Assembly: GCA_944380675.1 (NCBI GenBank)
Contig: CALWIH010000006.1
Coordinates: 1-46,800 of the forward strand
Length of the DNA: 46,800 bases
Origin: an uncultured Clostridia bacterium
Lineage (GTDB): Bacteria; Bacillota; Clostridia; Oscillospirales; Acutalibacteraceae
Reading direction: 5' to 3'
The position numbers were made by a program, and so were the translations under genes. Positions 1-46,800 of this stretch are shown one piece after another. The notes beneath the pieces were generated by a model. The model was not told the origin of the DNA. It searched no databases and was given only the letters and a program-made list of their open reading frames with translations. Within the stretch, counting starts at the first letter, position 1, and every line of letters starts with the position of its first letter.

Positions 1-38
1 GTGAAGACAGCCCAGTTGACAAACATCGGGTACCGCAT
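1..38 (-). CDS. N-terminal fragment of an unidentified protein
   Basis: The window edge cuts a minus-strand gene after about 12 codons. The fragment reads MRYPMFVNWAVF and begins with ATG at 38-36. A GGGAGGAGG ribosome site lies just upstream in the minus sense (about 44-52), which makes this a credible start. Too little is present to name a product; the hydrophobic residues would fit a membrane or secreted protein, but that is a guess. The gene is divergent from the ubiquitin-like island starting at 212. Confidence 0.45.
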   Translation of the reverse strand, partial: MRYPMFVNWAVF

Positions 39-53
39 GGTGATTCCTCCTCC

Positions 54-89
54 CGCCGCGCTTCGCGCGGCGTTTCTTCTTCTATCATA
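54..89 (-). promoter_or_regulatory. Promoter -10 and leader hairpin of the divergent gene
   Basis: On the minus strand a TATGAT -10 element (plus 84-89) lies upstream of a perfect 8-bp hairpin, CGCCGCGC-TTC-GCGCGGCG (54-72), directly before the ribosome site of the gene starting at 38. No good -35 is visible. In the plus sense the hairpin is followed by a T/C-rich tract (TTTCTTCTTCT), so it may also stop antisense transcription. The assignment is from sequence alone. Confidence 0.35.
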
Positions 90-145
90 CCACGCTGCGC
101 GCCCCCGCCTTTTTATTCCGCCGTGTTTCCGGAAAGGCACTCTCC

Positions 146-183
146 TAAAAAAACCGCTGTTCCGAAATCTGATAGAGTAGAAT
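146..183 (+). promoter_or_regulatory. Putative promoter/operator of the ubiquitin-like island
   Basis: The block TAAAAAAACCG (146-156), 11 nt, then TCTGATAGAGTAGAAT (168-183) lies 29 nt before the first gene. An almost identical block with 10-nt spacing lies before the ubiquitin-like gene (2266-2302). The TAGAAT end could be a -10, but there is no consensus -35 at 17 nt. This may be a promoter for another sigma factor or a regulator site. The duplication is the main evidence that it matters. Confidence 0.4.
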
Positions 184-211
184 CACATCAAACAACGAGG
201 AGGAAACAGAA

Positions 212-1249
212 ATGAAGGAACACGGCATGACTCCCGATACGGAAAAGGAGAGAGAGGAAATCATGAACGAGCTGACCAGAACGATGTACGCCGAACTCGA
301 AAACGCGGATCAGGGCGGGGAAAGCTCCGATCCGGGCGAGAAGGCGGAGGATTCCTCCGATAAGCAGGAAATGGAGAGCTTTCTCGATTTTCTTTCCCGC
401 ATGGCCTCCGGCGAGGAGGACGGGGAGGACGATGACGACGAGGAGGAAAACGATGACGACGGCTTCGTCTTTGGCGACGATGAGCAGCCGGAGCGTGAGA
501 TGGATGCCGACGACTACCATAACCGCGCGGTCGATTATGCCCGGGAGCACCGCTTCGCGAAAGCGGTGCAGATCTGCGAAGAGGGGCTTTTCACCTACCC
601 CGACAACGTCGATTTGCTCGCCGACGCCGTCAAATACTGCGCCGAAAACGGCGACAAGCCCCGCGCGCAGAAGCACTATGAAAAGCTCTGCGCCATCATT
701 CCGCGCTCGCGCTTTAACTGGCGCGCGTTCACCTTCTCCCTCGACTACCTGATGCTTGACGCGGAGGAAAACGAGTCGGAATGCCGCTCGCTCCTCGAAG
801 ATTATGCAAAGGCGCTTCCCTTCGAGGAGAAGCGCTTCGTCGCCGCCTCCGAGCTTGAGACCGCTCTCGGCAACCATGAGCGTTCCATGGAGATCCTGCT
901 CGAGGCCGTAAACACGCTGAAAAACGCGAGCCAGTGCAGCCTTCGCCTCGCCGACCTGCAGCTCGAGCGCGGAGAGTTTGAAGAGGCTGTCCGCACAGCG
1001 GACTATGGCATCATTGCCTCGGCGCAGGTACAGCCGTCCATCAACATTCCGTACCTTTATCTTGTGCGCACGCTTGCCGCGGACGCTCTGCTCCGCCAGA
1101 GAAAAGACGGATCCGACAAGGACGAGATCGACGCGCTCCGGGAAACATACAAGAAGCTCCTCGACGTCTTTCCCGTTCTGCGTCCGTACCGGCGCACCAT
1201 CGCCAACCGCATAAAGCTGCTCGATCTGTTCGAGCTCACGGTCGAATAA
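212..1249 (+). CDS. TPR-like scaffold protein with acidic N-terminus (first of two paralogues)
   Basis: A 345-aa soluble protein, the first gene of the island. Residues 1-100 are low-complexity and very acidic, with an Asp/Glu run at about 70-85. Residues 105-345 are helical repeats of TPR character (for example AKAVQICEEGLFTYPDNVDLL). Its layout and length match the last gene of the island (11126-12163): the segments around AVQICEEGLFTYP and VIRLCDFALRIYP are followed by equivalent helices. TPR proteins usually bind partner proteins, so a scaffold or substrate-recruiting role in the tagging system is inferred. The ATG follows AACGAGGAGGAAACAGAA, a strong ribosome site. An AAA+ gene follows after 22 nt. 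The exact TPR family was not determined. Confidence 0.75.
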   Translation: MKEHGMTPDTEKEREEIMNELTRTMYAELENADQGGESSDPGEKAEDSSDKQEMESFLDFLSRMASGEEDGEDDDDEEENDDDGFVFGDDEQPEREMDADDYHNRAVDYAREHRFAKAVQICEEGLFTYPDNVDLLADAVKYCAENGDKPRAQKHYEKLCAIIPRSRFNWRAFTFSLDYLMLDAEENESECRSLLEDYAKALPFEEKRFVAASELETALGNHERSMEILLEAVNTLKNASQCSLRLADLQLERGEFEEAVRTADYGIIASAQVQPSINIPYLYLVRTLAADALLRQRKDGSDKDEIDALRETYKKLLDVFPVLRPYRRTIANRIKLLDLFELTVE

Positions 1250-1271
1250 CCCATAGAAAGGAGACAGGCGC

Positions 1272-2246
1272 ATGAAACCGCTCAGCAAAGAAAAGAGAAT
1301 GATTCTGGAGCTTCCCGACGAGGAAGTCAGCAGGCTTCTGCGCCTCGCCTCCCCGAAGGCTCAGGGGGCCGCCGTCCCCGCGGGAGAGGAACAGAAAAAG
1401 GCAAAGAGCGGCTTTGCACAGCTCAACGCCCTCGTCGGCCTTGCGGAAAGCAAGGAGCAGATCCGCCGGATTGCCGCCTTCCACGCCCTGCGCCGCTTCG
1501 CAGCCTCGCAGGGAAGAAAGCTGCGCAGCGTCTCGTACCATATGTGCTTCACGGGCAATCCCGGCACGGCCAAGACGACGGCGGCGCGCATCTTCGCGAA
1601 GATTCTGCGCGAGGAGGGCGTTCTGACCTCCGACTGCTTTCTCGAGGCGGGCCGGGCGGATCTCATCTCAAAGTATCAGGGGCACACGGCCATTCAGGTG
1701 CGCAATCTCTTCAAGAAAGCGCGCGGCGGGCTGCTGTTCATCGACGAGGCGTATTCCCTGATCGACGGCGTCGAAGGCGGATACGGCCAGGAGGCCGTCG
1801 CGGCGCTCGTCGCGGAGATGGAAAATCACCGCGACGAAACCGTCGTCATCCTTGCGGGCTATCCAAAGGAGATGGAGAACCTGTTCGCGTACAATCCCGG
1901 CCTGCGCTCGCGCGTCCCCTTCACCGTGCACTTTCCCGACTACTCCGTCGACGAGCTGATCGCCATCACGGGCTGCATCGCGAAGGAGAACGGCTACCGC
2001 CTGCGCCCCGACGTTCCTGGCCGTCTGCGCCCCCTCTTCGAGGAGGCGCGCCGCGCGAAGGACTTCGGGAACGGGCGCTTCGTGCGCAATCTGGTGGAAA
2101 GCGCGGAGCTCGCGAGAGCCGCAGCCGTCTACGACAAGCGGGGCCAGGGCATGAGCCTCGACGACTGCTTCACGCTCGGCGCGGACGACTTCGCGCTGCC
2201 CTCCTCCGCGCGCAGGGCGGAGGAAGCGCGCCTCGGCTTCGCGTAA
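1272..2246 (+). CDS. CbxX/CfqX-type AAA+ ATPase
   Basis: A 324-aa single-domain AAA+ protein. Walker A is GNPGTAKTT at about 95-103 (the usual second Gly of GTGKT is Ala). Walker B is LLFIDEA at about 154-160, and a likely sensor/arginine-finger region GLRSRVPF lies near residue 220. The spacing and the IDEAYSL, AGYP and NPGLRSR signatures are those of the CbxX/CfqX (SpoVK-like) group, which form hexamers that remodel protein complexes. It sits 22 nt after the TPR gene and two genes ahead of the E1. An AAA+ beside a conjugation system suggests unfolding or extraction of tagged proteins, or remodelling of the conjugation complex; that is inference. EccA of type VII secretion is a relative, but no WXG100 or EccC gene is present. 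Confidence 0.85.
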   Translation: MKPLSKEKRMILELPDEEVSRLLRLASPKAQGAAVPAGEEQKKAKSGFAQLNALVGLAESKEQIRRIAAFHALRRFAASQGRKLRSVSYHMCFTGNPGTAKTTAARIFAKILREEGVLTSDCFLEAGRADLISKYQGHTAIQVRNLFKKARGGLLFIDEAYSLIDGVEGGYGQEAVAALVAEMENHRDETVVILAGYPKEMENLFAYNPGLRSRVPFTVHFPDYSVDELIAITGCIAKENGYRLRPDVPGRLRPLFEEARRAKDFGNGRFVRNLVESAELARAAAVYDKRGQGMSLDDCFTLGADDFALPSSARRAEEARLGFA

Positions 2247-2265
2247 CAGCGCGGGAGGGCGCCGT

Positions 2266-2302
2266 TAAAAAAACCGGCTTCCCATTTCTGCTAAGCTAAA
2301 GA
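2266..2302 (+). promoter_or_regulatory. Second copy of the island's promoter-like block
   Basis: TAAAAAAACCG (2266-2276), 10 nt, then TCTGCTAAGCTAAAG (2287-2301) repeats the block at 146-183. It lies in the 132-bp gap between the AAA+ gene and the ubiquitin-like gene, the largest gap in the first half of the island. It may give a separate, possibly stronger, transcription start for the modifier and the enzymes after it. The remaining gap sequence (2303-2378) holds only the ribosome site AGAAGGAGAAA. Confidence 0.4.
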
Positions 2303-2378
2303 CAGCAAAAAACCTCCGAGGCGCGGGTACCGCTTCGGGAAGGCAGGGACGTACCGAAAAAAGAAGGAGAAAAAAGCT

Positions 2379-2675
2379 ATGACTAACAATTCCGTTTCCA
2401 CCGATATCGTTAAGGCGGAGGCCTCCTACGAGATTGACCTGCTCAACAAAGCCACCGGCGTCACCTTCCCGAAGGTCGCCGTCTACGGCAACAACACGCT
2501 CGGCCAGCTTCTCGCGGAATACGCCGCCGACATCGGCATGAACCCGAACGACATGGTTCTCTTCGAGAACAAGCGCACCGGCGCGACCACGAGCGACAAG
2601 AACGAAACCGTCTCCGGTCTCGGCCTGACGGAGAACGACATTCTCGCCGTGAGCGACAACGCGCGCGTCGCGTAA
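2379..2675 (+). CDS. Ubiquitin-like beta-grasp modifier protein
   Basis: A 98-aa protein with the beta-grasp pattern: a beta hairpin at about 17-37 (YEIDLLNK ... FPKVAVYG), a helix at 40-52 (TLGQLLAEYAADI), then short strands ending in LTENDILAVSD. Central gene order (modifier, zinc protein, E1, E2, JAB) marks it as the ubiquitin-like substrate of the conjugation enzymes. It resembles YukD/EsaB-type prokaryotic ubiquitin-like proteins in size and lacks Cys. The C-terminus is SDNARVA with no Gly-Gly, so either the chain is joined through a non-Gly residue, is trimmed first (the JAB protease is a candidate), or is used non-covalently. Start ATG follows AGAAGGAGAAA. The fold is inferred from pattern, not from a search. 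Confidence 0.75.
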   Translation: MTNNSVSTDIVKAEASYEIDLLNKATGVTFPKVAVYGNNTLGQLLAEYAADIGMNPNDMVLFENKRTGATTSDKNETVSGLGLTENDILAVSDNARVA

Positions 2676-2691
2676 GTAAGGAGAGCGGCGT

Positions 2692-3096
2692 ATGGAATGG
2701 GTTGTTCTGACAGTGCTTGTCGCTGCCGCCGTCTGGGGAATTACCAGACTGACGCGCTCCAAACGCGCGAAGCAGACGTCGCTTCCCCCCAGGGCACGCG
2801 GCGTTACAGCATATACGCCGCGCCCCGTCACGCTGCGTCCGCCGTACGCCGGCAGCAGTCCCGCCGCCCTTCCTCCCCGCCGTTCCGCGGCGCCGGCAGC
2901 AGCCGGCGGAACAACGCGGCTCGCGGCGGGGGCCCCGGGGCCGCGCGGCGTGAGGCCCGATCAGTTTCCCTGCTGCCCCTTCGACAAGCAGAGAAACGAG
3001 CCCGGCAAGCCGCAGGCCATTTTCTGGGACAGCAAGTCCGGCTGCTACGTCTGCTCCCGCGGCCACCGCTTCAAAAGCAACGGCACCATCATGTAA
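2692..3096 (+). CDS. Membrane-anchored Cys/His (treble-clef-like) protein, candidate E3 or adaptor
   Basis: A 134-aa protein with three parts. Residues 2-19 form one hydrophobic helix followed by basic residues (TRSKRAK), so an N-terminal membrane anchor with the rest probably in the cytoplasm. Residues 28-92 are a Pro/Ala/Arg-rich linker with two LPPR motifs. Residues 93-134 carry Cys94, Cys95, Cys118, Cys121 and His125 (FPCCPF ... CYVCSRGHRF), a likely single-zinc ribbon or treble clef. A small zinc protein between a modifier and its E1/E2 could act as an E3 or anchor the machinery to the membrane. Neither is shown by sequence alone. Start ATG follows AAGGAGAGCGGCGT, 16 nt after the modifier. 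No named family recognised. Confidence 0.65.
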   Translation: MEWVVLTVLVAAAVWGITRLTRSKRAKQTSLPPRARGVTAYTPRPVTLRPPYAGSSPAALPPRRSAAPAAAGGTTRLAAGAPGPRGVRPDQFPCCPFDKQRNEPGKPQAIFWDSKSGCYVCSRGHRFKSNGTIM

Positions 3097-3107
3097 GCAC
3101 ACATCTC

Positions 3108-3143
3108 TTCGGCGGACAGGCGCTTTTCCGTTTGTCCGCTGAA
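3108..3143 (+). promoter_or_regulatory. Intergenic hairpin ahead of the E1 gene
   Basis: TTCGGCGGACA (3108-3118) pairs with TGTCCGCTGAA (3133-3143) at 10 of 11 positions across a 14-nt loop. It fills the 67-bp gap between the zinc-protein and E1 genes. There is no T-run, so it is not a typical terminator. It may be an mRNA processing or stability element that sets different levels of modifier and enzymes. Confidence 0.4.
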
Positions 3144-3163
3144 AATCTGCAAAGGAGCTTCTC

Positions 3164-4435
3164 ATGGATCATCTGTACAATCCCCTCAAGCTCTCCGTCT
3201 ACCGCTCCCTGTTCCGCGATAAGAGCGTGCTGATTCTCGGCGGCGGAGCCGTGGGCTCCCACGAGGCGGAATACGCCGTCAAGATGGGCTTCGGGCGCGT
3301 CGACATCCTCGACTTCGACACCTTCACGCTTGAAAACGCCGCGAAGCACAGCGCGCTGGTCCGCACGCCGGAGGATGTGGGCAGGAACAAGGCGCAGTGC
3401 GTCTCCGACCGGCTCCTGCCGCTGCTCGACGAAGGCGGCGCGACGAACGGCATCGACGCGGATCTCTGCCTCATCGGCCCCGAGGCCGTCGCGGCGTACG
3501 ACTTCGCCGTCCTGTGCCTCGACAATTTCGCGGCGAAGATGCTCTTCAACGAGCTCTGGCTGCAGATTCCCCGCGAGCGCCGCCCCATCGTCATCATGGA
3601 CGGCACGCACGACGAGATGGCCCAGAGCGTCATGCTCGACGGCGAGGAGTTCTGTCTGCGCTGTCTCGTCGACGAATCGTGGCTCGAAGCCTCCGCCGTG
3701 CGCACCTCGTGCAGCGGCCCGCAGGTGCGCCGCATCGACGGCGAGGACGCGATTGTGCGCACCTCGAACCTCGCGAGCTCCCTCGCGGCGATCCTCTCGG
3801 CGGAGCAGCTGCGCGCGGCGGTGCTCGGCGCGCCGGACGCGATGAACCGCCGCCTGACGTACACCGCCTATCCGCACCTCGAGCTCAGCGCGGCCCATCC
3901 GATGAAAAAGCGCGGCTGCCCCGGCTGCTCCATCGAGCCGCCGCATGACATCCGCTTCCTTCCCGGCAGCGTCCTCGACGTTACGCTCGGCGAGGCCTTC
4001 CGCGCCATCGCCGCGGCGCTCGGAACCAAGGCGTTCGAGCTTGCCGTGCACCGGCTCAGCTATAAGAATATCGTCTATTCCGGCTACATTGCCGAGGCGG
4101 TCTGCCCGTCGTGCGGGAAGCCCGTGGCGGTAAAAAAGCACGAGGGACGCGCGTTCCACAGCGACCTGTTCTGCGGGGAATGCCGCGCGGCAAAGCGCCC
4201 GCCGCAGGAACGCACGGCGCACGAGGAGGGGCGCGTTCTGCGCGCCTTCACGCCCGGAGCGTGCGGCGAGCTCCTCGGCGAAACGCTGTTCTCCCTTGGC
4301 TACCCGCTCGGCGCGCATCTCGAGGTCATCGAGCGCAACGGCGCGCTTGACTTCCTCGACGAGGGAAAAATCCGGACGACCGTGTTCGCCTTCGAGGGCG
4401 ACGCGGAGAAGATGCACACCGTCCGCAGTCTGTGA
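3164..4435 (+). CDS. E1-like ubiquitin-activating enzyme (ThiF/HesA fold)
   Basis: A 423-aa protein. Residues 20-200 form an ATP-binding Rossmann domain: GGGAVGS at 26-32, acidic Asp50 in DILDFD, Asn58 in ENAAKH, and Arg74/Lys76 in VGRNKA, all positions conserved in the ThiF/E1 superfamily. Three CxxC pairs (FCLRC near 165, GCPGC near 250, then VCPSCG and FCGEC near 315-345) point to zinc binding, usual in E1s. The expected role is adenylation of the modifier C-terminus and passage to an E1 Cys, then the E2. The catalytic Cys is not certain; Cys in RTSCSGP near 187 is a candidate. The C-terminal 80 residues are not recognised and may be the modifier- or E2-binding part. E2 follows after 18 nt. 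Start ATG follows AAAGGAGCTTCTC. Confidence 0.88.
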   Translation: MDHLYNPLKLSVYRSLFRDKSVLILGGGAVGSHEAEYAVKMGFGRVDILDFDTFTLENAAKHSALVRTPEDVGRNKAQCVSDRLLPLLDEGGATNGIDADLCLIGPEAVAAYDFAVLCLDNFAAKMLFNELWLQIPRERRPIVIMDGTHDEMAQSVMLDGEEFCLRCLVDESWLEASAVRTSCSGPQVRRIDGEDAIVRTSNLASSLAAILSAEQLRAAVLGAPDAMNRRLTYTAYPHLELSAAHPMKKRGCPGCSIEPPHDIRFLPGSVLDVTLGEAFRAIAAALGTKAFELAVHRLSYKNIVYSGYIAEAVCPSCGKPVAVKKHEGRAFHSDLFCGECRAAKRPPQERTAHEEGRVLRAFTPGACGELLGETLFSLGYPLGAHLEVIERNGALDFLDEGKIRTTVFAFEGDAEKMHTVRSL

Positions 4436-4453
4436 GAAGGGAAGGGATACCGT

Positions 4454-5083
4454 ATGAGTTTTTCGACCACCTATGTAGATGAAACCGGCAGATCGAGAGA
4501 GGTCTCAATCTCCGACTCGGATTCGCATGAGGCGCTGCGCAACGACTACAACGCTTTGATGAAGACGTACAATCCGAAGTATGTGACGATTGAGCGCCTG
4601 CAGGCCGCTCCGGGAGAGGAGCTGCACCTCCGCGTTACGGTGCACGCGCCGTCTCATTACCTGACCTCCTCGAACACCACGAACCCGCAGCCGTGCAGCT
4701 CGATGTCCGTCGAGGTGGCCGCGTGCCTCGGCTATCCGCTCAAGAGCGTCTCGGCCTGGTATCCGAAGGATCGCTTCCTCGCGAGTCCGAACGTTTTCCG
4801 CTCCGGCAAGGCGTGCATCGACCGCTGGATCCCCTTCAAGAGCTCGCTTCTGACCGTCGTGGAGAAGCTTGTGATGGACATGATTCACAATCCCGTCGTC
4901 ACGCGGTACGATTCGATGGCAAACAGCAGCGTTGAGGACTGGCACAAAAAGAACGCGGCAAAGCATCTGTTCCCCACCATGGAGCCGAAGCTTCTGTACG
5001 CCGTGAATCTTACGCCTCTGCCGCCGCGGCGCACGGCCGCCGTCGTTCCGGCTCCGCAGCCGCTGCCGCCGAGACGGCGCTGA
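4454..5083 (+). CDS. E2-like ubiquitin-conjugating enzyme (UBC fold)
   Basis: A 209-aa protein with the E2 layout. An N-terminal helix (EALRNDYNALMKTY, 26-39) is followed by strands at 45-68, a Tyr-Pro turn (GYPLKSVSAW) and the active site VFRSGKACIDRW with Cys121. Helices after it run SSLLTVVEKLVMDMIHNP (130-147), exactly where E2s carry their post-Cys helices. The role would be to accept the modifier as a Cys thioester and pass it to a target. The last 25 residues are a Pro/Arg tail holding two LPPR motifs and ending PLPPRRR, absent from ordinary E2s and shared with the flanking zinc and JAB proteins. It sits 18 nt after E1 and 14 nt before JAB. Confidence 0.88.
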   Translation: MSFSTTYVDETGRSREVSISDSDSHEALRNDYNALMKTYNPKYVTIERLQAAPGEELHLRVTVHAPSHYLTSSNTTNPQPCSSMSVEVAACLGYPLKSVSAWYPKDRFLASPNVFRSGKACIDRWIPFKSSLLTVVEKLVMDMIHNPVVTRYDSMANSSVEDWHKKNAAKHLFPTMEPKLLYAVNLTPLPPRRTAAVVPAPQPLPPRRR

Positions 5084-5097
5084 AGGGAGGAATCCAC

Positions 5098-6063
5098 ATG
5101 AGAGAGAGCTGTTCCGCCGCGCCGCCGCTGCCCCCGAGGCAGCCGCGTGAAGCGAAGCCGCGCCGCACGATGAGCGTAAAGAACATCTACGGCCTCATCG
5201 ACTCGAAATGCGGCCCGATCTCCGTTTCGGAGCATCACGGAAAGGGCAGAAACAAGGTCTTCTTCCTGCCCGAGGCGGCGAGGGAGCTTTGCCAGATCGT
5301 CTCCTACGGCAGACGCTCGCCGATGAACCGCCTTGAGCAGAAATTCGCGGGCTTCGGTCATTTCCTCACGACCGACGCGGGGGATGACTGCATCGTCGTC
5401 TCGCACTTCATCCAGATTCACACCACGAACCGCAGCACCATCTCGGCGAACAATCTCGGCGCGAACGGCGAGTCAGACAGCCTCAACCTCCTCGAATACT
5501 ACCGCGAGGAATACCTCGAGAACGAGCGCGAGTGCAACACGGACGCGCAGGGGCGCTGCGTCGACCCGTTCCTCGAGCTGTGCGGGCCGAGCGAGTTCGT
5601 TCTCGAGGGACACACGCACCCGAATCTCGGCGTGTTCTGGTCGCGCGCCGACAGAACGAGCGGCTCGGCGCGCGCCGCCGTCTCGCCCGTGTGCATCTTC
5701 GTCTGCGATCCGATCCGCCGCGAGATGCTCGGCTGCACCGGCAAGGACTTCCGCCCCGCGGAGGTGATCGTCTGCGAAAACGAAACGCGCGGCCGCCGCC
5801 AGAAATGCAGACGCCCCGCCCCCGAAGCGGAGAATCCGGATCCTGTCGCCGCACCGCAGACCGATCCGCGCGAATCTCCCGGCCGGGATGCGCCGGAGAC
5901 TCCTCCCCCGCACCCCTCGGCCGGAAAACTCATCTCCCTGTGCGACTCCTACCTCGCGCTGCCCGGCGTCGGCGGTCATGTCAGGAAGCGCGTCCGGCGC
6001 GGCAAGCTGCGGCTCAAGATCGACCTCATCCTGCCCGTCCCGAGGAAGGGCGGAGAGCCGTGA
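5098..6063 (+). CDS. JAB/JAMM metalloprotease (deubiquitinase-like)
   Basis: A 321-aa protein. The JAMM zinc signature is complete: EGHTHPNLGVFWSRAD gives His172-x-His174 and Asp185 with Ser182 before it. JAB enzymes cut isopeptide bonds after ubiquitin-like proteins or trim modifier precursors. Here it would reverse tagging or mature the modifier, whose C-terminus lacks Gly-Gly. The first 25 residues are a Pro/Arg-rich extension containing PLPPRQ. The JAB domain spans about 26-225. A Pro-rich linker (about 240-285) leads to a basic C-terminal segment (HVRKRVRRGKLRLKI). The stop TGA overlaps the GTG start of the next gene (GTGA), which suggests translational coupling. Start ATG follows AGGGAGGAATCCAC. 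Confidence 0.88.
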   Translation: MRESCSAAPPLPPRQPREAKPRRTMSVKNIYGLIDSKCGPISVSEHHGKGRNKVFFLPEAARELCQIVSYGRRSPMNRLEQKFAGFGHFLTTDAGDDCIVVSHFIQIHTTNRSTISANNLGANGESDSLNLLEYYREEYLENERECNTDAQGRCVDPFLELCGPSEFVLEGHTHPNLGVFWSRADRTSGSARAAVSPVCIFVCDPIRREMLGCTGKDFRPAEVIVCENETRGRRQKCRRPAPEAENPDPVAAPQTDPRESPGRDAPETPPPHPSAGKLISLCDSYLALPGVGGHVRKRVRRGKLRLKIDLILPVPRKGGEP

Positions 6064-7022
6064 ACGGCGCGCCGGAGAAGCTCGGGGCGCGGTTTTACCG
6101 CTCCCAGCTTGGGGAAAAGGCGGCGGCGGCGTACGACCTTCTCGAGGCGCACTGCGAGTCGAAGAATTACGCCCCCTGCGTGCCGCTGCCCGTCCCGGGC
6201 TGCACGTTTGACGACGCCTTCGCCGCGTACTGCGCACTGCAGAGCGATCGCCCCGACTTTTTCTGGCTCGGTTCATCGGTTCGCTGGCTCCCCGGCGCAC
6301 GGCTCGAGATGAGCGTCCTCTACACGCCGGACGAGATCAGCCGCCTCAGCCTCCTGCTGCGCAAGTACCTGTGCCGCCTGCTGCGCGGCACGGCGGGGCT
6401 GCCCGCGGTCGAGGCGGAGCGGCTCGTCTACGAGCGCATCGCGAAGCGGCTGCACTACATCGACCACGACGACGAGCGCGATCACAACGTCGTCGGCCCC
6501 CTGCTCTCCGCCTCGTGCGTCTGCGAGGGAGCCAACGACCTGCTCCTGCTGTGCCTGCGCCGGCTCTCCATTCCGTGCGTGAAGGTATCGGGGCGGTCCG
6601 CGCGCGACCGCAGGCACTGCTGGACGATCGCCTGGGTGGACGGCGAGCCGGCGCACTGCGACGTGACCTGGGATCTCGCGCCGGACGGCGACGTCTTCTT
6701 CGAGTACTTCAACCTCAGCGACCGGCAGATCGGCCGCGACCATTTCGGCTTTGAAAGCCCGGCGCTCCCCCGGTGCACCTCGGAGGAGCTCGGCTTCTAC
6801 AGCGCGCCGAACAGGAGCTTTTCGACGCAGCAGGACTTCTCGCGCTTCCTTATGCGCCGTCTGCGCGTGCGCCCGCCCTCTCCCGTCTGGGCGCGGCTGG
6901 AATTCGCACGGACAGGGGACGGCGTCCGCCGGGCTGTCGAGGAGGCGCTGTCCGCCGGCGGGCCGAACGTGCGCGTCTCCATCCACAGCGGCCTTCGCGC
7001 TGCCGTCATCACGCCGGTATAG
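6060..7022 (+). CDS. Transglutaminase-like cysteine protease-fold protein
   Basis: A 320-aa protein from GTG at 6060, inside the JAB stop (GTGA overlap). The frame is open further upstream, but that part is antisense to nothing useful and lacks a ribosome site. Residues 115-215 hold a transglutaminase-like core with the full triad: Cys155 in SCVCEGAND, His186 in RHCWTIAW and Asp201 in CDVTWD. Such domains act as peptidases, amidases or cross-linkers. In this island it could be a second isopeptidase or could join the modifier through a Gln-Lys bond; the sequence does not decide. Residues 1-110 and 225-320 are not recognised. No signal peptide, so cytoplasmic. Confidence 0.8.
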   Translation: MNGAPEKLGARFYRSQLGEKAAAAYDLLEAHCESKNYAPCVPLPVPGCTFDDAFAAYCALQSDRPDFFWLGSSVRWLPGARLEMSVLYTPDEISRLSLLLRKYLCRLLRGTAGLPAVEAERLVYERIAKRLHYIDHDDERDHNVVGPLLSASCVCEGANDLLLLCLRRLSIPCVKVSGRSARDRRHCWTIAWVDGEPAHCDVTWDLAPDGDVFFEYFNLSDRQIGRDHFGFESPALPRCTSEELGFYSAPNRSFSTQQDFSRFLMRRLRVRPPSPVWARLEFARTGDGVRRAVEEALSAGGPNVRVSIHSGLRAAVITPV

Positions 7023-7049
7023 GCGGAAAGAAGTAAGGAGCAAACCGAC

Positions 7050-7799
7050 ATGAATGAAATCAGCGCATTGCGTCCCGCTGCTTTTCCGGTACAGAAGACG
7101 GGGCGCGCGCATCAGCAGTGCGGCGAAGACTGCGAGGACGTGGTTCTCATCAGGGAAACGGAGCACTTCTGCTTCTACGGCCTCGCCGACGGCCAGAGCA
7201 AAAAAGCCCACTGCGCCGCAGGCGCGAGGCGTTCCCTCGAGCTCGTCGCCCGGTATCTGGAGGAGAAGGGGGTGGACGCCCTCTCCGCCTATCCGTACGA
7301 GGACGAGATCCAGTATGAGCTCATCCGGGGAATCCGCTCGAGCATCCGCGAGCTCGCGGAGGAGGCCGGGGCCAGCGGCGAGGAGTTTTCCTCCACGCTT
7401 CTCGCCCTCGCCTTTCATCCGGAGAGCGGAGCGTACGCCGCCGTTCATCTCGGCGACGGCTGCCTCATCGGCGTACCGCACGAGGGCGCGCCCGCCGTCC
7501 TGAGTCCGCCGGACTGCGGCGCCCTGCCGCATCAGACGTGGCTGACGACCTCCGGCGGAGCGCTGACGCATCTGCGCCTTGCCTTCGGCGACGCCCGGCG
7601 GTACCGGCGCTTCGCCCTGCTCTCCGACGGAGCGGACTTCGTGTGCAGCGGCAGGCGGCTGACGCGCGAGGGCCTGGCTCTCCTCGAGAGCGGGAAGCGC
7701 GAGGACTTCGGCGAAATGTGGGCAAACGCCGCCCCGCGCGACGACGCGAGCTGCCTGACGGTTGATCTGCCGAAGCCGGAACATTTCAGGGATATTTGA
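7050..7799 (+). CDS. PP2C-family Ser/Thr protein phosphatase
   Basis: A 249-aa single-domain PP2C. The metal-binding acidic motifs occur in order: EDCEDV, then YGLADGQS (the DG motif), VHLGDGCL, ALLSDGAD, and the closing PRDDASC, which replaces the usual DNxT. These bind the two catalytic metals. It would remove phosphates placed by the kinase encoded at 9513-11087. Paired PP2C/Hanks kinases are common in bacterial cell-surface and secretion regulation. The 27-nt gap to the transglutaminase gene contains AAGTAAGGAG. After the stop there is a promoter, so the next three genes may be made separately. Confidence 0.88.
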   Translation: MNEISALRPAAFPVQKTGRAHQQCGEDCEDVVLIRETEHFCFYGLADGQSKKAHCAAGARRSLELVARYLEEKGVDALSAYPYEDEIQYELIRGIRSSIRELAEEAGASGEEFSSTLLALAFHPESGAYAAVHLGDGCLIGVPHEGAPAVLSPPDCGALPHQTWLTTSGGALTHLRLAFGDARRYRRFALLSDGADFVCSGRRLTREGLALLESGKREDFGEMWANAAPRDDASCLTVDLPKPEHFRDI

Positions 7800-7829
7800 G
7801 AAAATAAAGGGGGAATCGGAGCCATCTCC

Positions 7830-7860
7830 TTGCCATTTTCCGTAAAATAGAATAAAATGG
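7830..7860 (+). promoter_or_regulatory. Internal sigma-A promoter with overlapping inverted repeat
   Basis: TTGCCA (7830-7835), a 17-nt spacer and TAAAAT (7853-7858) make a good sigma-A promoter 28 nt before the 534-aa gene. The inverted repeat CCATTTT (7833-7839) / AAAATGG (7854-7860) overlaps both promoter elements, as a repressor operator would. It would let the unknown protein, kinase and second TPR gene be made apart from the conjugation genes. Confidence 0.65.
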
Positions 7861-7885
7861 TGAAAATGAAAGGGGGAGGACGAGA

Positions 7886-9490
7886 ATGCTGGAAAACTAC
7901 ACGCAGTCTGCCAACGAGCGCTGCTTTCAGCTGATCGACGCTGACGCCGGAGCCATCTGGGCGGACATTGAAAGCACGCCGGAGGACACCGACTCGGCGC
8001 GGTGGAGAAAAAAGCTGGAGGCCATCGCGAGGGAATACTCGTTCTCCAGCCGCTTTGCCCTGATGCGCATTCTGTTTGCGCGCGCGGCGGAGCTCGATCT
8101 GACCCGCCGCGAGACGGAGAGCGCCCTCTCGGGCGGGGAGGAGCCGGCGCTCGTCTGCGGAGACTGGCGCTTCCCCCTCTCCGCGCTGACCATCGACCGC
8201 GCCGAGACGCTCTCCCCCGAGGACAACCTGCGCTTTGAGCAGCTGCTGCGCGAGACGGCGGGGCAGTCTCCGGACGCCGACGAGGCGGCGAACACGGCGC
8301 TTTTGCGCCGGGCATGGTACGACGAGGAGAGCGCGATCCTCGCGGGGGAAGCTCTCCTGCCGCCCGACCGGCGGGAGAACAGGCGAAAGCTCGCGGCGGA
8401 GCGCGCCGCTCTGCGCCAGGCGTACCGGCCGCTGTTCCGCACGCGGCTGACGCGGCGCGAAGCGTTCCGCCTCGGCCATCTGCTGCGCTTCTCGCTCCAG
8501 GAAATGCAGTGGTTCCTGCTGCGCGTCTTCGACGCGGAGGACGGCTTCCAGTACAACCGGGCGGAGGATCTCATCGAGGCGTACGGCTTCCTGACGGACG
8601 CCGGCCAGGGGACGGTCGACGCGCTGCACGCGGTGTACGCGGCGCGCGCTCCGCAAATCAAAAAAAAGCCGCTCGGCGAACGGGCGGCAGACTGGACGGC
8701 GGACGCCGCGGGCTCGCTCGGCGGGCTCGCGCAGCGCCGCCTTTCCCGTCCTGACGAGGGCGACGAGCCCTTCCTCGGCTGGCTGCTCGAGCAGGCGCCG
8801 TGTCTCGATCTCCCGTCGCGCACGGCGCTGGCCGTGTTCCGCAACCTCGCCGTCTATGCCTGGCACCTCGCGCTGGAGGAGGAGGATCCGCCCATCGAGT
8901 CGGATCTCGTGCGCTGCGTGCGCGAGATCACCGGCTCCCCGGAGGAGGACGACGCGGCGCGGGAGGCCCTGTACGAAAACGGACAAATTTCCGCGAAGCG
9001 CTGCGCGAAGGTCGCCGGGGACATCATGGCGGCGAACCTCGATCTGTCGTTCTCCGACCAGACGGATCGGGCAAAGGCGTACCACGTCATCACCGCGAAG
9101 GAGGACGGGACGCCCACCTCGACCGGCGGCGTCAACGCGAGCCGCACGCGCCTGCAGGAGCTTCTGCTGGGCGAGCTGCAGGTGGAAAAGAGCGATTTGC
9201 TCTATCTTCTCTGGTTTGCCGCCAACCAGTGCTGGAGCTGGAACGGCGCGTCGCAGCCCGGCGAAATTTTTGACAGAATGGCGGATTTTGTCGAGTGCGC
9301 GTGGACCTGCCTGGAAAACGCGCTGCTGCCGCCCTTCTACCCGCCGCACCTGCTCGAGCAGAGTATGCTGCTCTCCATCGCGTGCGCCGGAAAAACAGGC
9401 GAAACCGATATCACCCCGGCGGAGACGTACGAGCTTCTGTGCAGCTCCCTGATTGTGCCGAGAAGGCGCAGAAAGGACGTCCCGTCCTGA
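7886..9490 (+). CDS. Protein of unknown family in the ubiquitin-like island
   Basis: A 534-aa soluble protein, mostly predicted helix, rich in Glu, Arg, Leu and Trp, without signal peptide or membrane helix. No nucleotide-binding or catalytic motif was recognised. The central part (about residues 160-350) has runs such as FRLGHLLRFSLQEMQWFLLRVF and FLGWLLEQAPCLDLPSRTALAVF. The C-terminal 100 residues have WFAANQCWSWNGAS and end in a basic RRRRK tail. It has its own promoter and lies 22 nt before the kinase gene. Position suggests a substrate, adaptor or sensor for the kinase. Start ATG follows AAAGGGGGAGGACGAGA. Codon use matches its neighbours. Confidence 0.7.
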   Translation: MLENYTQSANERCFQLIDADAGAIWADIESTPEDTDSARWRKKLEAIAREYSFSSRFALMRILFARAAELDLTRRETESALSGGEEPALVCGDWRFPLSALTIDRAETLSPEDNLRFEQLLRETAGQSPDADEAANTALLRRAWYDEESAILAGEALLPPDRRENRRKLAAERAALRQAYRPLFRTRLTRREAFRLGHLLRFSLQEMQWFLLRVFDAEDGFQYNRAEDLIEAYGFLTDAGQGTVDALHAVYAARAPQIKKKPLGERAADWTADAAGSLGGLAQRRLSRPDEGDEPFLGWLLEQAPCLDLPSRTALAVFRNLAVYAWHLALEEEDPPIESDLVRCVREITGSPEEDDAAREALYENGQISAKRCAKVAGDIMAANLDLSFSDQTDRAKAYHVITAKEDGTPTSTGGVNASRTRLQELLLGELQVEKSDLLYLLWFAANQCWSWNGASQPGEIFDRMADFVECAWTCLENALLPPFYPPHLLEQSMLLSIACAGKTGETDITPAETYELLCSSLIVPRRRRKDVPS

Positions 9491-9512
9491 TTTTGCAAGG
9501 AGGAGGATGCGC

Positions 9513-11087
9513 ATGACGACACGCGAACCGCTTGCGAGCGGACAGACCGTCACGATGCCGAACGGCTCCGTCTACACCGTCGGCGGCGTCATCGGAGAGG
9601 GGGGCTTCTCCCTGCTCTACAGCGTCACGACAAAGGGCGGCGCCTCGGAGGCGGTCCTCAAGGAATACTATCCCGCGGACGGCGCACGCCGCGAGGGAAC
9701 CGCGGTGCTCCCCGCCCCCGGCTGCGAGGAAGCGTTCGCACACGGCCTGCAGTCCTTCCGCAGCGAGTCGGCGCTCGGCGGCGCGGCGCGGCGCGAGAGC
9801 TTCCAGATCGTCCCGTTCGCGCTGTGCGACCCGGAGCGCGGCCTCGCCGTGCTGCCCCGCTGGAGCCGGGACATGGCGTCGTTTCTCGACGTCGCGAAGC
9901 GCTGGGAGGAGGACGCGCCGCCCTCCTCCGATCCGTGCTTTTCCGATCTCGGGCGCGTCGTGCAGGCACTGCGCATGACGGAGAGCGCGCTCTGCGCCGT
10001 CTCAGCCGTGCACCGCCTCGGCCTGCTTCACCTCGATCTGAGCGCGAGGAACGTCGTGTGGGCGGGAACGCAGGACGGCGGCAGCGCGGCCTTCCTCACC
10101 GATTTCGGCTGCGCCCTCGATCTCGCCTGCGCCTCCCCCCTCGCCCCGGCGCTGCTCTCGTACAGCCCCGGCTTCGCCGCGCCCGAGCTGCGCCGCCCCG
10201 GCTCGCCCCTGACGCCGGCGGCGGACGTATACTCCGCCGGCGTGCTGCTCTATCTCCTCTGCGCGGGCAAGCGGGCGACGTCGAACTGGCACATCAGCGA
10301 TCTGACAGGCTTCCGCGGCCGCGCCGTGCGCCGCGAAACGGAGACGCTGCGCATCCCGCGCCGCATCCGCGAGGAGCTCGGCGCCCTTATTCTCAATGCC
10401 TGCGCCGCCGATCCCGGCGAGCGGTACCGGACGGCGGAGGAAATGCGGCAGGCCGTCTCCGCCCTGCTGCTGCACATCCCGCGGCGTCCCGTCAACGAGG
10501 ATCCGACAAACGCCTTTACCCTCGCGTCGCTCCGCTCGATGCTCGCGGGAAGCGAAGGCCCGCAGGACTCCTGGGCGCAGGAGCTCGCCGACCGGCGCGG
10601 CGCGGCCGTCCCCATCCCGGAGGACGCGCGTCTCCCGCTGACGCGCCGGACGTTTGCGGACGGCGAGGAGCTTCTGCGGGCGCTTCTGCCGGACGCGGCC
10701 TTCCGCCTGCTGGAGGAGCGCGCGCGGCACGAGCCCGCCTTCCCGCTCTCCGGCGTTCTCTCCGGGCGCTGCCCGGACGAATGGAAGCAGGTGATCGTTT
10801 CCGCGTTTCTCGGAGACGGCGGCAGCCGCTTCCGCGAGCTGTGCGTGCACTGCGAAGCGGCGCTCGACGCCGAGGGCCTGTTCCTCGCGGACGCGGGGCT
10901 GCTCTTTTCCCTTCTCGGCGAAGAGGGCGAGCTGCTCCACCGCTGCTGCAGGCGCTGCGATATGCGCGGCGCGCCGTATCTCGGCCTCGCGCTGATTACC
11001 CTGTTCGCCCTTCTCGGCGAGAAGGGCTTCTCCCGCCTGTTCCCGGACGAGCGCGCCGCGTGCCGGTGGATCCGCCCGTACCGGTGA
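9513..11087 (+). CDS. Hanks-type Ser/Thr protein kinase
   Basis: A 524-aa protein. The kinase domain covers about 20-300: Gly loop GEGGFSLLY (28-36), Lys50 in AVLKEYY, the catalytic loop HLDLSARNV with Asp175, the DFG triplet at 197-199 (LTDFGCAL), AAPEL at 222-226 and DVYSAGVLLYLL. HRD is changed to HLD, which keeps the base. The kinase therefore looks active. Residues 320-524 are a helical region of unknown family, with no transmembrane helix, so a soluble kinase. ATG at 9513 is preferred over 9507, because AAGGAGGA at 9497-9504 is 8 nt from it. With the PP2C at 7050 it forms a likely phosphorylation switch acting on island proteins. Confidence 0.88.
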   Translation: MTTREPLASGQTVTMPNGSVYTVGGVIGEGGFSLLYSVTTKGGASEAVLKEYYPADGARREGTAVLPAPGCEEAFAHGLQSFRSESALGGAARRESFQIVPFALCDPERGLAVLPRWSRDMASFLDVAKRWEEDAPPSSDPCFSDLGRVVQALRMTESALCAVSAVHRLGLLHLDLSARNVVWAGTQDGGSAAFLTDFGCALDLACASPLAPALLSYSPGFAAPELRRPGSPLTPAADVYSAGVLLYLLCAGKRATSNWHISDLTGFRGRAVRRETETLRIPRRIREELGALILNACAADPGERYRTAEEMRQAVSALLLHIPRRPVNEDPTNAFTLASLRSMLAGSEGPQDSWAQELADRRGAAVPIPEDARLPLTRRTFADGEELLRALLPDAAFRLLEERARHEPAFPLSGVLSGRCPDEWKQVIVSAFLGDGGSRFRELCVHCEAALDAEGLFLADAGLLFSLLGEEGELLHRCCRRCDMRGAPYLGLALITLFALLGEKGFSRLFPDERAACRWIRPYR

Positions 11088-11125
11088 CGAATCAACCATA
11101 CACAAATGAAGGAGGAAGTATCAGG

Positions 11126-12163
11126 ATGGATGAAGAAATGATGCGTAAGCTTGCGCTCCTGCAGGCCATGAAGGACAATGAGGAGGAGGACGTCTTTGTC
11201 TCTTCCATCGATGAGGCGGACTCGTTCGTCATCCTCCACTCCGACCTTTCCGACGCCCGCGTCCGCAGACAGCTTGTGGACTTCGTCACCGACGAGGAGA
11301 ACCACGTCTGGGGCTCCTCGGACGAATACTGGAATCTGATGATGCGCTTTTTCGGCGTGCGCGATTACTATTCCGTGATCCGGCTGTGCGATTTCGCTCT
11401 GCGGATCTATCCGCGCAACGCCGACCTGCTCGCCTGTATGATCCGCGCCTGCGGAGCGTGCGGCAACTACGCGCTCGGCGCAAAGTGGATGGAAAAGGCG
11501 CAGGAGCTGGAGCTCCGCTGGTGGAGCTACCGCCTCTTCCTGTATTCCATTGACTTTCTGCAGGAAAAGCTCAAGAACCATGTCGGCGACTCCGACGAAA
11601 CACTGCAGAAGGGTCTCGACATGGCGAACGATTTCATCCGGCATTTCCCGTATGACGAGCACGGCTACAACCAGCGCGCCGAGCTTTTGATCATCGCGAA
11701 CCGGCGCGAGGAAGCCATCCGCGACCTGCAGAATTCCATCAACGATGTGCAGCCCGATCCGAACGACAGGCATTCGAGCCTTGTCACGGCGCAGTGCTGC
11801 GTGACGCTGCTCAATCTGCTCGACGACAGCAACGACTATCCCCTCATCATCGACATCGCGAACAAGGGCCTGCTCAACACGACGCAGGAGCAGCCCTCCT
11901 CCTCGATCGGCTTTTTCATGTACCGCAAGGCGCTCGCGCTCGACGCGATAGCCGTCCTGGACAACTTCTCCAATCCGAACAAGATCAGAGAGGCGCTGCT
12001 CACCTATCAGTCGGCGTACGATCTCAACCAGGACCGCGAGTACGCCCGCACCATCGAGCGGCGCTACGCCATCCTCTACGCGCACGCCGACGCGAAGGAC
12101 AACATCGGCCGCCTCGTGCGCCGTCCGCTCTTCGTTTCCGAGGAGAAGGCTGCGAACGACTAA
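11126..12163 (+). CDS. TPR-like scaffold protein (second paralogue)
   Basis: A 345-aa helical-repeat protein, the last gene of the island. From about residue 65 it parallels the first gene: YWNLMMRFFGVRDYYSVIRL then CDFALRIYPRNADLLACMI, then KWMEKAQELELRWWSYRLF, and the same overall length. Its first 45 residues are acidic but much less so than the paralogue's. Two related TPR proteins bracketing one operon suggest an old duplication with different partners, for example one for the conjugation half and one for the kinase half. Start ATG at 11126 follows GAAGGAGGAAGTATCAGG, 38 nt after the kinase stop. A longer upstream open frame is a shadow of the kinase. A terminator follows after 16 nt. 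Confidence 0.78.
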   Translation: MDEEMMRKLALLQAMKDNEEEDVFVSSIDEADSFVILHSDLSDARVRRQLVDFVTDEENHVWGSSDEYWNLMMRFFGVRDYYSVIRLCDFALRIYPRNADLLACMIRACGACGNYALGAKWMEKAQELELRWWSYRLFLYSIDFLQEKLKNHVGDSDETLQKGLDMANDFIRHFPYDEHGYNQRAELLIIANRREEAIRDLQNSINDVQPDPNDRHSSLVTAQCCVTLLNLLDDSNDYPLIIDIANKGLLNTTQEQPSSSIGFFMYRKALALDAIAVLDNFSNPNKIREALLTYQSAYDLNQDREYARTIERRYAILYAHADAKDNIGRLVRRPLFVSEEKAAND

Positions 12164-12179
12164 GCAAAAAGAAGGAAAC

Positions 12180-12224
12180 CGCCCGGCTCTTCCCTGCCTG
12201 CGCAGAGGAAAGCCGGGCGTTTTT
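12180..12224 (+). terminator. Rho-independent terminator of the island
   Basis: CGCCCGGCT (12180-12188) pairs with AGCCGGGCG (12211-12219), with further TCC/GGA pairing inside, followed by TTTTT. It lies 16 nt after the second TPR gene and marks the end of the transcription unit. Confidence 0.88.
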
Positions 12225-12248
12225 CGCAGAAAAATGCGCCTCCCCCCT

Positions 12249-12276
12249 TTGCAAACAGCCGCCGGGCGCGTATCAT
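12249..12276 (+). promoter_or_regulatory. Promoter of the oxidoreductase gene
   Basis: TTGCAA (12249-12254), a 16-nt spacer and TATCAT (12271-12276) form a sigma-A-like promoter. The perfect palindrome GGCGGCGCGCCGCC (12307-12320) follows in the leader, 24 nt before the ATG, and may be an operator or a hairpin. Confidence 0.55.
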
Positions 12277-12344
12277 AGAAGGCAGAACAGGCGGCAGGCC
12301 GCAGAGGGCGGCGCGCCGCCGGAAAATGAAAAGGGGAGAGACAT

Positions 12345-13310
12345 ATGAAATTTCGATTCGGTGTGATGGGCGCGGCGAAGATCGCCCGCAAGTTCTGCGA
12401 GGCCGCCGCGCTGTGCGGCTGCGAGGTCTGCGCCGTGGCGAGCAAGAGCGAGGAGCGTGCGAAGGCCTTCGCCGAGGCGAACGGCATCGGCCGGTATTAC
12501 GCGGACTATGAGGCCATGCTCGAGGCGGAGAAGCCGGACGCCGTCTACATCGCGACGACGACGAACGACCACGCGCGGCTGTCGCTGCTGTGCATCCGGC
12601 ACGGCGTTCCCGTGCTGTGCGAGAAGGCGGCGTACGAGAACAGCGAGCAGGCGCGCGCCGTATTCTCGCTCGCGCGGGAGAAGGGCGTCTTCGTGATGGA
12701 GGCCATGTGGAGCCGCTTCCTGCCCGCGCTGCTGACGGCGAAGGCGTGGGTCGCCGAAGGAAGGATCGGCGCGCCGGCCATCGCGCAGTGCGGCATCGGC
12801 TTCGTCGCGCCGGAGGGCGCGGACAACCGCTATTTCAGCCCGAAGCTCGGCGGCGGCGCGGCGCGCGACATCACCGTCTACGCGTACGAGCTCACCGGGT
12901 ACGTCCTCGGGCAGGAGGAGAAGGAGATTGCGGCGTGCGCCGTCCGCGGGGAGACGGGCGTCGACGTCTCCGACGCCGTTCTCGTCCGGTACGAAAGCGC
13001 CGTCGCGAACCTCACCACGAGCTTCGTCTCCCGGATGGAGGAGCGCCTCACCGTCTGCGGCGACAAGGGGCGGCTCGTCGTGCCGAGCCCGAATTTCGGC
13101 GCCGAATGCCTGCTCTACGGGCCGGACGGCTCCCTGCTCGAGCACTTCACCGACACCGTGACGAAGAACGGCTTCACCTACGAGATTGAGGAAGTCGTAC
13201 GCTGCGTCCGGGAGGGAAAAACGGAGAGCGCGATCGTCCCGTGGCGCGACACGCTCGCCTGCGCGGCGCTCTTCGATCAGATTGACGCCTCGCTCGCGCG
13301 GCAGGGCTGA
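12345..13310 (+). CDS. Gfo/Idh/MocA-family NAD(P)-dependent oxidoreductase
   Basis: A 321-aa two-domain oxidoreductase. The N-terminal Rossmann domain begins FGVMGAAKIARKF and holds YIATTTNDHARL and the family signature CEKAAYEN, where the usual Pro of CEKP is Ala. The C-terminal alpha/beta domain has MEAMWSRFLPA and GGGAARDITVYAY, close to the dihydrodiol dehydrogenase-like subgroup. Substrates in this family are mostly sugars or inositols, so the reaction cannot be fixed. It has its own promoter and is convergent with the AraC gene 20 nt downstream. Start ATG follows AAAGGGGAGAGACAT. Confidence 0.88.
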   Translation: MKFRFGVMGAAKIARKFCEAAALCGCEVCAVASKSEERAKAFAEANGIGRYYADYEAMLEAEKPDAVYIATTTNDHARLSLLCIRHGVPVLCEKAAYENSEQARAVFSLAREKGVFVMEAMWSRFLPALLTAKAWVAEGRIGAPAIAQCGIGFVAPEGADNRYFSPKLGGGAARDITVYAYELTGYVLGQEEKEIAACAVRGETGVDVSDAVLVRYESAVANLTTSFVSRMEERLTVCGDKGRLVVPSPNFGAECLLYGPDGSLLEHFTDTVTKNGFTYEIEEVVRCVREGKTESAIVPWRDTLACAALFDQIDASLARQG

Positions 13311-13329
13311 CGCGTCCGGCGCATGAAGC

Positions 13330-14133
13330 TCATATCGGGCGCTCCCTGCGGTACTGCCGCGGGGAGAGGCCGTACCGCTCGCGGAAGCGGCGCGAGAAAT
13401 AGAACTGGTCGCAGAAGCCGAATTCGGCGCTCATCTGCGCGATCGAGAGATCGGTATGGCGCAGCCGCGACTCCGCCTTGAGGAAAATCTCCTGATCGAT
13501 GTACCTGCCGATGCTCTGCCCCATCTCCGCGCGGAACGTCTTCTCGAGCGTGCTCTCGGAGACGTGCGCGTGCGCGGCGAGCTCGCCGACCGTCAGCTGC
13601 AGCGACAGATGCTCCCGGATATAGCCGACGGCGTCGAGGACGCACGGTGAGCAGACCGTCCGGCTGAGCTCCACGCCTCCCGCGTCGAGCAGGGAGAGCA
13701 GCGTTCCATACAGCTCCTGCCTGAGCCCAAGGCTAGCGCGGGGGCTGTTTTCGTCTGTGAGGGAACGCATCCGGCGAATCCGCTCCTCCCCCGCCGGCAT
13801 CGCCAGCATTTCGCGGCAGCTGCGCAGGAGGTCGATCCCCGTGTCGTCGACGAGCTGGATGTGAAAATAGAGCTGCTCCATCGCGGTGCGGCACGCGAAC
13901 CGGAAGGAAAAGCCCGCCGGGAGAAGACAGCACCAGCCCTGCTCGAGGCGGACGGGATCGCCCTCCGCCTCGATGTACGGGTCGCCGCCGCAGATGTAGT
14001 ACAGCCTCGAGTACGGGGGCGCGTTCACGCTGCCGTTCCACTCGAGGCCGCCCGCCGCGTAGCCGCCGTCGAGCACTCTGAGCTGAATGCCGTTGAGATT
14101 GCGGAAAAAATCCTCCGCCCTGCCGATCTTCAT
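13330..14133 (-). CDS. AraC-family transcriptional regulator
   Basis: A 267-aa regulator. The N-terminal half is a cupin-like sensing domain (LEWNGSVNAPPYSRLYYICGG, then LPAGFSF). The C-terminal 95 residues hold both AraC helix-turn-helix units: LTVGELAAHAHVSESTLEKT, then LSIAQMSAEFGFCDQFYFSR and the closing FRERYGLSPRQYRRE. ATG at 14133 follows GGAAAGGAAGCG. The frame is open for 54 more codons toward the neighbouring gene, but those have no better ribosome site and cover its promoter. It is divergent from the alpha-fucosidase gene, which it probably controls in response to a sugar. Confidence 0.85.
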   Translation of the reverse strand: MKIGRAEDFFRNLNGIQLRVLDGGYAAGGLEWNGSVNAPPYSRLYYICGGDPYIEAEGDPVRLEQGWCCLLPAGFSFRFACRTAMEQLYFHIQLVDDTGIDLLRSCREMLAMPAGEERIRRMRSLTDENSPRASLGLRQELYGTLLSLLDAGGVELSRTVCSPCVLDAVGYIREHLSLQLTVGELAAHAHVSESTLEKTFRAEMGQSIGRYIDQEIFLKAESRLRHTDLSIAQMSAEFGFCDQFYFSRRFRERYGLSPRQYRRERPI

Positions 14134-14204
14134 ATCGCTGCGCTTCCTTTCCCGCTCTCGCGAGCAGATTACGGAAATCTCCATATTTTTTCCGCTTTCT
14201 TCCC

Positions 14205-14233
14205 TTGTGCGTTTTCCCTCGTCCCGGTATGAT
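14205..14233 (+). promoter_or_regulatory. Promoter of the alpha-fucosidase gene
   Basis: TTGTGC (14205-14210), 17 nt, TATGAT (14228-14233). It lies in the 155-bp divergent region between the AraC and fucosidase starts, where the AraC protein would be expected to bind. No clear direct repeat was seen. Confidence 0.6.
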
Positions 14234-14288
14234 GATGACAGGATAAGGCGGCAGACCGCCGCACGACAACACAGGGAGGAGATTTCTG

Positions 14289-15605
14289 ATGTCAAGCTAT
14301 GTGATTCGCAAAACGCCCGGAGATACTGCCTGGTTCCGCCATGACCGTTTCGGAATGTTCATCCACTGGGGTTTGTATTCCATGCCCGCCCGCCACGAGT
14401 GGGTCAAGACGAACGAAAAGATCCCCGAGGAGAAATATGAGAAGTACTTCCGGTACTTCAACCCGGATCTGTACGATGCCCGCGAGTGGGCGCGTCAGGC
14501 GAAGGCCGCCGGCATGAAGTACGCCGTGATGACGACAAAGCATCACGAGGGCTTCTGTATGTTCGACTCGAAGTACACGGACTACAAGTGCACCAACACC
14601 CCGGCGGGCCGCGATCTCATCCGAGAGTACGTCGACGCCTTCCGCGCGGAGGGCATCCGCATCGGCTTCTACTATTCCCTCATTGACTGGCATCATCCGG
14701 AGTTCCCGATCGACCAGCTCCACCCGCGCCGCGACGATCCCGACGCCTATGAGAAGTCGAAGGGCCGCGATATGCACAAGTACGCGGAGTATATGCGCAA
14801 TCAGGTCACGGAGCTTCTGACCAACTACGGCAGGATCGACGTGCTGTGGTTCGACTTCTCCTATGAGAAGGATCCGAAGTTCCCCGAGTGGATGCGCGGC
14901 AAGGGCAAGGACGAGTGGGAGGCCGAGGAGCTCATTGCCACGGCGAGACGGCTGCAGCCCGGCATCATCATCGACAACCGCACACAAATCGAGCAGGACA
15001 TCTGGACGCCCGAGCAGTACCAGCCGCAGGAATGGCCGCGCCATCCCGAGACGGGCGAGCTCCTCCCGTGGGAGGTCTGCCAGACGTTCTCCGGCTCGTG
15101 GGGCTACTACCGCGACGAGATGACATGGAAGTCGCCGAAGATGCTCGTCCAGATGCTCATCAACACCGTCGCCCTCGGCGGCAACCTCCTGATGAACGTG
15201 GGTCCGACGTCGCGCGGCTATCTCGACGCGCGGGCCGAGGCGGCGCTGAAGACGTACGCGGACTGGATGAAGGTCAACTCCCGCTCCATCTACGGCTGCA
15301 CGATGGCCGAGCCGGAGCTGCTGGAGCTCTGCCCGAACGGCTGTAAATTCACCCAGAGCGAGGACGGCAAGCGCCTGTACATCCACCTGTTCGAGTACCC
15401 GTTCCAGTACCTCGAGCTCAAGGGCTTTGCCGGCAAGGTCGACTATATGCAGTTCCTGCACGACGGCAGCGAGCTGCTCTTCGAGGAGAAGACCATCTCG
15501 CACTTCAGTGAGGGCCGCACGCAGAGCGACGACCTGCTGACCGTCACCCTTCCCGTGGTACAGCCTGATGTTATTGTACCTGTTATTGAAGTATTTCTCA
15601 AATAA
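14289..15605 (+). CDS. GH29 alpha-L-fucosidase
   Basis: A 438-aa glycosidase. N-terminal signature WFRHDRFGMFIHWGLYSMPA, then KYAVMTTKHHEGFCMFDSK and the nucleophile region VLWFDFSY (Asp189) are typical of GH29. It releases terminal alpha-L-fucose from glycans with retention. The C-terminal 80 residues form a short beta domain ending VVQPDVIVPVIEVFLK. There is no signal peptide, so it acts on imported oligosaccharides in the cytoplasm. Start ATG follows CACAGGGAGGAGATTTCTG. It has its own promoter and a divergent AraC regulator. Fucosidase activity is the family norm, but some relatives take other 6-deoxy sugars. Confidence 0.9.
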   Translation: MSSYVIRKTPGDTAWFRHDRFGMFIHWGLYSMPARHEWVKTNEKIPEEKYEKYFRYFNPDLYDAREWARQAKAAGMKYAVMTTKHHEGFCMFDSKYTDYKCTNTPAGRDLIREYVDAFRAEGIRIGFYYSLIDWHHPEFPIDQLHPRRDDPDAYEKSKGRDMHKYAEYMRNQVTELLTNYGRIDVLWFDFSYEKDPKFPEWMRGKGKDEWEAEELIATARRLQPGIIIDNRTQIEQDIWTPEQYQPQEWPRHPETGELLPWEVCQTFSGSWGYYRDEMTWKSPKMLVQMLINTVALGGNLLMNVGPTSRGYLDARAEAALKTYADWMKVNSRSIYGCTMAEPELLELCPNGCKFTQSEDGKRLYIHLFEYPFQYLELKGFAGKVDYMQFLHDGSELLFEEKTISHFSEGRTQSDDLLTVTLPVVQPDVIVPVIEVFLK

Positions 15606-15617
15606 AAAATTGCATTT

Positions 15618-16298
15618 TTGAAAAACCGGGCGTTCCCCCGGCCTCCGCGCGGCGCGGTTGACGCCGTCGCGATGGTCGGCACCTACGTCACGGCCGTCTC
15701 GGCGCTCATCGACCTGTTCGGCTGGAATTTTCTGCTCGAGGCTCTGGCGGAGGACGCCGATCAGTTCGGCCGCGTGCTCGAGCGGTATTCGGAATGGCTG
15801 CTGCCGTTCTTCCGCGCGTTCGCGGACTGCGACTCGCCGGTCGTCATGATTCACGACGATATCGTCTGGACGTCCGGCCCGTTCGTCTCTCCCGCCTGGT
15901 ACCGCAAATATGTCTTCCCGTGCTATAAGAAGTACATCGCTCCGCTCAAGGAGGCGGGGAAAAAGGTAATCTTCACCTCGGACGGCACCTACGACGTTTT
16001 CATTGACGACGTGGCGGACTGCGGCGTCGACGGCTTCGTCCTCGAGCCGACGACGAACATGAAGTACATCGCCGAGAAATACGGCAAAACGCACGCCTTC
16101 ATCGGCAACGCCGACACGAGGATCCTGCTCATGGGCTCGAAGGACGACATCGAGAACGAGGTCAGGCGGTGCATGGACATCGGCAAGAGCTGCCCCGGCT
16201 TCATCATGGCCGTCGGCAACCACATCCCCGCCAACACGCCTGTGGAAAATGCTCTGTGGTACAACGAGTGCTACGAGAAAATGTGCAGGCGCAGATAA
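15618..16298 (+). pseudogene. 5'-truncated URO-D/methyltransferase-family remnant
   Basis: The 226-codon frame covers only the C-terminal two-thirds of a uroporphyrinogen decarboxylase-like protein (the family of HemE, MtaA and CmuA, usually 340-380 aa). It runs from FGWNFLLEALAEDADQ through VMIHDDIVWTSGPFVSP, GKKVIFTSDGTYDVF, AFIGNADTRIL and GNHIPANTPVENALW. The N-terminal 120-150 residues are missing. The only possible start is a TTG at 15618 without a ribosome site, 12 nt after the fucosidase stop. The break therefore lies at about 15606-15660, where recognisable family sequence begins. A deletion joining it to the fucosidase gene, or an assembly join, would explain it. Confidence 0.75.
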
Positions 16299-16300
16299 AA

Positions 16301-16333
16301 AATGCGGCAGACAGCGCGTCTGCCGCATTTTTT
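16301..16333. terminator. Bidirectional terminator
   Basis: AATGCGGCAGAC (16301-16312), loop AGCGC and GTCTGCCGCATT (16318-16329) form a perfect 12-bp stem. T-runs follow on both strands (TTTTTT at 16328-16333, AAAA at 16297-16300). It separates the URO-D remnant from the convergent cupin gene. Confidence 0.9.
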
Positions 16334-16386
16334 ATTGTGCGCCCGGCTCCTTCCTGCCGCCTTGCCGCCCGAGGCGAGGCGAAGCT

Positions 16387-16827
16387 CTACTTCTCCGCCT
16401 CCCAGCGGGCCATCCAGCGGAGGAGGGCGGCGTCGGGCTCGACCTTCCGCTTGTCGCTCGCGCGCACCTGCTTGATAAAGAGCGTCCGCGTGCCGGGGGC
16501 GGACTTCGAGGCGTACGGCGTATTCGGCGGGATGCTGAGAAAATCGCCGGGCGCGAGCGTGAGCTCCCTTCCCTCCTCAAGCAGGAGGATGCGCATCGCG
16601 CCGGAGAGAAGGTAGATCATGTCGGGCGTCTCGGTGTGCAGATGGGGCTCGTCCGCCGTGAACGCGTCGTACCGGCTCGTGCCGACCTCGAGCGACTCCG
16701 TGCGGATGAAGTCGAGCAGCTGCGGGCGCTGCAGGTTCCCGCAGAAATACTGGCGGTATTCCCTGTCCGTCGCGGCGTCAATCTCCGCGCCGCGCAGAAA
16801 AAAGAGCTCGTCCTGGCTTTTTGCCAT
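16387..16827 (-). CDS. Small cupin-domain protein
   Basis: A 146-aa protein with one cupin_2 fold. Motif 1 is EPHLHTETPDMIYLLSG (His-x-His plus Glu) and motif 2 lies in LAPGDFLSIPPNTPY. Cupins bind metal and small ligands, and act as enzymes or sensors. Start ATG at 16827 follows GGGAGGAAACCAGC. It is 16 nt downstream of the 404-aa orphan gene and surely co-transcribed with it. The substrate is not evident. Confidence 0.8.
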   Translation of the reverse strand: MAKSQDELFFLRGAEIDAATDREYRQYFCGNLQRPQLLDFIRTESLEVGTSRYDAFTADEPHLHTETPDMIYLLSGAMRILLLEEGRELTLAPGDFLSIPPNTPYASKSAPGTRTLFIKQVRASDKRKVEPDAALLRWMARWEAEK

Positions 16828-16843
16828 GCTGGTTTCCTCCCTG

Positions 16844-18058
16844 TCACAGGTCGACCGGCCTGCTGTTCTCAAGAATTCTCTCAATGTTGCGGCTGAACGT
16901 GCGGTAGAGCTCCGGCTGCCTGCCCCGGAAGACGAGGAAGCTCTGGCGCTGATCGTTGTCGCACTCCTCCGCAAGCTCGAGGACGCCCGTCCGCGGGTCG
17001 TACCCGGAGAAGGCGGGCAGATACAGGTCCACCTTGATGTTGGAGCGGCTCTCGTCCTCAAACTCGTTTTTGAAGTAGGCGCACGGGAGCGCGACGTCCG
17101 TCAGGAAGCAGCGGATGCGGCTCTCCGGGAAGCGCACGGCGAGATCGCGCAGCACGGCGAGGTTCTGCGGGATGATCTCGTCGATGGCGCACGACTCCCG
17201 GATCGTCCTCGGGCGCATCTTATAGCGGACGGCGTCCGCCGCGGCGGCGGACTGCGGGTCGGTCAGGACGATGTCCACCTCGGTGCCGCCCCAGAGAAGG
17301 TTGTAGAAGAAGCGCCCCCATTCGCTCTCGACCTCGTTCGTGACGCTGCGCCCCGCGATGAACGAGGTGCCCGCGTAGTTGACGAGCACGATGCGCTTCG
17401 CGCCCCGGCAGCGGCTCTCGAGCGAGTACAGCTCCTGAATTTTCCCCTTCGAGGCCATGTAGACGTTCGGCGCGCAGTCGTCGCGCACGCCGGGCGCGTC
17501 GGACAGCGGCAGCTGCAGCGACTGCGCGTAAATCAGCAGCGCCGCCCATAGCGTGAACCGCTCCTCGCGCGTCTTCGAGTCCTTCACAAGCTTGCCGAAC
17601 ACCTCGCGCGGCTCGCGGAGCTTGAGCTCCTCCATCGCGAGGAGCGCGCCCTCGGCCGTCTCCCTGAGGAAGAGCGTCGGATCGCCGCCGCAGCGGCTCT
17701 CATACAGGCGCACGAGGTACTCCGACGCCTCGCGCCGGACGGCGGGCGTGTTGAAGACCTCGAGAAAGACCTTCCGTGAGCCGTTGTACGCAAGCTCATA
17801 CGAGCCGGAAAAGCCGCGCGGATTCTCCGCGAGCTTCACCAGGCCGTTGTTCGGCAGATCGTTGAGGTAAGCGGCGCACAGCTCCGGGTCGAGCGCCTCG
17901 AGGCGGTCGACGTCCTTTGAAAATTCCCGGAGCCAGCCGTACACGGCGCGGCAGTATTCGCCCCACGAGGGGAGGCGAAGGCCGCACCGCACGGCGGAGG
18001 CGCGCATGGCCTTATGGAGACTGAAGAACACGTTGGCGCGGTACGATTTTCCCGGCAT
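16844..18058 (-). CDS. 404-aa protein of unknown function
   Basis: No family recognised. The ATG at 18058 is 8 nt after AAGGGAG; a GTG three codons upstream is too close to that site. The N-terminal half is helical (SYRANVFFSLHKAMRAS ...). The C-terminal half alternates strands and helices: RIVLVNYAGTSFIAGRSV, then GTEVDIVLTDPQSAAAADA, then FLTDVALPCAYFK and VDLYLPAF, ending RQSFLVFRGRQPELYRTF. That pattern suggests a Rossmann-like or phospholipase D-like fold lacking obvious HKD motifs, possibly an effector- or nucleotide-binding domain. It is soluble. The cupin gene follows after 16 nt. The leader has an unusual set of palindromic repeats and a 10-codon frame, so expression is probably tightly controlled. 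Confidence 0.7.
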   Translation of the reverse strand: MPGKSYRANVFFSLHKAMRASAVRCGLRLPSWGEYCRAVYGWLREFSKDVDRLEALDPELCAAYLNDLPNNGLVKLAENPRGFSGSYELAYNGSRKVFLEVFNTPAVRREASEYLVRLYESRCGGDPTLFLRETAEGALLAMEELKLREPREVFGKLVKDSKTREERFTLWAALLIYAQSLQLPLSDAPGVRDDCAPNVYMASKGKIQELYSLESRCRGAKRIVLVNYAGTSFIAGRSVTNEVESEWGRFFYNLLWGGTEVDIVLTDPQSAAAADAVRYKMRPRTIRESCAIDEIIPQNLAVLRDLAVRFPESRIRCFLTDVALPCAYFKNEFEDESRSNIKVDLYLPAFSGYDPRTGVLELAEECDNDQRQSFLVFRGRQPELYRTFSRNIERILENSRPVDL

Positions 18059-18105
18059 TGCCGTCACTCCCTTCTCCCATGTGCATGATTTTTTCCTTTC
18101 GTCTC

Positions 18106-18187
18106 GAAAAGCAGAGCTTTTTTACGCCGAAAGGCTTGCCATTCGCTCGAAATGCAAGGCTTTATCTGCTTTGAAATGCTTAGCTTT
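18106..18187 (-). promoter_or_regulatory. Three palindromic repeats before the 404-aa gene
   Basis: The pattern GAAAwGC-N3-GCTTT occurs three times: 18106-18120 (GAAAAGCAGAGCTTT), 18149-18163 (GAAATGCAAGGCTTT) and 18173-18187 (GAAATGCTTAGCTTT). A partial copy, GAAAGGCTT, is at 18129-18137. The first is a perfect palindrome (AAAAGC-AGA-GCTTTT). They lie 48-129 nt upstream of the minus-strand start and look like repeated operators, or small hairpins if transcribed. Confidence 0.55.
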
Positions 18188-18229
18188 CTGTCCCTCCGGA
18201 TTTTCACCGGTGCCGGACAGCATACGGAA

Positions 18230-18262
18230 TCAGCGTACGACGCGGTGTCCTAGAAGCTCCAT
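18230..18262 (-). CDS. Possible 10-codon leader peptide
   Basis: ATG at 18262 opens MELLGHRVVR and a TGA stop. A very strong ribosome site (AGAGAGGAGG, 7 nt away) and a promoter 31 nt upstream support translation. It lies between that promoter and the repeats before the 404-aa gene, as a leader peptide would. Such a short frame could still be chance. Confidence 0.35.
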   Translation of the reverse strand: MELLGHRVVR

Positions 18263-18292
18263 CTCACCGCCTCCTCTCTCTTTTCTGTCTTC

Positions 18293-18321
18293 AGTATACC
18301 TCCCGCGGGGGAGGATTTCCA
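18293..18321 (-). promoter_or_regulatory. Promoter of the 404-aa/cupin unit with palindrome in the spacer
   Basis: In the minus sense TGGAAA (plus 18316-18321), 17 nt, TATACT (plus 18293-18298). The spacer holds the inverted repeat CCTCCC-GCGG-GGGAGG (18299-18314), a likely operator. The FAD oxidoreductase stop is 22 nt upstream, so the unit starts just after that gene. The rest of the gap 18059-18342 contains the leader frame and repeats listed separately. Confidence 0.5.
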
Positions 18322-18342
18322 CGACAGAAAAGGGGGAGGCGC

Positions 18343-19836
18343 TTACGCCGTTTCCCCTGTTTTTCCCCTTGACGCCGCCTCGCGGCAATAGCGGACGGCG
18401 TCGTCCGCGGCGACGAGGCCGAGCCCGAACGCGAGCCCGACGGCGGCTCCCTCGTTGTCGTAGTACGGCACGGTGTAGCAGCTTCCCGCGTCGACGCCGG
18501 CGGCGTAAAGGCCCGGGATCGGCTCCTGCGCTCGGGTCAGGACGCGGCAGAACGCGTCGGTGCGCACGCCGCCGAAGGTGCACCACGCGCTCGGCTCGTA
18601 CTGAAAGAGGGTGTACGGCCCCGCCCCGATCTCCCGCAGCAGGTACGGCGCTTTCCCGAAGCGTCCGTCATGCCCCGCGCGGCAGGCGGCGTTGTACGCC
18701 GCCACCGTCTCCGGGAGAGCGGTAAGGCCGGTCTGCGCCGCGAGCGCCGAAAGGCTTTCCGCGCGGAACGCCCAGCCCTCCTCGATGTCCTTCCGCAGCT
18801 CACCCTCGCTGTCCGCGGCGTCCGGGGGCGTGTTCAGGCAGCGCTTCCCGACGTGCCACTCCTCCGGCTCCCCGTACACCCGGTACGGCGGCTCCGTCTG
18901 CAGACGGGCGTACGTCTCGCCGTCGAGAAGCGCGTAGAAGACGCCCTCGCGCAGCGCGGCCTCCCCGCCGGCGCTCAGCGCGTGATCGGAGAGCAGCTGC
19001 TCGTTCACAAAGCGCCTGCCCTGCCGGTTGAGCAGGAGGCCGCCGTAAACGGCGTACCGCAGATGCGGGGACGAGCGCCGCCCGCGGCTCCCGAGGAGAT
19101 GATTCGAGCCGCCGAACTCGTTCGCGCAGATGCCGAAGGCGCGCTCCTCCATCCCGCCGGCCTCCGTAAGCATCCGAAGGCCCGCCCCGTCGCTCAGGCG
19201 GCTGCCGAGCGGGTTGACGAAGATATCGCCGAAATGGGCGCGCAGCAGCTCGTCGCTGCCGAGGAAGCCGCCCGTCGCGACGATGACGGCGTCCGCCTCA
19301 TACCGCTCCTCCTCGCCCGTCCGCAGGTTCCGCGCGAGGAGGCCGGCGGCCTTTCCGCCGGAGAGCAGCACGCGGAACGCCTCGCGCTCAAAGAGGAGCT
19401 CTCCTCCCGCGGCGCGAAACGCGTCCGCGAGCGGCGTCCAGCGCTTCACGGGCGGGTCCAGAAAGAAGTGGCGCGCGCGAAAGCCGACGCCGTAGCTGTC
19501 CTCGAGCAGCGTCATGCGCAGGCCGTTTTTCACGAAGATCGCCTCCGCCTCGCGCCCCTTGTCGATCGCGGCGCGCAGCAGCCCGGCGTTCACCGTCCCG
19601 CGCGAGAAGCCGTACATATGGGAAAACAGCCGCTCCGCCGTGACCGTCTCCCCCTCCCGCTCCTGCAGGCGCGTCTGCGCGAGAGCCGGGCCGCCGCAGC
19701 GCGCCGCGTTGCTCGACGCGATCGAGCGCCCCTTCTCGAGCAGAACGCAGGAAAGGCCGCTCTCCGCCGTCCGGATGGCGGCGAGCATTCCCGCCGCGCC
19801 GGAGCCGGCAATCACAACGTCCACGCGTTTTGTCAT
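18343..19836 (-). CDS. FAD-dependent fumarate reductase/succinate dehydrogenase-type flavoprotein
   Basis: A 497-aa flavoprotein. The N-terminal dinucleotide-binding motif is VVIAGSGAAGMLAAI (GSGAAG at 11-16) with Glu34 in LLEKG. An active-site-like region with LSDGAGLRM lies mid-protein, and the C-terminal FAD contact is GLYAAGVDAGSCYTVPYYDNEGAAVGLAFG. This is the FAD_binding_2 family, which includes fumarate reductases, ketosteroid dehydrogenases and many gut reductases of alpha,beta-unsaturated acids. There is no Tat or Sec signal and no FMN-binding domain, so a cytoplasmic enzyme with unknown donor. Start ATG at 19836 follows GGGGAGGAAGGTTCG. Its promoter is at 19889-19918. Confidence 0.82.
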   Translation of the reverse strand: MTKRVDVVIAGSGAAGMLAAIRTAESGLSCVLLEKGRSIASSNAARCGGPALAQTRLQEREGETVTAERLFSHMYGFSRGTVNAGLLRAAIDKGREAEAIFVKNGLRMTLLEDSYGVGFRARHFFLDPPVKRWTPLADAFRAAGGELLFEREAFRVLLSGGKAAGLLARNLRTGEEERYEADAVIVATGGFLGSDELLRAHFGDIFVNPLGSRLSDGAGLRMLTEAGGMEERAFGICANEFGGSNHLLGSRGRRSSPHLRYAVYGGLLLNRQGRRFVNEQLLSDHALSAGGEAALREGVFYALLDGETYARLQTEPPYRVYGEPEEWHVGKRCLNTPPDAADSEGELRKDIEEGWAFRAESLSALAAQTGLTALPETVAAYNAACRAGHDGRFGKAPYLLREIGAGPYTLFQYEPSAWCTFGGVRTDAFCRVLTRAQEPIPGLYAAGVDAGSCYTVPYYDNEGAAVGLAFGLGLVAADDAVRYCREAASRGKTGETA

Positions 19837-19888
19837 CGAACCTTCCTCCCCTTTTCTTCCCTTCCCGAGAGGGGCAGGGCTTTTTTCC

Positions 19889-19918
19889 AGTATAGCACAG
19901 GCTCCCTCTCCCGCGCAA
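19889..19918 (-). promoter_or_regulatory. Promoter of the flavoprotein gene
   Basis: In the minus sense TTGCGC (plus 19913-19918), 18 nt, TATACT (plus 19889-19894), 52 nt before the ATG at 19836. Confidence 0.55.
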
Positions 19919-19983
19919 CGGCGGCAGGGAGGCGAGAACGCAGAATTTACAAATTAGTCGTAGGGTTTCGCCCATCCATCGTG

Positions 19984-19989
19984 TATAAT
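19984..19989 (+). promoter_or_regulatory. -10 element of the adenine deaminase gene
   Basis: A perfect TATAAT, 56 nt before the ATG, with no convincing -35 at 16-18 nt. An activator or purine-responsive control is possible. No purine-riboswitch consensus was found in the 56-nt leader. Confidence 0.55.
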
Positions 19990-20045
19990 AGAGGAAACGA
20001 GACGGCGGCGCTGGGCCGCCGGAGAATCCGGAAGGGAGAATTGCC

Positions 20046-21827
20046 ATGAAAATTCGGCCGCAGGACAGGAAAAGGCTTTTGCGCGCGGCGCTGGGGCAGG
20101 AGCCGTGCGATCTTCTGATTCAAAACGCGCGCCTCGTCAACGTGCTGACGGGGGAAATCTACCCGGCGGACGTTTACGCGGCGGACGGCTTCATCGTCCA
20201 TGTGGAATCGGACAAGCCCGGCGCGGACTGCGCCCCGGCGAAGACGGTAATCGACGCCGCGGGAAGCTGCCTCATCCCCGGCTTCATCGACTCGCACGAG
20301 CACATCGAGAGCTCAATGATGACGCCGCGGAACTTCGCGGGCGCGGTGATCCCGCAGGGGACGACGACGGTCATCACCGACCCGCACGAGATCGCGAACG
20401 TGCTCGGCGTCGAGGGCGTGCGCTACATGATGGAAGCGTCCGAGGATCTGCCGATGCGCCAGCTCCTCGACGTGCCGAGCTGCGTGCCGTCGGCTCCCGG
20501 CCTCGAGGGCGCGGGCGCGGCCTTCGGCGCGAAGGAGGTGCGCGAGCTCGCGCGGCACGAGCGCGTCGTCGGCCTCGCCGAGGTGATGGACTTTCCCGGC
20601 GTCATCGGCGGCGCGAACCGGATGATGGAGATCCTTGACGCGGCGGAGGACGCGGGTCTCTACCTGCAGGGGCACGCGCCGGGACTCGCCGGCCGGGCGC
20701 TCTCCGCCTACCGCCTCGCGGGGCCGAACACCTGCCACGAGACGGTGACGGGAGACGAGGCGCTCGCGAAAATGCGCGGCGGCGTCTATGTCGACGCGCG
20801 GGAATCCTCCATCATGAAGAACGTGCGCGCCATCTGGAACGGCGTCAAGGACGTGCGCTTCTTCGATCTGCTTACCTTCTGCACCGACGACCGCGAGGCC
20901 GACGAGATTCTCGAGCGCGGCCACGTCAACGACGTCGTGCGCGCGGCGATCGCCTGCGGGATGGAGCCCGTCGCCGCCATCCGCTGCGCGACATGGAACG
21001 CCGCCCGCGAGGCGGGACTTGAAAACCTCGGGGCGATTGCGCCGGGCTTTGCCGCCGATATGCTGCTCGTCCCCGATCTGCGCGAGCTGCGCCCGAGCCA
21101 CGTCTTTTTCGGCGGACGACTCACCGCGAAGGACGGCGCGCTCACCGAACCGATCGCGCCGCGGAGCTTCCCCGTCGAGACGCGCAGCACGATGCACGTC
21201 CGCCCGCTCTCGGCGGACGACTTCCGCCTCCGCGCGCCGGCGGAAAGCGGGGCTGTCACCGTCAACGTAATGGATTACCCCGAGATCGGCGCAGCGCTCT
21301 CGAAGCTGCTCCCGCTGGAGCTTCCGGTGGAGGACGGCTGCGTGCGCCTGCCGGACGAATCGATGAAATATATGGCCGTCGTCAACCGGCATGAGGGCTC
21401 GGACGCGATTGCGCTCGGCGTCGTGCGCGGCTCCGGCATCCGCACCGGCGCGCTCGCCTCCACCGTCGCCCACGACTGCCACAACCTGATTCTCGTCTAC
21501 GATACGCCGGAGAACGCCCTCCTCGCCGCGAACGAGCTCATCGCCTGCGGCGGCGGGATGTGCGCCGTCCGGGACGGCGAGGTGCTGCACACGCTTGCCC
21601 TCCCGCTCGCGGGCCTGATGTCCACCAAGCCGGCAAAGGAGCTCGCGGCGGACGGCAGCGCCATGAAGGACGCGGTGCGCGCCCTCGGCCTCGACGCCCT
21701 CGAGAACCCGCTGCTGCGCATCGTCACCTTCGCGCTGCCGGTGATTCCCGAGGTGCGGCTGACCGATCTCGGCCTCGTAGACGTTATCGCGCAGAAGCGC
21801 ATCCCCACCTTCCCCGACAGGCCGTAA
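20046..21827 (+). CDS. ade: Adenine deaminase
   Basis: A 593-aa amidohydrolase that converts adenine to hypoxanthine and ammonia in purine salvage (EC 3.5.4.2). It has the full family layout: N-terminal DLLIQNARLVNVLTGEIY, the metal site PGFIDSHEHIESSMM (His84, His86), GTTTVITDPHEIANVLG, then GLAEVMDFPGVIGG, GHAPGLAGRAL and FCTDDREADEI. The C-terminal adenine-deaminase domain has VVNRHEGSDAIALG and TVAHDCHNLILVY. The length is typical. Start ATG follows GGAAGGGAGAATTGCC. Single-gene unit closed by the terminator at 21846. Confidence 0.95.
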   Translation: MKIRPQDRKRLLRAALGQEPCDLLIQNARLVNVLTGEIYPADVYAADGFIVHVESDKPGADCAPAKTVIDAAGSCLIPGFIDSHEHIESSMMTPRNFAGAVIPQGTTTVITDPHEIANVLGVEGVRYMMEASEDLPMRQLLDVPSCVPSAPGLEGAGAAFGAKEVRELARHERVVGLAEVMDFPGVIGGANRMMEILDAAEDAGLYLQGHAPGLAGRALSAYRLAGPNTCHETVTGDEALAKMRGGVYVDARESSIMKNVRAIWNGVKDVRFFDLLTFCTDDREADEILERGHVNDVVRAAIACGMEPVAAIRCATWNAAREAGLENLGAIAPGFAADMLLVPDLRELRPSHVFFGGRLTAKDGALTEPIAPRSFPVETRSTMHVRPLSADDFRLRAPAESGAVTVNVMDYPEIGAALSKLLPLELPVEDGCVRLPDESMKYMAVVNRHEGSDAIALGVVRGSGIRTGALASTVAHDCHNLILVYDTPENALLAANELIACGGGMCAVRDGEVLHTLALPLAGLMSTKPAKELAADGSAMKDAVRALGLDALENPLLRIVTFALPVIPEVRLTDLGLVDVIAQKRIPTFPDRP

Positions 21828-21845
21828 GGACGCCCGGACAGTCGA

Positions 21846-21880
21846 ACGCCCCGATCGAAAACGATCGGGGCGTTTCTTTT
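21846..21880 (+). terminator. Terminator after adenine deaminase
   Basis: ACGCCCCGATCG (21846-21857), AAAA loop and CGATCGGGGCGT (21862-21873), then TTCTTTT. It is a perfect 12-bp stem in the convergent gap before the deacetylase gene. Confidence 0.92.
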
Positions 21881-21883
21881 GGA

Positions 21884-22570
21884 TTACTGCACCTCGCCGA
21901 GCAGAACCTCGGCGTTTGTGCCGATGAAAATATCGGGATGACCGCTCAGGCGGCGGCAGATTTCCTCGAGGCGATCCCAGTTGTCGTTCGCGTCGAACTC
22001 GTAGGCGTGACCCCAGATGTAGAGCAGCTGCGGCTCATTGGACTCGGACGCGAGGAAGCGGTCGATGAGCTCGAAGACCTCCGGATCGTCGTGGTGGCAC
22101 GTCGGCTTGAGAAGGATCGGATCCTCCGGCAGCGCGAAGCCGTGCGAGGAGAAGACCGTCCGGCCGTAGCGCAGGCCGGCGCGCGCGACGGAGGCGGCCA
22201 CCGGGGCGTCGCAGTCGCCGTACGGATACGCCATGCCGCGCATCGTGACGCCGAACAGAGACTCGAGCGCCCTTTTATCGCCGCCGAACTCCTCGTCGAG
22301 CGCCGCGTCGCCGAGCTCGTTCGCGTGCAGGTGAAGCGTGCCGTGAACGGCGACCTCATGCCCGCGGTAGAGGGAGAGAACGTCCTCGCGAGAGAGCCTG
22401 CGCACGTCGAACGACTTGCACGTCCAGTAATCCGGCGTGCCGATCAGGCCGGAATTCAGGTTGAACGTCGCCCGAAAGCCGTATTTGTTCAGGATCGCGA
22501 TGAGCTTTTTGTCGGATTCCACACCGTCGTCATAGCTGAAGGTGACGGCCTTTTTCAGATTGTTCCACAT
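21884..22570 (-). CDS. Polysaccharide deacetylase (NodB/CE4) family protein
   Basis: A 228-aa single-domain NodB-homology protein. Motif 1 is VTFSYDDGVESD (Asp14, Asp15), motif 2 HGTLH (His76, His80), the metal Asp-His-His set. Motif 3 AYPYGDCD follows. CE4 enzymes deacetylate peptidoglycan, chitin, xylan or other N/O-acetyl glycans. There is no signal peptide or membrane helix, unusual for peptidoglycan deacetylases, so a cytoplasmic substrate is likely. Start ATG follows ACGGAGGAATGAAAT. It has its own promoter and is divergent from the surface-protein gene. Confidence 0.85.
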   Translation of the reverse strand: MWNNLKKAVTFSYDDGVESDKKLIAILNKYGFRATFNLNSGLIGTPDYWTCKSFDVRRLSREDVLSLYRGHEVAVHGTLHLHANELGDAALDEEFGGDKRALESLFGVTMRGMAYPYGDCDAPVAASVARAGLRYGRTVFSSHGFALPEDPILLKPTCHHDDPEVFELIDRFLASESNEPQLLYIWGHAYEFDANDNWDRLEEICRRLSGHPDIFIGTNAEVLLGEVQ

Positions 22571-22625
22571 ATTTCATTCCTCCGTTTTGCCAAAATGCGC
22601 GGCAGGGCCGCGCTCCCTTACCGCT

Positions 22626-22654
22626 ATGATACCGCTCCCGTCCTGTTTTTTCAA
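22626..22654 (-). promoter_or_regulatory. Promoter of the deacetylase gene
   Basis: In the minus sense TTGAAA (plus 22649-22654), 17 nt, TATCAT (plus 22626-22631). The leader contains a hairpin GCGCGGC-AGG-GCCGCGC (22597-22613) before the ribosome site. Confidence 0.65.
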
Positions 22655-22685
22655 GGAAAAACGCGCTTTTCCTCTTGCTTTCCGG

Positions 22686-22738
22686 TTGCCTGCAAGCGAG
22701 CAATATGATACAATACTATTATGTACGAAAATAGTATT
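22686..22738 (+). promoter_or_regulatory. Promoter and operator-like repeat of the surface-protein gene
   Basis: TTGCCT (22686-22691), 17 nt, TACAAT (22709-22714) with a TGA extended -10. A perfect 9-bp inverted repeat, AATACTATT (22712-22720) / AATAGTATT (22730-22738), overlaps the -10 and the expected transcription start. That is a classical repressor-site position. It would also form a hairpin at the RNA 5' end. Confidence 0.7.
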
Positions 22739-22759
22739 GATTTTGTTTCCGGAGGGACT

Positions 22760-24478
22760 ATGAAGCGTCATACAATTCAAACGCTCCCGACGCTGCTTCT
22801 GTGCGTGTGGTTCGCCGTCTTTTACGCGGACGCCGCGCTGGCCTTGACATGGAGCGGAGGGGGAAGCGCTTTGCCGGGCGGCGGCGCGCCGGACTCGAAA
22901 AGCCACACGGTCGAGCTCGGCGGCTGCGTCATCGGGGAGGGGGAGACCGTGTCCTACACCACCATCAGCACCTCGTTTTCCTCCGACGTCTCCGCGGGGT
23001 ATTACAGCGGCGAGCTGACCATTCTTCTGACGGGCGACGTCGTGATCGAGAGCGGCGGCGAGCTCGGCATCGGCACGCTCTCCGTCGGCGGACCGGAAAG
23101 CTCCCCCGTCCTGAGCGCCGAGGGCGGCAGCATCACGGTCGAAGCGGGCGGCAGGCTTTCCCTGACGAGCGTCGTTCTCGAGCCGCAGGAGGACGCGGCG
23201 GAGCCGTTTCTCCTGCAGGAGGACGGCGGCCTGCTGACCGCCTTAGCCATGGACATTCCGGAGGGGGCCGTCGGCTGGGGCGCCCCGCTCGTCGACAACG
23301 CCTCCCTCACACCGGACGAGCTTCTGCTCCCCGAGGGAACGCCTCTGTCGGAAGAGCTGCTCCCGCAAACGCTCTCCTGTACCGTACTGTATGAGGGAAA
23401 GGAAACGGACAATGACCTGGCGGTCGCCTGGGAGCTGAGCGCCTATGACGGGCAGAGCTCCGGGGAGCTGACGCTCGCGGGGCAGTTTCTGGATGAGGCG
23501 GGTGCCGCCGTTCTGAGCTTTCGGCCTCTGGAGCTGACCGTCCGGTGGTACCGGACGCAGGAGCTTCTCGTCTCGGACGCCGAGTGGAAGGGCGGCGAGT
23601 CCGCCGCCGTCACGCTGACCGTGCAGAATCTGCCGGATCCCGATTTATTTTTCGAGGACATCTGGGGCGAGGTCTCGACGGACGGCGGGATAACATGGGA
23701 GGTCTGGGATGGAGATTCCTTCTCTATCACCGGGATTCAGAATTCCGAGGCATACGCGTGCATTTTCGACGTGCCGGACAGCACGCCGCGCTGGTTCCGC
23801 GTCTGCGCGCAGGAGTGGCGAAACGAAGCCGCGCGCTGGGAATCGGCGTGGTACGAGGTCTCTCCCGACGAGGACGACGGCGACATCAGCGGCAACCGCG
23901 GCGGCAGCACCTCCCCCAACCCGCCGTACCGCCTGCCCGAGCTCGCGGCCGATTCCGGGGAGGAGCCGGGCGAGCCGCCCGCAGCGGACAGCTCCGACGG
24001 CTCAAAACAGGAAGCCGCGCAGGAGGAAGGCGCGGCATCCGCTCCCGAAGCGGCGCCCGAGACGGGAGAAGACGCGCCTCCCGCCCTGACTGTCCCGGAT
24101 CAGGAGTCCTCCGCGCCGGACGCCGCCGCGGAAAACAGCGCGGCAGGGGTAGCGACGGCAGCCTCCGATACGGCAGTTGAGGAGCCTCCTCTCGCCGGAG
24201 CGGGAACCGACGCGGCGGAGGAGACGCTCGAGCTCACGCCGGAGCGCGGCTCTGCGGACGCGGAAGCGCCGGAGGAAGCGGAGCAGGCGGCGGCTGGCGC
24301 GGAGAAGCCCGCGGCCGGGGAATCGGAAACGGCCCTCACGGAAACGGAGCCGCGGGAGGCGCCGGGAGGGCTTCCCCTCCCGGCGCAGGCCGGCCTCGCC
24401 GCCGGCGCGCTCGCGCTGTGCTGCGCGGGCGGCATGGCGTTCGCGGGCGTCGGGCCGTTCAAGGCGTGGAGGAGATGA
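22760..24478 (+). CDS. Secreted, membrane-anchored acidic protein
   Basis: A 572-aa surface protein. ATG at 22760 follows GGAGGG. A signal peptide occupies residues 1-30 (LPTLLLCVWFAVFYADAALA). Residues 30-380 are beta-rich with patterns like GELTILLTGDVVIESGGELGI and GSITVEAGGRLSLTS, similar to filamentous or Ig-like surface modules. Residues 385-530 are a long acidic Ala/Glu/Pro linker of the type that spans the cell wall. The C-terminus has one hydrophobic helix (AGLAAGALALCCAGGMAFAG) and a short basic tail KAWRR. There is no LPxTG, so it stays membrane-bound. Function unknown; sensing or adhesion are possible. It has a strong promoter with an inverted repeat at the start site. Confidence 0.8.
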   Translation: MKRHTIQTLPTLLLCVWFAVFYADAALALTWSGGGSALPGGGAPDSKSHTVELGGCVIGEGETVSYTTISTSFSSDVSAGYYSGELTILLTGDVVIESGGELGIGTLSVGGPESSPVLSAEGGSITVEAGGRLSLTSVVLEPQEDAAEPFLLQEDGGLLTALAMDIPEGAVGWGAPLVDNASLTPDELLLPEGTPLSEELLPQTLSCTVLYEGKETDNDLAVAWELSAYDGQSSGELTLAGQFLDEAGAAVLSFRPLELTVRWYRTQELLVSDAEWKGGESAAVTLTVQNLPDPDLFFEDIWGEVSTDGGITWEVWDGDSFSITGIQNSEAYACIFDVPDSTPRWFRVCAQEWRNEAARWESAWYEVSPDEDDGDISGNRGGSTSPNPPYRLPELAADSGEEPGEPPAADSSDGSKQEAAQEEGAASAPEAAPETGEDAPPALTVPDQESSAPDAAAENSAAGVATAASDTAVEEPPLAGAGTDAAEETLELTPERGSADAEAPEEAEQAAAGAEKPAAGESETALTETEPREAPGGLPLPAQAGLAAGALALCCAGGMAFAGVGPFKAWRR

Positions 24479-24529
24479 GTCCGCACATTTCCCCGCCGCG
24501 CTCATAGGATAGCGTGGAGGTGAAGTCCC

Positions 24530-24706
24530 ATGAACGCCTGTGAGCTGACCGCCCTCGTCACCGCCGCCGCGAACACGCTCGCCGCAGATCGCAGCGAGGA
24601 GGAAATCACCCTGCTCGGCTCTGTGCTGACGCAGCTCGCCGACACGCTGTTCACCATCGCGGCGTGCCGGTCCGCGCGCCAGGGAGGCTGCGCGAAGAAA
24701 AGCTGA
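24530..24706 (+). CDS. Small conserved clostridial protein (DUF6774-like)
   Basis: A 58-aa protein, MNACELTALVTAAANTLAAD..., with GTGGAGGTGAAG as ribosome site. The pattern (Cys near the N-terminus, ELALLGS-type middle, LTQLADTLFTIAACR end) is like the small DUF6774 proteins common in gut Clostridia; this is from memory. It is mostly helical, with Cys at positions 4, 46 and 54. Function unknown. It lies 51 nt after the surface-protein gene. Confidence 0.7.
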   Translation: MNACELTALVTAAANTLAADRSEEEITLLGSVLTQLADTLFTIAACRSARQGGCAKKS

Positions 24707-24715
24707 CGGCGGGGG

Positions 24716-24744
24716 TGGACTCCTGCGCGGGAATGTGGTATTCT
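24716..24744 (+). promoter_or_regulatory. Possible promoter of the GHKL ATPase gene
   Basis: TGGACT (24716-24721), 17 nt, TATTCT (24739-24744), 52 nt before the ATG at 24797. The match is moderate. Confidence 0.4.
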
Positions 24745-24796
24745 TCTCGATAGAACGCGCAGCGCCGCGCGAACATCGGAAAGGCGGGAGAACGCA

Positions 24797-25771
24797 ATGG
24801 CATCTTGCTGCATTCGGCTTCACACAGACGAGGACGCCCTGCTCCTTACGGACGCCCTGAAGGGAACAACGGACGCCGCGGTGGAAATATCGGAGGAGCT
24901 CACTCCCTTCGGCGCGCTGCTTGCCGTACGGGAGCTGCGCCGCTTCCGCGCGGAAAACCCGCAGGCCGCAATCGAATACGCCGGCTCCGACCTGCTGGGC
25001 ATCCGCGCCGCCGTGTCTGGGGAGGCAGCCGCGCCGTCCGGGAGCGTACTGCCCGTCTTCCGCGCGGATCTGTACGCGCTGCACCGGGAAGCGCTCGCGC
25101 ACGGCGAGCTGCTCGAGATGGGCGACGCGATCGAGCGGTACAGCGGCACGCTTGCCGGAACGCTGTTTCCGAACGACGCCGAGCCGCGCGCTTTGCTGAC
25201 GTATCTGCTCCGCGAGCTGCTGCGGAACGTGCCGGAGCACGCGGGCTGCGGCGAGGCGTGGCTGTGCGCGCGGCGGCGCGGTCCGCGCGTTTGCGCCGCC
25301 GTCCTCGACGAAGGGCGCGGGATTCGCTCCAGCCTCTGCTCGAACGCCGCGCACCGCCGGAACATCCAAACGGACGAGGACGCTCTCTCCTGGGCGGTCA
25401 AGGCCGGCATCTCAAAGGCGTTCCGCCCGGGCGGTCGCAATCCTTCCGACGACCCATGGGCCAATTCCGGGTTCGGCCTCTTTATGACGAGCCGGATTTC
25501 CCTTTCCCTCGGCGGCTCCTTCCGCCTTCTGAGCGGCGGCCGCTGCCTCGCCATGGAGAGCGGGGAGACGCGCCTGGACAAGGCGTGCCTTTCCGGCACG
25601 GCGGTCGGCCTCACGGCGTGTATGGAAGAGATCGGCAGCAGCCGCGCGCGGATCGCCCGCGCCGCCGACGAGGGGGAGGCCGAGGCCAGGGCGCTGCGCG
25701 CCGCCTTCCGCAAAGCCTCCCTCCCCTCCCGCGGACTGATGGGAGAGCGCGCGCAAAGAAAACCGGACTGA
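24797..25771 (+). CDS. GHKL-type (histidine-kinase-like) ATPase protein
   Basis: A 324-aa protein. Residues 130-270 hold a Bergerat-fold ATPase: N-box RELLRNVPEHA (about 139-149), G1 box VLDEGRGI (Asp171) and G2 box NSGFGLFMTSRIS. There is no phospho-acceptor (DHp) domain, no sensor and no membrane helix. Residues 1-125 look like a short alpha/beta domain (EISEELTPFGALLAVRELR), similar to STAS-like partners of standalone ATPases. Such proteins often act as anti-sigma-type or serine-kinase switches. Start ATG follows AAAGGCGGGAGAACGCA. The SWIM gene follows after 11 nt. Confidence 0.78.
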   Translation: MASCCIRLHTDEDALLLTDALKGTTDAAVEISEELTPFGALLAVRELRRFRAENPQAAIEYAGSDLLGIRAAVSGEAAAPSGSVLPVFRADLYALHREALAHGELLEMGDAIERYSGTLAGTLFPNDAEPRALLTYLLRELLRNVPEHAGCGEAWLCARRRGPRVCAAVLDEGRGIRSSLCSNAAHRRNIQTDEDALSWAVKAGISKAFRPGGRNPSDDPWANSGFGLFMTSRISLSLGGSFRLLSGGRCLAMESGETRLDKACLSGTAVGLTACMEEIGSSRARIARAADEGEAEARALRAAFRKASLPSRGLMGERAQRKPD

Positions 25772-25782
25772 GGTGAAAATCT

Positions 25783-26235
25783 ATGAGTCTGCTCTCTGCT
25801 GCCAGCGGCCAGTCCCGCTGGCGCGGATATCAATACTTCACGGAGAACAAGGTGCTCCGCACGGAGCCGGCAGGCGAGGGATGCTTCCGCGCGCTGGTTG
25901 CCGGAAGCGGAGAGGAGCCGTACGCGGTCACCGTCGACCCGGAGCATCCCCGCCGCTCCGTCTGCACCTGCCCGCACGCCGCGGGGAAGCGCGTCGTCTG
26001 CAAGCATATCGTCGCGGCGTACTTCGCGGTCTTCCCGGAGGAAGCGGAAAAATTTTATGCGGAAGTTCTGCGGGAGGAGGAGGAATGGGAGGAGTACCGG
26101 GAGGAAATGAACGCCAGGCTGGTCAGGTTTGTGCGCAGCCTCAAACGGCGGGACGCGCAGGACGTCCTGCTTGAGCTCCTGGACAGCGCCCCGGATTGGC
26201 TCAGGGAGCAATTTATTCGCGATCATCTGGAATAA
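25783..26235 (+). CDS. SWIM zinc-finger protein
   Basis: A 150-aa protein with a SWIM finger CTCPHAAGKRVVCKH (Cys61, Cys63, Cys73, His75; CxCx9CxH). The N-terminus (SGQSRWRGYQYFTENKV) is the usual lead-in to the finger in these bacterial proteins. The C-terminal half is an acidic helical region (AEVLREEEEWEEYREEM). Larger SWIM proteins pair with SWI2/SNF2 helicases, but none is encoded here. SWIM fingers bind DNA or proteins. It is 11 nt after the GHKL gene and closed by a terminator, so the two form one unit. Confidence 0.8.
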   Translation: MSLLSAASGQSRWRGYQYFTENKVLRTEPAGEGCFRALVAGSGEEPYAVTVDPEHPRRSVCTCPHAAGKRVVCKHIVAAYFAVFPEEAEKFYAEVLREEEEWEEYREEMNARLVRFVRSLKRRDAQDVLLELLDSAPDWLREQFIRDHLE

Positions 26236-26254
26236 CGGACTGCGCGCTGCGCGC

Positions 26255-26289
26255 GGGGACGGGCTGACAAGAGCCCGTCCCCTTTTTTT
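26255..26289 (+). terminator. Terminator after the SWIM gene
   Basis: GGGGACGGGCT (26255-26265), GACAAG loop, AGCCCGTCCCC (26272-26282) and a run of 7 T. Confidence 0.93.
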
Positions 26290-26355
26290 GCCCGCCTTGC
26301 CGTACCGCGTCTGCGCGCTCCCGGGGCCGCCCTGCCCGGACGAACGGAGGGGAGC

Positions 26356-27561
26356 CTATCTGCGAAAGGCGGAGGAGGTGCATCCGGCGCTTTTTTTTAA
26401 AATCTTTGTAAAATAGTTCACATCCGGAATGCCGACCGCGGCGGCGATCTGCCCGATGGAGAGCCCGCGGCGGCTGACGAGAAGCTCCTTCGCCCGCTCG
26501 ACCCGCAGGCCGGCGATATAGCTCGGGACGCTCGAGCCTACCTCCCGGTTGAACTGGTGAGAAAGGTAGGTCGCGTTGATGCCGACGGTCTCCGCGAGGA
26601 AAGCCAGGGACAGCCTCGGATTGTCCAGATTGAAGTGGATGCAGTTGATGGCGGAGCGAATGTTGGGGGAATAGTTTTTCAGGGCGCGTCTGCGCACCAA
26701 AGCACAGTAATCCCGGACGATGGCGTAGTAGCAGTCGTCGAGCTGCGCGGCGCTCCGCGCGTTTTCGATGAGCACCGCCCACTTTCCGCTGATGGCGTCG
26801 ATGTAATAGGGGTGCACCTTGGCGCGCTCGACCGCCTTGCGCAGCAGCGTGTTGAGGACGATCATCAGGTTTTTCTGGTTCCGCAGCCGGTTCGGCAGAC
26901 GGTTGAGCGAAATCCAGGCCGCCTCGTCGACGGCGGAGTCGTCGCCGCGGGCGACCGCGTCCAAAAACGCCTGCTCCTTCTCGTACCGGATCCGGATTGC
27001 GTCCGCCCGCGCCTGCATGGCGTCCTCCTCAAACACCGGACAGGGGGCGGGATCCGCCTTCGCCATGCTGATCTCGTGCAGGAAAGGCGCCATCTCGAGC
27101 TCCCTCCCATAGAGGTGGGACATCAGCCCATCCATGATCGCCATCAGCTTCGCCTGATTGATGACGGGAAGCCGTTCCAGATACGCCTGATACTCCACCT
27201 GACAGGCGAGCGAGATTCCGTTCTCCACCAGGAGGCTGTCAAGCGCCGCGCTTTCCACGGCGGTATCGGGCAGATAGGGACCGAGCACGGCGAACCCGTC
27301 CTTCTCCTCGAGCTCGACGGCGCAGAAGCAGACGGAAAACGCCGTGGTGATTTGGCACACCGTCCTGCGGGGGCACTGAAAAAGAATCCCGCCGAACAGC
27401 ATCTCCTCACAGCTGCGCGAGATTCCCTCCGGGGTAAGGGTTTGATCCAGATAATCCTCCGGAATCAGCTTCCGGCTGACGAGAATCAAATTGATATCAA
27501 GAAACAAGTGGACGAGATTGCAGTATTGATGAAAGCGCGCGTGCAGCTCCTGCGACTCCAT
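26356..27561 (-). CDS. AraC-family regulator of the GH2/glucuronate operon
   Basis: A 401-aa regulator. Residues 1-290 are a sensing part of two regions, typical of large clostridial AraC proteins: a GAF/PocR-like start (YCNLVHLFLDINLILVS) and a helical middle. The last 100 residues hold the DNA-binding domain: LSLAFLAETVGINATYLSHQ and LSIGQIAAAVGIPDVNYFTK. The C-terminal tail SSAFRR replaces the common Pxx(Y/F)R motif and is basic. It is divergent from the GH2 gene across a 212-bp gap with a palindrome, so it probably controls the operon. ATG follows AGAAGGAGGCATACC. Confidence 0.85.
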   Translation of the reverse strand: MESQELHARFHQYCNLVHLFLDINLILVSRKLIPEDYLDQTLTPEGISRSCEEMLFGGILFQCPRRTVCQITTAFSVCFCAVELEEKDGFAVLGPYLPDTAVESAALDSLLVENGISLACQVEYQAYLERLPVINQAKLMAIMDGLMSHLYGRELEMAPFLHEISMAKADPAPCPVFEEDAMQARADAIRIRYEKEQAFLDAVARGDDSAVDEAAWISLNRLPNRLRNQKNLMIVLNTLLRKAVERAKVHPYYIDAISGKWAVLIENARSAAQLDDCYYAIVRDYCALVRRRALKNYSPNIRSAINCIHFNLDNPRLSLAFLAETVGINATYLSHQFNREVGSSVPSYIAGLRVERAKELLVSRRGLSIGQIAAAVGIPDVNYFTKILKKSAGCTSSAFRR

Positions 27562-27607
27562 GGTATGCCTCCTTCTGCCGGGTTTCCGGCATTGCTCTCC
27601 TGCTGCT

Positions 27608-27636
27608 ATTATGGCACAGAACGCGGCAACAGTAAA
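27608..27636 (-). promoter_or_regulatory. Promoter of the AraC gene
   Basis: In the minus sense TTTACT (plus 27631-27636), 17 nt, CATAAT (plus 27608-27613). A stem TGCCGG-GTTT-CCGGCA (27576-27591) lies in the leader next to the ribosome site. Confidence 0.5.
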
Positions 27637-27651
27637 ACATTTTTAGATGAG

Positions 27652-27674
27652 CGTAATTTCCAAAAGAATTTACG
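27652..27674. promoter_or_regulatory. Palindromic operator between divergent AraC and GH2 genes
   Basis: CGTAATTTC-CAAAA-GAATTTACG is a near-perfect inverted repeat (8 of 9) in AT-rich DNA. It is 16 nt upstream of the AraC -35 and about 100 nt upstream of the GH2 ATG, so it could serve both. A possible GH2 -10 is TACACT (27717-27722), with a weak -35. Confidence 0.5.
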
Positions 27675-27773
27675 GTTCTTCAAAAGGATATCATAACGGT
27701 GTTTTTCCGCATCAGGTACACTGAAAGCATCAGAACAACCGGTGATATTTTCAGGCAGAAAGGACGATACGCA

Positions 27774-29993
27774 ATGAGAAGCACAACCGTAATAACGCAG
27801 GCACTGTTCTCCAGGGAGCCGGACTCCGGCAGGTGGGAGACGGTGTCCCTCCCCCACACCTGGAACGCCCTCGACGGCCAGGACGGCGGCGCCGACTACG
27901 ACCGCGGCGCTTATGCCTATACCCTCGCTCTGCCCGAGCCCGCCGATGGGATGCGTCAGTACCTCCAGTTTGAGGGAGCCAACCACATTGCCAGCGTCAA
28001 CGCCGGCGGGACGCTGCTCTGCACGCATGAGGGCGGCTTCTCCACCTTCCGGGCGGACGTAACCGAGGCGATGGCGCGCGGCTGCCGGGAGGTCCGGGTG
28101 GTGGTGGACAACCGCGCGAGCCACGTCTATCCCCAGCAGGCGGACTTCACCTTCTTCGGCGGCCTGTACCGGAACGTTTCGCTGATCCAGGTGCCGGCGT
28201 GCCACTTTGACCTGATGCTCCATGGCTCCGACGGCGTGTTCGTCACCCCGAAGACCGACGGCAGCGTGCGCCTGGACGCCTTCACAACGGACGCGGGCGG
28301 CGCGGCGGTGAGCTGCACCATTCTGGATCCCGACGGAAAACCCGTACTCTCCTGCTCCGCCCCCGCTGAGGAGCACACCGTGCTCGAGGCCAGGGTCGAC
28401 GCGCCCCTTCTCTGGGACGGCCTCGACTCCCCGAGCTGCTACACCGCGGCGGTCACGCTCTCGAGGAACGGCGAGGAGCTCGACCGGGTGGAGATCCTCT
28501 TCGGCTTCCGCTCGTTCTCCGTCGGCCCCGACAAGGGCTTTTTCCTCAACGGGCGCAGCTATCCGCTCCACGGCGTGGCGCGTCATCAGGACAGGCTGAA
28601 CAAGGGCTGGGCCATCTCGCGCGCGGATCACGAGGAGGATCTCTCCATCATCCGCGAGATGGGCGTCAACAGCATCCGCCTCGCCCACTACCAGCATGAC
28701 CAGTACTTCTACACCCTCTGTGACAAAGCCGGCATGGTGCTCTGGGCGGAGATCCCCTTCATTTCCATGTTCATGGAGGGAGAAAAAGCCCGGGAAAACA
28801 CTCTGAGTCAGATGACCGAGCTCGTCGTCCAGAACTACAATCATCCCGCGATCTGCTTCTGGGGTATCTCCAATGAGATCTCCATCGGCGGCGAGAGCGA
28901 GCCGCTCCTCGACAACCTGAAGGCGCTCAACGAGCTGGTGCACAAGCTCGATCCCACCCGCCTGACCACCATGGCGCAGGTCAGTATGCTGCCGATGGAG
29001 TCCCCCCACAATCAGCTCACCGACGTGCTGTGCTACAACCACTACTTCGGCTGGTACGGCGGCGACGTGAGCCGGAACGGGCCGTGGCTCGACGAATTTC
29101 ACGAGAAATATCCCGACCGCTGCGTCGGCATGAGCGAGTACGGCGCCGAAGCCGTCATGGGCTGGCACTCCTCGTCCCCGATGGTGCGAGACTACACCGA
29201 GGAGTATCAGGCGTACTATCACGAGCAGATGCTCGAGACCTTCGCCGCACGCCCCTACCTGTGGGCCACCTACGAGTGGAATATGTTCGACTTCGCCGCA
29301 GACGCCCGCGACGAGGGCGGCTGCCAGGGACGGAACAACAAGGGCATGGTCACCTACGACCGCAAGACGAGAAAGGACGCGTTCTACGCCTACAAATCGT
29401 GGTGGAGCGGGGAGCCCTTCGTCCATGTGGCGGGGCGGCGCTTCCTCGACCGCGCCCCCGGCCAGCGCGACGTCAAGGTCTACTCCAACCAGAACGAGGT
29501 GACTCTGCTCGTCAACGGGAAGCCCGCCGGCACCCAGAGCGGCGCGCACGTCTTTGTGTTCCATGACGTGCCGCTGCAGGACGGGCTCAACACCGTGACC
29601 GCGGTGTCCGGGAAGCTCAGCGACGCCATCACGCTGAACGCCGTGGCCGAGCCGAATCCGGACTATGTGCTCCCCGGCTTCGATCCGAACGCGCAGGGCG
29701 TGACCAACTGGTTCGCCGACATTCAGGTCGAAGGCAAGATGGAATACCCCGAGGGGTATTTCTCCCTGCGCGACACCATGGGCGACATTCTCGCCAATCC
29801 GGAGGCCGCGGCCCTGCTCGAGGAGCACGCCGAGGCGATCTTCGGCACGATGGCCAAGTCGATGAAGAACATGGCCGGCGGCGGCATGATGGCCAGGAGC
29901 CGCCTGGAGGATTTTTTGAAGATGTCCGGCCCCGGCATCGACGAGAAGGGGAAGCTCTATCTGAACCAGCTGTTCAACAGGATCAAGAAGTGA
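27774..29993 (+). CDS. GH2-family beta-glycosidase (probable beta-glucuronidase or beta-galactosidase)
   Basis: A 739-aa retaining glycosidase. It has the GH2 order: jelly-roll sugar-binding domain (SLPHTWNALDGQDGGADYDRG ... TFFGGLYRNVSLI), Ig-like domain, and TIM barrel from about 255. The acid/base is Glu368 in WGISNEIS and the nucleophile Glu455 in GMSEYGAEA. GRNNKGMVTYDRK contains Asn-x-Lys, a motif tied to glucuronate binding in beta-glucuronidases but also found in some beta-galactosidases. Context (uxaC, uxuA, mannonate oxidoreductase) favours a uronidase. ATG at 27774 follows AGAAAGGACGATACGC; 25 further upstream codons are unlikely. No signal peptide, so it acts on imported substrate. 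The C-terminal Met/Gly-rich tail is unusual. Confidence 0.85.
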   Translation: MRSTTVITQALFSREPDSGRWETVSLPHTWNALDGQDGGADYDRGAYAYTLALPEPADGMRQYLQFEGANHIASVNAGGTLLCTHEGGFSTFRADVTEAMARGCREVRVVVDNRASHVYPQQADFTFFGGLYRNVSLIQVPACHFDLMLHGSDGVFVTPKTDGSVRLDAFTTDAGGAAVSCTILDPDGKPVLSCSAPAEEHTVLEARVDAPLLWDGLDSPSCYTAAVTLSRNGEELDRVEILFGFRSFSVGPDKGFFLNGRSYPLHGVARHQDRLNKGWAISRADHEEDLSIIREMGVNSIRLAHYQHDQYFYTLCDKAGMVLWAEIPFISMFMEGEKARENTLSQMTELVVQNYNHPAICFWGISNEISIGGESEPLLDNLKALNELVHKLDPTRLTTMAQVSMLPMESPHNQLTDVLCYNHYFGWYGGDVSRNGPWLDEFHEKYPDRCVGMSEYGAEAVMGWHSSSPMVRDYTEEYQAYYHEQMLETFAARPYLWATYEWNMFDFAADARDEGGCQGRNNKGMVTYDRKTRKDAFYAYKSWWSGEPFVHVAGRRFLDRAPGQRDVKVYSNQNEVTLLVNGKPAGTQSGAHVFVFHDVPLQDGLNTVTAVSGKLSDAITLNAVAEPNPDYVLPGFDPNAQGVTNWFADIQVEGKMEYPEGYFSLRDTMGDILANPEAAALLEEHAEAIFGTMAKSMKNMAGGGMMARSRLEDFLKMSGPGIDEKGKLYLNQLFNRIKK

Positions 29994-30015
29994 GATTGGA
30001 AAAGGAGGGTTTGTT

Positions 30016-31399
30016 GTGGCTAAGCTCACCGGCACGCGTCCCTTCGGGATGCGGGACAAAATCGCCTACGCCTTCGGCGACGTGGCAAACGACTGCACCT
30101 TTATTCTCTCCAGCACCTTTCTGATGAAGTTCTACATCAACGTTATGGGGGTGGAAAGCTGGATCGTCGGCGTCATGATGATGGTGGCCCGCATTGTGGA
30201 CGCGTTCACCGACATGACGATGGGGCGAATCGTCGATCTGAGCCGCCCCACAAAGGCGGGAAAGTTCCGGCCCTGGATTCTGCGCGGCTCCGGCCTCGTG
30301 GCGGTGGCGAGCTTTTTGATGTACGCCATCTGGCTCAAGGAGGCCGCCATGCCGATCAAGCTCGTGTGGATGTTCGTCACCTATCTGCTGTGGGGCAGCG
30401 TGTTCTACACGATGGTCAACATTCCTTACGGCTCCATGGCCTCCGCCATCACCACCGACCCGACGCAGCGCACCCAGCTCTCCGTGTACCGCAACGCGGG
30501 CGCGACCGTGGCCGGCCTCATCATCGGCGCGGGCATCCCGGCGGTCGTCTACAACGCCGACGGCAGCCTCTCCGGCGAAAAGTTCTCCGTCATGGCGGCT
30601 GTTTATGTCCGTTTTGGCGGTCGTCTGCTATCTCATCTGCTACTTCGGCTCCTGTGAACGGGTACAGTTCAAGCGGCCGGAGAAAGCCTCCGGCGCGCCT
30701 AAATCGAACTTTCTCAAGAATCTCGTCACCAACCGCGCGCTGCTCGCCATCATTCTCGCGGCCATCTTCCTGCTGCTCTCTCAGCTGACGCTGAGCGGTA
30801 TGTCGCAGTATATTTTCCCCGACTACTACAACAGCCCCGACGCGGTCTCCCTCTCCTCGCTCCTGAGCAACCTCGGCATTCTGGTGCTGGCCTTTGTGGC
30901 CACCCCGCTCTCCAAGCGCTTCGGCAAGCGGGAGATCAGCATCGCGGGGATGCTCCTCTCCACGGCCGCGTTCCTGATCTGCTTTTTGCTGCGGCCCGGC
31001 AGCGTGTGGGTCTTCACCGCGTTCTACGTTGTCGCCTATCTCGGCCTCGGCGTGTTCAACACCGTGATCTGGGCGTGCATCGTGGACGTCATCGACTACG
31101 GCGAGGTGAAGAACGGCGTGCGCGAGGACGGCACCATCTACGCGTGCTACTCCTTCGCCCGCAAGCTCGGCCAGGCGGCCTCCTCCGGCCTCACCGGCGG
31201 CCTGCTCTCCCTCGTGGGCTACACTGAGCTGACGCGCACCGATCCCGCCGTCCTGAACGGCGTGTTCAACATCACCTGCATCGTCCCGATTGTCGGCTTC
31301 CTGCTCGTGGCGCTTGTGCTGATCTTCCTCTATCCGCTGAGCAAAAAGGCCGTCGAGGCGAACGGCGCGGAGCTGGCCCGCCGCAGAGCGCGGCAGTAA
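30016..31399 (+). pseudogene. GPH-family sugar/uronide:cation symporter, frameshifted
   Basis: A glycoside-pentoside-hexuronide symporter broken by one extra base. Residues from the GTG at 30016 run in one frame to about 30603. From 30605 the same protein goes on in the next frame (MSVLAVVCYLICYFGSC ...) to 31399. Removing one T of the TTT at 30602-30604 restores a 460-aa protein, the normal GPH length, with 12 hydrophobic segments. N-terminal signature KIAYAFGDVANDCTFILSS and a late DVIDYGEVKNGVREDGT are typical. It would import a beta-glucuronide or uronate with a cation. It lies 22 nt after the GH2 gene. Sequencing error or true loss cannot be told apart here. AAAGGAGGGT precedes the start. 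Confidence 0.85.
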
Positions 31400-31430
31400 C
31401 CGCACACATGACTGCAAAGGCGAAAGCAAG

Positions 31431-33191
31431 ATGGAACCCTTTCTGAGCGAGAACTTCCTGTTGGATACCCCCACGGCGCAGCGGCTCTACCATGAACACG
31501 CGAAGCTCCAGCCCATCATCGACTACCACTGCCACATCGATCCCAGGGAGATCTGGGAGGACAGACGGTTTGACAACATTACCGAGCTCTGGCTCGGCGG
31601 CGATCACTACAAGTGGCGGCTCATGCGCTCCAACGGCGTGGAGGAGCGGTACATCACCGGAGACGCGGATCCCCGGGAGAAGTTCCAGAAATTCGCCGAG
31701 ACGCTGCCCCGCGCCATCGGGAACCCGATGTATCACTGGTGCCATCTCGAGCTGAAAAACTACTTCGGCTACACCGGCGTCCTGGACGGCGGCACCGCCG
31801 AGGAGGTATGGCAGCTCTGCGGCGAGCAGCTGCGCGGCGATCCGGAAAAGAGCGCCCGCGGCTTCATCCGATCGAGCCGCGTCGCCATGATCGGCACGAC
31901 AGACGATCCGTGCAGCGATCTCGCCTGGCACGAGAAGCTCGCCGCGGATGAGAGCTTTCCCGTTCTTGTCTGCCCGAGCTTCCGGCCCGATCCGGCGCTC
32001 AGCATCCACAAGCCGGGCTTCCCCGCCTATGCGGAACGCCTCGAGGAGACGGAGGGCCGCCCCATCCGCACCGTGCAGGATATGCGGGACGCCCTCTCCG
32101 AGCGCATCGCCTTCTTCGACGCGCACGGCTGCCGCGCCGCCGATCACGGCCTCGATGCTCTCATCTTCCGCCCGATCTCCGACGAGGCGGCCACCGCCGC
32201 CCTCGGGAAGGCCAGGGCGGGAAAGCCCCTCACCCGCGAGGAGACGGAGGGCTGGCAGACCGCCCTACTCCTCCACTGCGCCCGCGAATACCGCAGGCAC
32301 GGCTGGGTGATGCAGCTCCATTTCAGCTGCGTGCGCAATCCCAACACGAGGATGCTCGCGGCGCTCGGCCCCGACACCGGCTTCGACTGCATGGCCGTCA
32401 CCGACAGCTGCGCCGCCGCTTACCGGCTTATGAACACCCTCGACAGGGAGGACAATCTGCCGAGAACCATCCTCTACAGCCTGAACCCGGCGGACAACGC
32501 GTGGCTCGACACCCTTTTGGGCGCCTTCCAGAGCGCCGAGGTGCCGGGAAAACTCCAGCACGGGGCGGCCTGGTGGTTCAACGATCACCGCGCCGGCATG
32601 ACGGAGCACCTGACGAGCCTCGCGAACCTGAGCCTGCTCGGAAACTTCGTCGGGATGCTCACCGACAGCCGCAGCCTGCTCAGCTACGCCCGCCACGAAT
32701 ATTTCCGCAGGGTGCTGTGCGCGCTGCTCGGACGCTGGGCGGAGGAGGGCTCCCGCCCCGCAGACCTCGGCCTGCTCGGCGGCCTGGCGGAGGACGTCTC
32801 CTACCGCAACGCCAAACGGTATTTCCGCCTGTTATTTTCGTCGAGAAGAAGGGAGAATCCGCATGAAACTTTCCTTCCGCTGGTATGGGCCTTCCGATCC
32901 CATCAGCCTGGAATATATCAGCCAGATCCCGGGAATGCGCAGCATCGTCACCGCGGTGTACGACGTCAGGCCCGGCGAGGTGTGGCCCGAGGAGGCGCTG
33001 GCCGGCCTCAAGGCGCAGTGCGACGCGCACGGTCTCGTCTTCGACGTGGTCGAGTCCATCCCCGTCAGCGAGGAAATCAAGCTCGGCACGGAAAAGCGGG
33101 ACGCCCATCTCGAGGCGTACTGCGAAAACATCCGCCGCTGCGCCAAATACGGCGTCAAGTGCGTCACCTACAATTTCATGCCCGTTTTTGA
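31431..33191 (+). CDS. uxaC: Glucuronate/galacturonate isomerase with lost stop
   Basis: Uronate isomerase converts D-glucuronate to D-fructuronate (or D-galacturonate to D-tagaturonate). Signatures are [38 protein letters not shown] (His metal site), [32 protein letters not shown] and the closing [12 protein letters not shown] at residue 465, where homologues end. The frame then lacks its stop and runs 120 codons over uxuA in another frame. A TAA-to-TTA change at 32832-32834, or one lost base near there (leading to a TGA at 32864-32866 that overlaps the uxuA ATG), would explain it. The normal product is thus about 465-480 aa. It follows the symporter by 31 nt. Confidence 0.88.
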
Positions 33192-33913
33192 CTGGACGCG
33201 CACGCAGCTGGATCGGAGGGCCCCCCGACGGCTCCACCAGCCTTGTGATGTACTGGGACCAGCTGGCCGGCCTCGATCCGCTGAAGGACGACATTCATCT
33301 TCCCGGCTGGGACGCGAGCTACACCCAGTCTGAGGTGCGGGAGCTGATCCGCGCCTACGGAGAGCTGGGAGACGAGGGACTCTGGAAAAACATCGAGGTC
33401 TTCCTCAAAAAAGTCATCCCCGTCGCGGAGGAGTGCGGCGGGGTGATGGCTCTCCACCCCGACGATCCGCCCTACCCCATCTTCGGCCTGCCCCGGGTCG
33501 TCACCTGCGAGGACAATCTCGACCGCTACCTCTCCATCGCGGACTCCCCGGCCAACAGCCTGTGCCTGTGCGCCGGCTCCCTGGGCTGCGCGCGCTTCAA
33601 CAACGTCCCCGCGATGGTGCGCAAGTACGCGGACGCAGGCCGCATCGGCTTCATGCACATCCGCAACGTCAAAATCCTGCAGGACGGCTCCTTTGAGGAG
33701 AGAGCGCACCTGTCCTCCTGCGGGAGTCTCGATATCTATGAGATTGTGAAGGCGCTGGTGGACTGTGGGTTTGACGGCTACGTCCGCCCCGACCACGGCA
33801 GAATGATCTGGGGCGAAACCGGCAAGCCCGGCTACGGCCTCTACGACCGCGCCCTCGGAGCCGCCTATCTCAACGGACTGTTTGAGGCGTGCGAAAAGGC
33901 AAAGCGTGCCTGA
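32863..33913 (+). pseudogene. uxuA: Mannonate dehydratase, frameshifted
   Basis: D-mannonate dehydratase makes 2-keto-3-deoxygluconate. ATG at 32863 follows AGAAGGGAGAATCCGC. The first frame gives [25 protein letters not shown] through [18 protein letters not shown]. It breaks at a run of six C (33221-33226) and continues in the next frame with [28 protein letters not shown] and [17 protein letters not shown] to [17 protein letters not shown]. Removing one C gives a 349-aa protein, the usual length. A C-run is a typical site for sequencing error or slippage, so the gene may be intact in the cell. The SDR gene starts 15 nt later. Confidence 0.88.
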
Positions 33914-33928
33914 GAAAGGATGAGTCAC

Positions 33929-34783
33929 ATGGACAAGAACGTTTTGAATACCGATCTGACCGGGAAGGTGGCCGTCGTCACCGGCGCGGGCGGGGTGCTG
34001 TGCTCCGCCTTCGCGAAGGTGCTGGCCCGCGCCGGCGCAAGGGTGGCGCTGCTCGACCTGAACGAGGAGGCCGCCCGGCAGTTTGCCGGGGAGATCACCG
34101 CCGAGGGCGGCACGGCGAAGGCGTACCGCTGCGACGTGCTCGACAAGGAAGCCTGCTATGCCGTCGCGGACGCGGTGGAGGCCGAGCTCGGCAAGTGCGG
34201 CATTCTCATCAACGGGGCGGGAGGCAACAATCCCCGCGCCACCACCGACAAGGAATATTACGAGGACGGGGACATCGACGCCGGCGTGAAAAGCTTCTTC
34301 GACCTCGACAAAAGCGGCGTGGAGTTCGTCTTCAACCTGAACTTCATCGGGACGCTGATTCCGACGCAGGCGTTCGCCCGCCAGATGGTGGGGCGCGAGG
34401 GCTGCAACATTCTCAACATCTCCTCGATGAACGCCTACACCCCGCTGACGAAAATTCCCGCCTACTCCGGCGCGAAGGCCGCCGTCAGCAACTTCACGCA
34501 GTGGCTCGCCGTCCACTTCTCGAGGGCGGGCATCCGCGTGAACGCCATCGCGCCCGGCTTCTTCTCGACGAAGCAAAACCAGCGTCTTCTCTTCCATGAG
34601 GACGGCACCCCCACCGCCCGCACCGGGAAGATTCTCGCCGCCACGCCCATGGGGCGCTTCGGCGACACGGAGAAGGAGCTCGCGGGCGCCGTGCTGTTCC
34701 TCCTGAACAACGAGGCCGCGAGCTTCATCACCGGCGTGTGCATCCCGATCGACGGCGGCTTCTCCGCCTATTCCGGCGTGTGA
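33929..34783 (+). CDS. uxuB: D-mannonate oxidoreductase (fructuronate reductase), SDR type
   Basis: A 284-aa short-chain dehydrogenase: cofactor motif VVTGAGGVLCSAFA, NGAGGNNPRATT, NISSMNAYTP and the catalytic Tyr-x3-Lys in AYSGAK (about Tyr179, Lys183). The tail GGFSAYSGV is close to the clostridial/Bacillus SDR mannonate oxidoreductases (YjmF type). These interconvert D-fructuronate and D-mannonate, the step between UxaC and UxuA. ATG at 33929 is 9 nt from AGAAAGGA; the ATG at 33920 touches that site and is less likely. It is the last gene of the operon and convergent with the phosphoesterase 18 nt away; no terminator was seen. Confidence 0.82.
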   Translation: MDKNVLNTDLTGKVAVVTGAGGVLCSAFAKVLARAGARVALLDLNEEAARQFAGEITAEGGTAKAYRCDVLDKEACYAVADAVEAELGKCGILINGAGGNNPRATTDKEYYEDGDIDAGVKSFFDLDKSGVEFVFNLNFIGTLIPTQAFARQMVGREGCNILNISSMNAYTPLTKIPAYSGAKAAVSNFTQWLAVHFSRAGIRVNAIAPGFFSTKQNQRLLFHEDGTPTARTGKILAATPMGRFGDTEKELAGAVLFLLNNEAASFITGVCIPIDGGFSAYSGV

Positions 34784-34801
34784 GGGCGGCCGCCGATACC
34801 G

Positions 34802-35548
34802 CTACACCACCCGCACCATCTGCTCCCAAAGCAGCACAAAGCGGCCGCAGAGGATTCTGTCGTCGTGGTAATGCCCGAACAGCCAGGAGCGGAACTGAGC
34901 CTTTTCTCTGACGTCCTCCAAAAAATCCGTCAGACGGTCATGCTCGTACTCGCCGCCGCCCAGAATGTCCGCGATTCCGCTGGGCGCGCAGTGCGTCACC
35001 ACATAGTCGGTCTGATACCGTACCCGTTCGAGATTTTTCCGCGCCTCCTCATACTCCGCCTCGCAGGGCAGCTCCTCCTCCCACCAGGAAAAATGATTGA
35101 CCCGGAAGCGGGCGTGCATTCTTTGACAGGTCCGGTACTGCTCCTCAAAATCGGGCGTGCCGGGGTTGAGAATGCCGTCGTCGATATCGTGGCTCCGGGC
35201 GCCGCCCATGGTGAAAAAGGAGCGCCCCTGCAGCTCAAAGACCTGTCCCCGCATCAGATGGATGACGTTGGGGCGAATGCGCTGGATTTTCCCGCCGTTC
35301 CATTCCTCCACCGGATACCGCTTCAGCAGATCATAATTTTCATGGTTTCCGCTGACGAACAGGACGGTAAAGGGCAGGGACGCCAGCAGGTTCAGATTGA
35401 GGTCGTCCCGTATTCCGCCGAACCAGACGCCGCCGAAGTCACCGCAGATCAGCATGAAGTCGTCCCGGGTCATGTGCGCCTGCTCCGGGAAATTTTCCGG
35501 TTCAAACCGGCGGAAATCTCCGTGCGTATCTCCTGTCGCATAAATCAT
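34802..35548 (-). CDS. Calcineurin-like metallophosphoesterase
   Basis: A 248-aa protein with every metal-binding motif of the family: ATGDTHGDFR (GDxH), LICGDFGGVW (GDxxG), VSGNHENYDLL (GNHE), VVTHCAPSG and FGHYHDD. These bind a two-metal site that cleaves phosphoesters, cyclic nucleotides or phosphoproteins. It is cytoplasmic. Start ATG follows GGGGGAACGAAT. The unit seems monocistronic. The substrate cannot be inferred from its neighbours. Confidence 0.9.
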   Translation of the reverse strand: MIYATGDTHGDFRRFEPENFPEQAHMTRDDFMLICGDFGGVWFGGIRDDLNLNLLASLPFTVLFVSGNHENYDLLKRYPVEEWNGGKIQRIRPNVIHLMRGQVFELQGRSFFTMGGARSHDIDDGILNPGTPDFEEQYRTCQRMHARFRVNHFSWWEEELPCEAEYEEARKNLERVRYQTDYVVTHCAPSGIADILGGGEYEHDRLTDFLEDVREKAQFRSWLFGHYHDDRILCGRFVLLWEQMVRVV

Positions 35549-35582
35549 ATTCGTTCCCCCTCTTCCCTTGCGCCATATATAT

Positions 35583-35627
35583 GGAGGGCCCTGACCGGAT
35601 TTCCGGCCAGGGCCCTCCCCTTTTTTT
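35583..35627. terminator. Strong terminator hairpin after the GH120 gene
   Basis: GGAGGGCCCTGACCGG (35583-35598), ATTT loop, CCGGCCAGGGCCCTCC (35603-35618), with one mismatch. The T-run is on the plus strand (35621-35627). The GH120 stop is 17 nt away, so the hairpin probably ends that minus-strand gene and also blocks plus-strand read-through from the glucuronate operon. Confidence 0.8.
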
Positions 35628-35643
35628 CGATGAAAACCTGTCT

Positions 35644-37629
35644 TTACCAGAGCGCCTTCTGCGCGCCCCCGGCGGTCGCGAACGGGCCGGGCAGGACGCC
35701 GATCCCGCGGTGATCGTCGAAGTAGTCGCGGTCGAAGACGATGGCGGTGCCGTCCGGATTCTCGAAGCGCTCCTCGGGCTCAAAGGCGCAGCCGAGGATG
35801 TCGCTGTCGACCATGGACGTGCGGTACTCGCCGAGGAAGTCGTAGAGGTTCGTCTCGAGGACGGGCTTGCCGTCCTTCATCACGACGTCGACCTTGATCT
35901 CGTGCTCCGTGTCGACGAACTTGTCCGTCTCCTTGCGGTATGCCTTCGCGCCGGCGAAGTAGGCGTTGCCCTTCACCCACACGGGGAGCGTGTGGTCGTG
36001 GGCGGGCGCGAGCTTCATCATGTCGGGCGTCTCGGAGTCCATGTCGAACATCGCGATCCACTCGTCGTAGGTGATGTAGTCGTCGAAGACGTGCGTGCCG
36101 ACCTCGCGGTTCTCCTCGTCGGAGCCCTCGGAGCTGTCGCGCAGGGCGACGAACGGCTCAGCCGGCCACTTCTGCACGAAGATGTTGTTGTAGAAGCGGT
36201 CGTCGCCGTGCAGGATCGTCATGAAGCCCATGACCTCCGTGCGGTGCGGCATATGGTACGGCGTGTAGCGCGGAGCGGTGCCGCCGCCGACGCAGGTGAA
36301 CGAGCCGCAGATCAGGTTGTGCACCAGCGCGACGCCCTCGGTCGCGAAGCGAAGCGTCACGTCGGAGAGGAGGACGTTGTTGTCGATGAGCGTCGGGCCA
36401 TGGCCGACCTCGACGAAGATATCCTGGCTCATCATGCCGCCCTTGAGCTGGCGGGCAAACTCCGGGCGCTGGTTGTCATGCAGGAGGTTCTGCGTGATGC
36501 GGGTGCCCTGAGCCTCCCAGTCGCACCAGATGCCCATCGTGCAGTGGTGGATGTGGTTGCGGCGGAAGGTGACGTCGATCGCGGCGTGCAGCTTGATGCC
36601 CGCGATCTCCGCGCCGCCGAGCTCCATCATGTTGTTGATGTGGTGGATGTGGTTGTCCTCAATCACGGAGAACACCGCGCCCATACGGCCGATGATGCCG
36701 CCCTGCTCACAGTTGTGGATGTTGCAGCGGCGCACGATGTGGCTGCCGACCTTCTCCTTGAGCCAGCCGTGGTACTGTCCGCGGCAGACGGCGTCGCGCT
36801 CCATCTGCGTCGGGCTCTTGACGTGCTTGTAGGTGAAATAGTGGTCGTTGTCCGGATCGAGGTACTTGCCGAGTGAGATGCCGGCGCACTTGCTGTTGCT
36901 GATCTCGCAGTCCTCGATGATCCAGCCCTTCGACCAGTGCGGGCCGATCATGCCGTCCTGATACGCGGCGGGCGGCGCCCACGTCGTGGCGGCCTTCTCA
37001 ATCGCGAAGCCGCTCACGGTGATGTAGCCGACGCCGGTCTTCGAGGGCATGAAGCACTCGCGGCGGACGTTGATCTCGACGTTCTCCTCGTTCGGGTTCT
37101 TGCCCCGGAAGTTCGCGTAGATGACGGTCTCATTGCCGTCCTGCTCGGCGTACCAGCGGTAGACGGAGGCCTCCGGCTCCCACGAATACGGGGAAACCTC
37201 GGGATTGACGCAGCCCGCGACGGAATCGGCCTCATACAGCATCTTGCTGTTGAGGTACACCGCGCCCGTGTGCTTGCTGCGGCCGGCGAAGTACCAGTCG
37301 CCGTAGACGTAGGTGGTGTACGGGTTGTAATCGCCGAAGATCGCGTTGTCCACGCGGCAGACCCAGACGTCGCCCTCGTACGGCTTCCACGTCTTGACCT
37401 CCTCCGCGCCGGTGATGACCGCGCCGAGCGGCTCCGTGCTGCGGTAGGTGATGCGCGCGTCCTCCGTACCGGCAAACTGCGGGTCGACATACTCGCGGTA
37501 GACGCCGGGCGCGACGAGCACCTCGTCGCCGGGCTGCGCGAGCTTCGCCGCGTCGCCGATGCGCTTGAACGGCGTCTCCTTGGAGCCGTTGCCGCCGCGG
37601 CCGACCATGGCGTTGACATAATAAATCAT
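35644..37629 (-). CDS. GH120-like beta-xylosidase (right-handed beta-helix)
   Basis: A 661-aa beta-helix glycosidase, very like the GH120 beta-xylosidase XylC of Thermoanaerobacterium as remembered: shared segments include VEINVRRECFMPSKTGVGY, HWSKGWIIED, GGAEIAGIKLHAAIDV and CDWEAQGTR. The two XylC catalytic acids correspond to Asp370 (CDWEAQGTR) and Glu407 (FVEVGHGP). They are 37 residues apart here versus 23 in XylC, so a loop of 14 residues (QRPEFARQLKGGMM) is inserted between them. No signal peptide, so intracellular action on xylo-oligosaccharides. ATG at 37629 follows GGGGGAGGAAATCAATC; a longer upstream frame covers the promoter. Confidence 0.87.
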   Translation of the reverse strand: MIYYVNAMVGRGGNGSKETPFKRIGDAAKLAQPGDEVLVAPGVYREYVDPQFAGTEDARITYRSTEPLGAVITGAEEVKTWKPYEGDVWVCRVDNAIFGDYNPYTTYVYGDWYFAGRSKHTGAVYLNSKMLYEADSVAGCVNPEVSPYSWEPEASVYRWYAEQDGNETVIYANFRGKNPNEENVEINVRRECFMPSKTGVGYITVSGFAIEKAATTWAPPAAYQDGMIGPHWSKGWIIEDCEISNSKCAGISLGKYLDPDNDHYFTYKHVKSPTQMERDAVCRGQYHGWLKEKVGSHIVRRCNIHNCEQGGIIGRMGAVFSVIEDNHIHHINNMMELGGAEIAGIKLHAAIDVTFRRNHIHHCTMGIWCDWEAQGTRITQNLLHDNQRPEFARQLKGGMMSQDIFVEVGHGPTLIDNNVLLSDVTLRFATEGVALVHNLICGSFTCVGGGTAPRYTPYHMPHRTEVMGFMTILHGDDRFYNNIFVQKWPAEPFVALRDSSEGSDEENREVGTHVFDDYITYDEWIAMFDMDSETPDMMKLAPAHDHTLPVWVKGNAYFAGAKAYRKETDKFVDTEHEIKVDVVMKDGKPVLETNLYDFLGEYRTSMVDSDILGCAFEPEERFENPDGTAIVFDRDYFDDHRGIGVLPGPFATAGGAQKALW

Positions 37630-37684
37630 GATTGATTTCCTCCCCCTTCTCCGGCGTTCGCCGGAGGTTCTGTGATTCGTCCTG

Positions 37685-37713
37685 ATCATACGCTCATTTG
37701 TCCATCCCGTCAA
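37685..37713 (-). promoter_or_regulatory. Promoter of the GH120 gene
   Basis: In the minus sense TTGACG (plus 37708-37713), 17 nt, TATGAT (plus 37685-37690). A perfect 8-bp hairpin CTCCGGCG-TT-CGCCGGAG (37649-37666) lies in the leader before the ribosome site and may be an operator. Confidence 0.75.
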
Positions 37714-37764
37714 GCACCTCGCGGTGAATTTTATATAATAATTTTAAAAAGTTCCCGCGCGGCA

Positions 37765-37798
37765 GAAAAAAGCGCGTCCCCCAAACGAGGGACGCGCT
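37765..37798 (-). terminator. Terminator after GH127
   Basis: AGCGCGTCCC (37771-37780) and GGGACGCGCT (37789-37798) form a 10-bp stem; in the minus sense a TTTTTT run follows (plus 37766-37771). It is 11 nt after the GH127 stop. Confidence 0.88.
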
Positions 37799-37808
37799 GT
37801 CTTATTTG

Positions 37809-39719
37809 TCATCTTGCATTCATCCAGACGAGCATCTCGCCGAGACCGCGGTTGTTCCAGAGGAAATACGGGATAAGGCGCAGGCTCGCAGGGACGCGCG
37901 CGGCGGGCGCCGTGCGGTAGAGCGTGTCTTCGTCCCAGCCGGCCATGTCCGAGCGCGTGCCGGAAACCGTCACGCCGGTGATGCCGCCGAAGAGCTCGCG
38001 CTCCTCCACCCGGGGAGGCTCCGCAAGGTCGGCGGTGAAGTCGCCGAGCAGCGTCCCGTTGTCGGCCTCCTCAGCGCAGTAGACGAGCGGGCCGCGGCAC
38101 ACGCACGCCTTGCCGCAGTCCTCTGTGACGCGCGGGTTCGCCTGCACAAACTGAGCATCCATGCCGAAAGAGACCTCGAGACAATCGCCGTCCGCCGGGC
38201 AGACGCGGGCGTAGCCCTGCTCCAGCTCGAGGGAGACGGGCTCTCCGTTTCTCATGATCGCAAAGTCCTTTGCGTAGGACGGAACGCGAAGGTGCAGCGT
38301 CACGCCCGAAGGGCCGTGATAAACGATCTGCGCCCTGCCCTTCCAAGGCATCGAGGAGACGGTGGAGAGGGACGCGTCGCCCGCGGGCGTGTGCAGAACC
38401 GCTTCATTTCCGATGTAAAGGTGCTGCCAGACGTCGCCGCCGCGCTGCGTGTACACGTAGCTTCCGAGTCCGCAGAGCGTGCGGATGACGTTCGGCGGGC
38501 AGCAGGCGCAGCCGAACCACTTGACGCGCTCCGGCTCCACCGACTCATGGTCGCGGCGGTATTTTGCCACGTCGGGCTTGAGCATGAGGGGGTTGACGTA
38601 GAAGTAGTGCTCGCCGTCCTCCGAAATGCCGGACAGCACGTTGTTGTACAGCGCGCGCTCCATCACGTCGGCATAGCGGACATCCGGGTCGAGGCGGAGC
38701 ATCCGCAGCGCCCACATGGCAAGGCCGATGGCGGCGCACGTCTCCGTGTAGCAGGTGTCGTTCGGCAGATCGTAGTCGATGGTGAAGCGCTCGCCGTCCC
38801 CCTGGGAGCCGACGCCGCCCGTCACATACATCCGCCGGCCGGTCACGTTCTTCCAGAGCGTGTCGAGAGCGGCCTTGAGGGTGGGATCATTCTTCTCGAG
38901 CGCAACGTCCGCCGCGCCGGTGTAGAAGTACATCGCGCGCACGGCGTGGCCCTCCGCCGTCTTCTGATCGCGGAGCTTCGCGTGCGCCTGGTGGTAATCG
39001 GCCTCAAGCCAGCGGTTCTGGCCGCTCAGCTCGAGGAAGCGCTCCTCCTCAAGGAAGGCGGGGCGCGAGCCGCGGTTTTCAATGAAGTACTCGGCAAGCT
39101 CATAATATTTGCGGTCGCCCGTGGCGCGGAATGCCTTCATCAGGGCGAGCTCGATCTCCTCGTGCCCGGGGTAGGAATCGATCTGCCCCTCGCCCTTGCC
39201 AAACACAGAGCGAATGAGATCGACGTTCTTCTCCATGATGCGCAGCAGGGAATCGTCTCCTGTGACGGCGCGGTACGCGACGGCTGCCTCGAGCAGATGG
39301 CCGGCGCAGTAAAGCTCATGGCCGTGGGCAATCTCCTTCCACTTTCTGTCGGGCTTCTTGATGATGTAGTGCGTATCAAGATAGCCGTCCGGCTGCTGAG
39401 CCTTCCCGATGACGTCGATCGCCTCGCGAAGCGCAGCGCGGATCTCCGGGCTGTCGTCGTAGATGAGGCTGTAAGACGCCGCCTCAATCCATTTGGCCAG
39501 GTCGCTGTCCTGAAACTGGAAGCCCTGGAACTCCCCTTCCGCGAGACCGGCGGCGATCCGGTAATTCTGCATGGCGTGGCTCGGCTCCGCGCCGGGCTCG
39601 CGGTCGTTGAGAACGCGCCACTGGTACGGCACGACGTTCTCGACGGCGTTCTGAATCCGGCGGTTCCAGAAACCGTCGTTCACCTTAACCTGTCCGACTC
39701 CGATTTCAACATTTTGCAT
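37809..39719 (-). CDS. GH127 beta-L-arabinofuranosidase
   Basis: A 636-aa (alpha/alpha)6-barrel enzyme. The zinc/Cys site of HypBA1 (Glu338, Cys340, Cys417, Cys418) is matched by Glu326 and Cys328 in TCYTETCA and Cys406 and Cys407 in GCACCPPN, with nearly the same spacing. Cys406 would be the nucleophile. N-terminal FWNRRIQNAVENVVPYQWRV and middle YVTGGVGSQGDGERF are also typical. It removes beta-L-arabinofuranose from arabino-oligosaccharides, hydroxyproline glycans or similar. No signal peptide. Its ATG shares one base with the stop of the upstream 903-aa gene (TGATG), so they are translationally coupled. Confidence 0.92.
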   Translation of the reverse strand: MQNVEIGVGQVKVNDGFWNRRIQNAVENVVPYQWRVLNDREPGAEPSHAMQNYRIAAGLAEGEFQGFQFQDSDLAKWIEAASYSLIYDDSPEIRAALREAIDVIGKAQQPDGYLDTHYIIKKPDRKWKEIAHGHELYCAGHLLEAAVAYRAVTGDDSLLRIMEKNVDLIRSVFGKGEGQIDSYPGHEEIELALMKAFRATGDRKYYELAEYFIENRGSRPAFLEEERFLELSGQNRWLEADYHQAHAKLRDQKTAEGHAVRAMYFYTGAADVALEKNDPTLKAALDTLWKNVTGRRMYVTGGVGSQGDGERFTIDYDLPNDTCYTETCAAIGLAMWALRMLRLDPDVRYADVMERALYNNVLSGISEDGEHYFYVNPLMLKPDVAKYRRDHESVEPERVKWFGCACCPPNVIRTLCGLGSYVYTQRGGDVWQHLYIGNEAVLHTPAGDASLSTVSSMPWKGRAQIVYHGPSGVTLHLRVPSYAKDFAIMRNGEPVSLELEQGYARVCPADGDCLEVSFGMDAQFVQANPRVTEDCGKACVCRGPLVYCAEEADNGTLLGDFTADLAEPPRVEERELFGGITGVTVSGTRSDMAGWDEDTLYRTAPAARVPASLRLIPYFLWNNRGLGEMLVWMNAR

Positions 39720-42430
39720 CAGCTGACTCCTCCTTCATCCTTCTGACCGGGAAAGCGCAGCGCAGCGCGGACGACGCCCCCTGTGGGCAGCGCGGCGGAC
39801 GCCCGCTTTCCGTTCTCCTCCTGTGTGACGCCGCCCGCCTCCAGCGTCCAGCCCGCGAAGCCGTCCGTCTCCGCCGTGAGGGAGACGGCGGCGGGCAGAA
39901 GGCCGGAGAGATCGGCGGTCAGCGTGAGCGTGCGCGCCTGCTCGTCCCAATCCGCCGCAAGCAAACGGCCCGCCTCGAGCAGGACGTGGACTCTGCCGCT
40001 CGCGCCGACGAAGTGGAACCGCCGCCCGACGCCGTCGAGCGGGACAATATGCAGGCTTCCCGCCTCCCGCGTCATCGCGCCGCCGTAGCACACGAGACCG
40101 AAGACAGGATCCTGCGCGACAATCGCCGCCGCGCCGCGCAGATAGCCGCAGAAGCCGAGATCAATCTCGCACGAATAATACCACGGCCCGCTGCAGTGCG
40201 GCTGATCGAGCCAGGTAAAGCCATACGGCAACGGCTCAAAGCCTCCCGAGGCCGCGCCGTCGTGGGCGGCGCCGGGGAACCAGCAGCCCCAGCCCGCTTC
40301 CTCCCGCCCCGCGTTGAGCAGCGCCCAGGAGCTCAGAAGGGAGCCGTACCCGAGGCGCAGCAGGGCGTATGGGTCGGGGGCGAAGCGAAGCGCGTAGTCG
40401 AGAATCGCCCAGCCGCCCATCTGCGACATATAGCTGAGCGTATACCGGTCGTTCGAGCCGCGGTAATCGCTCCCGTACCAGAAGTAGGCGGGCTCAAGCT
40501 CGCCGCGGCACGCGAGATTGCATCTGATTTGATTTTCCATGAAATGCACCGCTTTGTCAAGGGAAAGCGGCGGATCAAAGTAGGATTCCCGCTTCTCCTC
40601 CTCCGCCTCGAGAACGGCGCGGCGCGCAAGAATCTGCGTCGACTCAAAGCCCGTTGTATCAAACGGATATTCCGAGCCGAAGACGTCTGTGCACTCGAGG
40701 ACGAAATAACGCATTTTGCGGATCCAGTGCCGCCGGAGCCGCCGGAACTCGCCGTCCATACCCTCCCGCCGCAGAGCTTCGAGAATCTCCTCGATGACAA
40801 GCTCGTTGTACAGGCCCGTCTTGTACGCGGACCAGCCGTCGAGCTCGAGCGGGACGGTAAACATGGCCTCGGCCGTCCGCGCGGCGCGCGTCAGATACGT
40901 TTCGGCGCTGCGCGTCAGCGGCGCTCCGGGGACGTTGCGCGCGATACGGTAGAGCTGGTAATAGAGCAGCGCGATGTGCGGATAATCGTAAATGCGCCAG
41001 ATGTGCAGCCGTCCCTTGACGTCGGGATCGCTGCTCTCGCGGTTCTGCTTCCAGTCGGGGATGCCGTAGATGGCGTAAGGATAGTCCTCCTCCTCCGTCT
41101 GCTGCAGGCCGCCCCAGACGAAACGCTCGACGTACCGGTCGATCGCCCGGATCCCGTCCTCGTCGGGAAGCTCCGCGAGCTTTGAGGCCAGGAAGGCGGG
41201 CTTGCCGAGGCCGGGATCGTCGCAGGAGACCTCGTAGATCCGCCAGCCGCCGATCTTATCGTAGTTGTCGGGACCAAGGAGAACGCCCGTCTCGTTGTTC
41301 CACTCGGAAATCAGTCCGTCATACCATTTTTCGGGGTCACGGTGCTGGCATTTGACGAGGAAGGCGGCGCGCTTTTCCAGCATCTGCGCCGCGGGCAGCG
41401 TCGAGAAGACGGGAATCTGCAGGAAGCGATCCCCGCAGAAACGCACGCAGAGCAAAATTTCGCCGAGACGCGTCAGCCGCAGGCGCAGAAGCAGCCGCCC
41501 GCCGCACCTTTCTTCGGAGACGATCTCGGCGCCGTCCGACGGTTCGAGCCGCAGATCCTCCCACCGGCTGCGCAGCGAAAGGAGCAGCTCCTGCTCCTCG
41601 GGGACGGTGAGTCCCGGCGCCGCCTCGACGTCTACCAGACCGCGATCGGCAAAAAGCCGGCGCGCCGCGGCCCGGTCGGCGGCAAACTCGTACCGAAGAA
41701 CAAACCGCGCGGATTCTCCCGGAGCGAGACGGCGCTCCGTCCCCGGCAGGCGCAGGCGCGTCCCGCGCTTTTCCGCCTCGCGGCGGACGCCGGCGGAGAG
41801 GGCATAAGCCGTGAAGGCCGTCTCCTTCTGCTTGTTTCCGCTGCCTTCCTTCACCACGAAGGCCGGCGTCTCGTCAAAATATTCAAGCTGTGTACCGTCC
41901 TGCGGGAGAACGGCAAGAATCGGGCCTTTTCCGTCACAGCGTTCAAACAGCAGGTGCGATCCGTGGCCTGAGATAAAGTGGTGGCCGATTACCTTACTCC
42001 CCGCGTTTCCTCCCCAGCGGAAATCGGCGTTGCACGGAAAGGAAAAGCCCGCATCGAGAAGGGTAAGCGGCTCATCCCCCGCATTTTCCGCCGTCAGCTC
42101 GAAGAGCAGGGCATCGCCGGAAAGCGTCCAGCGCACCGCGGCGCGCACAGGCGTTCCCGCCGCCTGCCAGCGCGTCTCATACCGTACGGAAAGCGGTTCG
42201 CGTGAAAAATGCTCGCCCGCGGGCTCCGTGTCCGGCGCAAGGGCAAACGTTCCCTCCTCCTCCCCACGCCGCCAGGTGAGAGAAAAACGGCCGAACGCCT
42301 CCCCCGGCAGGATATATTCCGTCTCCGCCTCTCCCGGCACGGCAGCGCCCGGCCGGATCGAGAGCAAAAGGCCGCGCGATGCCTCGGCACGGAAGGCGCG
42401 GCTGCAAAGCTCATATCGCTTTTGTTCCAT
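39719..42430 (-). CDS. DUF5695-like putative glycoside hydrolase
   Basis: A 903-aa cytoplasmic protein. From memory it resembles the DUF5695 family of gut bacteria. The first 380 residues are beta-rich (YILPGEAFGRFSLTW, ENAGDEPLTLLDAGFSFP). The middle 390-790 is a helical, aromatic-rich region (WNNETGVLLGPDNYDKIGGW, RGELEPAYFWYGSDYRGSND) of the kind that forms (alpha/alpha)6 barrels. A C-terminal beta domain follows. This is the layout of glycosidases of the GH127/GH142 type, but catalytic residues are not assigned. It is coupled to the GH127 gene and follows the ABC importer, so it probably acts on the imported glycan. ATG at 42430 follows GGGAGAGGAGTATGATGA. Confidence 0.68.
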   Translation of the reverse strand: MEQKRYELCSRAFRAEASRGLLLSIRPGAAVPGEAETEYILPGEAFGRFSLTWRRGEEEGTFALAPDTEPAGEHFSREPLSVRYETRWQAAGTPVRAAVRWTLSGDALLFELTAENAGDEPLTLLDAGFSFPCNADFRWGGNAGSKVIGHHFISGHGSHLLFERCDGKGPILAVLPQDGTQLEYFDETPAFVVKEGSGNKQKETAFTAYALSAGVRREAEKRGTRLRLPGTERRLAPGESARFVLRYEFAADRAAARRLFADRGLVDVEAAPGLTVPEEQELLLSLRSRWEDLRLEPSDGAEIVSEERCGGRLLLRLRLTRLGEILLCVRFCGDRFLQIPVFSTLPAAQMLEKRAAFLVKCQHRDPEKWYDGLISEWNNETGVLLGPDNYDKIGGWRIYEVSCDDPGLGKPAFLASKLAELPDEDGIRAIDRYVERFVWGGLQQTEEEDYPYAIYGIPDWKQNRESSDPDVKGRLHIWRIYDYPHIALLYYQLYRIARNVPGAPLTRSAETYLTRAARTAEAMFTVPLELDGWSAYKTGLYNELVIEEILEALRREGMDGEFRRLRRHWIRKMRYFVLECTDVFGSEYPFDTTGFESTQILARRAVLEAEEEKRESYFDPPLSLDKAVHFMENQIRCNLACRGELEPAYFWYGSDYRGSNDRYTLSYMSQMGGWAILDYALRFAPDPYALLRLGYGSLLSSWALLNAGREEAGWGCWFPGAAHDGAASGGFEPLPYGFTWLDQPHCSGPWYYSCEIDLGFCGYLRGAAAIVAQDPVFGLVCYGGAMTREAGSLHIVPLDGVGRRFHFVGASGRVHVLLEAGRLLAADWDEQARTLTLTADLSGLLPAAVSLTAETDGFAGWTLEAGGVTQEENGKRASAALPTGGVVRAALRFPGQKDEGGVS

Positions 42431-42487
42431 TCATCATACTCCTCTCCCGAAGGAAGTTTGTGCTGCGGGCGCCTTCTGCGCACGCGG

Positions 42488-42534
42488 AAAAAAGGGGAGC
42501 CCGCACCACACGGGAAACCGGTGGCGCGGGCCCC
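42488..42534 (-). terminator. Terminator/attenuator after the binding-protein gene
   Basis: GGGGAGCCCGCACCAC (42494-42509) pairs with GTGGCGCGGGCCCC (42521-42534) with bulges; in the minus sense a TTTTTT run follows (plus 42488-42493). No promoter for the 903-aa gene is seen in the 57 nt after it, so some read-through to that gene is likely. Confidence 0.8.
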
Positions 42535-42593
42535 TCAGATCGGTGCCTTTCAAAAATGATTTGCGTTCAATGCGTTTCAGACGGTATGGCTTC

Positions 42594-44429
42594 TCAGTTT
42601 GCGGCGCCCTCAAACTTCGCCGTATTGGCGTCGAGCGTGGCCTGCTGATACGCGACAAGATCGTCGAGACCCATGGCGTGCAGATCTTCTCTCATCTGCA
42701 GGAAGAGCTGCTCGCACTCCTCCTCGGACTTGGCCATGACAATCTCTACCCAGGCGCTGGAAATGTGATCCGCGATATCCTGGTTGATGATCTTCTCCGG
42801 AGCGTCAGCCGCAAAGGAGATGGTCCACAGGGTCTGATCCCAGAGATAGGCGTCCGCGGTCTCCTGATGGAGCATCTGGATCTCCTGGCCGGGAGCAAGC
42901 TTGGACTGATCCATCTGGGTATAATCGGGAACAAGATCCCACATATTGACGGAAGCGACAGGATCCGCCCAGCCGACGGAGGGATCATCCACGCGGCTCT
43001 CAGGCGTATAGCCGGGCGCCATCATGTTGAAGTTGAAGCTGCCCATGTCGTTCTCCCAGTCGTCCCACAGGAAGGTGTTGTCGCCGTCCTTGCCGTACCA
43101 GTACCAGTCGTTGACCTTGCAGTTGCCGTCCTCGTCGATTGTCCACGGACGGCCCTCGCCCTCGGGACCCATGGAGGTGAAGGCGACGCCCATCGGGGTG
43201 ACCTCCCAGTTCCAGTAGAGCATAACCTCCTCAGGATTTTCGCACTTATCGGTGAGGATGCAGCGGGTGGTGCGGATGAAGTTGTCGGAAATCAGCGCCG
43301 GAGCCGTGTCGCCCTCCTGGAAGGTCACGCACTGGAAGCGCTTGTCGATCGTCCAGTCGTCCTCGGTGGACTGCCAGACCTGATGTCCGCCGACATAGCA
43401 ATGCCACCAGGTGCCGATATTGCCCACAACGCGCTCATTGGACATGAAGGCCAGAGCGGAATCGTAGTCCTTTGTCTGGAAGTCGGGATCGATCAGGCCG
43501 TCGCGCCAGAACTGGTTGATGTACTTCGCGACGTAGAGGCCCTCGTCCGTGTCAACCCAGTGACTGATGGTGTCGTCGTCGTTGACCTTGTAGTAGTGGG
43601 TGATGGTGCCGCCGCTGGTGTTCGTGCCGCTGCTCACGCCGTACAGGCCGAGGTAGGCAAGCGGCGTCTTGTAAAACTCCTCGCCCTTCTCGCTGAATGC
43701 GGTGATGCCGTACGTCTTTTCGCCGTTTTCATTGGTCGGGTTGAGCTCGACAAGCTTCTTGACCGTCTCATAATAGCTCTCAAAGCTGTCGTACATCGGC
43801 AGGCCGGCCTCCGTCAGCATATCGTAGCGGATGGCAAAGTCTCTGCCCATGAAATCAGTCGTATGGCCCCAGGATGCGGCGAGCTTATAGAGGTTGCCCT
43901 CGTCGTCCTTGAGCAGGTTCAGGTAGTTGCCGAAGCCGTCGATGATGTTCTGGCCGTACTTCTCAAGGTAAGGCGTCAGCTCAAGAGCGCGGCCCTGATC
44001 GATGAAGATTTCCGCCATATCGTCGGGCATACCCACGATGACGCCCGGATAATCGTTGCCGGCCAGCATCAGATTCAGTCGTTCCGTGGCGTCCTGCTTA
44101 TAGATGATGCGTTCCATCTCGATGTTGAACTCATCCTTCAGCACGGTCGCAACCTGCTCAAGGCGCTCGTCCTCTTCGGCCTGATCGAGCGTGATATCGC
44201 CCGCATAGTAGTAGGTAATCTTGATGGTCTCCTCGGGAACGTCCCAGCCGTACTTGTTGACCTCTCCGGTCAGCTTCACTTCGGCTGCGCCGCTCTCGCT
44301 GCCCCCGCTCTGGGAAGCAGGATCGCCCGCCCCTCCGACAGAGGAGGTATCCCCGCTGCTGCAGGCCGCTGCGGACAGCGCCAGCACGCCGGCCAGACAC
44401 GCCGCGAGAAGTCTTCTGCGTTTGCTCAT
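42594..44429 (-). CDS. Extracellular sugar-binding lipoprotein of an ABC importer
   Basis: A 611-aa solute-binding protein of the LplA/YtcQ type. A basic N-terminus and hydrophobic stretch end at LSAAACSS, with Cys23 as the lipid-bearing residue. A Ser/Gly linker follows. The binding domain starts with INKYGWDVPEETIKITYYYAGD-like sequence (written in the protein as VNKYGWDVPEE ...). Such proteins bind oligosaccharides or uronates at the cell surface and hand them to the two permeases upstream. Neighbouring GH127/GH120 enzymes suggest arabinose- and xylose-containing oligosaccharides. ATG follows GAAAGGAAGGATATTTT. Confidence 0.88.
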   Translation of the reverse strand: MSKRRRLLAACLAGVLALSAAACSSGDTSSVGGAGDPASQSGGSESGAAEVKLTGEVNKYGWDVPEETIKITYYYAGDITLDQAEEDERLEQVATVLKDEFNIEMERIIYKQDATERLNLMLAGNDYPGVIVGMPDDMAEIFIDQGRALELTPYLEKYGQNIIDGFGNYLNLLKDDEGNLYKLAASWGHTTDFMGRDFAIRYDMLTEAGLPMYDSFESYYETVKKLVELNPTNENGEKTYGITAFSEKGEEFYKTPLAYLGLYGVSSGTNTSGGTITHYYKVNDDDTISHWVDTDEGLYVAKYINQFWRDGLIDPDFQTKDYDSALAFMSNERVVGNIGTWWHCYVGGHQVWQSTEDDWTIDKRFQCVTFQEGDTAPALISDNFIRTTRCILTDKCENPEEVMLYWNWEVTPMGVAFTSMGPEGEGRPWTIDEDGNCKVNDWYWYGKDGDNTFLWDDWENDMGSFNFNMMAPGYTPESRVDDPSVGWADPVASVNMWDLVPDYTQMDQSKLAPGQEIQMLHQETADAYLWDQTLWTISFAADAPEKIINQDIADHISSAWVEIVMAKSEEECEQLFLQMREDLHAMGLDDLVAYQQATLDANTAKFEGAAN

Positions 44430-44521
44430 AAAATATCCTTCCTTTCTCTTTTGTGCTTTGACCGCAAATCGAAAGACAATGTATGCTGATACAGGCTATG
44501 CCGTAACCCTCCGTGAACAAA

Positions 44522-44538
44522 GGGCAAAACATTTGCCC
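44522..44538 (-). promoter_or_regulatory. Small hairpin between permease and binding-protein genes
   Basis: GGGCAAA (44522-44528) and TTTGCCC (44532-44538) form a 7-bp stem in the 143-bp gap. There is no T-run. Hairpins here commonly stabilise mRNA so the binding protein is made in excess. No promoter was recognised in the gap. Confidence 0.4.
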
Positions 44539-44572
44539 CATGTCCGCTGAGGGGAAGCCTCTGAGAAGGCCG

Positions 44573-45490
44573 TCAGCCCTTGACGGCGCCGATGGAAATG
44601 CCCTTGACAAAGTATCTCTGGAAGAACGGATAGACGCACACAATCGGAATGGTGACTATCATCGTCGTCGCGGCGCGCATGGACTGCGTCGAGATACGCG
44701 ACGCCTGACTCTTGACCGCGTCGGCGCCCACCATGGAATCCTGCATCAGTTCCTTGATTTTATCGGATTCGATGAGGATATCGCGCAGTAGCATCTGCAG
44801 CGTATCATAATTTCCGGAGGCGTTGTAGAGCATGACGTCGAACCAGGAATTCCAGTGTCCTACCGCGACCATGACGGCCAGAGCGGCAAACACGGGAATA
44901 CACAGCGGAGCGACCACCCGGAAGAAGATGGTGACCTCCTTCGCGCCGTCAATTCTTGCCGATTCCGTCACCGCGGTGGGAAGTCCCTCAATGTACGAAG
45001 CGATGATCATCATGTTGTACGCCGCAATCAGGCCGGGTACCCAGTAGACCGCGAAGGTCTCGAGCAGGCCGATTTTCTGATACCACAGATAAATGGGAAT
45101 CATGCCGCCGGACACATACATGGTGATCATGAACATTGTGCGCAGCACCCGGTGGAAGGAAAAGAACTTCACCGTCGTGATATAAGCCACAAAACCGGTG
45201 CAGACGAGCTGCGTCACCGTACCGACGACGACGCGCAGCAGCGACCAGCCGAGCTCGCTGAGAAGCCCCTTCGATTTGAGGATATAGTCATAGTTTGAGA
45301 GCGTGAAAACTCTCGGCCAGAAGTACAGGCCGCCCCGCTGGGCGTCGATGCCGTCGTTGAGCGAGATAACAAGCTGATTCCAGAAGGGATACACCATGAC
45401 AAACAGCAGAATCAGCATCAAAACGACGTTGCAGAAATCGAAAATATTGCTTGCGGCTGTTTTTTTCGCAAGCTTTGTTCTTGCGTTCAT
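44573..45490 (-). CDS. Sugar ABC transporter permease, LplC/YtcP type
   Basis: A 305-aa membrane protein with about six helices. The EAA-loop motif that contacts the ATPase is in ESARIDGAKEVTIFFRVVAP (about 187-206). N-terminal FNVVLMLILLFVMVYPFWNQLVISLND-like and C-terminal YPFFQRYFVKGISIGAVKG are hallmarks of LplC-type permeases. It pairs with the permease 13 nt upstream. ATG follows GGGGGGAGAGCGC. Confidence 0.92.
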   Translation of the reverse strand: MNARTKLAKKTAASNIFDFCNVVLMLILLFVMVYPFWNQLVISLNDGIDAQRGGLYFWPRVFTLSNYDYILKSKGLLSELGWSLLRVVVGTVTQLVCTGFVAYITTVKFFSFHRVLRTMFMITMYVSGGMIPIYLWYQKIGLLETFAVYWVPGLIAAYNMMIIASYIEGLPTAVTESARIDGAKEVTIFFRVVAPLCIPVFAALAVMVAVGHWNSWFDVMLYNASGNYDTLQMLLRDILIESDKIKELMQDSMVGADAVKSQASRISTQSMRAATTMIVTIPIVCVYPFFQRYFVKGISIGAVKG

Positions 45491-45503
45491 GCGCTCTCCC
45501 CCC

Positions 45504-46442
45504 TCAGAATATGGACATATCCATCGTTTTCTTCGCGATGCGGTTTACGAGGAAAACAAGGAACAAACCGATGACTGATTTCATCAGACCGACGGCAATC
45601 GCGAAGGAATGGCGGCCCATCTGCACGCCGTAGCGGTAAACATAGGTGTCGATGATATCCCAGTACGCTCTGGTCGTCGGCTGGCCGATAAGGAGGTTCT
45701 GCTCATAGCCGATGTTGAGAATGTTGCCGATGCCGAGAATAAACAGCAGAACAATCGTGGGCAGGATGCTCGGGATGGTAATGTGCCGGACCATTCCCCA
45801 GCGCCCGAGTCCGTCGACAGCGCCAGCCTCGTAAAGCTCCTGGTCAATGCCGGCGATTGCGGACATATACAGAATGGTATTCCAGCCAATATTCTTCCAG
45901 ATGTTCGCGACCGTGATGATCGTCCAGAAATATTCGCCCTCCGAGAGGAACAGGATCGGATCGTCGATGATCCCGAGGCCGACAAGCACCTCATTGATGA
46001 CGCCCTCGCTGCCGAGGCAGGTGGTGATAATGCTCGCCACAACGACCCAGGAAACAAAGTACGGCAGATAGGAGACCGTCTGCGTCACGCGCTTGAGCTT
46101 CGTGCTCCGCAGTTCGTCAAAAAGCAGCGCCAGAACAATCGGAGCGATAAACCCGACGGAAATGTTCAGGCCGCCGATGACAAGCGTATTGCGGATGATG
46201 TTTGCGGCATCCTTGCCTTCAAAGAAGGCGCCGAAGTTGTCGAAGCCCACAAAGCGATCCCAGGTCAGGTCACGGCCGGGAACATAATCGAAGAAAGCGT
46301 ATAAAATACCGTAAAGCGGAATTAAGAAGAAGATGAACCACCAGACAATACTCAGACCGCTCCAGAACCAGAGCTCCTTCTCTTTCTTAAACCTCTTTCG
46401 GAATTTCCCTTTCGGCGGCTGTACCTGCGGCTTTGCCTTCAC
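45504..46442 (-). CDS. Sugar ABC transporter permease, LplB/YteP type
   Basis: A 312-aa membrane protein. GTG at 46442 is chosen, as AAGGAGGA sits 7 nt upstream; an ATG close to that site is out of frame. After a basic, Pro-rich N-terminus (VQPPKGKFRKRFKK) six helices follow. The ATPase-contact motif is YEAGAVDGLGRWGMVRHITI. TVSYLPYFVSWVV and WKNIGWNTILYMSAIAGI are typical of LplB. It is the first gene of the operon. No gene for the ATPase is in the window. Confidence 0.92.
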   Translation of the reverse strand: MKAKPQVQPPKGKFRKRFKKEKELWFWSGLSIVWWFIFFLIPLYGILYAFFDYVPGRDLTWDRFVGFDNFGAFFEGKDAANIIRNTLVIGGLNISVGFIAPIVLALLFDELRSTKLKRVTQTVSYLPYFVSWVVVASIITTCLGSEGVINEVLVGLGIIDDPILFLSEGEYFWTIITVANIWKNIGWNTILYMSAIAGIDQELYEAGAVDGLGRWGMVRHITIPSILPTIVLLFILGIGNILNIGYEQNLLIGQPTTRAYWDIIDTYVYRYGVQMGRHSFAIAVGLMKSVIGLFLVFLVNRIAKKTMDMSIF

Positions 46443-46491
46443 TCTGCATTCCTCCTTGTTAATTCCGCGTGCGCAGCATTGCTTTCGGGAA

Positions 46492-46540
46492 TTTTTGTTC
46501 CTTTGCAAAATGGAACAAAAATCGAAGATGCGCATCTTCG
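46492..46540 (-). promoter_or_regulatory. Structured leader of the ABC operon
   Basis: Two perfect inverted repeats lie in the 167-nt leader. TTTTTGTTCC (46492-46501) pairs with GGAACAAAAA (46512-46521) across 10 nt. CGAAGATGCGCATCTTCG (46523-46540) is an 18-bp palindrome. A weaker one, CCGTATTTC/GAAACGG, is at 46574-46594. They may be operators or RNA stems that control the operon. They do not form a known riboswitch that I can name. Confidence 0.5.
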
Positions 46541-46615
46541 GGCGTTGGCCATGTAACAATAGACGAAAATACTCCGTATTTCAAATAGAAACGGTACATT
46601 TTTTAATACGACTAA

Positions 46616-46644
46616 ATTATATGACGAATACATGAATTTGTCAA
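46616..46644 (-). promoter_or_regulatory. Consensus sigma-A promoter of the ABC operon
   Basis: In the minus sense TTGACA (plus 46639-46644), 17 nt, TATAAT (plus 46616-46621): a perfect match in both boxes and spacing. It would start RNA near 46609. Such a strong core promoter usually needs repression, which fits the repeats in the leader. Confidence 0.9.
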
Positions 46645-46800
46645 TATGATTGCCGTAGATTTTATTTTTTTGGTTCTTTTCAAGTATTCATGGAAAAAAA
46701 GCGCAGAAAAGCATCGAATCAAGCAGTATTTTCAAACAAAATATGAACATTGTTCTGATCATTTATGACCTGCATTTTCTCGTTCCTGACGTTTTTCATC
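46645..46800. other. AT-rich intergenic stretch at the window end
   Basis: The last 156 bases are much richer in A and T than the rest of the window. No reading frame with a ribosome site, no hairpin with T-run and no RNA gene were seen. It may hold upstream promoter elements or the control region of a gene beyond the window. Confidence 0.4.

Follow-up and report, generated by a model that had tools for sequence, protein, structure and literature searches.

Does a cluster of genes for a ubiquitin-like protein (Ubl), an E1, an E2 and a JAB peptidase in an uncultured Clostridia bacterium from the gut specify a system for tagging proteins, and is that system one of those already described? To our knowledge, most of what is established about bacterial Ubl conjugation comes from Bil and CBASS. 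The window, i.e., the whole stretch of DNA analysed here (46,800 nucleotides, contig CALWIH010000006.1), carries on ORF inspection the twelve co-directional ORFs proposed in an initial annotation, all on the + strand (as are all features given below) and within 212-12163. The window is the whole contig and its edge lies 211 bases before the first gene, TPR1, so that the left border of the cluster is beyond view. Genes neighbouring the cluster look metabolic by eye, with GFO/IDH recognised by Pfam. For the eight cluster genes comparable with a sister species, dN/dS is 0-0.25, E1 being covered only in part.

The cluster is probably a prokaryotic Ubl conjugation cassette, Bil-like but distinct, whose core consists of Ubl, Zn protein, E1, E2 and JAB (with a transglutaminase and a TPR protein as further candidate members). 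The complete modifier/E1/E2/JAB set claimed at the outset is indeed found together, and the order Ubl-Zn-E1-E2-JAB is kept as a unit in three lineages, which bears out the expected joint conservation: the window; relative (i), a mobile-element record of 45.7 kb from IMG/VR; and relative (ii), the genome of another family, whose 6.5-kb contig ends inside JAB and is too short to show accessory genes. Relative (i) has, besides the core, both the transglutaminase and a TPR protein. Thus the core is chromosomal in one case and part of a mobile-element record in another.

The E1 (423 aa; 3164..4435) contains one ThiF domain (Pfam ThiF, 3.9e-19), is 60% identical to its counterpart in relative (i) and 47% to that in relative (ii), and has extra Cys pairs at C314/317 and C337/340. 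Its PDB matches belong to the E1/ThiF superfamily (best 1.7e-9 with a profile), and E1-E2 models are among the PADLOC matches listed (25 of 33). The E2 (4454..5083; 62 and 43% identical to those of relatives (i) and (ii), respectively) has no Pfam match; N113 and C121 are invariant in an alignment of four sequences and, with Asn113 eight residues before Cys121, have the eukaryotic Asn-to-Cys spacing. Weak PDB matches, in register, were obtained to UBC13-type E2 (E 0.27-0.43), and the three-row E2 alignment profile gave nothing in PDB at E <= 1. An AlphaFold2 model of medium confidence (mean pLDDT 67.8) comprises a helix, strands, an active-site loop and helices in an order that fits UBC, and is weakest at the active-site loop (residues 111-128, pLDDT under 50). 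For the JAB/JAMM peptidase (5098..6063), the Pfam match is only 0.063 and the best profile match in PDB is Rpn11, weak (E 0.014) but in register. E2 and JAB fall below the Pfam cut-off in all three lineages, and neither they nor Ubl gave anything in PADLOC at E <= 0.1. The transglutaminase-like thiol enzyme (6060..7022), which overlaps JAB and whose GTG start was our choice and is supported by the alignment, has a triad, C155/H186/D201, that does not vary across three sequences, the sister-species one included; Transglut_core (Pfam) scores 3.7e-8 in relative (i) and only 0.0026 in the window. The motifs initially called intact are present as described, namely E2 Cys121, the JAMM residues H172/H174/S182/D185 (invariant in three lineages), the E1 Gly loop GGGAVG (invariant, like Cys183, in an alignment of three) and the HLD and DFG of the kinase.

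The Ubl (98 aa; 2379..2675) is 65-69% identical to two tandem repeats in relative (i) and 33% to the Ubl of relative (ii). The best PDB match of the relative (i) Ubl is BilA (E 0.015), and neither the window Ubl alone nor that of relative (ii) has a PDB match better than E 0.2. The window protein ends in SDNARVA, i.e., in ARVA without a terminal glycine, and the place of the glycine in the tail is variable in the alignment (R, G or S). Because of this tail, the cluster is filed as a conjugation-type cassette and not as a proven conjugation system; the C-terminal Ala might itself serve for conjugation. The same tail, together with the membership of the E1 in the ThiF/MoeB superfamily, would suit an alternative in which Ubl is not conjugated and the E1- and E2-like proteins serve sulfur transfer or other adenylation chemistry. 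A UBC-like E2 with invariant Asn and Cys, a JAMM peptidase and the lack of any sulfur-metabolism family among the twelve proteins (Pfam) argue against this alternative, which we regard as improbable.

For the conjugation cassette, the protein families and invariant residues suggest the following route. E1 would adenylate the C-terminus of Ubl and carry Ubl on a cysteine, for which Cys183 is a candidate, and would then hand it to Cys121 of E2, which would attach it to substrates. The JAB peptidase, perhaps with the transglutaminase-like enzyme, may free Ubl from precursors and remove it from targets; precursor processing is proposed because the Ubls of the relatives, one tandem and one GGEEL-tailed, would need cutting for use as single units. 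No substrate or E3 has been identified for the cassette, and a role in mobile-element conflict or protein quality control is a guess.

Among the closest known systems is BilABCD (bacterial ISG15-like conjugation), which likewise has Ubl, E1, E2 and JAB in one operon. The cluster could be a variant of this antiphage system, attaching Ubl to phage structural proteins; the four activities are common to both, the tandem Ubl of relative (i) carries SDNAGVA, like the NAGVA of BilA, and the record of relative (i) further encodes an ABC-3C-type CTD11 protein, a C5 methylase and an HNH-nuclease-like protein. However, according to a review, the BilB E2 carries CEHH (Cys, +6 Glu, +8 His, +13 His) and the BilD E1 is a pair of an inactive and an active adenylation domain (PMC11354881), whereas the window E2 has Pro127, Lys129 and Thr134 at these positions and the window E1 has one ThiF stretch in 423 aa plus the extra Cys pairs. 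In addition, the window has a single Ubl domain, not two, and adds the Zn/membrane protein and the transglutaminase. PADLOC, run on 10 of the 12 proteins, matched E1 with E1-E2 models but not E2, JAB or Ubl, and the metabolic look of the neighbouring genes also speaks against a Bil variant. This origin is therefore held to be unlikely, and the initial claim of a difference from BilABCD stands on the E2 motif and the E1 architecture.

Other systems resemble the cassette in part. The predicted prokaryotic Ubl/E1/E2/JAB (and RING) operons have the same gene set and logic, and those of Burroughs, 2011, may well include close relatives of it. RING-type prokaryotic Ubl operons have a binuclear RING E3, whereas the window has one Cys/His Zn site only and no RING. 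In CBASS type II, a CD-NTase is combined with a fused E1-E2 (Cap2) and Cap3 is a JAB; the E1 domain (7tsq and others) and JAB are the common elements, but E1 and E2 are separate in the window and no CD-NTase is found among the twelve proteins (Pfam). The Ubl/E1/E2/JAB operons named first are predictions from comparative genomics (Iyer 2006, PMC1779556), and in the accessible text of that study no mention of a phosphatase, AAA or TPR was found. FtsH-ternary conflict systems, as far as an excerpt describes them, also place a complete Ubl ligase set (Ubl/E1/E2/RING/JAB) beside AAA+ and effector genes, but in those systems a single protein combines Ubl with E2, and vWA/MoxR/FtsH accompany it, neither of which holds for the window (PMC7159879). 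Among the titles and abstracts of the literature matches listed, none describes the present twelve-gene set, which is no claim of its absence from print.

The genes around the core raise a further possibility, namely that the cluster is accessory to a type VII secretion system (T7SS). T7SS variants carrying Ubl, kinase, PPM phosphatase and sometimes AAA+ are described in the accessible part of PMC11217815, the cluster AAA+ resembles EccA, and the genome has a T7SS (a WXG100 match over the cut-off; FHA and FtsK-type ATPase by eye). But neither WXG100 nor FtsK/EssC is present among the twelve proteins (Pfam), and the T7SS genes lie on other contigs (C78) with a Ubl-like protein, kinase and PP2C of their own (by eye), for which reason this role was rejected as the main reading. 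Compared with the T7SSc-j clusters, the window has no TsxA/TsxC and adds E1/E2/JAB, none of which that part of the source names for T7SS variants (PMC11217815). A T7SS role is accordingly rated highly improbable.

What, then, are these other genes of the conjugation cassette? The AAA+ ATPase (1272..2246; Pfam AAA, 2.6e-15) belongs to the SpoVK/CbbX/EccA group, with NCBIfam matches to spore_V_K (2.3e-75), cbbX (6.9e-63) and EccA (8.5e-59), all under their cut-offs. Downstream of the core lie a PP2C phosphatase (7050..7799; Pfam PP2C_2, 1.2e-20; dN/dS 0.18), a 534-aa protein without a known family (7886..9490; dN/dS 0.24; Pfam only sub-threshold at 0.034, and no match at E <= 0.1 in either PADLOC or NCBIfam), a 524-aa Ser/Thr kinase (9513..11087; Pfam Pkinase, 2e-14; dN/dS 0.25) that also has the Gly loop and Lys, and TPR2 (11126..12163; dN/dS 0.17). 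Of the two TPR-like proteins initially proposed, TPR1 (345 aa; 212..1249) is confirmed by Pfam TPR_19 (2.8e-7); TPR2 has no Pfam TPR at E <= 0.1, yet TPR1 matches its sister-species orthologue (22% identity, E 8.7e-15), as a distant paralogue would. The TPR1 homologue in relative (i) is 36% identical and lies away from the core, beside a gene for a T4SS coupling protein. By tblastn, AAA+, PP2C, the 534-aa protein and the kinase have no match at E <= 0.01 in the 45.7 kb of relative (i), where a more diverged counterpart could escape. Because relative (i) keeps the core but shows none of these homologues, the suggestion that they form one dedicated phospho-controlled system with it is not supported; from the sequences, the set looks accessory and locally added. 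Local coupling of PP2C, the 534-aa protein, the kinase and TPR2 to the core is possible, since the four adjoin it in the window as in the sister species, and purifying selection acts on them. Together with AAA+, they may act as a locally added module that extracts tagged proteins or gates the reaction. A sister-species match to AAA+ (L010) was considered as a second cluster and rejected, because it is an isolated SpoVK-type gene that, by eye, lies close to genes for ribosomal proteins.

The Zn/membrane protein (2692..3096) has an N-terminal hydrophobic segment (hydropathy maximum 1.76 at residue 3), two LPPR motifs and a C-terminal Cys/His zinc-ribbon-like module with one four- or five-ligand site and no binuclear RING. 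In the alignment, the module and one LPxR motif are common to the three lineages; the protein of relative (ii) has no hydrophobic segment. The LPxR motif occurs in three of the 12 cluster proteins, the other two being E2 (two LPPR motifs in the tail) and JAB (N-terminal PPLPPR), and the counterparts of all three in relatives (i) and (ii) have it as well. One of the relatives has a motif of the P-[LM]-P-x-R type in two further proteins, an SPFH protein and a small protein that is putatively membrane-bound. This distribution of the LPPR-type motif is a new observation, absent from the initial annotation, and suggests a common docking site. With the hydrophobic N-terminus of the Zn protein, the motif could bring tagging and its reversal together at a membrane-bound hub. 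A tentative extension, possible though rather doubtful, is an undescribed class of bacterial Ubl conjugation in which a P-[LM]-P-x-R hub assembles tagging and untagging on one membrane scaffold, Ubl is used via its C-terminal Ala, and lineage-specific modules are plugged in: kinase/phosphatase/AAA+ in the window; SPFH, a HerA-like ATPase and ClpP, whose gene is on the mobile-element record of relative (i), in the relative. With its E2 of eukaryote-like spacing, stand-alone single-domain E1, thiol enzyme and Zn membrane protein, this core makes it possible to test how bacteria control ubiquitin-like tagging and where they place it, and whether tags can end in non-glycine residues.

Relatives of the core are rare, only three lineages being known. 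A scan of genome contigs, with the window E2 as the only query, gave one locus, 100% identical over E2. At E <= 1e-10, E1 hit four of 345 genomes of the order (its own and three others), and in the phylum 13 of 398 matched (its own and twelve others); the matches at E 4e-11 to 5e-14 were rejected as relatives. In the order, L004 and L006 are ThiF/MoeB-type genes by eye (ORFs) and L005 was rejected without ORF reading; in the phylum, L011, L015 and L022 are ThiF/MoeB-type genes by eye, and for the remaining nine the verdict came only from scores and from coverage (124-158 of 423 residues). A weak E2 match (L058; E 0.009, one internal stop) was taken as chance, its surroundings unread. An E2 profile had no match in 293 genomes of another family, a set without a positive control. 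In plasmids, the window E2 and the 534-aa protein found no relative, and E1 found four haloarchaeal ThiF matches only, covering 16%. The relative (i) E2 in phages and Ubl in plasmids gave no further relative. Single-protein scans of IMG/VR with E2, the 534-aa protein and Ubl found none, and profile scans returned the record of relative (i) and nothing else.

A promoter-like element, its pattern drawn from the copies themselves, precedes TPR1 (copy 1, 160..181) and Ubl (copy 2, 2279..2300), and both copies have AAAAAAACCG upstream in common. A sigma-70-like site (10 of 12 matches) before the 534-aa gene (7830..7858) is a weak third copy, which differs from the element by 2 mismatches.

The twelve ORFs between 212 and 12163 all lie on the + strand, in line with the co-directional cluster claimed by the initial annotation, and encode in order TPR1, AAA+, a ubiquitin-like protein (Ubl), a Zn/membrane protein (Zn protein), E1, E2, JAB, a transglutaminase-like protein, PP2C, a 534-aa protein, a kinase and TPR2. 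The genome comprises 2.7 Mb in 188 contigs; the window is one complete contig, and the sequence to its left is outside view. In Pfam searches with all twelve proteins, matches were obtained for TPR1 (TPR_19, 2.8e-7), AAA+ (AAA, 2.6e-15), E1 (ThiF, 3.9e-19), PP2C (PP2C_2, 1.2e-20), the kinase (Pkinase, 2e-14), the transglutaminase-like protein (Transglut_core, 0.0026) and JAB (Prok-JAB, 0.063); Ubl, the Zn protein and the 534-aa protein had sub-threshold matches only, and E2 had none. The ten proteins other than the TPR proteins were also searched against NCBIfam, where AAA+ matched SpoVK (2.3e-75), CbbX and EccA, every one below its cut-off, and against PADLOC, where E1 matched E1-E2 models (best 4.4e-10) and the kinase matched kinase models; weak ATPase and PP2C matches were also returned, and E2, JAB and Ubl were without a match.

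Promoter-like elements, alike in sequence, precede TPR1, Ubl and, weakly, the 534-aa gene, and the sequence hints at three possible transcription units, TPR1-AAA+, Ubl-to-PP2C and 534-kinase-TPR2. Five copies were found in the window, two of them away from these three genes, against 0.18 expected, a figure that is not independent because the pattern was built from the copies. With up to 3 mismatches, it was absent from loci L008, L034 and L059 and matched once each in L035 and L037.

Two relatives of the cluster were found. Relative (i) is the IMG/VR mobile-element record 3300029305_007709 (45,670 bases). In it a 187-aa tandem Ubl, whose repeats share 65-69% identity with the Ubl of the window, is followed on the same strand by Zn protein (43%), E1 (60%), E2 (62%), JAB (50%) and transglutaminase (40%). 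These are followed by an SPFH-Zn-ribbon protein, a 183-aa protein with hydrophobic segments and a Zn-TPR-like protein (the latter two named by eye), a HerA-like ATPase, an HNH/colicin-DNase-like protein (L034 7162-7863), a stand-alone ClpP (6140-6727), a 274-aa protein and a conjugative coupling protein, and further on by a TPR1 homologue (36%) adjoining a second coupling protein, a C5 methylase, an ABC-3C-type protein and DUF2800/Enc34 phage-type genes. Tagged proteins are possible substrates of this ClpP. The gene immediately upstream of the tandem Ubl encodes a YbjN-domain protein (17679-18314; 1.3e-7), whose second, weaker match is a peptide-binding-chaperone model. Relative (ii), G1543, is a genome of another family of the class, in which the E2 profile matched 2/295 genomes at E <= 0.01, one of them real (E 4.6e-39); a further family gave 0/293. 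Relative (ii) retains the core gene order of the window, at identities of 33% for Ubl, 53% over 36 residues for the Zn protein, 47% for E1, 43% for E2 and 39% for JAB, with neither a TPR nor an AAA+ gene directly upstream, on a 6,465-base contig that ends inside JAB, where the comparison stops.

The initial annotation had proposed a complete Ubl conjugation island, perhaps tagging proteins under phospho-control. Its core stands, since the order Ubl-Zn protein-E1-E2-JAB is kept in both relatives, but AAA+, PP2C, the 534-aa protein and the kinase found no match in relative (i) (three stretches; tblastn, E <= 0.01), and the kinase/phosphatase module looks local. TPR2 matched there, at 24%, a TPR protein that TPR1 also matches.

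The Ubl ends in SDNARVA in the window and in SDNAGVA in both repeats of relative (i); relative (ii) has TDDGSVAGGEEL. The tail of relative (i) matches solved chains (NAGVA) of BilA, the Ubl of the bacterial BilABCD system, at E 0.015 and 0.017; the window Ubl alone gave weak matches (two HAUS1 at 0.2, the best, Ddi1 0.39, BilA 1.5) and that of relative (ii) one, polyubiquitin at 0.31. E1 has an invariant GxGAVG, C164/C167 and C252/C255, with an extra C314/C317-C337/C340 set, and its best profile matches, spanning the first 150-odd residues, are tRNA TcdA-type dehydratases (1.7e-9), Uba1 and UBA3; the invariant C183, in RTSC(S/T)GPQ, is a candidate thioester Cys. In E2, Asn113 and Cys121 are invariant in 4/4 aligned sequences, with Cys eight residues after Asn as in the HPN...Cys of matched UBC13-type enzymes; at HPN, His is replaced by Ser here and Pro by Val in relative (ii), and 'D-P-L-A-N...W' of those enzymes lines up with the residues leading to W163. 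Its PDB matches are weak (yeast Ubc13 0.41; four-row profile: a UBC E2 0.27; three-row profile: nothing at E <= 1). An AlphaFold2 model built on four sequences (mean pLDDT 67.8, pTM 0.66, residues 111-128 below 50) has a helix at 21-38, strands within 44-102 and two further helices, 132-143 and 158-165, an arrangement that would fit a UBC fold. JAB has invariant E80 and H172-T-H174-x7-S182-x2-D185; its profile matched 14 PDB sequences at E <= 10, 13 of Rpn11 type (best 0.014) plus an unrelated one, and the single sequence found none at that threshold. C155, H186 and D201 of the transglutaminase-like protein are invariant in 3/3 sequences. We infer a thioester relay, processing and a membrane hub.

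[LM]P[PATED]R, a candidate docking motif, has five copies in the 664 aa of the window's Zn protein, E2 and JAB and is missing from the nine remaining cluster proteins. The background, 5 copies in 34,657 aa, comes from genes predicted in the remainder of the window and in six further loci of the genus (L038 and L008 left out), and gives a Poisson p of 6e-8 for a motif chosen after being seen; recurrence in relatives is therefore the stronger evidence. The same three proteins carry five copies in relative (i) and four in relative (ii). Among 33 hand-picked proteins of relative (i) it also occurs once each in the SPFH, 183-aa, HerA-like ATPase and a 501-aa protein, and among seven picked in relative (ii) in no other. 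No binding domain was identified.

Within the genus, E1 matched 2/6 genomes, its own and that of the sister species G940 (86% complete), whose 12,853-base contig spans window 3755-15654 at 93% DNA identity. The dN/dS values between them (Nei-Gojobori) were 0.22 for E1 (226/423 codons), 0.23 for JAB, 0.14 for transglutaminase, 0.18 for PP2C, 0.24 for the 534-aa protein, 0.25 for the kinase, 0.17 for TPR2 and 0 for E2 (5 synonymous, 0 non-synonymous differences); with values of 0-0.25, these eight genes, a set that leaves out TPR1, AAA+, Ubl and the Zn protein, are read as proteins and kept under purifying selection. Except for E2, they are less tightly kept than the adjoining metabolic GFO/IDH gene (0.09). 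A DNA search of the G940 genome with window 1-3000 found only an AAA+ paralogue (70%). L010 of G940 (8742-10433) encodes a 563-aa SpoVK-type AAA+ protein, a lone gene near ribosomal protein genes, with an RNA-polymerase-alpha-CTD-like stretch in its N-terminal half (by eye).

In genus-mates G078 and G941, the right-hand neighbour genes are present and the cluster is absent beside them. The GFO/IDH gene faces an AraC-type gene in the window (12345-14295) and runs in the same direction as that gene in G078 and G941 (L055 13-1520; L056 11203-12567), a local inversion at the cluster edge. In overlapping samples drawn from larger groups, by single-protein searches that miss distant relatives, E2 was found in 1/250 genomes of the family and E1 in 1/391 of the class, each time its own, in 4/345 of the order (own and three) and in 13/398 of the phylum (own and twelve). 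Five of the fifteen order and phylum matches beyond its own were inspected by eye and rejected as relatives, being MoeB/ThiF-like.

Elsewhere in the genome of the window, L037 (contig C78, 2591-11098) holds type VII secretion (T7SS) genes, with a 1491-aa FHA/FtsK-type ATPase, a YukD-like Ubl and a PP2C named by eye and WXG100 by match, and L038 (a second contig, C123, 178-6870) encodes a WXG100-like protein (match under cut-off) and, by eye, a kinase with a TPR-like tail and a PP2C.
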